Part shown: positions 1-40,607 of the stretch, in pieces | How positions within the stretch are numbered: the first letter of the stretch is position 1 | How the letters are laid out: the number at the start of each line of letters is the position of its first letter | Origin: Ignavibacteria bacterium | Lineage (GTDB): Bacteria > Bacteroidota > Ignavibacteria > Tepidaquicellales > OLB5 | Length of the DNA: 40,607 nt | Assembly (NCBI GenBank): GCA_030835025.1 | Contig: JAUQWS010000117.1 | Coordinates: 1-40,607 of the forward strand | Reading direction: 5' to 3' | Made by a program: the position numbers and the translations under genes | The notes under the pieces: generated by a model | Database searches by the model: none | Seen by the model: the letters and a program-made list of their open reading frames with translations, nothing else | Told to the model about the DNA's origin: nothing

Positions 1-312
1 TGGTTCCTGGATGGTAAAAATAGTGAGAATAAAACTGTTTCTAATCCTAACATAGGGTACGGATTTTACACTATAAAATATGCTGATGGAAAAACCAAAG
101 AGTTTTATCAAATTGGCCTGAGCGCAAATACTACAGGTATCTCTGTTTATATCCTTGGCATCGAAGATAAGACATACCTGGCTAAAACGTTTGCGAAAAA
201 ACTCGGCAAGGCAAGCGTGAGCGGATATTGCATCAAGTTCAAAACGCTGAAAGATATTAATATTGAAATACTTGAAGAGGCAATACGATATGGCTTTGAG
301 ACTTCGCATTAG
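1..312 (+). CDS. DUF1801-family protein, C-terminal part (partial)
   Basis: The frame is open from base 1 and ends with TAG at 310-312, giving 103 residues; the N-terminus lies outside the window. The visible part contains YADGKTKEFYQIGLS, ISVYILG, KLGKASVSGYCIKF and a final helix LEEAIRYG, which match my memory of DUF1801 (YdhG-like) proteins. These are small soluble alpha/beta proteins of unclear function, sometimes called iron-chaperone-like. The assignment comes from motif recognition only. Nothing nearby suggests a partner; the tRNA-Asp region follows on the opposite strand. Confidence 0.72.
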   Translation, partial: WFLDGKNSENKTVSNPNIGYGFYTIKYADGKTKEFYQIGLSANTTGISVYILGIEDKTYLAKTFAKKLGKASVSGYCIKFKTLKDINIEILEEAIRYGFETSH

Positions 313-341
313 CTGAGTATTCCACCCGATTGATTGGATAG

Positions 342-364
342 GCGACCCTTTGAGTGACAATCAA
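342..364 (-). pseudogene. possible further tRNA-Asp scrap
   Basis: The stretch GCGACCCTTTGAGTGACAAT and the following CAA resemble GCGACCTCTTGAGTGACAGT CAA from the anticodon arm and variable region of the intact tRNA-Asp at 562-638. No cloverleaf can be formed. It lies just before the clearer remnant at 428-493, so it may be an older, more decayed copy of the same duplication. The match is short and could be chance. Confidence 0.25.
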
Positions 365-406
365 TTTAGTCACAAAAATAAAAAAAAAATCGTTGGAAAT
401 AAAAAG

Positions 407-427
407 ACCGCCAAAATGGCGGTTTTT
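407..427 (-). terminator. hairpin duplicated from the tRNA-Asp terminator
   Basis: ACCGCC-AAAAT-GGCGGT forms a 6-bp stem with a 5-base loop, flanked by A-rich and T-rich runs. It is nearly identical to the terminator at 537-562 and stands in the same place relative to the decayed tRNA copy. It was therefore probably duplicated together with the tRNA 3' half. Confidence 0.6.
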
Positions 428-440
428 GCGGAACCGACCT

Positions 441-457
441 GCCTGCTGCAAGCAGGC
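441..457. repeat. small palindrome inside tRNA remnant (first)
   Basis: GCCTGC-TGCAA-GCAGGC, a 6-bp stem with a 5-base loop. It interrupts sequence that is continuous in the intact tRNA-Asp copy, so it looks like an insertion of a REP- or MITE-like unit. No second copy was seen in this window. Confidence 0.5.
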
Positions 458-463
458 GAGATT

Positions 464-480
464 TCCCGATTCAATCGGGA
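464..480. repeat. small palindrome inside tRNA remnant (second)
   Basis: TCCCGATT-C-AATCGGGA, perfect 8-bp arms around a single base. It interrupts the tRNA-like sequence between CGAGATT and CGAA. A diverged relative may be present at about 325-337 (CCCGATTGATTGG), but that is uncertain. Confidence 0.5.
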
Positions 481-536
481 CGAACTCTTGAGTGGTTCAG
501 TACTTCTCAATATGTATGCAAAATATGCCATAAATT

Positions 537-562
537 AAAAAACCGCCAAAATGGCGGTTTTT
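537..562 (-). terminator. terminator after tRNA-Asp
   Basis: Read on the minus strand, AACCGCC-ATTTT-GGCGGTT is followed by a T run directly after the CCA end of the tRNA. The 7-bp GC-rich stem plus U tract is a standard intrinsic terminator. The structure is nearly symmetric, with A and T runs on both sides, so it could also work in the other direction. Confidence 0.75.
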
Positions 563-638
563 GGCGGAACCGACGAGATTCGAACTCGCGACCTCTTGAG
601 TGACAGTCAAGCGTTCTAACCAGCTGAACTACGGCTCC
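562..638 (-). tRNA. tRNA-Asp (GTC)
   Basis: A full cloverleaf can be drawn on the minus strand. The acceptor stem GGAGCCG pairs with CGGTTCC; the anticodon stem CTTGA/TCAAG encloses the loop CTGTCAC with anticodon GTC; the T loop is TTCGAAT; the discriminator is G, as expected for tRNA-Asp. The CCA end is encoded (plus-strand TGG at 562-564). It lies 85 bases beyond the stop of the receiver/reductase gene on the same strand and has its own terminator. Confidence 0.95.
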
Positions 639-723
639 TTGAATAAGTGTCAAATTTACGCAAAAATCAAAAATCTAACAAATCATTAATTTGGTACTTT
701 CTTCGTAAAGGGTTTCTGTCTTA

Positions 724-2382
724 TCAGACTGTTTCAAGATATTTGTGGACCATTCCAACAGCGGCAGAGCCTTCTCCTACTGCAGCCGCTACGCGCTTTC
801 CTGAGCCGGAGCGTACATCACCTGCAGCAAATACTCCGGGAATATTAGTTTCAAGCAGGAACGGGTCGCGATCGAGCTCCCAACCAACAACTACATTATT
901 CTTTCGCGGCAGCTCGGGGCCCGTAAGAATATAACCTTTATCATCAGTTTCGATAATCCCTTTCAGCATATCTGTTCTGGGTGCTGCACCAATAAATATA
1001 AAAACCGCTGAGGTATCCTGTTCATATACTCTCTTTTCGGGTAGACTTTTGAGTACCACTTTTTCAAGTTTGTCCTCTCCTGAAACTCCGCATATTTCTG
1101 TTTCCGTTAGAACTTTAATGTTCTCTGTTGCATTGATCCTTTCAACAAGATAGCTCGACATGGCCTTGTTAAGAGAAGATGCCCTGACAATCATTGTGAC
1201 AGTACTTGCATATCTTGCGAAAAACAATGCTCCCTGGCCCGCAGAATTTGCTCCGCCTAAAATGCAAACATCCTGTCCTTTGTATGTTGCGGCTTCAGTC
1301 ATTGCTGCACCATAATAAACGCCTGTTCCCAGGAATTTTTCAATCCCCTCGGCTTCAAGCATCCGGACTGAAACACCGGAAGCATATACAACGGCATAAG
1401 CTGAAACTTTTTTCCCGCTGCATAGTTCCAGGATCTTGTACGGCTGCTCTATCTTCATAGAGACAATTTCCTCGGTAAGAAGCTCTGCTCCGAATCTTTT
1501 TGCCTGAGCTGTTGCCCTTCTTGCCAGATCCGCGCCGCTTATACCGGAGGGGAATCCAAGGTAATTTTCTATTTGAGAGCTGGTTCCGGCCTGCCCGCCG
1601 GGTGCATTTTGTTCAACAATTAAAGTCTTTAAACCTTCTGATGCACCGTACACAGCCGCTGCAAGTCCGGCAGGACCCGCACCGATTATAATCATATCAT
1701 AAAACGGCAGTTTCGCGTGTATCTGCAATCCAACTTTTTCTGCAATCTTACTATTTGAAGGAGTTACCAGGTTAGTTCCGTCGGGAAACAGAACAACAGG
1801 AAGCCTGTTTATATCACCCGTAATGGATAGTGCCATATCTTTCATGGGCTCATCGTTATCAATATCAATCCACTGATAAGGTATCAGGTTACCGGAAAGA
1901 AACTCTTTTACTGAATAACTTTGAGGAGACCATCTTGCTCCAAGCAGTCTTATACCGTCGTACGGCATACGGACATTTTCTGCCCAGTCATACAGCATTT
2001 CATTTAAGACGGGATACAATTTTTCTTCCGGAGGACTCCATGGTTTAAGCAGATAATAATCAAGCTTTATGTCATTGATAGCCCTTATGGCTGCTTCGAT
2101 ATCGGTGTAAGCAGTTAGCAGAACTGATTTTGCATCAGGAAATATTTCTTTTGCTTTTTCAAGGAAAACTACACCCTCCATTTCCGGCATCCGCTGGTCG
2201 GAGATAATCAGAGCAACTGTTTCATTCATTTTATTCAGCTCTTTTATAAGCTCAAGAGCTTCCATGGCAGAATCAGCTGCACTTACGCGGTAAGACTCGC
2301 GGTACTCATTTCTGATATCACGCTGAATAGCACGCAGCACATGCTCATCATCATCCACAATAATTATAAACGGAAGTTTCAT
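724..2382 (-). CDS. receiver domain fused to thioredoxin-reductase-like flavoprotein
   Basis: 552 residues. Residues 1-130 are a response-regulator receiver with acidic cluster D10-D12, phosphoacceptor D62 and K113. Residues 140-225 form a thioredoxin-fold-like linker. From 230 there is a thioredoxin-reductase-type flavoprotein with the FAD motif GAGPAG (234-239), an NAD(P)-site GGANSAGQ (376-383) and the FAD-closing GVFAAGDVR (516-524). The redox CxxC of true thioredoxin reductase is absent: the matching segment reads GVYYGAAMTEAATYKG (354-369). It should therefore not reduce thioredoxin by the usual route. It is last in an operon with the histidine kinase (9-base gap), probably its phosphodonor. 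The fusion family is known from databases as fused response regulator/thioredoxin-disulfide reductase; its physiological substrate is not clear to me. Confidence 0.9.
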   Translation of the reverse strand: MKLPFIIIVDDDEHVLRAIQRDIRNEYRESYRVSAADSAMEALELIKELNKMNETVALIISDQRMPEMEGVVFLEKAKEIFPDAKSVLLTAYTDIEAAIRAINDIKLDYYLLKPWSPPEEKLYPVLNEMLYDWAENVRMPYDGIRLLGARWSPQSYSVKEFLSGNLIPYQWIDIDNDEPMKDMALSITGDINRLPVVLFPDGTNLVTPSNSKIAEKVGLQIHAKLPFYDMIIIGAGPAGLAAAVYGASEGLKTLIVEQNAPGGQAGTSSQIENYLGFPSGISGADLARRATAQAKRFGAELLTEEIVSMKIEQPYKILELCSGKKVSAYAVVYASGVSVRMLEAEGIEKFLGTGVYYGAAMTEAATYKGQDVCILGGANSAGQGALFFARYASTVTMIVRASSLNKAMSSYLVERINATENIKVLTETEICGVSGEDKLEKVVLKSLPEKRVYEQDTSAVFIFIGAAPRTDMLKGIIETDDKGYILTGPELPRKNNVVVGWELDRDPFLLETNIPGVFAAGDVRSGSGKRVAAAVGEGSAAVGMVHKYLETV

Positions 2383-2391
2383 TTAGACTCT

Positions 2392-3813
2392 TTATTCCTT
2401 GTTCTTGTTTATTTCAGGATCAGGAATACAGATCAGGAATTCTGTCCTTCCTGGTTTGGAGCTGACTTTTATCTCTCCATTATGGTGTTTAATGATCCTG
2501 TTAACAAGGTCCAGGCCGATTCCTGTTCCTTCTCCAACTTTTTTCGTCGTAAAGAACGGATCAAATATGCGGGAAAGAATTTCAGGCGGAATTCCCGTAC
2601 CGTTATCAATAAATTTTATGTATATGCTTCTCTTATCGCAGGTCGTTTCAATTGTCAGTTCACCATCCTTTGGAAGGGCGTAAATAGCGTTATCGATAAT
2701 GTTCGTCCAAACCTGATTCAGCTCTCCAACATATACGGGAATTTCGCGAAGATCGTCACAGAAAATTTTCTTCACTTTAATATTCTTTTCCCGAAGTTTG
2801 TAACCCATCAAGGTCAATGTGTTTTCTATATCCCTGTGAATATCTGTTGGCTGTAATTCATTGGTTTGATCCATGTGCACGTGGCTTTTGATCGCACCAA
2901 CCAGACTCGTAATTCTCGTTGATGATTCTTCCAGGTCTTTTAAGATCCTTTGAGATATTAACAGATTTTCGACCCAATGCAAAATGTGAACAAAAGCTTC
3001 TTTTCCTGCTACATTTCTTATGCTTTCCAGATCTTCTCCCGAAATCCCCGTATCGGCAAATGTTTCTGCATTTATGTTATTACCGCCCAGTCCCTTCTGT
3101 TCAATCCAGTCGTTAATTTCATCTTCTTTTTGCATCCTCTGTAGCGGACTGAGCTTTTTCTTAACTGCACGGTCTTTTTCTTCAACCATGACACGAATTT
3201 CCTGTATATGTCCTGCGCTGATACCATGCTGAAGTAGCAGCTCGGTTAGCCTGTAATTTTCTTTTAATCGCTTGGATAGCTCTGAAGAAATTCTGTTTAT
3301 AGCAGATGCGGGGTTGTTCATTTCATGTGCAATACCTGCTGCAAGCTTCCCAAGCGCGCTCACTTTTTCATGCTGCAGTTGTGTTGTTGCAAATGACCTT
3401 GCACGCTCAGTCATATAACCAATAAGACGCTGAATGAGTTCAGGATTGAGCTGCTCCAGCTCCTGAAAATACTTTTTGTGAAGGGAATACCTCTTAGTTT
3501 TCCCTACTGAGTATGCATAACCGGGGGAAACCTTCATTCTTGAGTATGGAAGCAGCCCCCCAACACCACCTGTAATATTATCATTCTGAAAATTATAATA
3601 AAGAACTTTCTGCCCGTTTATATCCATATAGAAATCGATTCTGCCTTCAGGTGTAAACCACATAACTTCTGCAGGGTCACCCTTTTTGTACATTTCTGCT
3701 CCATCCTCAAATTCCGTATACTCAGTGCGCTCTAATATCCACTGAAGATGCTCCTCCGGCAAATCACTGAGAGCAACAACTTTCCGTAATTCATCAATAG
3801 ACTTATGATTCAT
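2392..3813 (-). CDS. histidine kinase with cyclic-nucleotide-binding-type sensor domain
   Basis: 473 residues, no membrane segment or signal, so cytoplasmic. Residues 1-125 look like a cNMP-binding (CRP-type) beta-roll (EYTEFEDGAEMYKKGDPAE, then MWFTPEGRIDFYM). The kinase core has H163 in AAGIAHEMNNPASA, N371/N375 in the N box, DNGTG at 403-407 and GEGTGIGL at 427-434, so all catalytic elements are present. The insert between about 190 and 290 is helical. It is the middle gene of a three-gene unit and the natural partner of the downstream receiver/flavoprotein fusion. The ligand is unknown: the roll lacks the clear phosphate-binding arginine cassette of CRP, so it may sense something other than cAMP. 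Confidence 0.9.
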   Translation of the reverse strand: MNHKSIDELRKVVALSDLPEEHLQWILERTEYTEFEDGAEMYKKGDPAEVMWFTPEGRIDFYMDINGQKVLYYNFQNDNITGGVGGLLPYSRMKVSPGYAYSVGKTKRYSLHKKYFQELEQLNPELIQRLIGYMTERARSFATTQLQHEKVSALGKLAAGIAHEMNNPASAINRISSELSKRLKENYRLTELLLQHGISAGHIQEIRVMVEEKDRAVKKKLSPLQRMQKEDEINDWIEQKGLGGNNINAETFADTGISGEDLESIRNVAGKEAFVHILHWVENLLISQRILKDLEESSTRITSLVGAIKSHVHMDQTNELQPTDIHRDIENTLTLMGYKLREKNIKVKKIFCDDLREIPVYVGELNQVWTNIIDNAIYALPKDGELTIETTCDKRSIYIKFIDNGTGIPPEILSRIFDPFFTTKKVGEGTGIGLDLVNRIIKHHNGEIKVSSKPGRTEFLICIPDPEINKNKE

Positions 3814-3879
3814 GATAGGATCAATAACTTAATTATAGTGAAATGCCTTATTTGATACATCAATTTATCCCGTTTGATT

Positions 3880-4140
3880 CTATTCTCTGGAGTGTTGTTT
3901 CTCAAAATCTTCAGGGGTATACCTGTTTAATTTAGTGGCCCTGGCCTGATGTCTTATAAATGCAGGCACTGTAAGCAATGCCTCCGCTTCGCTTTCACTT
4001 TCAACTATTGCCCACCCTTTATGAACATTTGACTTACATCCCCAGTCGTAATGCAAAATAAATCCCATTGCCATTACTTGTGAAAGCGCGCGTTGGCAAT
4101 CTTCCTCTGAATGAGGTGATTCGACTAAATATCTATCCAT
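3880..4140 (-). CDS. small conserved-looking protein, unknown function
   Basis: 86 residues, soluble, opening with YLVESPHSEEDCQRAL and containing the conserved-looking segment HYDWGCKSNVHKGWAIVES followed by SEAEALLTVPAFIRHQARAT. Size and alternation of strands and helices suggest a small ferredoxin-like (dimeric alpha/beta barrel) fold, but I do not recognise a named family with certainty. A good Bacteroidota-type promoter lies directly upstream (4174-4204). The histidine kinase follows 66 bases downstream, so it probably opens that operon and may act in the same redox or signal pathway. Confidence 0.75.
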   Translation of the reverse strand: MDRYLVESPHSEEDCQRALSQVMAMGFILHYDWGCKSNVHKGWAIVESESEAEALLTVPAFIRHQARATKLNRYTPEDFEKQHSRE

Positions 4141-4173
4141 AGTTTTTTAGTAATTTATGAAAAATTGACAGCG

Positions 4174-4204
4174 CAAATATAGCAATTCTTTGAGTATTTA
4201 ACAA
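4174..4204 (-). promoter_or_regulatory. Bacteroidota-type promoter for the 4140-724 operon
   Basis: On the minus strand the sequence reads TTG, 20 bases, then TATATTTG, matching the Bacteroidota housekeeping consensus TTTG-N19-21-TAnnTTTG. The -7 element is at 4174-4181 and the -33 TTG at 4202-4204. Expected transcription start is near 4168, giving a short leader of about 28 bases before the ATG at 4140. Confidence 0.6.
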
Positions 4205-4225
4205 TTTTTGTTTTTTTGCGGAATT

Positions 4226-4393
4226 TTAATGTTCGGCATAAGGACGGATTATTAGTTTCTGATTCTGTGTAAATGCCCCCCACAAAACATCAACTGTAAG
4301 AGCCCTTAAATAACTGTTGATTCCTGCAAATGCAGTATTCCTGTCAAAATACCTACTCCATAAGTTAAATTTTGGTTTCAGCAGGTTAAAATG
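4226..4393 (-). pseudogene. orphan C-terminal coding remnant
   Basis: Between TAA at 4394-4396 and TAA at 4226-4228 the minus strand carries 55 codons with no start codon. The translation (NLLKPKFNLWSRYFDRNT, then AFAGINSYLRALTVDVLWGAF and IIRPYAEH at the end) has a natural amino-acid composition, unlike the surrounding AT-rich spacer. It looks like the C-terminus of a gene whose front is lost. I do not recognise the family. The rest of 4141-4545 holds only the promoter above and no other gene that I can support. Confidence 0.35.
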
Positions 4394-4545
4394 TTAATTC
4401 TGAAACCAACATAAGAGTGATTGAAGTTCTTTGTCTGCGTTTGATTCGATAAAGCACAATTGGTTAATTTTTTTGCGTACAAACCAAACAGTGCAGCTAT
4501 GCAACAAGGACCTTTTGAAAGTAGCAGGAACTCTCTGCAATCAGG

Positions 4546-5751
4546 TTATTTTCCGGGCTTTTCCCCGGGGATATCACCGGGAAATGACTTATCATCGTGA
4601 CAATCACTGCAAACAGGATTCTTGGTGAAATCTTTTCCCACATGGCAGTTCGCGCATTCAAGTTCTGAATGAGCTTCCGAGAAAGTGAAGCCCTTGAGCT
4701 TATGGTCAAATTCTGCAGCAAAATCCCTGTGACACGAAACGCATTTAGTGCCCAATTTCCTATAAGGCATCTGGTTCCCGTGGCAGCCGGAACAAAGCAG
4801 GTCTTTGTGGTAAGTACTGAGTACCCATCCGCTTGTTTTACCATGGTCAAACGGAGACATTTCCTTATCACTATGGCACTTTGTGCATTTATTCCCGTAA
4901 TGACAGTTTATGCAGGGCTTGTGGTGTTCCTCTATGGATTTTTCTATCTTAACCGGCTTGTTCAAGTCACTTTGCACTTTAGGAGTGTGGCATCTTATGC
5001 AGCTTTCGCTGGTATGGCAGCTTGTGCACTTGATCTTGAAAAGCTTTATATGTTCATCGTGGAAGAAAGTGACAGTTTTATTTATATTGGAATTTGTCTC
5101 CCATGTAATTTTCCCCGGTTCCGGAAGTTCCGGATGAGTTTTGCTGATGTTAGTAGAGGTTATATTATCTTTGGTAATATCTTTTCTCTTATGGCAAATA
5201 CTATTGCATCCGTTTTCACCGCTCCATTGTTTGTGACAGCTCATACACTGACGATGGAATGCAGCCTTGAGGTCCGGTACTGAAACATCTTCACGGTTTC
5301 GGGATTTTTCATGGCAATTTCGGCAATTGAGGATTGGACCCGATGTGTTGTAATGATGACAGCCGGCACAGCCTGTTGACATTTCTGACATTTCGGCATG
5401 AACTCTGTGCGGAAATATTACTCCAGTGTATTTATCCGACATTTCAACAATAGCAACAGATTCAGGACCTTCTTTCGGAGATTGATAAACAGAGACCAAA
5501 TTTTCACGTGGGCAATCAGTCAGACCGGGGTCCTTTGGAGTCGGATATTCGGAGGTGTGGCAGGTTTTGCACTTAAGATTTGAATTGTTCAGAACAGCCG
5601 GGTCATCATGAACCTTGTTTATTTGACTCTTCTCCGGAGTATTCCTGGCTCTTACTTCCTGAATTTCTGAACCGGACTGCGGCAGTGCGGCAGTAATTAC
5701 AAGGAAGAATGTTAAAACCAGCGGAACCAATATGTAAAGTATTTTTCTCAT
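4546..5751 (-). CDS. periplasmic 13-heme cytochrome c
   Basis: 401 residues with an N-terminal signal or anchor (ILYILVPLVLTFFLVITAAL). It has twelve CXXCH motifs (CKTCH, CAGCH, CRNCH, CMSCH, CTSCH, CIRCH, CINCH, CTKCH, CSGCH, CVSCH, CANCH, CSDCH) and one CX3CH (CNSICH). Many extra histidines (PHRVHAE, FFHDEH, PFDHGK, FDHKLKG) could be distal heme ligands, as in class III cytochromes. It is the last gene of a three-gene unit, 7 bases after the HybB/NrfD-like gene, and is probably the electron acceptor of that membrane module. No enzyme active site is visible, so I infer an electron-transfer role. Confidence 0.9.
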   Translation of the reverse strand: MRKILYILVPLVLTFFLVITAALPQSGSEIQEVRARNTPEKSQINKVHDDPAVLNNSNLKCKTCHTSEYPTPKDPGLTDCPRENLVSVYQSPKEGPESVAIVEMSDKYTGVIFPHRVHAEMSEMSTGCAGCHHYNTSGPILNCRNCHEKSRNREDVSVPDLKAAFHRQCMSCHKQWSGENGCNSICHKRKDITKDNITSTNISKTHPELPEPGKITWETNSNINKTVTFFHDEHIKLFKIKCTSCHTSESCIRCHTPKVQSDLNKPVKIEKSIEEHHKPCINCHYGNKCTKCHSDKEMSPFDHGKTSGWVLSTYHKDLLCSGCHGNQMPYRKLGTKCVSCHRDFAAEFDHKLKGFTFSEAHSELECANCHVGKDFTKNPVCSDCHDDKSFPGDIPGEKPGK

Positions 5752-5758
5752 TTAAAGT

Positions 5759-6961
5759 TCAAGGTAAGTTCTCCTGTTGAGTCCTTCCCTGTGAGATAAC
5801 GGGAAAGATAATAACAATAGCCTTGTAGATAACCACAAGCAAAGCCATACATCCGATAGTAACTGAAATTTCTCCGAATGATGGATTATAAACAGTAGGA
5901 TCATAAAACGGAGTATACGCTTCAATAAAGCAGTTAATCCGATTGAGAAGCACTGCGGCAATTACAAATGTTGAAGCGGCAAAAAGACTGCTTGATGAGC
6001 TTAATGTCTTCTTTCTGAGAAACATTATCAAGGGTATTATCATCAATATCAATTCTGCAATAAAAAACCTGGAGGCTGTATCTGATATTGATATATATTT
6101 GAAAGTTTCACGTACGAACATATCGCCTATCTTGAATGCCAGGTATATACCAATAGCGGGTGCAGCCATACTCCCAAGATTAGAAAGTATCTTCATTTCC
6201 GGCTTGATCCTGAAACTGCGGGAAGCAAGCAGAGATTCAAAAATGATCATGGGAAGCCCCACAGCTATTGCCGAAAGTAAAAACAACAAGGGTAAGATCG
6301 GGGTCTGCCATAGCGGGTGCATTTTCCCGCCCGCTATCACCATAAGCGTACCAAGCGAAGATTGATGAAGTGTTGAAAGAACCACGCCTGAGATAATAAA
6401 AACGAACATTACTTTGGAGAGTCCTTTATCAAGGAATCTTAGAACGGAATCCAAAGGTTTATTAATTGCTGCAAATATTCCACGTAATTTTACGCGTCCG
6501 ATGAATCTTTCTGTTATAACAGGAATGAATTCAATGTAAAGAACGGTCATATATATCATTACGCAAATGCCGACTTCAAACAAGGCAGAGTTACCATTCC
6601 ACATTACCAGCGGATGCCAGATATAATAGAACCTTCCGATATCGACAAATACAGCGAATGCTACAAAGGTATACCCAAGCAATGCAGTAAGCAATGCCGG
6701 GCGTGCAATATCGTGGAAATCTTCTCGGTGAAAAATGTATACCAATGCTGCTGAAGTAAAACCGCCCGCAGCCAGTGCAACACCTGCTGCAACATCCACC
6801 CCAATCCACAAACCCCACGGTGTATTATTATCAAGATTTGTTACTGCACCCAGTCCGCTGAAGAATCTGACAGCCAGAAAAACTAATCCGTTGAGCGCAA
6901 CAATAATCAAAACTATGATTCCAGGGGTAAAAAAACGCCTTTTAACAGCTTCCGGTTTCAA
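5759..6961 (-). CDS. HybB/NrfD-family quinol-interacting membrane subunit
   Basis: 400 residues with about ten membrane helices. The N-terminal segment with PWGLWIGVDVAAGVALAAGG and GRFYYIWHPLVMWNGNSALFE is typical of HybB, the cytochrome-free membrane subunit of hydrogenase 2, within the NrfD/PsrC family that exchanges electrons with menaquinone. The start is TTG at 6961, overlapping the TGA of the upstream Fe-S gene (TTGA), which suggests translational coupling. No hydrogenase large or small subunit is present in the window. Here it more likely serves a menaquinol:cytochrome c module with the Fe-S protein and the 13-heme cytochrome. The gene name hybB would suggest a hydrogenase that is not seen. 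Confidence 0.88.
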   Translation of the reverse strand: MKPEAVKRRFFTPGIIVLIIVALNGLVFLAVRFFSGLGAVTNLDNNTPWGLWIGVDVAAGVALAAGGFTSAALVYIFHREDFHDIARPALLTALLGYTFVAFAVFVDIGRFYYIWHPLVMWNGNSALFEVGICVMIYMTVLYIEFIPVITERFIGRVKLRGIFAAINKPLDSVLRFLDKGLSKVMFVFIISGVVLSTLHQSSLGTLMVIAGGKMHPLWQTPILPLLFLLSAIAVGLPMIIFESLLASRSFRIKPEMKILSNLGSMAAPAIGIYLAFKIGDMFVRETFKYISISDTASRFFIAELILMIIPLIMFLRKKTLSSSSSLFAASTFVIAAVLLNRINCFIEAYTPFYDPTVYNPSFGEISVTIGCMALLVVIYKAIVIIFPVISQGRTQQENLP

Positions 6962-7893
6962 AATTCACTTTCCTCCTTGTCAGGGTCCGTGCTTTCAATT
7001 TCTGTATCGGACTCTCCCCTCTTGTGCTTGTTCACCCACATTAAGGTGCCTAAAAGTGCAAACAAAGCGACCGGGGGAACAAAGTAAGAAAAGATCCCGT
7101 GCTGTATTGCCTCAGAAATTCCGGGAGCTGTTTCTTTCCCCAGCGGCGGCATTTTGAGCTTATCAAAACTTTTGCCTGCAATATACATCCACGAAGTGCC
7201 GCCTATCTCATTTTCACCGTAAATATGTTCAACATATACGTCCGGTTTTCTTTTGATCCTTTTTCTTGCGATACTGAGAACTTCACTTCTTTTGCCAAAC
7301 ACTAAAGCTTCATTCGGACAGATCTCAACGCACGCAGGCAGCTTGTCCCGAATCCGTCTATCTCTGCATAGGTCGCATTTCCATATGTGCGGGTCAATTG
7401 CCTTATCATAATCATAAGTCGGAATCTGGAACTGGCACGCTACCATGCAATACCTGCAGCCGATGCATTTGCTGTCATCCCAAACTACACTTCCGTCTTC
7501 CAGCTTTGTAAGTGCCCCAACAATGCAAGCAGATACACATGCCGGTTTTTCGCAATGCATGCACTGAACCTTAACGTAAATTGGAAGCAGGGGATTTTTC
7601 TCGTTTTCGAATTGGTTTATAACTGTTAACGAAGTGTTATCGGGACGCCTGTATTTTTCAAATACTGAAATATCTGAATATTCTTCAAGATCACATGCAG
7701 GAAATTCATGTGCTGTGCGGCAAGCCCACTCACAATGACGGCAGCCTACGCAAACATCTGTATCAACCAGAATTCCGATTCTGTCTTCAGAAAGGGACTT
7801 ATCTGAGGCTTTTATTGAGGACGTTCCGAGTGCACCCGCTGAAATTCCAATTGCTGCCGTCTTTAAAAAATTCCGCCTATTCAGGTTTCTCAT
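6958..7893 (-). CDS. Tat-exported four-cluster ferredoxin, HybA-like
   Basis: 311 residues. It starts with a twin-arginine signal (NRRNFLKTAA, R6-R7), so the folded protein is exported. Four cysteine groups follow in order, CVGCRHCEWAC, CMHCEKPACVSAC, CIGCRYCMVAC and CDLCRD with CVEICP, enough for four [4Fe-4S] clusters. A C-terminal membrane helix (FSYFVPPVALFALLGTLMWV) anchors it, as in HybA. It is the first gene of the unit, preceded by AGAGGA seven bases before the ATG. It should pass electrons between the membrane quinol subunit and the 13-heme cytochrome on the periplasmic side. Confidence 0.9.
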   Translation of the reverse strand: MRNLNRRNFLKTAAIGISAGALGTSSIKASDKSLSEDRIGILVDTDVCVGCRHCEWACRTAHEFPACDLEEYSDISVFEKYRRPDNTSLTVINQFENEKNPLLPIYVKVQCMHCEKPACVSACIVGALTKLEDGSVVWDDSKCIGCRYCMVACQFQIPTYDYDKAIDPHIWKCDLCRDRRIRDKLPACVEICPNEALVFGKRSEVLSIARKRIKRKPDVYVEHIYGENEIGGTSWMYIAGKSFDKLKMPPLGKETAPGISEAIQHGIFSYFVPPVALFALLGTLMWVNKHKRGESDTEIESTDPDKEESEF

Positions 7894-8230
7894 ATAATCC
7901 TCTTGTATTAATTTCGTAAATCAAAATATTCCAAAAGATCTACTTAGTGAATTTCACTAAATACTGAACCAGGTGCGCGAATCTTTTTTCACAGTCATTC
8001 AAAATGAGTAAAAGGCTGTGAGAAAATAAAGAAATTTGCTTTATTAAATTGGATGTAAGATGGCTACAACACGAAATTACACAAACATAACTCTAAATAA
8101 AATGCAATTCCCGAAGCAATAATCAGGAAAAAGACGTTTGTTTATACTGTAATGCATATTTTTAAATTGTTAATTTAAATATATTTGCGGCTGAAACTAA
8201 CCCAAAACAAACAAGCGAGGAGCAGCTAAA
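7894..8230. other. divergent intergenic region
   Basis: These 337 bases separate the minus-strand HybA-like operon from the plus-strand flavoprotein gene. They hold a perfect palindrome (7944-7960), a longer imperfect inverted repeat (7984-7994 with 8016-8026: TTTTTTCACAG and CTGTGAGAAAA, 21-base loop) and the -7-like element TATATTTG at 8180-8187, which probably serves the 8231 gene. No coding frame of note. Confidence 0.6.
7944..7960. promoter_or_regulatory. palindromic operator candidate
   Basis: TTAGTGAA-T-TTCACTAA is a perfect inverted repeat with 8-bp arms, 51-67 bases upstream of the HybA-like start codon. It has no T tract and so is not a terminator. The size and symmetry suit a dimeric repressor or CRP/FNR-family regulator, although it does not match the FNR (TTGAT-N4-ATCAA) or CRP consensus. 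Confidence 0.45.
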
Positions 8231-8668
8231 ATGACAGATTCAATAAACAAAGAGGTCGAACAAAAAGCAAGAGAAATTATGGAGGCAAACAGCGCCATAA
8301 TGCTTGCAACTACGGGCACAGATTATTCACCCTGGATACTTGGCGCATATTATGTTAGTGAGGGCACCGATATCTACTTATTAGTCGAAAAGGGCGGTAA
8401 GAGTTTTAAAAACATTATGGCTAATAAGAATGTAGCCTATTCAATTTCTCAAAATGATGCGACAAAAGACTTTCTTCAGGGAAAGGCTAAAGTGAACATT
8501 CTGCCTGACGAAGAAGAAGCCAGTGTCAGGGAAATGCTTGTGAAGAAAATGCCTTGGTACCAAACGTTTGTGCCAATGGTCCCTATTAAAATTGTATCAT
8601 CTAAAATATTTGTGACATCGCTTCAAAACGGCTGGTTTCCTGCCAAAGTACTTGAATCCCTTAATTGA
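8231..8668 (+). CDS. PNPOx-like flavin-binding protein
   Basis: 145 residues, cytoplasmic. The pattern AIMLATTGTDYSPWILGAYYV, then DIYLLVEKGGKSFKNIMANKNVAYSI, is typical of the split-barrel pyridoxamine 5'-phosphate oxidase-like family that binds FMN, F420 or heme. Length agrees with the single-domain members. AGGAG lies eleven bases before the ATG, and TATATTTG at 8180-8187 is a plausible -7 element. Single gene, closed by the terminator at 8693. The substrate cannot be told from sequence, and true PdxH activity is unlikely because these short homologues usually lack the pyridoxal-binding part. Confidence 0.8.
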   Translation: MTDSINKEVEQKAREIMEANSAIMLATTGTDYSPWILGAYYVSEGTDIYLLVEKGGKSFKNIMANKNVAYSISQNDATKDFLQGKAKVNILPDEEEASVREMLVKKMPWYQTFVPMVPIKIVSSKIFVTSLQNGWFPAKVLESLN

Positions 8669-8692
8669 AGAAAGTTGTGAATATTAATGATG

Positions 8693-8717
8693 AACCCCGT
8701 TTATGCGGGGTTTTTTG
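8693..8717 (+). terminator. terminator of the PNPOx-like gene
   Basis: AACCCCG-TTTATG-CGGGGTT followed by TTTT: a 7-bp GC-rich stem, 6-base loop and U tract 25 bases after the stop codon. Confidence 0.9.
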
Positions 8718-8766
8718 TTTTGTGTGTGAGAATTAATGGTGGGCTTTATCATAGCTTAAGATTGAT

Positions 8767-8774
8767 TAATTTTG
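8767..8774 (+). promoter_or_regulatory. -7-like element before the polysaccharide cluster
   Basis: TAATTTTG fits TAnnTTTG and lies 28 bases before the TTG start at 8803, after the previous terminator. No clear TTG -33 element is found at the expected distance, so this is a partial match. Confidence 0.35.
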
Positions 8775-8802
8775 AGTTTGACACATAATCCATAACCTGA
8801 TC

Positions 8803-10032
8803 TTGTTACGGAAGAATATTAAGAATATTTCATATCAGTCTGTTTCCCAGTTGATACCCAGGGCAATGATGTTCCTATTCGTGATGTACTTGGCAAGGAC
8901 ACTTGGAGGAACGGAATACGGCAAGTATGAATTTGCCACTTCAATTGGCTATCTAATCGGGATATTCTTCGAGCTTGGCGGTAATATGATCCTCACAAAG
9001 CACACAGCCCGGAATTTCTATTCAAGCATCTATTACGCAGTTAAGATCAGGATCGCCAGCATTGTCATTTCGCTGGCGATCTTTTACTTAATACTTTTCG
9101 CAACTGGTATCTATGAAGAAATCAGGCTTTACATCTTCTATTCTGCTATTGGTCTCGCCTTCAGCTCGATGATGAACCTGTATTTTGCATTTTTCCGCGG
9201 TGCCGGAAAAATGGGATACGAAGCGATTGTATTGATTATACAAAAATCAGTATTCATAGTGTTAGCCCTCATACTTTTATATTATAGTAATACCGGTTCT
9301 AACGTGCTTTTGGGATTTATGCTGAGCATGGTAGCCGGTTTCCTGATAATATTTGTTATTTTCAAACGCAAAGAACCTTACTATTCATCTATAAGTGATA
9401 ACAAGGAAGACATAAGATTCAAAGACTATATGATAGATGTGCTGACCCTTGCACTTGTTGAAATATTCGGAACTGTTTATTTCAGATTAACACAGCTATT
9501 CCTTGAACATTACCGGGGATTTGAGGAAGTCAGCACATATGGCATTGCTTACAGAATAGTTGAAGTATTCACTGGATTCCCTGCAATACTTCTTCTGGCG
9601 CTCTTTCCGGCATTCGCAAAACTCGCATCAGAAAACATTCTGGAATTCCGCCTGCAATTTAACAAAATTGTCTTACTTCTGTACGCAGCCGGTTTTCTAT
9701 CGGCGATCGTTTGCTGGTTCGGCGGTGAATACATATTCGAACTTTTGGGAAAGGATTACAGCAGGTCATATATTGTACTCAGATATCTGGGATTTCCACT
9801 TCTGTTTCTTTTCCCCAATTATATCATAACACAGGGTCTTATTGCACTGAACAAAAACATGGTCTTTGCTAAGATATTGATTGCTGCTTTATTGCTGAAC
9901 GTTGTGCTTTCGTACCTATTGGTTCCCCAAATGGGGGCAGCAGGTTCCGCTATTTCCGTGGGAATCTGCGAAATGATGATCTTTATTTCCGGTTATTATT
10001 ACATTAGAAAGTTCACTGCTGATGCGGTCTGA
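8803..10032 (+). CDS. polysaccharide flippase (Wzx/MATE-type)
   Basis: 409 residues with about twelve hydrophobic segments. The opening NIKNISYQSVSQLIPRAMMF followed by YLARTLGGTEYGKYEFATS is characteristic of oligosaccharide flippases of the MVF/MATE superfamily, which move lipid-linked sugar units across the inner membrane. The start is TTG at 8803: an upstream stop at 8779-8781 leaves little alternative, and the first in-frame ATG falls inside the first helix. There is no clear Shine-Dalgarno site. It is followed by a GT9 gene that overlaps it by eleven bases, and by an O-antigen ligase gene, which supports a role in O-antigen or similar surface glycan assembly. Confidence 0.88.
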   Translation: MLRKNIKNISYQSVSQLIPRAMMFLFVMYLARTLGGTEYGKYEFATSIGYLIGIFFELGGNMILTKHTARNFYSSIYYAVKIRIASIVISLAIFYLILFATGIYEEIRLYIFYSAIGLAFSSMMNLYFAFFRGAGKMGYEAIVLIIQKSVFIVLALILLYYSNTGSNVLLGFMLSMVAGFLIIFVIFKRKEPYYSSISDNKEDIRFKDYMIDVLTLALVEIFGTVYFRLTQLFLEHYRGFEEVSTYGIAYRIVEVFTGFPAILLLALFPAFAKLASENILEFRLQFNKIVLLLYAAGFLSAIVCWFGGEYIFELLGKDYSRSYIVLRYLGFPLLFLFPNYIITQGLIALNKNMVFAKILIAALLLNVVLSYLLVPQMGAAGSAISVGICEMMIFISGYYYIRKFTADAV

Positions 10033-11272
10033 GAGACAGAAAATTCCTATTGTTTTGAAGCTAAAGCGGTTCAAGTCCTCTCCGGTTATCCGGAAACTGA
10101 ACAGACTTATTTCTAGATTCTTTCCTCCGGTGAAATTCAATGGGACAGTAAAACGATTGTTGATTTTCAGGAATGATAAGATCGGTGACGCAATGGTGAC
10201 TCTGCCGGTGTTTCGTGATCTGAAATTGAATTGTCCTGAAATGAAAATAGATGTGATTGCTTCTGAGAAAAACAGGTTTATATTTGAAGATTTAGAATTT
10301 ATTGATGATATTATTGATTTAAACATCTCTGATGGAGATACTCCCTCTTTTTTGAAGATACCGATCATAGGCGGCTTCCTGCTTTTTCTCAAATTCATTC
10401 TGTTTCCACTTCTTTTTTCTTCTGAATTCAGAAATCAACTTAAACTGCTCAGACAAAATAGTTATGACGCAAGCTTGGACCTGGTGGGATTGAAAAGAAA
10501 CTCACTTATTGGCAAGTATGTTTCCGGGTTCAACCTCGGCCCGGGGAGACTGGCTGCATTTATCTTTTATGATTATTACCTTGATAACAATTGGGTCTCA
10601 CTTTTTGATGTCGATTTTATGTCAAGAAAGATCGAACTTGCACTTACTGAATCCTTTGGGTTCAAATTTGTCAAACGGGATCGAAGCCTCCCAATAATAC
10701 CGTTAAACCTTAATAGATCGTCAAGAGGAAGTGTAGACGAGTTTGATATCATATTTCATTTAGGAACTGATAAATTAAGGAAGCTTGAATCTGAAAAAGT
10801 GAAGCTTATTATTGAAAGCTTTGGCGATCTTAATCTACTGATCACCGATTCCAGAGAAACTACTGAGTTCAAATCCTTCAGGGATGCCTTTTCTGAACGC
10901 AAGAATATCACTTTCAGGCTTTTTGAAACACTTGAAGAACTTGCATGTGTTTGCGGAAAGTCAAAGCTTTTGGTGTGCTATGACGGCGGACAGGCGCACT
11001 ATCTGTCTCAATACATTAAAACTTTCACCATTTTCGGGCCGGGTTCTGCAGCACTTTGGAAACCCTATGAATTTGTAGATTACGAAATTGCTGAAAGTGA
11101 CTCCTCCGGGTACAAAGTTCTTATGTCTAAAGGTAAAAACGGACACATTGCCGTATATCGGGATATTTGGTGTTCACCCTGTTTTGATACAGGATGCAAA
11201 TCAAGGCCGTGCCTGAATGACTTGAGTGCTGAATTCTTAACGCGGATAATTAAACAGTATTGTATGAAATAG
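10022..11272 (+). CDS. GT9-family glycosyltransferase (heptosyltransferase-like)
   Basis: 416 residues. The N-terminal RLLIFRNDKIGDAMVTLPVF (about residues 45-64) and the C-terminal VCYDGGQAHYLSQYIKTFTI with FGPGSAALWKP are the two hallmark regions of glycosyltransferase family 9, the ADP-heptose:LPS heptosyltransferases. An extra hydrophobic stretch lies near residues 120-137 (FLLFLKFILFPLLF). The usual D-G-x-x-H motif appears as DGGQAH. It overlaps the flippase gene by eleven bases and is followed four bases later by the ligase gene, so they should be co-transcribed. The sugar donor cannot be told. Confidence 0.85.
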   Translation: MRSERQKIPIVLKLKRFKSSPVIRKLNRLISRFFPPVKFNGTVKRLLIFRNDKIGDAMVTLPVFRDLKLNCPEMKIDVIASEKNRFIFEDLEFIDDIIDLNISDGDTPSFLKIPIIGGFLLFLKFILFPLLFSSEFRNQLKLLRQNSYDASLDLVGLKRNSLIGKYVSGFNLGPGRLAAFIFYDYYLDNNWVSLFDVDFMSRKIELALTESFGFKFVKRDRSLPIIPLNLNRSSRGSVDEFDIIFHLGTDKLRKLESEKVKLIIESFGDLNLLITDSRETTEFKSFRDAFSERKNITFRLFETLEELACVCGKSKLLVCYDGGQAHYLSQYIKTFTIFGPGSAALWKPYEFVDYEIAESDSSGYKVLMSKGKNGHIAVYRDIWCSPCFDTGCKSRPCLNDLSAEFLTRIIKQYCMK

Positions 11273-11276
11273 TCAT

Positions 11277-12608
11277 ATGCTGAACAAGAAAACCGCATAT
11301 TTCATCTTTAAGCTGCTTTGGGTGTATTTCCTTGCTGCAAACATAGCTGATCTAAGGCTCCATACAAAGTTGGATCTGATACCGTTTCTCCATGTTTCTG
11401 AAATACCGTTCATAAAATATATTCCGTTTGCGGCTGCAGCTTTGATAATAATCCCTGCAAAGACATTCATAGAATATTTCAGGAATAAAGAAGTTATGAC
11501 AAAATTCCTGCCGCTGCTGATATTACTTGTTGTATGCTGGTTCTCCACGTTTTATGCTGATTTCCCCGAAACAGCTTATAGGACAACATCACGGTATTCA
11601 TTTTATTTCATTGTTCTCATTGCCCTTGCTGTTTCTGCAGAATATTTTGAAGATGCACCGGCATTTTTGATCAAGTCATTTGTTTACATCAACATTTTCG
11701 TTATAGCGGGTTCATTGCTGGATTTTTATGTCCCCGGCTTCCATAAGCTCCTGGTCGATCATTTTGACAGGCCCGAGGCAAAACATTCTGTCATGACGAT
11801 AGGCACCCTGAAGATAATGCGCCCGATGGGATTTCTGACTGATTCAAACTTGACAGCTTTTTCAATCAGCATATCGATGCTTTTACTGCTTGTTAATAAC
11901 AGGCATTTTAATAAGTACTTCAGATATATCTTTATCTCTCTTGGTTCCTATGCATTCGGAATGCTTGCATCGAGGGCGTCACTTGTTATGTGCCTTTTTG
12001 CACTTGTGTTTATCTTCATTTTCAGGATCACGGAAAGAAAAGAACTGTATGTTTTTACAGTCTCGTTCATTTTTTTTCAGGCAGTCACACCTCAAACTTA
12101 CAGCCGTTTTATTACACAGGTAGATGAAGAGAAACTTGAGAACGAAATGATATTCGGCAGGCCTGTAATATGGAAGGCAGCATTTGATGTCTTTAAAGAT
12201 AATCCGGTGATTGGCGCCGGACCCGGTAATTTCTTTGAACAGAGCCAGGAAAGGATACTTAGTGTAATTGTTCGTGAAAGACCGGAAATCAATATAAGTG
12301 ATCCGCACTCAAAATTTTATTATCAAATAGGTAAAGGAAACCCGCACAGTATTTTCATGGTTGCACTTGCCGAAACGGGTATTATTGGACTGCTCTCTTT
12401 TCTGGCAATTCTGATCATATGGATTAGTAATTTAACAAAAAGGAAGCTTTTCGTTTCTTTAATGTTCTTCTTTTGCTTTCTTTTCGTGTCTGCACTCTCT
12501 AACTTTGCTCCATATTACAAGTTCTATCTTGTCATGTGCATTATATTCTTCTGCATATCATCAATGAACTCAACTATCCCTCAAAGAAATGCAGTAAATG
12601 ATCAATAA
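11277..12608 (+). CDS. O-antigen ligase/polymerase family membrane protein
   Basis: 443 residues with about eleven membrane helices and a large periplasmic loop near residues 285-350. The loop contains KDNPVIGAGPGNFFEQS and, further on, NPHSIFMVALAETGIIGLL, the signature of the Wzy/WaaL-like O-antigen ligase domain. It would join or polymerise glycan units on the periplasmic face. Sequence alone does not separate ligase from polymerase. The gene follows the GT9 gene by four bases. After it comes a 164-base gap before the second GT9 gene. Confidence 0.85.
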   Translation: MLNKKTAYFIFKLLWVYFLAANIADLRLHTKLDLIPFLHVSEIPFIKYIPFAAAALIIIPAKTFIEYFRNKEVMTKFLPLLILLVVCWFSTFYADFPETAYRTTSRYSFYFIVLIALAVSAEYFEDAPAFLIKSFVYINIFVIAGSLLDFYVPGFHKLLVDHFDRPEAKHSVMTIGTLKIMRPMGFLTDSNLTAFSISISMLLLLVNNRHFNKYFRYIFISLGSYAFGMLASRASLVMCLFALVFIFIFRITERKELYVFTVSFIFFQAVTPQTYSRFITQVDEEKLENEMIFGRPVIWKAAFDVFKDNPVIGAGPGNFFEQSQERILSVIVRERPEINISDPHSKFYYQIGKGNPHSIFMVALAETGIIGLLSFLAILIIWISNLTKRKLFVSLMFFFCFLFVSALSNFAPYYKFYLVMCIIFFCISSMNSTIPQRNAVNDQ

Positions 12609-12772
12609 TCAAAAAGTTGAAGACATTTTCACGTTTTAACTACTGAAATATTTGACTTAACAGTTGTAATGATTTGTATCATTTTTCGATAATTTTTGAA
12701 CAATTATGTTTGCAGCATCAATTAATTGACTTACAAGATCTGCTCTTAGCCTGAAAGGAAACGAAGTTCAAT

Positions 12773-13861
12773 TTGGATGATTTTCTAAACGTAAAAAAGA
12801 TTCTCATTTTTAAATTATGTTGTTTTGGCGATACGGTCTTTATGACACCTGCTATAAGATCACTAAAAGAGCGATTCCCCGGTGCAGAGATATTCTATGC
12901 TCATTCTAAATGGGTTAGTTCTATGATCAGTTACATACCTAATCTTTCGGGCAGTATTCTGTTTGAAAACGTTTACAGTAAGAGCATTTTCAGTAAGTTA
13001 ACCGGGACCTTGAAGTTCATCAGGCTCATCAGAAAAACGGAATTCGATCTTGTGCTTTACGGACACAGGTCAAATAAACTGGCTTTAATTCTCTCACTCT
13101 GCAGGATAAAGTACAGGCTTGGATTTGAAGGCACGAAATATCTTACTCATACGGCACCCTTCAGAGCCGATTTGAAAGAATATGAAAGATACCTCAGTGC
13201 TTTGTCAAAGTTTGGCATAAGTACTGCCTCCCTATTACCCAAGCTAAATAAACCTGATGTATTGAGGAAAAGAGAGGAATTGGGTATTCAGCCGTTTGAA
13301 CTGGTGATCGGGATTTTCCCGGGCGGAGGGCATAATCCCGGTACTGAAATGGCGATAAAAAAGTGGGGATTTGATAATTACATGCAGCTTGTTAAGAAAC
13401 TGAATATTAACTATCCCAAACTTAAAATTGTGATCTTTGAAGGCAAGGATTTTTCAGAAAGATTTGAATTGCCTGAAGGATTAACCGCAGAGAAGAAGAC
13501 AATTGATAATGATTCACTTGCATGCTGCAATTATTTTATTTCAGGCGATACGGGTTCGCTTCATATAGCAGCGGCGTTTGGTGTATCTACGCTGTCATTA
13601 TTCGGACCCACCGATCCTAGGATCCTGGCCCCGGCAAACGAGGAAGGAAAACCGCCAAAACATTATTATGTTTGGAAACAGCCGGAATGCAGCCCGTGTT
13701 ATACCCCGGGCTCAGCTGTTGATAAATCAAATGCTAAATTCTGGAATGGAAAGAACTTCATCTGTCATTTAGGAACTGTAGTCTGCATGAGCTCAATTAC
13801 AGTAGACGAAGTGTTTGATAAAATTAAAAAGATGCTGGAAACACACAACCAGCATCTTTAA
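12773..13861 (+). CDS. GT9-family glycosyltransferase, second copy
   Basis: 362 residues, close to the usual heptosyltransferase length. The N-terminal KILIFKLCCFGDTVFMTPAI and ERFPGAEIFYA, and the C-terminal SGDTGSLHIAAAFGVSTLSL with FGPTDPRILAP, are strong GT9 signatures, clearer than in the first copy. The reading starts at TTG 12773; the first in-frame ATG would remove the nucleotide-binding motif. Five cysteines cluster in the C-terminal part (CSPCYTPG, FICHLGTVVCMS), as in several GT9 enzymes. Fed by the same cluster as the flippase and ligase, it probably adds a core or O-unit sugar. Confidence 0.88.
   Translation: MDDFLNVKKILIFKLCCFGDTVFMTPAIRSLKERFPGAEIFYAHSKWVSSMISYIPNLSGSILFENVYSKSIFSKLTGTLKFIRLIRKTEFDLVLYGHRSNKLALILSLCRIKYRLGFEGTKYLTHTAPFRADLKEYERYLSALSKFGISTASLLPKLNKPDVLRKREELGIQPFELVIGIFPGGGHNPGTEMAIKKWGFDNYMQLVKKLNINYPKLKIVIFEGKDFSERFELPEGLTAEKKTIDNDSLACCNYFISGDTGSLHIAAAFGVSTLSLFGPTDPRILAPANEEGKPPKHYYVWKQPECSPCYTPGSAVDKSNAKFWNGKNFICHLGTVVCMSSITVDEVFDKIKKMLETHNQHL
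13831..13859 (+). terminator. possible terminator overlapping the GT9 stop codon
   Basis: GATGCTGG (13831-13838) and CCAGCATC (13849-13856) form an 8-bp stem with a 10-base loop followed by TTT. The stem lies inside the last codons of the GT9 gene. The U tract is short, so termination may be weak. Confidence 0.45.
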
Positions 13862-13932
13862 GCAATGTGAATATAAGTACTTTGTGTTTAGTAGTTTTGT
13901 GAAACCTGATCGGCAAATCCTGACTTGAATCC

Positions 13933-15132
13933 TTATTTCACTAATATCATTTTCTTTGTAGATACAAATCCGGGCACAGTCAGACTGTAAAAATAAATTC
14001 CTGATGACAGTTCTGAGCCGTTGAATATTACCCTGTACTCGCCCGCAACCTGAGTATCATCAACAAGTACTGCAAGCTCCCTCCCGGCAATATCGCTGAC
14101 GGAAAGTTTTACTTTTCCGCTTTGGCGGATCGAATAATTGATAGTTGTCTGCGGGTTAAAAGGATTCGGATAATTCTGCGACAAAGTAAAACTTTCGGGA
14201 ATGTTATTTGATACCGGATTGACACCAACAAGTTCCCCGAGTGTTCTTCTGTAAACAGAGTTTGCTGATGCTCCTGCAAATATGTAATTGTCTTTAATGC
14301 ACAGCGCAAATACTGTTAAATTTCCCAAGCCATCATTTTTTTGAACCCAGTCCGCACCTCCGTTGCTGGATACATAAACGCCGTTCAATTCAGTACCGGC
14401 AAACACATAATTCCCGTAAACAGCCATTGAGTATATCAAACTGTTATTTAAACCGGATTGAGTCCACGTATAACCTCTGTCAAGAGAAACGTAAACACCG
14501 CTGCTGGTTCCTGCACAAGCATAATTTCCGTTCAATGCTAACGAATAGACCGATTTATTGTTTAATGTAGTTGGTGACCAGTTTGTGCCGTTATTGGTCG
14601 ATAAATATACGCCCGCATTATTACCACCTCCTGCCAATAAGAAATCCCCGTCTGTGACAATCGCCTTCACATTTGTAATATTCAAAGAGCTTATAAACCA
14701 ACCTGTACCTCCGGATGAATAGAATAATCCCGAGTTGTGAAGTCCTGCAAATACACGTGTTTGATTTGATGCCAGTGAATATGTTGAATTGTTGTTGATC
14801 GAAGTTACGCTCCAATATGCTCCGTTATTGGAAGTTCTCCAAACTCCAAGATCTGTTCCTGCATACAGGTAATTTCCGAACGTTGTAAGGGAAAATACTA
14901 TTCGGCTGTATAAACTTGTGCCTGCAAGGCTCCAACTTGAACCGTCATCCGTTGATATAAAAAGTCCGTGGCTAAGCGTTCCGGCAAAAATGTTATTTCC
15001 GCTCTTTAATAATGAATATACCTGATAATTTCCCATTCCGTTTGAAACATTAGCCCACTGCGCGGATGTGAACTGTACGGAAATGAATGTTCCAATTATA
15101 AAAAGCAATAATATTCTATGAATTTTTTTCAC
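13933..15132 (-). CDS. T9SS-exported repeat (propeller-like) protein
   Basis: 399 residues. Signal peptide KKIHRILLLFIIGTFISVQF ends at SAQ-W. Residues 25-300 consist of about seven repeats of the type SNGGADW..., YGNYVFAGTELNGVYVS, resembling the BNR/sialidase or YCF48-like propeller seen in surface proteins of this lineage. Residues 315-399 are a type A T9SS sorting domain (FTLSQNYPNPFNPQTTINYS, then SGIYFYSLT and STKKMILVK), so the protein should be exported and attached to the cell surface. The start is GTG at 15132, overlapping the TGA of the upstream gene (GTGA). No catalytic site is recognised; an adhesive or structural role is a guess. Confidence 0.85.
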   Translation of the reverse strand: MKKIHRILLLFIIGTFISVQFTSAQWANVSNGMGNYQVYSLLKSGNNIFAGTLSHGLFISTDDGSSWSLAGTSLYSRIVFSLTTFGNYLYAGTDLGVWRTSNNGAYWSVTSINNNSTYSLASNQTRVFAGLHNSGLFYSSGGTGWFISSLNITNVKAIVTDGDFLLAGGGNNAGVYLSTNNGTNWSPTTLNNKSVYSLALNGNYACAGTSSGVYVSLDRGYTWTQSGLNNSLIYSMAVYGNYVFAGTELNGVYVSSNGGADWVQKNDGLGNLTVFALCIKDNYIFAGASANSVYRRTLGELVGVNPVSNNIPESFTLSQNYPNPFNPQTTINYSIRQSGKVKLSVSDIAGRELAVLVDDTQVAGEYRVIFNGSELSSGIYFYSLTVPGFVSTKKMILVK

Positions 15133-16475
15133 TTTGTTAATATCATTTTCTTGGTTGATGTAAAGCTGTTAGTTCTAATCGTGTAGAAGTAGACTCCGCT
15201 GGATAGTTTTGAAGCATCAAAAACAACTTCATAAATCCCTTCATTCATGTGTTCACTCACCAGCACTGCAGCTTCCCTTCCGGTTATGTCATACACTGCA
15301 AGTTTTACATCTTCCGGCTTAGCAATGCTGAAGCTGATCCTTGTTGAGGGGTTGAAAGGATTCGGATAATTCTGGGAAAGCTCAAATTTATCCGGAATAG
15401 ACTGGTTATTGTTAACTCCGGTCAGCAAGCCCTCCCAAATAGCGATATTCCCGGCTCCAACACCGCCTGCAGTGTTGAATATACCGGTAGCAACCAGACT
15501 GTTATTGAAAATGCAAATACCGTAAGCTCCGTAAGCATTGGTTCCGCCGTTATAGAATCCTCCGTTAAATCCGGACCATGCACTGCCGTTCCACTTAGCA
15601 ATACCGTTAACAGTCTGCCCGCCGGCAATTGTATACATTCCGGCTGCATACAACTCGCCGTTATGAGATAAAACTGAAAAAACATACGGATAGAATCCGC
15701 CACTGCAGCCGCTGCCCAAAGCCGAGAAGCTTGATCCGTCATACAGTGCTATTGCGTTTGCAGAAATTCCGCCTGCAGAAGTGAACAAGCCGCCAATTAC
15801 CAGGCTGTTATTATGCGTACCCAGAGCATACACGATCCCCGAGACACCCGCACCAACTGCGCTCCAGGCATTTCCATTCCATTTTGCAAGACGATTTACT
15901 GTAACTCCGCCTGCTGTTGAGAAGAATCCGCCGGCATAAAGATCACCGTTGTATGATGTCAAAGCCATTACCTGTCCCTGTGAGCCGCCCATACCCGTTC
16001 CCATTGTGGTAAAGTTGTTTCCGTCATATTCTACTATGTATTTGGCCTGTAAATTCTCGCATTGAGTAAAATAACCCCCAATGATCAATTTGTTATTCCA
16101 AACAGCCAGAGTTTGCACTATACTGTTAGTTGTACCACCCAGATCGTTCCATGCACTGCCATCCCATGATGCGAGATAAGGGCAATCAAGTCCCCCTGCA
16201 TCAACAAAGCTTCCACCTACTATCAATTTATTCTGATATACAACCAATGTCTTAACTTCTCCTGTCACACCAACTCCCAAATTCTGCCATGAACTGCCAT
16301 CCCATTTCAGAATACCATATCTTCCTCCGGCATAGAGTTCATTATTAAATACTGCTACGCAATCTCCCCAACCGGTACCCCCGCCTAAAGGAGCCCAGTT
16401 TTGAGCATTGCTTTCTGAAAAACTAATCAGCAGCAAAAAGAATAAAACAGAAACAACCTTTTGTACAGAATTCAT
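15129..16475 (-). CDS. T9SS-exported Kelch/propeller-like protein
   Basis: 448 residues from the ATG at 16475. This start is preferred to one 51 bases upstream because AAGGAGAA precedes it at a good distance and it begins a clean signal peptide (NSVQKVVSVLFFLLLISFSE, cleaved near SNAQ). Residues 30-350 carry about seven repeats like NELYAGGRYGILKWDGSSW and NGDLYAGGFFSTAGGVTVN, a beta-propeller pattern. The C-terminus (FELSQNYPNPFNPSTRISFS, SSGVYFYTI, STKKMILTK) is a T9SS type A sorting domain. It is the first gene of a two-gene unit with the next propeller protein. The promoter region holds the same direct repeat as the two-component system upstream, suggesting control by that regulator. Confidence 0.87.
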   Translation of the reverse strand: MNSVQKVVSVLFFLLLISFSESNAQNWAPLGGGTGWGDCVAVFNNELYAGGRYGILKWDGSSWQNLGVGVTGEVKTLVVYQNKLIVGGSFVDAGGLDCPYLASWDGSAWNDLGGTTNSIVQTLAVWNNKLIIGGYFTQCENLQAKYIVEYDGNNFTTMGTGMGGSQGQVMALTSYNGDLYAGGFFSTAGGVTVNRLAKWNGNAWSAVGAGVSGIVYALGTHNNSLVIGGLFTSAGGISANAIALYDGSSFSALGSGCSGGFYPYVFSVLSHNGELYAAGMYTIAGGQTVNGIAKWNGSAWSGFNGGFYNGGTNAYGAYGICIFNNSLVATGIFNTAGGVGAGNIAIWEGLLTGVNNNQSIPDKFELSQNYPNPFNPSTRISFSIAKPEDVKLAVYDITGREAAVLVSEHMNEGIYEVVFDASKLSSGVYFYTIRTNSFTSTKKMILTK

Positions 16476-16505
16476 AGAACTTCTCCTTTTCTTGTGTTTT
16501 ATATA

Positions 16506-16513
16506 CAAAACTA
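16506..16513 (-). promoter_or_regulatory. -7 element of the T9SS propeller operon
   Basis: Minus-strand TAGTTTTG fits TAnnTTTG and lies 31 bases before the ATG at 16475. Exactly 34 bases further upstream begins the direct repeat at 16547, the same spacing as at the two-component promoter. Confidence 0.5.
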
Positions 16514-16546
16514 CCCATAACACCATAAAAAGAGCTTTAAAGAAAA

Positions 16547-16564
16547 CTTAAAATTGCCTTAAAA
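16547..16564 (-). promoter_or_regulatory. direct-repeat operator, propeller operon copy
   Basis: Plus strand CTTAAAATTGCCTTAAAA: two CTTAA units 11 bases apart, one DNA turn, as is usual for OmpR/PhoB-family binding sites. It matches 17 of 18 bases with 18744-18761. A further CTTTAA lies at 16535-16540. Confidence 0.6.
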
Positions 16565-16619
16565 AAATTAATAAAGGTTAAATTTAGAAAAATCAATTAT
16601 TTAAATTTTTATTCTTACG

Positions 16620-18002
16620 TTACTTTCTGAAGACCAGGTTTGCTGTTGTACCTTTTCCCGGTTCACTCTCATATTCAATCCCGATATTCTGAATATCAAC
16701 AAGGCGTTTTACAATAGCCAATCCGATACCGTCGCCTGCATGGTTTGTGTTCCTCGCAATCATTCCCCTGTAGAATTTATCAAAAACTCTGATGATTTCT
16801 TCTTTTGCCATACCTATCCCGAAATCCTTTATTGTACAAATAGTTTCATCATTCCTGTATGCGATATTTACGTCTATGGATTTGCTGCCATTCGAGTATT
16901 TGATCGCATTGCTGAGCAGATTCTCAAGAATTACATCAAGCATCAAAGGATCTGCAGTAACATGATATATCTTCTTCTCCGGCATATTTATCTTTATCCC
17001 TTTTTCTGATGCTTTTGGTTCTACTCTGGAAACAGTGTACCTTAAGCACTCCAAAAGATCTATCTCACGCAGCTGCGGTTTAACAGTTTCACTTTCATAT
17101 CTCGCAAGCAGCAACAGCTGATCTATAAGCACATTCATTCTGTTCACTTCCTGAATACAATATGATATTTTATCTTCATATTGCTCAACACTTCTTGGCT
17201 TTCTTATTAGCACTTCAAGAGTACCCTTCAATACGGATAGCGGCGTCCGCAGTTCGTGAGATGCGTCAGAAGTAAATTGTTTTTCCCGCAGCACAGCATC
17301 TTCTAGCCTTTCAAGCAATCCGTTTAAAGTTGAAGTCAGCGTGTATATCTCATCTTTATTTGCCGGAAACTCGATCCTTTCGTAAAGGTTTTCTCTTGTG
17401 ATCCTTTCGGCAGTCTCTATAACGTTGTGAATAGGCCTGATGCTTTTTTCTGCTGTCCATCTTGTTATGAAAAAAAGCAGAACCAATGCCGCAAGGAAGC
17501 CAATAATAAGTATTCTTTCCAGGGTGTTCATAATTACTACTGCTTCATCCATCGGTACTGCAATCAGCAGATAACCTGCTAACACACCACTTTTGTTTCT
17601 TAACGGAGCCTGGAGCTGCCGGAGCTTCTTATTGGTAAGAATCGAATTTGAAAAGTAAATGCCTTTTTCGTCTTGATTAAATTCCAGGCTGCTTTCAAAC
17701 AGATTCCTGGATTTCTTGATCAATATCTGTTTACTGTCCATTATCTGCAAAAAAATCGGGTCAACTCCTATTTCGCCGTGTTCTCTTTCTTCCCATTCAT
17801 GCAAATTGGCAAGCTGCAGACTGTCCATGGATACATCCAGTCCGGACTGCACTTCTTTTGACTCTGTGCTTAATTTATCGTCAAGGTGGCTGTAGACTGA
17901 ACTTCTGATCACTAGAAAGATAAGGATAAACAATCCTGCAGTTAAAAAAGCAGTTGCTGTAAGGTAATACAGGGCGATCCTGTTTTTAAGCTTCAGATTC
18001 AT
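16620..18002 (-). CDS. sensor histidine kinase, OmpR-type partner
   Basis: 460 residues, inner membrane. TM1 about residues 10-32, a periplasmic sensor region 33-160, TM2 about 163-180, HAMP 181-236, then HisKA with H249 in FTSDASHELRTPL. The ATPase domain carries the N box (ENLLSNAIKYS), the G1 box DFGIGM and the G2 box GDGIGLAIVKR. All catalytic elements are present. It overlaps the response regulator by one base (TAATG), so the two are translated together. The signal is unknown. Neighbouring T9SS surface proteins sharing an operator suggest an envelope or surface function. Confidence 0.92.
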   Translation of the reverse strand: MNLKLKNRIALYYLTATAFLTAGLFILIFLVIRSSVYSHLDDKLSTESKEVQSGLDVSMDSLQLANLHEWEEREHGEIGVDPIFLQIMDSKQILIKKSRNLFESSLEFNQDEKGIYFSNSILTNKKLRQLQAPLRNKSGVLAGYLLIAVPMDEAVVIMNTLERILIIGFLAALVLLFFITRWTAEKSIRPIHNVIETAERITRENLYERIEFPANKDEIYTLTSTLNGLLERLEDAVLREKQFTSDASHELRTPLSVLKGTLEVLIRKPRSVEQYEDKISYCIQEVNRMNVLIDQLLLLARYESETVKPQLREIDLLECLRYTVSRVEPKASEKGIKINMPEKKIYHVTADPLMLDVILENLLSNAIKYSNGSKSIDVNIAYRNDETICTIKDFGIGMAKEEIIRVFDKFYRGMIARNTNHAGDGIGLAIVKRLVDIQNIGIEYESEPGKGTTANLVFRK

Positions 18003-18670
18003 TATTCTTCCTTTGCCATATAGCCAACTCCCCTGACGGTGTGAATATGATCCAAGCCCTTTCCGGTATCCAGCTTTTTTCTCAGGAAATTTATATAAAC
18101 ATCTATGACAGATGTATCAGAATCAAAATGGATATCCCAAACATGCTCTATAATCCTTGTCCTGGTGCACACTTTTCCTTTGTTCCTGATCAAATACTCC
18201 AGAAGAGAAAATTCCTTTGGAGTAAGTTCAATTTCTTTTGAGTCCCTTATCACCCTGTGACTGTCAAGGTTCATTTCAATGTCTCCAAGTTTCAGCACAG
18301 ATTCTTCTGAGCCTTTCTTTCTAAGTAAAACTCTTATACGAGCAAGAAGTTCTTCGAATTCAAACGGCTTTTTGATATAGTCGTTAGCTCCTGCTTCAAG
18401 TCCAAATACTGTATCCTGCACAGTATCCTTTGCCGTCAAAAAAATGATCGGTACATCCGGTTTGCTTTTCCTTATCTTTCTGCAAACTTCAATCCCGCTG
18501 AAACCGGGTATCATCCAATCAAGAAGTATTACATCATATTCGTTCGTTAAGGCATATTCTAAGCCCGAGGTGCCATCTTCTGCAATATCGATCGCAAATC
18601 CTTCTTCCGCCAGTCCGTCCTTTAAGAAACCTGATATCCCTTTTTCATCTTCAACAACTAAAATTCGCAT
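18002..18670 (-). CDS. OmpR/PhoB-family response regulator
   Basis: 222 residues. Receiver domain 1-120 with E7/D8, phosphoacceptor D51, T79 and K101 all in place. A winged-helix DNA-binding domain follows (about 128-222), recognisable from LTPKEFSLLEYLIRNKG, TRTRIIEHVWDIHFDSDTSV and the final HTVRGVGYMA. First gene of the two-component operon. Upstream are a -7-like element TATATTCG (18703-18710) and the direct repeat CTTAA-N6-CTTAA (18744), a plausible autoregulatory site; the same repeat precedes the T9SS propeller operon. Confidence 0.93.
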   Translation of the reverse strand: MRILVVEDEKGISGFLKDGLAEEGFAIDIAEDGTSGLEYALTNEYDVILLDWMIPGFSGIEVCRKIRKSKPDVPIIFLTAKDTVQDTVFGLEAGANDYIKKPFEFEELLARIRVLLRKKGSEESVLKLGDIEMNLDSHRVIRDSKEIELTPKEFSLLEYLIRNKGKVCTRTRIIEHVWDIHFDSDTSVIDVYINFLRKKLDTGKGLDHIHTVRGVGYMAKEE

Positions 18671-19146
18671 ACGCCCGTACTTTCTTTAATGATAATTCAA
18701 TACGAATATATATTGCTTAGAATTAAATCTTAATAAGTGAATTCTTAAAATTACCTTAAAAGTTTATGCAATTTAACTGATTGTTTTTCAGATAAAAATG
18801 ATTTAAGTGAAGAAGAACTAAATCAGATTGTGAACAGTTAGGGTTACCTTTTGTGATGTTTTCCACAGAAATATTGCGAACTACTTTGAAGATAAAGCTG
18901 TTATTTATTGATATCCATACCATTCTTAATTGATCAATATACCTGCGGGAATATGACTTATATCATTTGTATATGGCCTTCCAAATGTTATGTTTGTATA
19001 TGATTTTTATCCCGAAATGTAGATATTTTACCCAAAAATTGAGTAAAATTAGGTCATACCAATAGATAGCATTAACACGTATATTTGACAACCTGTCTTT
19101 TTCAGGATAAACAGAAAATAAATCAATCATAAGAAGAGAAACAACA
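18671..19146. other. divergent intergenic region
   Basis: 476 bases, AT-rich, between the response regulator (minus) and the lipoprotein gene (plus). It contains TATATTCG at 18703-18710 (minus), the direct repeats at 18729-18761 and TATATTTG at 19080-19087 (plus), a likely -7 element for the 19147 gene although no TTG is found 19-21 bases before it. I see no RNA gene or supported coding frame. Confidence 0.5.
18744..18761 (-). promoter_or_regulatory. direct-repeat operator, two-component copy
   Basis: CTTAAAATTACCTTAAAA (plus strand), with a third CTTAA at 18729-18733. It begins 34 bases upstream of the minus-strand element TATATTCG (18703-18710), the same geometry as at 16547. Probably bound by the OmpR-type regulator encoded at 18002-18670. 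Confidence 0.6.
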
Positions 19147-19626
19147 ATGCACAATTTATTAGTCAAATTGCCGATTATCCTGTTCGTTTCGGTTCTTTTA
19201 GCTTCTTGTACAAAAGAAGTTCCGAAAGAACTGCTCAATAACCAGAAACCGCAGCAGAATCAGCAGCAGCAAACAGATAAAAACCAGATGCCGGACGATT
19301 CCATCCACAGAAACCTTTCTCAGAATCAACAGGATTCGCAGGGTGATAATAAAGCAGATGAAATGATGAAAGCTGCAGATGATGCAGAAGCACAGTATTT
19401 GAAGACAAAATCTGAAAGCGACAAAAAGAATTATGTTATAAAACAAATGAGTGCAGCAAATTACCTTATGTTCGAGGCGAATCTCTCTCCAAAGAAGAAA
19501 TACAAACCGGCTCTTCAGAGGTACAATAAGGTGCTTGAGATAGACCCAAAAAACTCTGAAGCGATGGAGAATAAGAAACAGATCGAAGAGATCTACCAAT
19601 CAATGGGTATGCCAATCCCAAATTAA
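19147..19626 (+). CDS. lipoprotein with TPR-like C-terminus
   Basis: 159 residues. The signal peptide ends in a lipobox (VLLASC, Cys about residue 21), so it should be lipid-anchored. A Q/N/D-rich, low-complexity stretch follows (about 30-70). The C-terminal half (ALQRYNKVLEIDPKNSEAME) resembles one tetratricopeptide repeat. It lies 14 bases before the CcmD-like gene and in line with the CcmF gene, so it may help cytochrome c maturation as a tethered TPR factor, comparable in role to CcmH/CcmI. That link is inferred from position only. Confidence 0.75.
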   Translation: MHNLLVKLPIILFVSVLLASCTKEVPKELLNNQKPQQNQQQQTDKNQMPDDSIHRNLSQNQQDSQGDNKADEMMKAADDAEAQYLKTKSESDKKNYVIKQMSAANYLMFEANLSPKKKYKPALQRYNKVLEIDPKNSEAMENKKQIEEIYQSMGMPIPN

Positions 19627-19640
19627 AGGGGTAAATCAGA

Positions 19641-19787
19641 ATGTTTGAGAACTTATATAATTTCCTGGATAAAAATTCAATTTACGGTGTGCTCGTCATA
19701 ATACTAATTGTGTGGGCAGGAATGTATATGTATGTTGGCAATCTGAACAAAAAGATAAAAAAGCTACAAAAGGAAACGAATAATTAA
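19641..19787 (+). CDS. CcmD-like small membrane protein
   Basis: 48 residues (ATG 19641 to TAA 19785-19787). One membrane helix (YGVLVIILIVWAGMYMYV) followed by a lysine-rich cytoplasmic tail (NLNKKIKKLQKE). This is the layout of CcmD, the small subunit that helps release heme-loaded CcmE. It sits between the lipoprotein and the CcmF-type gene. Identification rests on size, topology and context, since CcmD proteins share little sequence. Confidence 0.7.
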   Translation: MFENLYNFLDKNSIYGVLVIILIVWAGMYMYVGNLNKKIKKLQKETNN

Positions 19788-19817
19788 AGAGATTTAAATT
19801 TAAACCATATCAAAATT

Positions 19818-22211
19818 ATGATGGGTCCAATTCTAATACAAACCGCCTTTGCTGCAGCAGCACTATCATCACTGCTGTATTTCATAACAAGCGGCGGAAA
19901 AAAGGACATGACAAAGTATGCCCGAATGCTTTTTCATGCAGCTGCAATCCTTACTATTTCTTCGGCTGCTTTTCTGTTATATCTTATAATCACCCACCAG
20001 TTTCAATATACCTATGTATGGAATTACAGCTCAAAAGACCTTCCGGCAAATCTTCTGATAAGTACATTTTACGCAGGACAGGAAGGCAGTTTCCACCTTT
20101 GGGCATTCCTGATGGCGATATTGGGAGTCTTTCTCCTTCCGTATCTTGCAAACAGGGATAAGGAACAATCATTAACGCCGGGCAAATCTGAAAAATATGA
20201 ACCTCTTGTGATGGGAGTCTTCACGTTACTCCAGGCATTCCTGTTGATAATAATGATCATAAAGTCTCCTTACCTTTTCGTTTGGGAATCATTCCCCGCC
20301 GATGTGCAGATGGGATTTATGCCTGAAGACGGCAGAGGACTTAACCCGCTGCTGCAGAACTTCTGGATGACAATTCATCCGCCGATACTGTTCACAGGTT
20401 TTACAGCGCTTTCAATTCCTTTTTGCTTTGCAATCGCAGCGCTAATAAAAAATAAGTATGATGCCTGGATGAAGCTTGCAATGCCGTGGACATTATTTGC
20501 CGGAATGATTCTCGGCCTGGGAATAATGCTGGGCGGTTACTGGGCTTACGGTGTGCTTGGATGGGGCGGTTACTGGGCTTGGGACCCTGTTGAAAATTCA
20601 TCTTTTGTTCCCTGGCTTCTTATAATCGGCGGAATCCACACTATGGTAGCCGGTGAGAAAGTCGGGAAATTCAGGAAAACAAGTTTGATACTCTGTATTC
20701 TAGCATACTCTGCAGTATTATATTCGACATTTTTGACAAGAAGCGGAGTTCTGGGCGATGCATCAGTGCATTCTTTTGTTGATCCGGGCCAGGAAGTCTA
20801 TCTCTTTCTTGTTGTGCTTCTTTCTTTATTTGCCGGCGGAGGCCTTGGTTTACTCATTTTCCGATTCAAAAGTTTGAGGACAGAGAAAACAGAATCACAG
20901 GCCAACTTGCTTTCAAGAGAGTCTGCGCTTTTCATTGGCGCGGTTACTATCTGCGCAACGGCGCTGGTTATCGCCGTCGGTACAAGCTGGCCGATCATCT
21001 CGAAGGGAACAGTAGAGGCTGATTTCTATAACAGGATGAACCTGCCACTGGCAATTTTAATAGCTGCTATTAACGGGATAAGTATCCTTCTTAAGTGGAA
21101 GCATTCAGAAGAGAAGTCATTCTTAAAGAGTCTTTATTTACCGCTTGGATTCACGGCACTTGTTACTGTTACTCTTGTGATATTGGGAGTCAGGGATCTG
21201 CTTATTGCAGTTCTTGGAGCCGCCGCCATTTTTGCATTTTTTATCAATGCGGAAATAGCATACAGGATCTTTACAAAGAACAGAACAAAAGCCGGAGCAT
21301 ATGTTGCTCATATGGGTTTGATGCTTCTGTTCCTTGGTGTAATTGGTTCAGCAAGATATTCTGAAGAGGAAAATGTTTCGCTCCCCCTCAATGAACCTAA
21401 ACAGGCACTGGGATATTTGTTGACTTATAAAGGCGCTACTCCAATTCCCGGTGACGAAGAGAAATTCCATTTTAACGTAATTGTCCAAAAAGATGACAGG
21501 GCATTCCTGCTTCAGCCAATTATGTATTACAGCGATTATTCCGAAGGTATAATGAAAAACCCGGATATCGCTAATTTGGTAACTAAGGATCTTTATCTAT
21601 CCCCTATGGGAATAGATGAAAAGAGCCCCTACTCGCCGGACCAGCTGCATTCATTTAAGAAGGGTGAAGTTAAAGATATCAGCGGTCTGAAGGTTAAGTT
21701 CATTGATTTTGACATGTCAAAGTTCAATCGTGAAGAGATGTCAGCCGGGAAAGAGAACATTATGGCAGCACAGTTCGAAGTAACCCTGGACGGGAAAACT
21801 GAAACACTGGTAGCTGAGCAGCATATTTCTCCGGAAGGATCCAACAGTATTCCCGCAAGGCTCACAGGTAATGATAACTTTACATTTCTGCTTATCAAGA
21901 CCAATGTTGCAGGTGAGTCATCGGTTGACCTGGCGATTATTGATGAAACTCAGCCGGCTGCACCCGAAGCACCTGAGACTCTAGTACTCACAGCGAGCAT
22001 AAAACCGTTCATAAATTTTGTTTGGGGCGGTACAATAGTGATGGTAATTGGCTTTTACCTGGCGCTTCTTACACGCTACCGCAGAATGAAATCCGAATCA
22101 AGAAAGCTGGAATCAGTTAATACAGGTTCAAATAGCGCAAACGGAAATAGTCAAAACGGAAAGCACAAACACAGATCTCACAAGAAAGAACATTCAGAAG
22201 AAGAAATTTAA
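19818..22211 (+). CDS. ccmF: CcmF-type cytochrome c heme lyase
   Basis: 797 residues, about 14-15 membrane helices. Diagnostic elements are GRGLNPLLQNFWMTIHPPIL (about 172-191) and the tryptophan-rich heme-handling WWD motif WGGYWAWDPVENSSF (249-263). A large extracytoplasmic domain lies near residues 520-715, and a Ser/Asn/His-rich cytoplasmic tail ends the protein. The length is longer than E. coli CcmF (about 650) because of that domain and tail. It attaches heme to CXXCH proteins on the periplasmic side. Other Ccm genes are not in this window. Its position beside a cluster with about 100 heme motifs fits a high demand for heme attachment. Confidence 0.88.
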   Translation: MMGPILIQTAFAAAALSSLLYFITSGGKKDMTKYARMLFHAAAILTISSAAFLLYLIITHQFQYTYVWNYSSKDLPANLLISTFYAGQEGSFHLWAFLMAILGVFLLPYLANRDKEQSLTPGKSEKYEPLVMGVFTLLQAFLLIIMIIKSPYLFVWESFPADVQMGFMPEDGRGLNPLLQNFWMTIHPPILFTGFTALSIPFCFAIAALIKNKYDAWMKLAMPWTLFAGMILGLGIMLGGYWAYGVLGWGGYWAWDPVENSSFVPWLLIIGGIHTMVAGEKVGKFRKTSLILCILAYSAVLYSTFLTRSGVLGDASVHSFVDPGQEVYLFLVVLLSLFAGGGLGLLIFRFKSLRTEKTESQANLLSRESALFIGAVTICATALVIAVGTSWPIISKGTVEADFYNRMNLPLAILIAAINGISILLKWKHSEEKSFLKSLYLPLGFTALVTVTLVILGVRDLLIAVLGAAAIFAFFINAEIAYRIFTKNRTKAGAYVAHMGLMLLFLGVIGSARYSEEENVSLPLNEPKQALGYLLTYKGATPIPGDEEKFHFNVIVQKDDRAFLLQPIMYYSDYSEGIMKNPDIANLVTKDLYLSPMGIDEKSPYSPDQLHSFKKGEVKDISGLKVKFIDFDMSKFNREEMSAGKENIMAAQFEVTLDGKTETLVAEQHISPEGSNSIPARLTGNDNFTFLLIKTNVAGESSVDLAIIDETQPAAPEAPETLVLTASIKPFINFVWGGTIVMVIGFYLALLTRYRRMKSESRKLESVNTGSNSANGNSQNGKHKHRSHKKEHSEEEI

Positions 22212-22236
22212 GTTTTACATATAGTTAGTTTTAACT

Positions 22237-22264
22237 AAGGCGCTGATTTCAGCGCCTTTTTTTT
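22237..22264 (+). terminator. terminator after ccmF
   Basis: AAGGCGCTG-ATTT-CAGCGCCTT followed by a run of T. Strong 9-bp stem 26 bases after the stop codon. Confidence 0.95.
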
Positions 22265-22340
22265 ACATATTAAACCAATTTGGAACTCTCGGTGTCTAAA
22301 TATTATACAGTTTAATAATTATCAAATAATAACTAAGGAC

Positions 22341-22943
22341 ATGAAGAGAAAAACCATTCTGCTCATGGCTCTTATTGCCGTATCATCCATAATAGCAGCG
22401 TTTCTCCCCGGGACAGAATTCAATACAACGTTTAGACCTTCAATTACAGATGAAGAAAAACAAAGTCTCATCTACATGCGTGAAGAAGAAAAACTCGCCC
22501 GTGATGTATATCTGAAGATGCTTGAAAAATATAACGCCCGGGTTTTCAGCAATATTTCCGATGCAGAGCAAAGGCATATGTCATTTGTTAAAGATCTGCT
22601 TGATACCTTCAAGCTCGACGATCCGGTTAAGACAAATGAGAACGGTATATTCACAAATACTGTTCTTTCTTCAGTTTATAACAGGCTGATTGAGCAGGGA
22701 AACTTATCACTCATTGATGCTCTTAAAGCAGGCGCAGAGATCGAAGAGCTCGATATTTCGGATCTGAACAAGGAATTAAAGAGGGTTACTAATGATCAGA
22801 TTGTCAAAACCTACAATTATCTCAAACAAGGCTCTGAAAATCACTTAAGGGCATTCGTGAGAAATCTGGATCGCCGCGGCGGAACTTATGAGCCTAAATA
22901 TCTCAGCAAAACTGAGTTTGATGAGATCCTAAAGTCCGAATAA
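22341..22943 (+). CDS. DUF2202 (ferritin-like) exported protein
   Basis: 200 residues. An N-terminal hydrophobic segment (TILLMALIAVSSIIAAFLPG) is a signal or anchor. The body has YMREEEKLARDVYLKML, SDAEQRHMSFVKDLLD and ENHLRAFVRNLDRRGGTYEP, which are typical of DUF2202, a four-helix ferritin-like fold with conserved Glu/His residues that may bind a di-metal centre. Function unknown in this family. It is a single gene closed by its own hairpin, running towards the cytochrome operon. Confidence 0.85.
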   Translation: MKRKTILLMALIAVSSIIAAFLPGTEFNTTFRPSITDEEKQSLIYMREEEKLARDVYLKMLEKYNARVFSNISDAEQRHMSFVKDLLDTFKLDDPVKTNENGIFTNTVLSSVYNRLIEQGNLSLIDALKAGAEIEELDISDLNKELKRVTNDQIVKTYNYLKQGSENHLRAFVRNLDRRGGTYEPKYLSKTEFDEILKSE

Positions 22944-22955
22944 GGTGTGAAAATC

Positions 22956-22992
22956 AAACGGGATGGCTCCCCACCGGAACCACCCCGTTTTT
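22956..22992. terminator. terminator shared by DUF2202 gene and cytochrome operon
   Basis: AAACGGGATGG pairs with CCACCCCGTTT (one mismatch), loop about 13 bases, followed by TTTG. It stands between two convergent units, and the flanking A and T runs could let it act in both directions for the genes ending at 22943 and 23072. Confidence 0.65.
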
Positions 22993-23071
22993 GTTTATTC
23001 TATTGCTGAACATTGCATACGCCCTCTCCGATTTACCGTCGGATTATTCACGCATGCAAAAATCTAACTAG

Positions 23072-23920
23072 CTAATAATTAAGTTCTCCATTTACATGCA
23101 GATCTTTGTTAGTTATCTGCCCCTGTCCGTTTATTACTGAACCATGGCAAACATAACAGGAAGTTATTGTCATGAATGAGTAATGCGGTTCGGTGAAGAT
23201 ATTGTTCGTTCTCGGCGTTGGGTTTCCTGTGACGGGGTCACCGTGACAGGTACCGCAGACAACGCTGTTCGGGTTTGTCCACACTCCAACAGCATTCACA
23301 TTACCTTCTTTAAAAGTACCATGGCAATATGCATTTGAACATGTTGCAGCGTTTCTATCCCAGGTCGGATTTGGCCTTATTGGTCCGTTAATAGTATCGT
23401 ATGCAAGCGGACCGAAAACAATTTCAGCAATTCCGTCAGCGTTCGGACCTATATGCAGCGGGTCGTCAAAGCCGTCAAAATCCTGGTGACATCCTTCACA
23501 GCTAACTGATGCTGAAAACTGCGGGTTTCGGTGGCTTGCATGCACACCTACTCCAAGGGAAGTCACTGATGTATCTCCATTAAGCGCTTTGGGCGGGTTT
23601 GCTCCCCCCGGGCCCCCGTGACAGAGCCGGCAGTTCTGCGGTCCCCCGCTGCCAGAATGGCAGCCCAAACAGCTTGAGCCTGCTGTTCCGCCGGTATAAT
23701 CACCGCCGTGGCAGGTCTTACATTGGTTCAGATTCCATTTGGTGCTGGCTATATACTTACCATGGAAATTGTTTGAGCTCGGATTAGCCCATCCGTCACC
23801 GTGAGTATCAATATCCGGGGCCATAGTTACGCTGTTATCAAGCTCACTGCACCCCTGGTACACCAGGAACATTGCCAGCATAGCAGTGAATAACCCGTAA
23901 TACAAAATTATCTTTTTCAT
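23072..23920 (-). CDS. seven-heme lipoprotein cytochrome
   Basis: 282 residues with a lipoprotein-type signal (LAMFLVYQGCS, Cys about 24). It has six CXXCH motifs (CKTCH, CLGCH, CRLCH, CEGCH, CGTCH, CYVCH) and one CX4CH (CSNAYCH). Glycine-rich CHGG segments and the opening HGDGWANPSSNNFHGKYIAS resemble the CxxCH/CxxxxCH cytochrome domain known from Geobacter-type secreted cytochromes. As a lipid-anchored protein it would sit on the outer membrane, possibly the last carrier before the surface. Last gene of the eleven-gene operon, 23 bases after the 14-heme gene. Confidence 0.88.
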   Translation of the reverse strand: MKKIILYYGLFTAMLAMFLVYQGCSELDNSVTMAPDIDTHGDGWANPSSNNFHGKYIASTKWNLNQCKTCHGGDYTGGTAGSSCLGCHSGSGGPQNCRLCHGGPGGANPPKALNGDTSVTSLGVGVHASHRNPQFSASVSCEGCHQDFDGFDDPLHIGPNADGIAEIVFGPLAYDTINGPIRPNPTWDRNAATCSNAYCHGTFKEGNVNAVGVWTNPNSVVCGTCHGDPVTGNPTPRTNNIFTEPHYSFMTITSCYVCHGSVINGQGQITNKDLHVNGELNY

Positions 23921-23943
23921 TTATGGAATATGTTAAGTTCTTA

Positions 23944-25209
23944 TTATCTTCTTTTATCACTATCTCCGCCGTGGCAATAACCGCAGAATCCAACTCCCGT
24001 AGTGCCGTTTGGTTTTGCGTTTATATCTGTATGACAAGAATAGCAAACAGCACCTTCTGTTTCGTGCCAAATGCCTTTTTCATCGCTCATAAACCCTGCA
24101 TCATGTGTTTTGGGATTTGTTCCCTTAATGCCGTCATTATCAAAATGGCATTTTATGCATGCAGGGTCTCTGCCTTCAACATCGTGGCACGATTGGCAGG
24201 ATTCCATATCCTTCTTCGCAAGATCAGAATGCAAACCTCCTCCTGTATTTACTCCAAATGTTGTAAAGTTGGGCAAAGTATGGCTTGTCGGAACCATTCC
24301 TGTAACAAGTTCGCCCCCGCTCTGGTGGCAGGGTGCACAGAAATTCTGCACTTCATGGCAGGTTTTGCATTCAAAGCTTTTCTGATTGGCATCCAGTCCG
24401 TGAGTAAACCTGTAATTCAGATCATGGGCGTTCGTCAGTTTTTGCAGCGCAGTTCTGTCAGTTCTGACACCGGTTTCCTTTGTGTAGTATGGTGCAAAGT
24501 AACTTTCTTTGGAATTGTTACCGTTGAAACCAACGGGAGAGTGGCATGCCTGGCAGAAATTATCACTGTGACACATCATGCAGTTATTCTTGCTGTTTGA
24601 GGCATCTGTCAGCCTGTGTTCGTTTAGGAAATTAGGACTGCGGTGATTTTTTGGAGTTAGTCCGGTCAAATTACTGTGGCAGCTTTCGCAATTACCAGAA
24701 GCTTTCTGCGTGTTATGGCAGCTGTAGCAGCTTTCCATTATCGGAAATCCCGTAGCAGTCTCCTTTGAGTATTTGACCTTATCCATTCCCTGGTGACAGT
24801 CCAGACAGGCTTTTTTCTCTCCTGCTACATGTACTTTATGAGAGAAAATAAGTTCCGACTTAGTGCTTTTCAGTTTCTTGTAAACACCTTCATAATGACA
24901 CAAATTGCATGTCTTTTCATCTTTAACATCATGACAGCCGGAGCAATTCTCTTTTTTAGGATTAAGATTGTCTTTAGATGATGCAGAGCTTACTGCGCCC
25001 TTATGACAATCTTCACATTTAACTCCGGCATCTGAAACATGGAGCCTGTGATCGAACTTGATTATCTTGCTGTTATCATATCTTTCAGTTGCAAATACTT
25101 TTGCAGATAGCTTTTTAAGACTGTCGGTATCTTTTACCAGATATGCAGTTGAGCTTAAGAATATCAGCAGACCGGCAATCAGAAATAAATATAATTTAGT
25201 TATTTTCAT
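23944..25209 (-). CDS. 14-heme periplasmic or outer-membrane cytochrome
   Basis: 421 residues from the ATG at 25209. This start is chosen over one 60 bases upstream because AAAGGA precedes it and a signal or anchor helix follows directly (KLYLFLIAGLLIFLSSTAYL), while the longer form would run into the porin gene. Fourteen CXXCH motifs spaced through the chain (first CEDCH, last CGYCH). His-rich linkers such as FDHRLHVSD, FSHKVHV and THDAGF suggest bis-histidine ligation. It follows the barrel gene by ten bases, which suggests the two form a porin-cytochrome pair that carries electrons through the outer membrane. Confidence 0.9.
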   Translation of the reverse strand: MKITKLYLFLIAGLLIFLSSTAYLVKDTDSLKKLSAKVFATERYDNSKIIKFDHRLHVSDAGVKCEDCHKGAVSSASSKDNLNPKKENCSGCHDVKDEKTCNLCHYEGVYKKLKSTKSELIFSHKVHVAGEKKACLDCHQGMDKVKYSKETATGFPIMESCYSCHNTQKASGNCESCHSNLTGLTPKNHRSPNFLNEHRLTDASNSKNNCMMCHSDNFCQACHSPVGFNGNNSKESYFAPYYTKETGVRTDRTALQKLTNAHDLNYRFTHGLDANQKSFECKTCHEVQNFCAPCHQSGGELVTGMVPTSHTLPNFTTFGVNTGGGLHSDLAKKDMESCQSCHDVEGRDPACIKCHFDNDGIKGTNPKTHDAGFMSDEKGIWHETEGAVCYSCHTDINAKPNGTTGVGFCGYCHGGDSDKRR

Positions 25210-25219
25210 GATTTTTCCT

Positions 25220-26560
25220 TTATAACTTTTTAAACAGCCAGTAGCTGAATCCTGCAAGTATTCTTGCATCTGTTTTATAGATCCTGTTAATTAGCATTTG
25301 TCCCTGTATATCCACAGAGAACTGCGGCATCGGGCGGTATGTAATACCGAGCGAACCGCTCAAAGAATTCACTTTGTCTGATTCGAATGCATCACCAATT
25401 CTGTAATTGGAATATCCTGCCGATACAGAACCGGAAAGCTTTTCGGGTACTATTTGTCTTTGGTAATAACCATAGACTCCGTCAGATTCTCCTGAATATC
25501 CCATATAACGAGTGAACGAAAGCCCGAAATTCGGATGAGTAAATCCTGCCTGCAATTTCAGCGAATTATTGCTTGTTTCGGCAAACTCCAAGTCTTGTGT
25601 TGACCGGTCACTCTTATCATATATGACTACTCCAGCTCTTCCGAAAATATTGATTCCGTTTTTCAGAGTATAATCTACTCCACCGGATATTTCCTGGTTC
25701 TTATTATAATTGAAGACCCAGAATATACTATTGTATGTAAAGTGCGGCTCTCTGTAAATATATTCAGCAAACACCCTCCAGTTATTGGGCAGCGTTACCC
25801 TTACATTTGCCTCGGCACGGTAGAGCTTCATTAAACCAACATCGTAGTAAACACGGCCAAAGAAATTGTGTTTGCTCAAATAAGTGTAATTAAGATCAAG
25901 CCCTGCCAGCTGCTCTGCCGGACCGTCGAAAGTAATTGTTCTTTCAACAAGGCTGTAAACACTATCAGCTCTGAAGGTTGTATAAGCTTCCGGTGTCCGC
26001 TTCTTGTTTGAGTAACTGAGTGAAGCAGTGAGGTCCTTAACACCATAGTAGCTGAACTGAGCCCCAAAATGGTAATTATCCTTGATTTCCGGGTATTTCT
26101 TGAATTCATAAGTATACGGGGCGAGGGCTCCCCCGTATAACATGAACTGGTATTCTTTAAACTTACCAGCTTTCACTTTAAGATTCAGGCCGTCTAGAGT
26201 ACCCTTGCCTGTTCCGGCAAAAATATTCTGCCTGCCCAGTTTCACATCAAGAACGCCAAAGAGATTTGAGCCTTTTACATACAGGTTATAAAACCTGTAA
26301 GCAAAGCCCCTTCCGGTCTTTTCAATAATATCTTCTTCGGTCTGGGCAAGTGTGTTAAAGCTCCATTGAGCTCCTTTAAACTCCAGCAGATAGTTCTGGT
26401 AGCCTCTCAAATGGGTTGTCTTTGCATCAGAGCTTGTCGAAAGGCTATCTATTCTTTGCCAGCCGTAAAAGTAGTTGTTAAACCTGAAATTTATTGATTG
26501 AGCTGTAATCATAGTGGAGAAAAATAAACAGCCCAACAATAAGATTAGTTTAGGTTTCAT
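25220..26560 (-). CDS. outer-membrane beta-barrel (porin-like) protein
   Basis: 446 residues. Signal peptide KPKLILLLGCLFFSTMITAQ, then alternating strands with aromatic ends typical of a barrel (INFRFNNYFYGWQRID, YQNYLLEFKGAQWSFN, LDVKLGRQNIFAG, FGAQFSYYGVKDLTASLSYS, VFAEYIYREPHF). The protein ends ILAGFSYWLFKKL, with an aromatic residue near the C-terminus rather than as the last residue. About 18-22 strands would fit the length. No heme motif. Placed between a tetraheme and a 14-heme gene, it is the likely sheath of a porin-cytochrome conduit, as in MtrB/Pcc systems, though I see no clear sequence kinship to MtrB. Confidence 0.82.
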   Translation of the reverse strand: MKPKLILLLGCLFFSTMITAQSINFRFNNYFYGWQRIDSLSTSSDAKTTHLRGYQNYLLEFKGAQWSFNTLAQTEEDIIEKTGRGFAYRFYNLYVKGSNLFGVLDVKLGRQNIFAGTGKGTLDGLNLKVKAGKFKEYQFMLYGGALAPYTYEFKKYPEIKDNYHFGAQFSYYGVKDLTASLSYSNKKRTPEAYTTFRADSVYSLVERTITFDGPAEQLAGLDLNYTYLSKHNFFGRVYYDVGLMKLYRAEANVRVTLPNNWRVFAEYIYREPHFTYNSIFWVFNYNKNQEISGGVDYTLKNGINIFGRAGVVIYDKSDRSTQDLEFAETSNNSLKLQAGFTHPNFGLSFTRYMGYSGESDGVYGYYQRQIVPEKLSGSVSAGYSNYRIGDAFESDKVNSLSGSLGITYRPMPQFSVDIQGQMLINRIYKTDARILAGFSYWLFKKL

Positions 26561-26589
26561 CTTTTTATGGTTTATTTAGAATCGCATTA

Positions 26590-27153
26590 TTATTCTTTTG
26601 GTTTTGCATGCTGAATCTTTGCCCACATTTCTTCATAATTAAAGCCTTTAAAGTTCGGGCTTTCTGAATTATGGCATGTTGTGCAAAATGCTGCGCCATC
26701 AGTGTGGACAGTTAAACCGTTTTCGATGGCCTTTTGTTTATCCTTCATGATGGAAAGCTTTTTGTATTCTGAACCGGGACCGTGGCATGTTTCACATTGA
26801 ACGCCGTCTTCTTTGCTGAATGAACTCTCAAATTCAGAAGGATCCATATCTTTCCCTAAAACATGGCACTTTAAACACTGCGGTGTTTCAGCGGCAGGCG
26901 TTGTGAAACCTTTTTCCTTCGCAATTGCGTCTGCTTCAGGAGTCTGGAGTGTCTTGAAAGCCTGTGAATGTTTGCTGTTCTGCCATATATCCAGCTGCTT
27001 ACCCTGTGAATCTGTTTTGTGGCATGCTCCGACACATGTTGTGGCTCCAACATACTTAAAAGCACCCGATTTGTGCACATCATCACCTGACTTGAAGCTC
27101 AATGCCGCAAATCCGATAATCAAAAAAACTGCTAAAGTTAATTTGGTTTTCAT
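26590..27153 (-). CDS. tetraheme cytochrome, c554-like
   Basis: 187 residues with a cleavable signal (KTKLTLAVFLIIGFAALSF). Motifs: CVGACH (CX3CH), CLKCH, CETCH and CTTCH. The arrangement YVGATTCVGACHK, IWQNSKHSQAFKTL, then VQCETCHGPGSEYKK is the pattern of the cytochrome c554 family, periplasmic electron shuttles. The unusual spacing of the first motif is common in that family. AAAGAGGT precedes the ATG. It lies 58 bases downstream of the 18-heme gene and is a good candidate for the small soluble carrier between inner-membrane and outer-membrane parts. Confidence 0.88.
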   Translation of the reverse strand: MKTKLTLAVFLIIGFAALSFKSGDDVHKSGAFKYVGATTCVGACHKTDSQGKQLDIWQNSKHSQAFKTLQTPEADAIAKEKGFTTPAAETPQCLKCHVLGKDMDPSEFESSFSKEDGVQCETCHGPGSEYKKLSIMKDKQKAIENGLTVHTDGAAFCTTCHNSESPNFKGFNYEEMWAKIQHAKPKE

Positions 27154-27211
27154 TCTCTTTTACCTCTTTCGTTTTGGTTGTATGCTATTTAATTTAATTG
27201 TATTAGATCCA

Positions 27212-29263
27212 TTATTTGATCAAACTTTTTACTTTCTTTTTCTTTTCATTCAGGACTGTTGTCACAAGATCATAATTATGTACATAAATACTTGGATATG
27301 AATTAAGCTGGTTCAATATCTTCCTTGCTTCCTCTACTTCTGCTTTATCCTCACTGGTCAGTTCAAGTCCTTTTGTCTGCTGAATTAGTTCATTCAGTTC
27401 CGCAGTAATTTTCTTTACATCCGACTTCCACTCGCCCATCATATCGTCATAACCTGCCTCGTGACACTTAAGGCAGATCATTTTATCCGGTTTTACAACC
27501 TTATCCGCCGAAACATGACAATCACCGCAGCCGGCGCCGCCTGCTTTCATAAAATCAGGCTGGTTCTTGTTCAAATAGCTGCCATTATACACCTGCTCCT
27601 GGAACTTGTGGCATTTTGCGCAGCTTTCATTGGATTTACTCTGCGAATGATGACAACTGTTACAGGTTTCCTTGGTCTGAGTCAACTGACCATGTTTCTG
27701 CTCATTTGAATGACACTTGTTGCAGGAAATCTTATTGCTGATAATATGCTGATTATGCGAGAAATTCATATCAAACTTTTTGACTGAAATCTCCTGTATT
27801 CCGGAGTGGCAGCTAAAGCACTCATTTGGAATGAACTCAGAGTCTGATCTGAATTCCGGAAGTGAGTTGGCAGCTCCAACGGTTGTAAGTGCAGTTTTCA
27901 TCAAGCCGTACGCACCGATAAGAAGCTTATCAGCAAATTGTATGTTATGCACGCTCTTTCCTACTTCAACTATCCTGATATTATGTTCAGCCTGCTTCAA
28001 CAGTTCTTCAGCTTCATTTTTTCTGCTGCTCGAACTTCTTGAGATTATCGGAACAACAGTCTTGTATATTGAGCTTATCGTGGCAAGCCTCTTTGTTGTA
28101 CCTGCTTTCCATTGCACTAAAAGATTGTCATATCCTTTTCCATGACACTTTTCACATGCTTTGCCGCCTGATTTTGATGTATTGATGTCCATCTTATCCA
28201 TTTCATGGAAAATATGGCAGCCACGGCAATTTATGCCGTTGATAAACATTGCACTGGGTGATTTCTCTACATTAAAACCGTTTTCACCTGTGTATAAACT
28301 CACCTGTGAAGTATGGGCATTTGTATGACAGCTCTGGCAATCCGGCGGTTCATTCGGGTCCATCTTCTGAATCCTGTGGTCGATCTGGCTATGACAAGAG
28401 AAACACTTCATACTGTGATTCTTTATGTGCGTTTCGTGCATAAACTTAGTGTCATCAAACTTGTCAAGCCTCTCAGTTTCAAAGTGGCATTGGTAACACC
28501 TTTCTTTTCCAACATCACCCTTGCCTGTAATAGTATTTGTATGGCAATCTAAGCATGCCAGTTTGTTTTCAACAACATTAGTGTGATCGTACCTGAAACT
28601 TGCCATCTGCTCTTTTGACTTGTTCTCCCAGCTGTGACAGGTATTGCAGTTTGAAAGTTTATCATATTTGTGTTCGGGGTCATCTGATCTCTTAAAGTGG
28701 CATGTGAAGCAAGTCGCTTCAGTGACCTCTATGTGCGAGCCCTGGACTACCTGCGAGTGGCAGCTTGTGCATTTGAGCGTTTTCCCCCTTCGCTGTTCCT
28801 GAAGGTGGTTCTTATGACTGAACATCACACCCTTAAAATTGTACAATGAATCCTTGATGTTCTGCATTTCATGGCACCCGGAGCGCGCGCAGGTATTATC
28901 GGGAATCTCTGCCCATGGTTTCCGTTTTTTATAGGACATTGAAATGTAGTTCACTATCTGAACAAGTCCGTTCACTTTTCCGCGGATAGTTCCGGATATA
29001 CCAGGCTCAAAATGACACTCCACACAATCAACTTTGTTGTGTGCCGATGTCCTCCAGCTTTGATAGAATGTTTCCATGTAATGGCAGGTCGGGCAGAAAG
29101 CAGGCCTTGAAGTGTATTCTGCTGCAGCTGAAGTAAGAAATAACAGAAATATAATGAAAGTTGAAAAGTATTTAAGGAAACGCAATGGTTTGCTGCCGCG
29201 CTTATAGAAATCCCTGATCTTTATGTAGACACCTTTGGTTTTACTGAGTATATTGGATACCAT
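27212..29263 (-). CDS. NapC-like 18-heme membrane-anchored cytochrome
   Basis: 683 residues. An uncleaved N-terminal anchor (FLKYFSTFIIFLLFLTSAAA) is followed by AFCPTCHYMETFYQSWRTSA, the CxxCHxM pattern of NapC/NirT/CymA quinol dehydrogenases, then DCVECHFEPGISGTIRGKVN. After that come many more hemes: 17 CXXCH and one CX4CH (CARSGCH) in total, grouped in two blocks (about residues 50-400 and 480-620) around a helical linker. Canonical NapC proteins have four hemes and about 200 residues, so this is a much enlarged form. It would take electrons from quinol and pass them into the periplasm. It follows the NrfD-like gene across a 106-base gap with a hairpin. Confidence 0.88.
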   Translation of the reverse strand: MVSNILSKTKGVYIKIRDFYKRGSKPLRFLKYFSTFIIFLLFLTSAAAEYTSRPAFCPTCHYMETFYQSWRTSAHNKVDCVECHFEPGISGTIRGKVNGLVQIVNYISMSYKKRKPWAEIPDNTCARSGCHEMQNIKDSLYNFKGVMFSHKNHLQEQRRGKTLKCTSCHSQVVQGSHIEVTEATCFTCHFKRSDDPEHKYDKLSNCNTCHSWENKSKEQMASFRYDHTNVVENKLACLDCHTNTITGKGDVGKERCYQCHFETERLDKFDDTKFMHETHIKNHSMKCFSCHSQIDHRIQKMDPNEPPDCQSCHTNAHTSQVSLYTGENGFNVEKSPSAMFINGINCRGCHIFHEMDKMDINTSKSGGKACEKCHGKGYDNLLVQWKAGTTKRLATISSIYKTVVPIISRSSSSRKNEAEELLKQAEHNIRIVEVGKSVHNIQFADKLLIGAYGLMKTALTTVGAANSLPEFRSDSEFIPNECFSCHSGIQEISVKKFDMNFSHNQHIISNKISCNKCHSNEQKHGQLTQTKETCNSCHHSQSKSNESCAKCHKFQEQVYNGSYLNKNQPDFMKAGGAGCGDCHVSADKVVKPDKMICLKCHEAGYDDMMGEWKSDVKKITAELNELIQQTKGLELTSEDKAEVEEARKILNQLNSYPSIYVHNYDLVTTVLNEKKKKVKSLIK

Positions 29264-29312
29264 TTTGTCCTTATGAATTATTTCGAACTACTTCTTACAA
29301 TTAATTTCTAAG

Positions 29313-29337
29313 CTCTAAAAACTCAAGTGCCTTGAGT
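29313..29337 (-). terminator. hairpin between NrfD-like and 18-heme genes
   Basis: Minus-strand ACTCAAG-GCA-CTTGAGT followed by TTTT. A 7-bp stem with a U tract inside the operon. It could end part of the transcripts or mark an mRNA processing point, lowering expression of the downstream genes. The stem is only moderately GC-rich, so it is likely a partial terminator. Confidence 0.5.
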
Positions 29338-29369
29338 CAAATTTAAACAAAATTGAGAATAATTGCCAT

Positions 29370-30530
29370 TCAACTTGCACCCTTTTTCTCAAAAAAGGGA
29401 AATAATCTATCAAAAAGCATCAATAACAAAAACGGCACTATAACAATACCTATTGATACTAACAATCCTTCTTTATCAAAATATCCCGGAAAGTATTCTG
29501 TAAATCCCCTCATGCTCTTAGAAACAAGTTGACCGCCGATCACTACATTCCACCTCATCAAAAGTACTTGTATTAACAGCATTCCCGAAGCTATCCATAT
29601 AAGCGTGTTTTTCAGTTTAATATTCAGATTCTTTGCGATCGAGGTTACAGAGAGTATCAGAAACGGACCAATTGAGAAAACAAAAATCTGCAAATAAACA
29701 TATGAAATTTTCAATTTCCCGTTTATGAGTTGTTCCAGGACACCCCATCTTTCCGTTCTTTCATATGATATGGAAAGTACTTCCATTAGTTCCAGAATTA
29801 CGGCAATAATCATAAATCCCCACAGCCATTTTGACATCAATTCATAGCTTTCCTGGTTCACTTGTTTTCTCCTGAGCCAGTGAACAAACTGATAGAGAAA
29901 TATCAACACTGCAAGTCCAGACACAATTGCAGAAAAGATAAAGATAATGAACATTAATGGTGTTGACCACCATAAGTTTGCCTTAATGGAACCGAACAGG
30001 AATCCCACATACCCATGCAAAATACACGCTACCGGGATTCCAAACGCAGCCAGGAAAGTCACAACTTTTCTGTCATATTTTTTGGTATTCTCATTGATAT
30101 TTACATCTCCAAGTATAAGGATCCTGTAGATTGTTTTTGCCAGTCCTTTGGAGTTCCTGTATTTTTCAATAAAATCCTCGCGATAGCTGAACCAAATCTC
30201 CAAAACCACAACAATCATATAGAAAAGGTAAACAAATCCAAAGCCGCTCATTGCAGAATTAAAATTCGGTGTTACCATAATATTAAAAGCTCTGTCCGGC
30301 CTGCCGAGATGGTTCAGAAGCGGAACAGTTGCAAAGCAAAGAAATGCCAGTGAAGAAACAAGAGCGAATCTCGCTATCGGCTTCAGTTTCTCCATTCCGA
30401 ACACATGATAAAAAGAAGAGACAATAAATGCACCTGCAACCATACCTGTTATATAGGGATACAAAACTATCATGACAGTCCATGTTACATGAAGCTCATT
30501 GGGGAAAACAAAACTATCCGGTCCCTGCAT
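29370..30530 (-). CDS. NrfD/PsrC-family membrane quinol subunit
   Basis: 386 residues, eight or more membrane helices. Typical NrfD features: the opening HVTWTVMIVLYPYITGMVAG, PLLNHLGRPDRAFNIMVTPN and a long cytoplasmic loop after helix 3. No heme or Fe-S motif. It starts one base after the stop codon of the four-cluster Fe-S gene, so the two form an Fe-S/NrfD pair that moves electrons between menaquinol and periplasmic carriers. There is no molybdopterin catalytic subunit nearby, so it is not a polysulfide or nitrite reductase by itself. Confidence 0.9.
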   Translation of the reverse strand: MQGPDSFVFPNELHVTWTVMIVLYPYITGMVAGAFIVSSFYHVFGMEKLKPIARFALVSSLAFLCFATVPLLNHLGRPDRAFNIMVTPNFNSAMSGFGFVYLFYMIVVVLEIWFSYREDFIEKYRNSKGLAKTIYRILILGDVNINENTKKYDRKVVTFLAAFGIPVACILHGYVGFLFGSIKANLWWSTPLMFIIFIFSAIVSGLAVLIFLYQFVHWLRRKQVNQESYELMSKWLWGFMIIAVILELMEVLSISYERTERWGVLEQLINGKLKISYVYLQIFVFSIGPFLILSVTSIAKNLNIKLKNTLIWIASGMLLIQVLLMRWNVVIGGQLVSKSMRGFTEYFPGYFDKEGLLVSIGIVIVPFLLLMLFDRLFPFFEKKGAS

Positions 30531-30531
30531 T

Positions 30532-31290
30532 TTATTTTACCTCCATATCCAATCCGATATAATAACATTTCGGATTCGTGCCCAATTCGGGCTTCAGAAG
30601 TCCGTATCTTCTTTCGTGCAGAATTCTTCTTATTTTGCTGTTTGGATCCTTTAAGTTCCCGAAGATCCTTGCATTTCTGGGACAAGCGTCCACGCATGCC
30701 GGGGCTTCGCCTCTGTGTATCCTGTGATAACACAATGTACATTTATCTGCAACACCTTTTTCGTGGTCAATGTATCTGCAGCCGTAAGGACACGCCTGAA
30801 CACAATAGCCGCATCCAACACATCTTTCCTTATCAATTAATACAACTCCGTCAGGTGATTCATATGTTGCGCCCACGGGACATACCTGTGTGCAGGCTGA
30901 ATCGTAACAATGGTTGCAAAGTTTGGGTACAAAAAAAGCTTTCACTATCTGCGTCTCATCAAAATTATCATCCTTAAACCCTCCGAGAGATCCGTTTGGA
31001 GAATCGACCCTGACATTTTCATTCTTATCTATTTCGTACCTTTCAACCCATGTCCTGAAATAGGTATCAGGAACATTATTCTCGATCTTACATGCTCTCA
31101 CACATGCACCGCAGCCTATACATCTTGTTGTATCAACAATAAATCCCCAGTCAAATTTAAGCAGGTCTTCGTTTGTTTGATAGAAGATCTCCTTATCAGT
31201 TTTAGTGAAAGCAAAGACCGAGCCAACAAGCAATCCTGCCGTTGAATAGAGTCCCAGTTTCAGAAACTGACGTCTTTCGATCTTTTCCAT
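30532..31290 (-). CDS. Tat-exported four-cluster ferredoxin (PsrB/NrfC-like)
   Basis: 252 residues. Twin-arginine signal ERRQFLKLGLYSTAGLLVG at the N-terminus. Four cysteine sets, CIGCGACVRAC, CNHCYDSACTQVCP, CVGCGYCVQACP and CTLCYH with CVDACP, support four [4Fe-4S] clusters. It lacks the C-terminal anchor of the HybA-like protein at 6958. Partner of the adjacent NrfD-like protein on the periplasmic face. The two Fe-S/NrfD pairs in this window belong to different subtypes (HybAB-like and PsrBC-like), so they are probably not a recent duplication. Confidence 0.9.
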   Translation of the reverse strand: MEKIERRQFLKLGLYSTAGLLVGSVFAFTKTDKEIFYQTNEDLLKFDWGFIVDTTRCIGCGACVRACKIENNVPDTYFRTWVERYEIDKNENVRVDSPNGSLGGFKDDNFDETQIVKAFFVPKLCNHCYDSACTQVCPVGATYESPDGVVLIDKERCVGCGYCVQACPYGCRYIDHEKGVADKCTLCYHRIHRGEAPACVDACPRNARIFGNLKDPNSKIRRILHERRYGLLKPELGTNPKCYYIGLDMEVK

Positions 31291-31367
31291 GACTATCTCT
31301 TTACTTTGATTCAGTTGCTTAAAAAAATCTGCTTCTGGTACTTTTGAAACAGTAATTCATGAATATT

Positions 31368-32639
31368 TTAATGACACAATTTGCAAAAATCTTCATTATG
31401 ACAGTTGCTGCAGAGCGCCTTTCCTTTTTGTAAAATAAAGTCTTTGTGCGTATCTCCAAAATCTTTGGGATGCGGCATTTCCAGTTTATGGCATGAATTG
31501 CACGAATTCTTTCTGTGGCAATTCTCACATGATGACGGATTCTTTATTCCAAACTCTTTATGATCCTTTCGCCAGTCCGCCTTGTGAGAAGAAGGTTTGT
31601 TCTTCATGTGACAGTTTATGCAGGAATTCTCAGAATGGCATTTCTGGCAAACTTGACGGCTGTTTGCTCCGAATTCCCTGTGCTGGCTTAACCAATTAAG
31701 AGAATGCGGATTCTGCTTCTCTGTCAGATCCATTTCGTGGACCTGATTCTCGTGGCAATTAAGGCAAATCCTTTCATCACTTTTTGAAACTATTTCCGAA
31801 CCTCCAACATGCCCCGGCCAATCTATTTTTGGCGGATATTTCTCGTCTTTGAATGATTTCCTTTCGTGGCACAACAGGCAGAACTTTGCATTGCCGTTTT
31901 TGAAGATCCTTCCTGCAGATTCATTCTCTTTATGGAATTGATGACAGGTACGGCACTCGATATGTTTACTGTGAGACTTCGTGCTGAATTCCTTTACAAT
32001 TCCTGAATGACAATCTTTGCACTCAAATACCGTTGGATGATTTTCAACTTCTTTTGGACTCTTTTCGGGTTTATCTTTGTGACAATCCGAGCATTTGTAT
32101 ACAATCGGATGAATCCTCGATCTTTGAATATCACTTAAAAGAAACAGGGGTTCGTGGGGGCTATGACACTCGATACATTTTGTTTTCAAGTCACTTACTT
32201 TAAGGAACCCATAATGTTCCGACTGATCTATTTGAGGGAAATCACCCGGCCTTGCTTTGAGTTTCCTGTGGCAATATAAACAACCTTCCAGGTTGTATTC
32301 CTTTTCAAGCTGTGCAGCCTGCCTGGTGATACCTTTAAGGCTGTCTCCGTTAAAATAAGCCACGTGAACGTTTCCTGCACCATGGCAATCAACACAGGGC
32401 ACGTTGTAGTGTGCATCTTTTTGTTTGACTCTGTAAATCTCTGTGTGGCACTTACCGCAGGTAGCTGAATTTTGATTCAGCACTTCCTGCTTAAGGATCT
32501 CATTGTTGGCATCCCATCTGTAATTGCCATACTCCCCGTAAGAATCAGGCTGCATTGATTTGCGTACAATTAATCCCACAAACAAAAGGAAAAATGTTAA
32601 AGAGAAAATATATATAATATGACGTTTATCTTTAAACAA
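31368..32639 (-). CDS. 15-heme membrane-anchored cytochrome
   Basis: 423 residues. N-terminal anchor IIYIFSLTFFLLFVGLIVRK, then fifteen CXXCH motifs (first CGKCH, last CKLCH). The polypeptide stops directly after the final CKLCH, with no residue beyond the heme-ligating histidine. Histidine-rich spacers (SEHYGFLK, SKSHSKHIEC, WLSQHREFG, DTHKDF) suit bis-histidine coordination. The start is TTG at 32639, nine bases after the cytochrome b gene; the next in-frame ATG would remove the anchor. It lies between the cytochrome b and the Fe-S/NrfD pair and probably collects electrons from either. Confidence 0.88.
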   Translation of the reverse strand: MFKDKRHIIYIFSLTFFLLFVGLIVRKSMQPDSYGEYGNYRWDANNEILKQEVLNQNSATCGKCHTEIYRVKQKDAHYNVPCVDCHGAGNVHVAYFNGDSLKGITRQAAQLEKEYNLEGCLYCHRKLKARPGDFPQIDQSEHYGFLKVSDLKTKCIECHSPHEPLFLLSDIQRSRIHPIVYKCSDCHKDKPEKSPKEVENHPTVFECKDCHSGIVKEFSTKSHSKHIECRTCHQFHKENESAGRIFKNGNAKFCLLCHERKSFKDEKYPPKIDWPGHVGGSEIVSKSDERICLNCHENQVHEMDLTEKQNPHSLNWLSQHREFGANSRQVCQKCHSENSCINCHMKNKPSSHKADWRKDHKEFGIKNPSSCENCHRKNSCNSCHKLEMPHPKDFGDTHKDFILQKGKALCSNCHNEDFCKLCH

Positions 32640-32648
32640 TATATTACT

Positions 32649-33476
32649 CTATTCTTTCTTGCCTTTAGTTTCTTCTTCGTTTTCTTTTTTATCCAATTGT
32701 TCTTCCGTTACATCAAGCGGTTTATCAACGGGAGCTTCAGTTATTTCCTCAGCGATTTCTTCTGTTACCTCTGTTTCATCTGTTCCTTCAAGTCTTTTCA
32801 ATTCAAGGGGGTGTTCATGCTCCATCTCTTCACGCGTAAGGTATCCCTTATACCACGCCTTGTTCATCGGGAATGAATCCGGATTAAGGAATATGAAATA
32901 AAAATGCCATACAAGAATAGCAAGTGAAGCAAGAATTGCTTCATAGTAATGAATAGCAGTAGCAACATCCATTCCCATTGTGCCCACATACTTCAGGAAA
33001 GTATTTTCAAACCATAAGACAGTACCTGTGCCGCCCATTATGACCGTTCCCCAAACAACTGCCCAGTATTCCATTTTTTCAACATAAGAAAATCTTCCCA
33101 TCAAGGGTTTTTCCTCAGATTTCCCGACAAGGTACAGCATTGAATCCCTGAAATCAGCAACATCCTGCTTTACTGGAAAGAAATCTCTGATCAGCTGCCT
33201 GCCGCTTGGAGTGAAGATCACATAATACAAGTGGTATAGCGATGCAACTATCATTACAACCGAGGCGATCCTGTGTACAATTCCTCTTGCCTCAAAAGCG
33301 TTTTCACCGATTATGAACACGATCCACTTCACCCAGAAAGATTCAGGAAATTTCAGTCCAAACCCTGTCAGGATGAGAACTATAAAACTGGAAAAAAGCA
33401 AAAAGTGCTGGATCCTTTCATTGAAGTTCATCCTAAGGAACTTCTCATCTATCAATTTTCTTTCTTCTGAACTCAT
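32649..33476 (-). CDS. membrane cytochrome b (FdhI/HydC-type)
   Basis: 275 residues, four membrane helices (about 26-43, 68-87, 137-155, 183-202). Histidines in NERIQHFLLFS, GIVHRIASVV, SLYHLYYVIF, AIHYYEAIL and LVWHFYFIF are placed as in the di-heme cytochrome b subunits of formate dehydrogenase and Ni-Fe hydrogenase. It should oxidise menaquinol. The last about 60 residues are a Glu/Lys-rich tail without structure signals, unusual for the family. It overlaps the upstream 19-heme gene by four bases (ATGA), so the two are probably made as a bc pair similar in idea to Geobacter CbcL or Cbc complexes. Confidence 0.88.
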   Translation of the reverse strand: MSSEERKLIDEKFLRMNFNERIQHFLLFSSFIVLILTGFGLKFPESFWVKWIVFIIGENAFEARGIVHRIASVVMIVASLYHLYYVIFTPSGRQLIRDFFPVKQDVADFRDSMLYLVGKSEEKPLMGRFSYVEKMEYWAVVWGTVIMGGTGTVLWFENTFLKYVGTMGMDVATAIHYYEAILASLAILVWHFYFIFLNPDSFPMNKAWYKGYLTREEMEHEHPLELKRLEGTDETEVTEEIAEEITEAPVDKPLDVTEEQLDKKENEEETKGKKE

Positions 33477-35386
33477 TTCTTCATCCCTGCGTTCTGCTTC
33501 CTGAGCTGCAGCTTCCTTCTCAAGTCAAGTATGTTGTGGAAGATCATGAATCCTATTAATCCGAAAATCATGAACATATAAAATCTGGTTATCCAGAAAA
33601 CTCCCGGTGAATCTTCTTCCGGGTTGTTAAGGTGTATTTTCTTCGTGAAGAGGACTTCAGTAGCCCCGGGATGGCACTTTCCGCAGGTTTCCGGAAGATT
33701 CTTTCTATTTATCGTTGAAAGTGAATCCGTTGATGGCCTTACATTATGGTAACTGTGACAGCTCTCGCAATTTGCTGCTTCTTTAGAACCTCCCCTTGTA
33801 GCAAGACCATGGAAACTTTCAAGATATGACTCTCCCATATTTGTCGGGAGATCATTCCTTTCAACAAGCTCAACAGAAGTATGGCAGTTTGAGCATAGCT
33901 TCACAATGTCTTTTGATTTTTGGGATTTGTTATCAATGTTTTTTGTCACTATTCCGTGATTGCCGTGGCAATTATTGCATGCCGGTGCATCCTGATTTCC
34001 CTTAGAAACTCCCACTTCGTGAATGCTGCCGGTGTACTGGTTCAGCTGGCTGGTATGACAATTTGACTGGCCGCAAGTTTTGGCAATATTGTTTTTGCTG
34101 ATCTTTGATGCCGGATTATCAGCGCTTTCCATTTCGTGTGCGCCATGGCACTGGTAACAAGTAGGGGCTTCAAATTTTCCGTCTTTCAGAGCAAGGTAAT
34201 GTACACTGTTCTGGTAACCGGTTATCAGCTCTTCTTCGCCCTTAAAGTTCTTATGTGGGATTTTTCCGTCTTTATGGCAGCTTAAACACTTATCCGTAAG
34301 ATTTAATTTTGTAAAATCGTTCGAAATCAAAGTGGACGTAATATCGTGCTCACCATGACAATCTGTACAAGTCGGTGCAGCAACATTCTTTTTTTCAAGC
34401 TCCTGACCATGCTTGGATTTCTTAAAACTTTCAACAACGTCTTTGTGGCACTTTCCGCACGTTTCTATCATTCTTGCCCTGTTGGTTGACGCCTTTGGAT
34501 TATCCCTGTTTTCGATCATGTGATCCCCGTGGCAATCCACACATCCAGCCGCTTCCAGAAGTCCCTGGCTATCTATTGAGGCGTGGATACTGGTTCTGTA
34601 ATGCGTAACAAAACTTGCAGAACCTTTTTCTTCGCCCGGGAACTTCTTTTCATCAAGATGGCATTTCAAACATGCCTGTGATTCTACAGAAATCTTTCCG
34701 CGAATTATCTTATGAGATCCGTGGCAATCCGTGCAGGTTGGAGCGTTCACATCCCCTCTTTTCAGAGTCGCCATATGTATGCTGTTCTTAAAATCTTTCT
34801 CATGCTCACCATGGCATTTGCCGCACAGTGCTGATACTTCCTTCTTGGTAATCGATTTCACTTTGTGTCCGCTGCCGTGACATCCCTCGCAGCCGATCTT
34901 GTTCTTTGCATGTACACTTTCGGAGTAATGTGAAATATTCTGATTCTTATGGCAGCTCAGGCAATTCTTTGTCTGGTCCTTTGCAAACTCTTTAGCAGAT
35001 CTTACATCGTGCTTGGTGTGGCAGTCATAACACGAAACCTTAGCGTGAACATTCGTTTCAAGAGGCTTTGATCCTTCATGGCAGTTTGCACATTTAACCT
35101 GCTGTGGTGTCTTTGTGTGAGGTACCTCATCCGGATTATAATTTTCATGGCAGTCTTCACACTCTGCAGCTGAATGCACGGAATTTTTGTGGGATTGCGG
35201 GTCAACAAAAAGCGAGATCTTCTTGCCGTTTTTCTCCATTGTCAGGTCCTTATCTTCGTGACAGGAAAGGCAAACATCCGTGCTCCCGCCGGAGATCCTT
35301 GAATAGCTGTCTGCAATGATCAGCAGCGCAGATATCAGCATAACCGTGGAAAAAATGAATATTATGTGTTTACCGTGAGTGTTCAT
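33473..35386 (-). CDS. 19-heme cytochrome with two membrane anchors
   Basis: 637 residues. N-terminal anchor (IIFIFSTVMLISALLIIAD) and a C-terminal helix (MFMIFGLIGFMIFHNIL). Between them lie eighteen CXXCH motifs and one CX4CH (CGQSNCH). Repeated units of the form CTDCHGxH (CTDCHGSH, CVDCHGDH, CTDCHGEH, CYQCHGAH, CNNCHGNH) point to internal duplication. The C-terminal helix followed directly by an overlapping cytochrome b gene suggests a stable membrane complex facing the periplasm. Second gene of the operon, 18 bases after the degenerate receiver gene. Confidence 0.9.
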   Translation of the reverse strand: MNTHGKHIIFIFSTVMLISALLIIADSYSRISGGSTDVCLSCHEDKDLTMEKNGKKISLFVDPQSHKNSVHSAAECEDCHENYNPDEVPHTKTPQQVKCANCHEGSKPLETNVHAKVSCYDCHTKHDVRSAKEFAKDQTKNCLSCHKNQNISHYSESVHAKNKIGCEGCHGSGHKVKSITKKEVSALCGKCHGEHEKDFKNSIHMATLKRGDVNAPTCTDCHGSHKIIRGKISVESQACLKCHLDEKKFPGEEKGSASFVTHYRTSIHASIDSQGLLEAAGCVDCHGDHMIENRDNPKASTNRARMIETCGKCHKDVVESFKKSKHGQELEKKNVAAPTCTDCHGEHDITSTLISNDFTKLNLTDKCLSCHKDGKIPHKNFKGEEELITGYQNSVHYLALKDGKFEAPTCYQCHGAHEMESADNPASKISKNNIAKTCGQSNCHTSQLNQYTGSIHEVGVSKGNQDAPACNNCHGNHGIVTKNIDNKSQKSKDIVKLCSNCHTSVELVERNDLPTNMGESYLESFHGLATRGGSKEAANCESCHSYHNVRPSTDSLSTINRKNLPETCGKCHPGATEVLFTKKIHLNNPEEDSPGVFWITRFYMFMIFGLIGFMIFHNILDLRRKLQLRKQNAGMKK

Positions 35387-35404
35387 TCAGGCAAAATCCT
35401 CATA

Positions 35405-35758
35405 TCATTTGTTCAATCCCATACAAACTTCGTCAACTGCCTTCTTAAGTTCGCTTAGTTTGAAAGGTTCTGAAATATTTGTGACTCCGTTGCTTTCCTG
35501 AGAGTCTGCACCCAATGAAGGCAAGCAGATTATCGGAATATTTCTGAATTTTTCCTTTATCTTCCTGTTCAACCCATCTTCTAAGCCCTTGTCAAGTATC
35601 AGGCAGTCAATGCGCGTATCGAATGCTTTTAGAAACTCTTCATCAATGTACTCTCCGCTTGTACAGAATACCGTGTACCTGCCTGCGTCCAGTGTCTTCC
35701 GGATAAGTGAGCAGATCTCGCTCTTGGCAGTAATAATTTGTATTTTGAAGTTTTCCAT
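35405..35758 (-). CDS. degenerate stand-alone receiver domain
   Basis: 117 residues with the beta/alpha order of a receiver. A possible phosphoacceptor is D56 in CLILDKGLEDG. The N-terminal acidic pair that binds Mg2+ is missing (the strand reads IQIITAKSEICS), and the conserved Lys-Pro near the end is Glu-Pro (ISEPFKLSEL). Normal phosphorylation is therefore unlikely. It has no output domain. It is the first gene behind the sigma-54-like promoter, ahead of the cytochromes, and may act as a feedback partner of the NtrC-type activator encoded next to it. That role is a guess. Confidence 0.75.
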   Translation of the reverse strand: MENFKIQIITAKSEICSLIRKTLDAGRYTVFCTSGEYIDEEFLKAFDTRIDCLILDKGLEDGLNRKIKEKFRNIPIICLPSLGADSQESNGVTNISEPFKLSELKKAVDEVCMGLNK

Positions 35759-35788
35759 ATACTCTATATATATCTATTTATAGATACT

Positions 35789-35804
35789 TACAAATTGCGT
35801 GCCA
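35789..35804 (-). promoter_or_regulatory. sigma-54-like promoter of the cytochrome operon
   Basis: Minus strand TGGCACGCAATTTGTA: -24 element TGGCACG, four bases, then TTG at -12. Compared with the consensus TGGCACG-N4-TTGCA only the C after TTG differs. It lies 31 bases before the ATG at 35758. A second site with the same first seven bases and spacing is at 37505-37520, and the sigma-54 activator gene lies between them. Confidence 0.7.
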
Positions 35805-35850
35805 TAAAACAAAGCATATATTGAATTTTTTTGATGTGCAGGGACGAAAC

Positions 35851-35867
35851 TGTGGATTTAATCTACA
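35851..35867. promoter_or_regulatory. candidate activator-binding inverted repeat
   Basis: TGTGGATT-T-AATCTACA, one mismatch in 8-bp arms, centred about 80 bases upstream of the expected start of the cytochrome operon, a usual place for an NtrC-type enhancer. A related but weaker TGATGAT-TTTT-ATCCACA lies at 37460-37477 before the other promoter. Confidence 0.3.
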
Positions 35868-35957
35868 AAAACTGTGATTCAAATAGGGGAATGGACAGGG
35901 ATAAAATTCTACTTATTTTATCGAAAAGAACCCGGTACTAACCGCTTATTCAATTTC

Positions 35958-37301
35958 TTAATCCAGCTCATATTCTTTTATCTTCTTGTAGAGAGTTTTC
36001 CGGTCAATACCCAGCACTTTAGCGGCCTGAAGCTTGTTCCATCCGTTTTCTTCAAGCACTTTGCGAATATATACCTTTTCAAGGTCTTTAAGGTCCATAC
36101 TGCCGGATAGATTGATAGAATTGTCGTCATTTTCCGAAGGATTCAGGAACTTGAAACTGTGTTTGCCAAGCACGTCTGAATCAGCAGAAATGACAGCCCG
36201 CTCAATAACATTTTCAAGCTCCCGCACATTTCCTTTCCAGTTGTGATTCATCAGCAAGTCAATTGCGTCGCTTTTCAGGACTGCGTTCTTGTTCATCTTT
36301 TCGGAAATCTTCTTGATGAAATGATTTGCAAGCAGAGGGATATCTTCTTTTCTCTCATTTAACGGAGGAAGCGATAATGAAACAGTTGCAATTCTGTAAA
36401 ATAGGTCTTCACGGAATTTTTTTTCAGCAATAAAATCCTTTATGTTCTGGTTGGTAGCTGAAATCAGTCGTACGTCCACTTTTTTTACTTTGTCGCTTCC
36501 CAGGGGTTTTATCTCCCAAGTTTCTATGACTCTTAGAAGTTTTGATTGCAGAACAAAGGGCATTTCGGCTATTTCGTCAAGGAGAAGTGTTCCGCCGTGA
36601 GCAAGCTCAAATACACCCTTTTGCGCGTCTACAGCACCGGTATATGCACCTTTTGTATGTCCGAAAAGTTCACTCTCAAGCAGGTTATCGGGTATTGCAC
36701 TGCAGTTAATGGCTATGAACGGTCCGTTAGAACGTGAGCTGTTAAAATGAATTGCCCTGGCAACGAGCTCTTTGCCGGTTCCGCTTTGACCTTCTATGAG
36801 AATATTTGCATCTGTGCGCGCAACATTCTTAATCATTTCAAAAACATTTTTCATCTTGCGGCTGGAACCTATCATGTTGCTGAATGAAGCTGTATCCTCT
36901 ATTTGAGTTCTGAGGTTTTTTACCTGTGCATTAAGCCTGATATTTTCAATTGCTTTATCGACTTTAATGATGAATTCTTCAAGATTGAATGGTTTGCCGA
37001 TGTAGTCAAATGCCCCCATTTTCATTGATTCCACTGCAGAATCAATAGATGCAAATCCCGTTATCATAATAAAAAGAGTTTCTTCCTGCTTGATTTTCAG
37101 CAGGTCAAGTCCGCTTACATCCGGCATTTGAAGATCGGAGATTATAATGTCAAAATTCCCGTTTTCTATCAGTTCTTTTGCCTTTACGCTGCTGTTTTCA
37201 GTAACAGGGTTCAGGCCTTTCTTTTCGAGCACTTTCCTCAGCAAAATCGTTGAATTTGGCTCGTCATCAACTATAAGTATTTTTATTTCTTCGTTCAGCA
37301 T
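35958..37301 (-). CDS. NtrC-family sigma-54-dependent response regulator
   Basis: 447 residues with full domain order. Receiver 1-120 (D12/D13, phosphoacceptor D56, K103); AAA+ domain about 140-375 with Walker A GQSGTGKE (171-178), the sigma-54 contact loop GAYTGA (218-223, Tyr in place of Phe) and Walker B GGTLLLDE (236-243); Fis-type helix-turn-helix at the end (NGWNKLQAAKVLGIDRKTLY). It should activate sigma-54 promoters when phosphorylated. No matching histidine kinase gene is next to it. It stands between two sigma-54-like promoters, that of the cytochrome operon on one side and that of the T9SS cytochrome on the other. Confidence 0.95.
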   Translation of the reverse strand: MLNEEIKILIVDDEPNSTILLRKVLEKKGLNPVTENSSVKAKELIENGNFDIIISDLQMPDVSGLDLLKIKQEETLFIMITGFASIDSAVESMKMGAFDYIGKPFNLEEFIIKVDKAIENIRLNAQVKNLRTQIEDTASFSNMIGSSRKMKNVFEMIKNVARTDANILIEGQSGTGKELVARAIHFNSSRSNGPFIAINCSAIPDNLLESELFGHTKGAYTGAVDAQKGVFELAHGGTLLLDEIAEMPFVLQSKLLRVIETWEIKPLGSDKVKKVDVRLISATNQNIKDFIAEKKFREDLFYRIATVSLSLPPLNERKEDIPLLANHFIKKISEKMNKNAVLKSDAIDLLMNHNWKGNVRELENVIERAVISADSDVLGKHSFKFLNPSENDDNSINLSGSMDLKDLEKVYIRKVLEENGWNKLQAAKVLGIDRKTLYKKIKEYELD

Positions 37302-37459
37302 TTAGACGCTAATTCACCCAAAAATAAATAATTTCTACACAAATATATACCTGCAAATCCAATGGTTTTATGACAAAAATCATACTCTTTTCTGACTGCA
37401 ATCATACAATGCCTCAATTTCAGCAAGATTTTGAAAAACAGTGGGTAATAATTCCCCTT

Positions 37460-37477
37460 TGATGATTTTTATCCACA
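37460..37477. promoter_or_regulatory. weak candidate activator site
   Basis: TGATGAT-TTTT-ATCCACA, five of seven arm positions complementary, centred about 64 bases before the expected start of the 37583 transcript. Related by the ATCCACA half to the repeat at 35851. Weak evidence. Confidence 0.2.
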
Positions 37478-37504
37478 AAACCACTCTGAAACGGCTATTT
37501 TTTC

Positions 37505-37520
37505 TGGCACGCTATTTGAT
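37505..37520 (+). promoter_or_regulatory. sigma-54-like promoter of the T9SS cytochrome
   Basis: TGGCACGCTATTTGAT: -24 element TGGCACG, four bases, then TTG, with A where the consensus has C. Expected start near 37532, leaving a leader of about 50 bases that ends in AGGAGG before the ATG at 37583. Confidence 0.7.
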
Positions 37521-37582
37521 GTATAGATAGTCAGAAGATTTAACTAATTATGACAAAACCAAACAATTTAGGAGGATTCACA

Positions 37583-39691
37583 ATGAGACGGACAGTGACT
37601 ATTTTTGCGTTAGTCGTTTTCTGCGCCGGGTTGGTATTTTCAGTACCAAGAGTTAAGATAGTAACCGAATACGTTACACCCGATATGCTTGCAACAAACA
37701 GTGCCTTCACAGGTGATTCTACTGTGGCAAATGGTCTGCGCACAGTGGCAAAAGGCACTTATGTATATTTTAGGGCATGGAATTTTGGGGATACCGCTGT
37801 TATTACAAGCTCAACCTGGACTATGCTTCAAAAACCGGCAGGTTCAAATGCAACACTTGCAAGTCTGACCGGACTGTCTACCTGGCGGAAATTCAAAGCC
37901 GACCTGACAGGAACTTACAGAGTTCAGGTATCGATAGTTACTTCAACAGGTACTAAAGATACTACTGCAGAAGTTTATGCATCAACATATGTTGGAACCG
38001 GAAAGTTTGATAACGTACCTGCTACTTTTCCCAATTGTATGACATGCCACTCAGGTCAGCAGAAATTTGATGATATATTTAACAGGTGGAAATTAACAGG
38101 ACATGCAACATCATTCAAAACCGGGATATCAACAACAAATTCAGGTTTCGGACCCTCATGTTTCAAATGTCACACTATGGGATATGACCAGAATATAGTT
38201 GCAGAAAACAATGGATTTGATGACAAAGCCAGGGAACTTGGATGGAATTGGACAAATTATGCCCCACCCAAACCGGGCAATTGGGATACACTTAAGAACC
38301 GCTTTGCTCCGCTTGTAGCGTTTGCTAATGTTGGATGCGAAAGCTGTCACGGTCCCGGAGGCGAACACGTATTTGGCGGCGGAGATACAACCAAAATTAT
38401 GAAATCTGTTAATGAGGGTGTTTGCGGAAAGTGCCATGATTCACCGCCTAACGGTCCGATCTTCAAACAATGGAAGAATGCAAGACATTCAAATGTTGTC
38501 TGGAGCAGTTCATTTGCACAGAACAACAATGGTACAAATGACCTCGGTAACTGCATAAGATGTCATGACGGACAGGGATATGTTAATTTTACAAAAGGAA
38601 TCGGAACAAACACCAACGGTTATCCGCGTTCGAAACACGAGATGGTTTCATGTGCAACTTGCCACGATCCTCATGGCAATAACAATGAATATGGATTGAG
38701 GAACAGGCCATCGAATTCAGATACACTTGCCAACGGTTATCATTACACAAATGTTGGTAACGGAATAGTTTGCCTTGATTGCCACAAATCAAGAAGAAAT
38801 ACAGCCACTTACGTGCAGACAAGAATTACAAGCTCAACGTGGGGACCGCATCATAACAGTCAGGGTGACCTTTACCTGGGTCAAAACCTTGCAACGTTTG
38901 GCGGCGCACCATACAGACAGACACAGCATTGGGCTTTCTTGCAGGATGCATGCGTTACTTGTCATATGGCACCGACTGACACAACTTCTACCAACAGAGA
39001 TAAAGTTGGCGGTCACGCACTTTACCTTCACAATGAAGCAACAGATTACGACCACCTGAAAGCTTGCCAGAGCTGTCACGCTGGAAAAACCAGGTTCGAC
39101 CAATTCATAGCCGATGCTGATTATGATGCAGACAACGTTGTTGAGCCATGGAGACTAGAAGTTGCAGGAAGTTTAACAAGGTTGGCTATGCAGCTTCCTC
39201 CATATGGTATAGATTCCGTAGCATGGCAGTTAATTGCTGCTGATACGCTTAATCCTAATCATTTGAATATGAAGAAAGCGTATCTTAATTATCTCTCAAT
39301 AAGAGACGGCGGCGAATATGGAATGCACAATGCCAAGTATGTTATAGATGCTTTGGTCGCTTCCAGGAATGCGCTCATCGGAATTATCAATTATTCCAAC
39401 GAAGTACCGGCGAAATTTGAACTTTCACAGAATTACCCGAATCCATTCAATCCTACAACGAAGTTCAAATTCTCCATTGCCAAACAGAAAGATGTGAAAA
39501 TAGTTGTGTTCGACATCATGGGGCGTGAAGTTACTACGCTTGTTAACGAGAAGAACATGGCAATTGGCAAATACACAGTTGACTGGGATGGCAGGAATGG
39601 AGTCGGAAACGAAGTAAGTTCCGGTGTCTATTTCTACAAGATAGTTGCAGGTGATTTTGTAGAGACTAAGAAAATGATAATGCTTAAATAA
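37583..39691 (+). CDS. nonaheme surface cytochrome with T9SS sorting domain
   Basis: 702 residues from the ATG at 37583, preferred over an ATG 33 bases upstream because AGGAGG precedes it and a signal peptide follows at once (RRTVTIFALVVFCAGLVFSV). Residues 20-150 form an Ig- or PKD-like beta domain. Residues 150-520 carry nine CXXCH motifs: CMTCH, CFKCH, CESCH, CGKCH, CIRCH, CATCH, CLDCH, CVTCH, CQSCH. Segments such as CESCHGPGGEH recall the c554/multiheme family. Residues about 610-702 are a T9SS type A sorting domain (FELSQNYPNPFNPTTKFKFS, SSGVYFYKIV, ETKKMIMLK). The protein should gain heme in the periplasm and then be moved folded to the cell surface. Own sigma-54-like promoter, divergent from the activator gene. 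Confidence 0.92.
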   Translation: MRRTVTIFALVVFCAGLVFSVPRVKIVTEYVTPDMLATNSAFTGDSTVANGLRTVAKGTYVYFRAWNFGDTAVITSSTWTMLQKPAGSNATLASLTGLSTWRKFKADLTGTYRVQVSIVTSTGTKDTTAEVYASTYVGTGKFDNVPATFPNCMTCHSGQQKFDDIFNRWKLTGHATSFKTGISTTNSGFGPSCFKCHTMGYDQNIVAENNGFDDKARELGWNWTNYAPPKPGNWDTLKNRFAPLVAFANVGCESCHGPGGEHVFGGGDTTKIMKSVNEGVCGKCHDSPPNGPIFKQWKNARHSNVVWSSSFAQNNNGTNDLGNCIRCHDGQGYVNFTKGIGTNTNGYPRSKHEMVSCATCHDPHGNNNEYGLRNRPSNSDTLANGYHYTNVGNGIVCLDCHKSRRNTATYVQTRITSSTWGPHHNSQGDLYLGQNLATFGGAPYRQTQHWAFLQDACVTCHMAPTDTTSTNRDKVGGHALYLHNEATDYDHLKACQSCHAGKTRFDQFIADADYDADNVVEPWRLEVAGSLTRLAMQLPPYGIDSVAWQLIAADTLNPNHLNMKKAYLNYLSIRDGGEYGMHNAKYVIDALVASRNALIGIINYSNEVPAKFELSQNYPNPFNPTTKFKFSIAKQKDVKIVVFDIMGREVTTLVNEKNMAIGKYTVDWDGRNGVGNEVSSGVYFYKIVAGDFVETKKMIMLK

Positions 39692-39754
39692 AGATTCTCT
39701 TACGAACGTTTGGGTTTTGTTGGAATTAGTTAATTGAAAAATAACTCAAATGTG

Positions 39755-39782
39755 AAAACCCCCGTGAATACGGGGGTTTTCT
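39755..39782 (+). terminator. terminator of the T9SS cytochrome
   Basis: AAAACCCCCGT-GAAT-ACGGGGGTTTT, an 11-bp stem with the U tract included in the right arm, 64 bases after the stop codon. Confidence 0.93.
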
Positions 39783-39875
39783 GCTAACTGCTAAATCTGA
39801 TGACGAGTTAGATTGTCCTGCGGTTTCAGAAGTAAACAAAAATCATCTAATAAAGTTTATTCGGTGATAAATATC

Positions 39876-39907
39876 ATTGTAAAACATAACAGGCATCTTT
39901 AATTTTG
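39876..39907 (+). promoter_or_regulatory. Bacteroidota-type promoter of the last gene
   Basis: ATTG (39876-39879), 20 bases, TAATTTTG (39900-39907), matching TTTG-N19-21-TAnnTTTG. It lies after the terminator and about 48 bases before the ATG at 39956, so the last gene is not expected to follow the sigma-54 control of its neighbour. Confidence 0.55.
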
Positions 39908-39955
39908 CATTGGATATTAGAGGGAGAAAACTAATCCAATTGAAAGGGATATATT

Positions 39956-40607
39956 ATGAAAACAAAACTTTTTAACAGAAAAACCCTCGTCTTCCTCCTC
40001 GTATTGTTCTTCTCAAGTTCAGTACTCCTCTTTGGTGATCCAGGCGGAAGAACAGGCAGAACTCTTAAAACTTCAACAAATGGATGCGGAGGATGCCACG
40101 GGAGCGCCGCAACCACAGATGTTAATGTAACTTTTGCCGGTCCGGATACTGTGAACATAGGACAAACTGTTCAGTTCACCCTGACGGTAGCAAAAGCTTC
40201 AAAAACCGGCGCGGGGCTTGATATTGCAACAAGAAGGGGTACACTGGCTCCTGTATCAAACAATATCCATCTCTCAAACGGTGAGCTGACACACAATAAC
40301 AACATTTCCATGACAAACGGTTCAGTAACTGTCACATTCAGTTACACAGCTCCGGGTACTTCCGGATTTGATACTTTGTGGTCAACCGGGCTGGCTACAA
40401 ACAGCAACGGCGGCACAAGCGGAGATGATTGGAATTGGTCAGCTAACAGAAGAATTGTCATCAGGAATCCGGTAGGAATAGAGCCGAACAGTGTTGCTGC
40501 AGAATTTTCGCTTAGCCAGAATTATCCAAATCCATTCAATCCCGGCACTAAGTTCGATTTGAGTCTGAATAAAGAGGAAACTGTTTCAATAAAAGTTTTT
40601 GATCTAA
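39956..40607 (+). CDS. monoheme T9SS surface protein, choice-of-anchor V type (partial)
   Basis: 217 codons from the ATG at 39956 to the window end, still open. Signal peptide (KTLVFLLVLFFSSSVLLFG), then RTGRTLKTSTNGCGGCHGSA with one CXXCH. A beta-sandwich follows (VNVTFAGPDTVNIGQTVQFT, later VTVTFSYTAPGTSGFDTLWS). This layout matches the choice-of-anchor V domain proteins of Bacteroidota, which carry such a CxxCH near the N-terminus. The beginning of a T9SS sorting domain is visible (FSLSQNYPNPFNPGTKFDLS). Whether the single motif really binds heme in this family is not known to me. Confidence 0.85.
   Translation, partial: MKTKLFNRKTLVFLLVLFFSSSVLLFGDPGGRTGRTLKTSTNGCGGCHGSAATTDVNVTFAGPDTVNIGQTVQFTLTVAKASKTGAGLDIATRRGTLAPVSNNIHLSNGELTHNNNISMTNGSVTVTFSYTAPGTSGFDTLWSTGLATNSNGGTSGDDWNWSANRRIVIRNPVGIEPNSVAAEFSLSQNYPNPFNPGTKFDLSLNKEETVSIKVFDL

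Follow-up and report, generated by a model that had tools for sequence, protein, structure and literature searches.

A probable porin-cytochrome-type outer-membrane conduit encoded in one gene unit with candidate quinol-oxidising complexes in an Ignavibacteria bacterium

Introduction

Anode biofilms and iron-rich sites are among the habitats reported for Ignavibacteria (PMC7399161, PMC6137239), and in the literature searched no experimental work was found on the route by which they transfer electrons externally. The locus described here, rich in multiheme cytochrome genes, raises the question of whether one gene unit may encode such a route from the quinol pool to the cell surface. It likely encodes an outer-membrane conduit of the porin-cytochrome kind with quinol-oxidising complexes in the same unit, following the path and regulation proposed below; the localisation, complex formation, electron direction, acceptor and regulation of this conduit are predictions from sequence.

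Gene organization and heme content

The window, i.e., the whole stretch of 40,607 nucleotides analysed, comes from an uncultured Ignavibacteria bacterium. The eleven co-oriented open reading frames described in the initial annotation are all present. They occupy the minus strand, the receiver gene starting at 35758 and the lipoprotein gene ending at 23072 (Table 1). The 77 hemes claimed there (19+15+18+4+14+7) were likewise recovered by motif count, as 73 CxxCH and four CX3-4CH motifs: 18 CxxCH and one CX4CH in the 19-heme cytochrome, 15 CxxCH in the 15-heme cytochrome, 17 CxxCH and one CX4CH in the NapC-like cytochrome, three CxxCH and one CX3CH in the tetraheme cytochrome, 14 CxxCH in the 14-heme cytochrome, and six CxxCH and one CX4CH in the 7-heme lipoprotein. 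Shuffling each protein separately gave a mean of <0.2 motifs. Among near-full-length orthologues of loci L039-L083 (≥40% identity, above a length cut), 19 motifs were found in 23/23 proteins of the 19-heme type, 18 in 27/27 NapC-like, 15 in 5/5 15-heme (drawn from four genomes), four in 45/45 tetraheme, 14 in 34/34 14-heme and seven in 30/32 lipoprotein sequences; since orthologues retain these numbers, the four non-canonical motifs are believable. The shorter orthologues removed by the length cut were partly located at contig ends and partly truly shorter. Shorter forms of the 14-heme protein include the 365-aa proteins of L049 and L051, with 12 motifs, and several more distant class members of the family have 11-12.

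The intergenic gaps are, in gene order, 18, -4, 9, 77, 1, 106, 58, 29, -50 and 23 nt; moving the 14-heme start from 25269 to 25209, as in relatives, leaves 10 nt between barrel and 14-heme genes instead of the -50 overlap. A terminator scan found no minus-strand site in the gaps of the unit and one terminator-like site at 22975-22957, 97 nt beyond its end; because 24 sites were found against 13.6 expected, single sites are weak evidence. The sigma-70 promoter scan (37 sites versus 35.9 in shuffles) was no better than chance and was set aside.

Table 1. Features of the gene unit and of the region directly upstream, in gene order of the minus strand.
Feature	Position	Strand	Basis
Nonaheme cytochrome, T9SS C-terminal sorting domain; probable surface member	37550..39691	+	9 CxxCH, Por_Secre_tail
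Sigma-54-like promoter, 1 mismatch, 29 nt before nonaheme gene	37505..37520	+	pattern scan
NtrC-type sigma-54 activator (REC, AAA, Fis-type HTH)	35958..37301	-	PF00158 234.3 bits, PF00072 78.9, PF02954 57.4
Sigma-54-like promoter, 1 mismatch, 30 nt before receiver start codon	35789..35804	-	pattern scan
Degenerate receiver-like protein, 117 aa, first gene	35405..35758	-	ORF, alignment with relatives
19-heme cytochrome, hydrophobic segment at both ends; half of module 1	33473..35386	-	motifs, hydrophobicity
Cytochrome b561/FdnI-type membrane protein; other half of module 1	32649..33476	-	PF01292 51.8 bits, cut-off 30.1
15-heme cytochrome, N-terminal hydrophobic segment (anchor or signal); module 2	31368..32639	-	motifs, hydrophobicity
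NrfC/DsrO-type [4Fe-4S] protein, RR signal; module 2	30532..31290	-	PF13247 90.7 bits, cut-off 26.2
NrfD-type integral quinone-reactive subunit; module 2	29370..30530	-	PF03916 121.5 bits, cut-off 25.8
NapC/NrfH-type anchor, heme domain extended to 18 hemes; module 3	27212..29263	-	PF03264 30.9 bits, cut-off 24.1
Tetraheme c554-family cytochrome, signal peptide; likely periplasmic carrier	26590..27153	-	PF13435 60.2 bits, cut-off 20.8
Outer-membrane beta-barrel, 446 aa, signal peptide	25220..26560	-	AF2 model
14-heme cytochrome, probable wire within the barrel or alongside it	23944..25209	-	start corrected from 25269
7-heme probable outer-membrane lipoprotein	23072..23920	-	TIGR01904 41.9 bits, cut-off 27

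Inner-membrane quinol modules

The first gene encodes a receiver-like protein that matches no Pfam family above cut-off. Receivers normally carry an N-terminal acidic pair and a KP motif; alignment with relatives showed that the ILDK aspartate is retained, the acidic pair is lost and SEP replaces the usual KP. The three inner-membrane entry modules proposed for the unit are upheld at family level, with the b561, NrfD (PF03916) and NapC/NirT N-terminal (PF03264) domains all above their Pfam cut-offs; these are quinone-reactive families, and the proteins themselves are predicted to react with quinol. Module 1, in which the b561-type protein has three hydrophobic segments at the threshold used, is best read as a split CbcL-like or CbcBA-like quinol module. 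Fused forms occur in relatives: in L059 a homologous b561-type domain is joined to a 13-heme protein (Pfam-checked). In module 2, the FeS protein barely reached the cut-off of the DsrO model (202.3 bits, cut-off 200) and stayed below that of the NrfC model (157.9, cut-off 377.6), while the NrfD-type subunit, with nine hydrophobic segments, fell below the NrfD equivalog cut-off. The NapC-like protein of module 3 has one hydrophobic segment and scored 55.7 against an NrfH equivalog cut-off of 134.2.

Outer-membrane core

The AF2 model of the barrel (pLDDT 84.2, pTM 0.73) has 23-24 strands. The best Foldseek match was AlgE (E 3.8e-10) and all of the best 50 were outer-membrane barrels by title, led by exporters, ushers and small-molecule porins (AlgE, Occ/OprD types, chitoporin); these 50 included no MtrB and, judged by title, no cytochrome sheath. 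The protein had no Pfam match at E 0.1 and no NCBIfam match at E 0.01, a Pfam scan of 32 barrel sequences gave scattered weak matches (≤4/32 per family, none for the window's barrel), and the barrel profile found only two chance-level matches among PDB sequences (E 2.2). Such a match list would suit an ordinary solute porin lying beside a periplasmic cytochrome pool for soluble acceptors, with no wire across the outer membrane; the modelled barrel, however, has more strands than the 16-18 of solute porins, and the genomic linkage described below also argues against it. With respect to the lumen, whose narrowness had been named as a possible objection, a judgement from the model and simple geometry did not refute the conduit reading.

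In the 14-heme protein, 13 of 14 motifs are invariant across 31 aligned sequences; it has an N-terminal hydrophobic segment, and its best PDB sequence match is 3ov0 (E 9.2e-12). Its AF2 model (pLDDT 50) is unusable and fold matches obtained from it are meaningless at that pLDDT, so the fold search was rejected. The 7-heme protein carries a Geobacter-type CX4CH...CX2CH domain (TIGR01904) and a signal segment with a conserved Cys behind it and, in 43/45 distinct contexts, an acidic residue a little further on. Porin-cytochrome conduits are described as consisting of a periplasmic multiheme cytochrome, an outer-membrane beta protein and a redox lipoprotein (PMC6148476). Here, the 14-heme gene beside the porin (by predicted localisation), the predicted integral barrel and the 7-heme protein (by predicted exposure) correspond to these elements, and the tetraheme, barrel, 14-heme and lipoprotein genes are best read as the core of such a conduit.

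Conservation among relatives

Locus counts drew on L039-L083, L109-L114, L116, L118-L121 and 18/20 loci of a further set, with the remaining named loci excluded because their contigs had the same lengths as contigs already taken; exclusion of barrels ≤350 aa and merging of duplicates (same last 250 aa) gave 73 loci. The neighbourhood, whose conservation had been proposed as a check, is indeed conserved: a gene of the 14-heme family directly follows the barrel in 68/68 testable loci, the tetraheme gene directly precedes it in 55/72, and a lipoprotein homologue lies downstream in 60/63. At thresholds of E 0.001 and E 1e-40, barrel and 14-heme protein have identical distributions over 59 genomes, both present in 45 and both absent from 14, and the barrel profile matches 187 of 293 genomes of the class (both totals including the window's own genome). 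Records in which the barrel was found carry the titles Ignavibacteria, Chlorobi, Bacteroidetes, KSB1 and Zixibacteriota; in those of KSB1 and Zixibacteriota, as elsewhere, a 13-14-heme gene adjoins it. This linkage and identical presence and absence across lineages with different neighbours, together with the accompanying lipoprotein cytochrome, make a solute porin highly improbable, and the porin-cytochrome reading is retained.

The entry modules are more variable. Four genomes other than the window's own have all three together with the core in a single unit; the c15-FeS-NrfD cassette stands before NapC in the window and two relatives and after it in two others, and further relatives have a Rieske/cytochrome b/11-heme module. 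Entry modules were recognised by BLAST against window proteins and the Rieske/cytochrome b sequences from L064 and L119, a procedure that may miss divergent modules; on this basis, none was recognised upstream in 22/58 loci with ≥9 kb of upstream sequence. The suggestion that gene order follows the electron path therefore does not strictly hold. Locus L133 is one of four counted with FeS and NrfD; its FeS-NrfD pair resembles the window's second such pair, not the one inside the unit.

In L076 and L077 the c19, b561 and NapC genes lie on the strand opposite to the barrel; given these strand-split loci and the 22 without a recognised module, one long operon is not essential. Entry modules and core might form two or three transcription units, regulated apart and adjoining by chance, an arrangement compatible with a conduit and in keeping with the gaps of 77, 106 and 58 nt and with modules split or missing in relatives. 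The common orientation of all genes, the terminator-free gaps and the four genomes that share the full set speak against this, and separate units are considered somewhat unlikely.

Upstream sigma-54 elements and nonaheme cytochrome

The system probably extends beyond 23072-35758, because directly upstream lie two sigma-54-like promoters, the gene of a sigma-54 activator and that of a nonaheme cytochrome with a T9SS tail. The nonaheme gene runs divergently from the unit, with the activator gene between the two promoters. Allowing ≤2 mismatches, a sigma-54-like site precedes the receiver gene in 13/21 relatives (versus 50/900 random positions; 8/21 have no good site) and the nonaheme gene in 4/9 (5/9 have no good site). 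Over the whole window such sites are not above chance (167 found, 188 expected). A stricter pattern matched four times in the genome, at the two sites described here and at two near genes with no evident link, and its reversed control three times.

The nonaheme C-terminus matches Por_Secre_tail (29.0 bits, cut-off 27) and FlgD_ig (30.1, cut-off 27). Both marks of T9SS cargo, a sorting domain and a T9SS in the genome, are present, the latter judged from a SprA_N match of 163.6 bits. A literature search, which reflects co-occurrence of terms only, returned no paper joining type IX secretion, multiheme cytochromes and extracellular electron transfer.

Proposed electron path

In the proposed path, three alternative inner-membrane complexes would oxidise menaquinol: the 19-heme and b561-type cytochromes, like CbcL or CbcBA; the 15-heme, FeS and NrfD proteins, like NrfBCD; and the NapC/NrfH-type anchor bearing 18 hemes. 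From there, the periplasmic c554-type tetraheme cytochrome would carry electrons to the 14-heme protein that the 23-24-strand barrel holds, and the 7-heme surface lipoprotein would receive them next. The type-IX-secreted nonaheme cytochrome is probably the following step, and a mineral, an electrode or a partner cell would be the final acceptor. The neighbouring sigma-54 activator probably switches on both transcription units. The central claim of the initial annotation, a conduit from quinol to the outer membrane, thus finds support in the conserved neighbourhood, the large barrel model and the quinone-reactive families. Also counted in its favour are the conserved heme motifs, the lipobox of the 7-heme protein, the sigma-54-like promoters with their activator gene, the use of Fe(III) as acceptor by Melioribacter roseus (PMC3534657) and the similarly arranged pcc cluster of Ignavibacterium album (PMC4245776), both organisms being termed Ignavibacteria (PMC7399161). 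Counted against it are the non-cytochrome character of the best Foldseek barrel matches, the unusable 14-heme model, the fall of the 14-heme number to 11-12 in some class members, the loci with no recognised module, the strand-split loci L076 and L077, the chance-level frequency of sigma-54-like sites over the window and the relatives whose upstream regions have no good site.

The same proteins might carry electrons inward, from Fe(II), a cathode or a partner cell to quinone, with the inner-membrane modules acting as quinone reductases. Bidirectional operation has been described for conduits and for CbcL/MtoC-type modules (PMC6295460), and in L058 (L057 is alike by frame lengths) the core stands directly behind three NuoL/M/N-family genes, which reverse electron flow could use. 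Yet Fe(III) serves as an acceptor in M. roseus, an Ignavibacteria type strain (PMC3534657), and several quinol modules leading to one outlet suit quinol oxidation over differing acceptor potentials, a pattern described for Geobacter (PMC12307469); an inward conduit is therefore judged unlikely.

For the outward conduit, we tentatively suggest, as a possibility of rather less than even weight, a class-wide plug-in outlet, in which a fixed conduit is combined with interchangeable quinol-oxidising complexes, including Rieske/cytochrome b with a 9-11-heme cytochrome in place of c1, a sigma-54 switch and a T9SS surface cytochrome. If so, the window would hold the version with three non-bc modules, and the Rieske/cytochrome b version would link a Q-cycle straight to electron transfer outside the cell. 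With its own quinol oxidases encoded alongside, the conduit would provide a candidate route covering every step from quinol to the cell surface; the module variants across genera would serve as a natural experiment in matching quinol oxidases to acceptor potentials, and the sigma-54 sites and T9SS cytochrome offer simple, testable predictions.

Comparison with known systems

Shewanella MtrCAB works on the same principle, with a barrel holding a cytochrome, but MtrA has 10 hemes versus 14 here and MtrB is larger than the present barrel (PMC4245776). Membership of the MtrCAB/MtoAB/PioAB group was rejected: the barrel matches no NCBIfam model, including the MtrB/PioB type TIGR03509, and no MtrB was among the 50 PDB matches listed. 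The 14-heme protein scored 24.3 bits with the MtrA/DmsE-type TIGR03508 (cut-off 192.2); TIGR03509 matched 0/59 genomes, with control genomes silent too, so this count does not show absence. NrfBCD, DsrMKJOP, Qrc and HybAB-type complexes likewise combine an NrfD-type subunit, an NrfC-type FeS protein and a multiheme cytochrome, but here the cytochrome has 15 hemes and the unit showed no further Dsr subunit.

The closest counterpart is the I. album cluster IALB_1840 to IALB_1837, listed as pcc (Shi et al., 2014, PMC4245776), with a periplasmic c-cytochrome, a porin-like protein, a 400-aa 14-heme periplasmic cytochrome and an outer-membrane cytochrome with an atypical heme motif; 400-aa 14-heme proteins also stand behind the barrel in the class genomes L122 and L131. 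From its layout, class and numbers, with gene order taken from locus-tag numbers, this cluster appears to be a homologue of the window's core. The combination had been considered unrecognised. For the outer-membrane core this does not stand, an apparently corresponding cluster having been listed in 2014; the larger system, with three quinol modules and the core in one unit and varied modules in relatives, is new as far as the searches show. For the I. album cluster, the accessible part of that source mentions neither quinol modules nor a regulator nor a T9SS cytochrome.

The Geobacter OmbB-OmaB-OmcB (Pcc) and ExtABCD/ExtEFG systems, compared by description, share the periplasmic multiheme cytochrome, outer-membrane beta protein and redox lipoprotein, and as described their clusters do not include inner-membrane quinol oxidases (PMC6148476). 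Two inner-membrane assignments were rejected: CbcL/MtrH/MtoC-type membership, the 19-heme and b561 genes being two genes overlapping by 4 nt and not one fused chain, and ImcH, defined by three membrane segments, 6-10 hemes and an atypical CX3CH (PMC6295460), against the single hydrophobic segment, 18 motifs and atypical CX4CH of the NapC-like protein. As in Geobacter, where CbcL, CbcBA and ImcH are several quinol oxidases feeding outward pathways, with a b561/FdnI-type membrane part (PMC6295460, PMC12307469), more than one candidate oxidase is encoded here; in contrast to Geobacter, all three modules lie in one unit with the conduit, and module 1 is split.

Gene composition and heme content

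The eleven ORFs of the unit all lie on the minus strand at the positions that the initial annotation had given, and its figure of 77 hemes is exact when CX3CH and CX4CH motifs are included (73 by strict CxxCH); shuffled sequences yielded on average fewer than 0.2 heme motifs per protein. The counts are kept in orthologues from the relatives' loci L039-L083, filtered by length and for ≥40% identity, with 19 hemes in 23/23, 18 in 27/27, 15 in 5/5, 4 in 45/45, 14 in 34/34 and 7 in 30/32 proteins, and it is this conservation that most strongly makes the non-canonical motifs credible. The shorter forms excluded by the length filter in part end at contig edges and in part are truly shorter. Among the latter, L049 and L051 each have a protein of 365 aa with 12 motifs. 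The 14-heme family ranges from 11 to 14 motifs in more distant members of the class. The start of the 14-heme gene should be placed at 25209 rather than at 25269, since the longer version encroaches on the barrel gene and contains additional sequence absent from relatives. The degenerate receiver is conserved across the 22 relatives' frames aligned, with a LP[SA][LI]...SEP[FL] signature recognized by eye.

Table. Features of the unit and of its surroundings, with the basis of each assignment
Feature	Position (strand)	Content	Basis
Conduit unit	23072-35758 (-)	eleven genes	
Entry module 1		19-heme protein, b561/FdnI-type cytochrome	PF01292
Entry module 2		15-heme protein, FeS, NrfD	PF13247, PF03916
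Entry module 3		NapC/NrfH-type anchor extended to 18 hemes	PF03264
Degenerate receiver	35405-35758 (-)	first gene of the unit	
NtrC-type activator	35958-37301 (-)	just upstream of the unit	
Nonaheme cytochrome	37550-39691 (+)	T9SS tail; just upstream of the unit	
Second FeS/NrfD module	4546-7893	with 13-heme protein (12 CxxCH + 1 CX3CH); 15 kb from the conduit	
Signalling frames	724-3813	receiver domain apparently fused to thioredoxin-reductase-like flavoprotein; adjoining histidine-kinase-like frame with cyclic-nucleotide-binding-like front part	ORF list, by eye
Truncated gene	39956-40607	cut by contig end; one CxxCH and the beginning of a T9SS-like tail	

Conservation of the outer-membrane core

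The window is one complete contig of its source genome (3.03 Mb, 136 contigs). The nearest named matches of the barrel, on which the assignment to the class is based, are Ignavibacteria records, including Chlorobi bacterium OLB5, UBA2360 and reactor bins (74-77% identity). Of the 59 genomes in the relatives set, which includes the source genome, 45 have a barrel homologue; the 14-heme protein occurs in the same 45, and both are missing from the same 14; a profile search recovered the barrel from 187 of the 293 genomes of the class. The conserved gene neighbourhood on which the initial annotation had made its reading depend was confirmed in a survey of 73 distinct barrels, a member of the 14-heme family being the next gene after the barrel in all 68 loci with enough downstream sequence. 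A lipoprotein homologue follows within 3.5 kb downstream of the barrel in 60/63 loci (it is missing from two Zixibacteriota records and from an unclassified bacterium), and the tetraheme gene lies directly upstream in 55/72. Even where barrel identity is as low as 24-27%, in one KSB1, three Zixibacteriota and one unclassified record, the barrel is followed by a 13-14-heme gene; these five are distant relatives. Across 31 aligned 14-heme sequences, 13 of the 14 CxxCH motifs are invariant, as are twelve further histidines, which would be what bis-histidine hemes need. One genome (L079) carries two conduit cores in tandem, and in a KSB1 relative (L116) a 1089-aa lipoprotein-like frame at 6634-9903 with 31 heme motifs, related to the 7-heme lipoprotein, lies upstream of the barrel.

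Exchange of quinol entry modules

Besides the window, four genomes combine all three entry modules (L042, L043, L075 and L078). They represent three genera in two families, and the L043 and L075 loci are cut by contig ends. The proposal that gene order follows the path from quinol to outer membrane does not hold strictly, as the NrfD triad lies ahead of NapC in L075, L078 and the window and behind it in L042 and L043. Where the upstream sequence extended for 9 kb or more (58 loci), a separate b561 was found in 27, a fused b561 in 6, the NapC type in 30, FeS plus NrfD in 4 and a Rieske/cytochrome b pair in 15 (both proteins confirmed by Pfam in L060, L064 and L119); in 22, BLAST to the query proteins detected none of these. 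Because the linkage of the core is constant and the module sets vary across loci, the core is, as read from these neighbourhoods, fixed and the quinol side exchangeable. Module 1 may be a split CbcL-type enzyme, since L059 encodes a homologous b domain in one chain with a 13-heme protein; L060 is similar in appearance.

One genome harbors two conduit loci on different contigs (L064 and L075) with differing module sets. A trio homologous to the second FeS/NrfD module of the window was found upstream of the conduit in L133. In L058 the core is preceded by a run of long membrane-protein frames, three of them of the NuoL/M/N family by Pfam; L057, L123, L129 and L138 resemble it by frame lengths only.

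Predicted structure of the barrel and of the 14-heme protein

The AlphaFold2 model of the barrel (32 sequences; pLDDT 84.2, pTM 0.73) has 23-24 strands, one broken strand accounting for the difference. Judged by title, the 50 Foldseek matches listed are all outer-membrane barrels; among them AlgE ranks first by E-value (3.8e-10) and the usher FimD, a 24-strand barrel, has the highest query TM-score (0.54), values of TM-score too low for the model to be assigned to a family. By simple barrel geometry with a shear number of n+2, 22-24 strands correspond to a backbone radius of 20-22 Å, 18 strands to 16.5 Å and 26 to 23.5 Å, and therefore the modelled lumen is not obviously too narrow for a cytochrome, the concern raised initially. 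The model of the 14-heme protein is unusable (pLDDT 50); its closest solved sequence relative is 3ov0, the 12-heme Geobacter protein GSU1996.

Proposed regulation and probable surface cytochrome

Sigma-54-like sites with one mismatch precede the receiver gene by 30 nt and the nonaheme gene by 29 nt. The window as a whole shows no enrichment of such sites: 167 were found and 188 expected at ≤3 mismatches, and 3 were found against a mean of 1.5 at ≤1 mismatch, the third lying inside the FeS gene. Among relatives, which are not mutually independent, sites with ≤2 mismatches occur in 13/21 receiver upstream regions (12 of the 13 within 31 nt of the start) versus 50/900 random positions, and in 4/9 nonaheme upstream regions. 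An opposite-strand frame between activator and receiver in L065, L066 and L068 fits a separate promoter for the receiver. A SprA match is present in the source genome. Homologues of the truncated gene at the contig end adjoin the nonaheme gene in some relatives.

Comparison with known systems

As judged from sequence, the unit is best read as a conduit of the porin-cytochrome kind in a large and modular form, and the initial annotation's view of it as carrying electrons across the outer membrane is upheld with good confidence. Outward electron flow seems likelier than inward. A literature search covering open-access listings and passages found nothing on the combined unit, the exchange of modules, its sigma-54 sites or its T9SS cytochrome, which is weak evidence of absence. 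Published work describes pcc porins resembling those of Geobacter in other Ignavibacteria (PMC6137239, PMC7399161), an MtrB homologue in one of these (PMC7399161) and, for the M. roseus genome, an NrfCD complex proposed to supply multiheme cytochromes together with a hypothetical Fe(III) reductase of the outer membrane (PMC3534657). In Shi et al. 2014 (PMC4245776), a pcc cluster of Ignavibacterium album, distant from other pcc clusters, is listed with a periplasmic cytochrome (IALB_1840), a porin-like protein (IALB_1839), a 400-aa, 14-heme protein that was the largest Pcc periplasmic cytochrome known in 2014 (IALB_1838) and an outer-membrane protein with an atypical heme motif (IALB_1837). Compared by description, the core of the window is very probably the same as this IALB_1840-1837 cluster.
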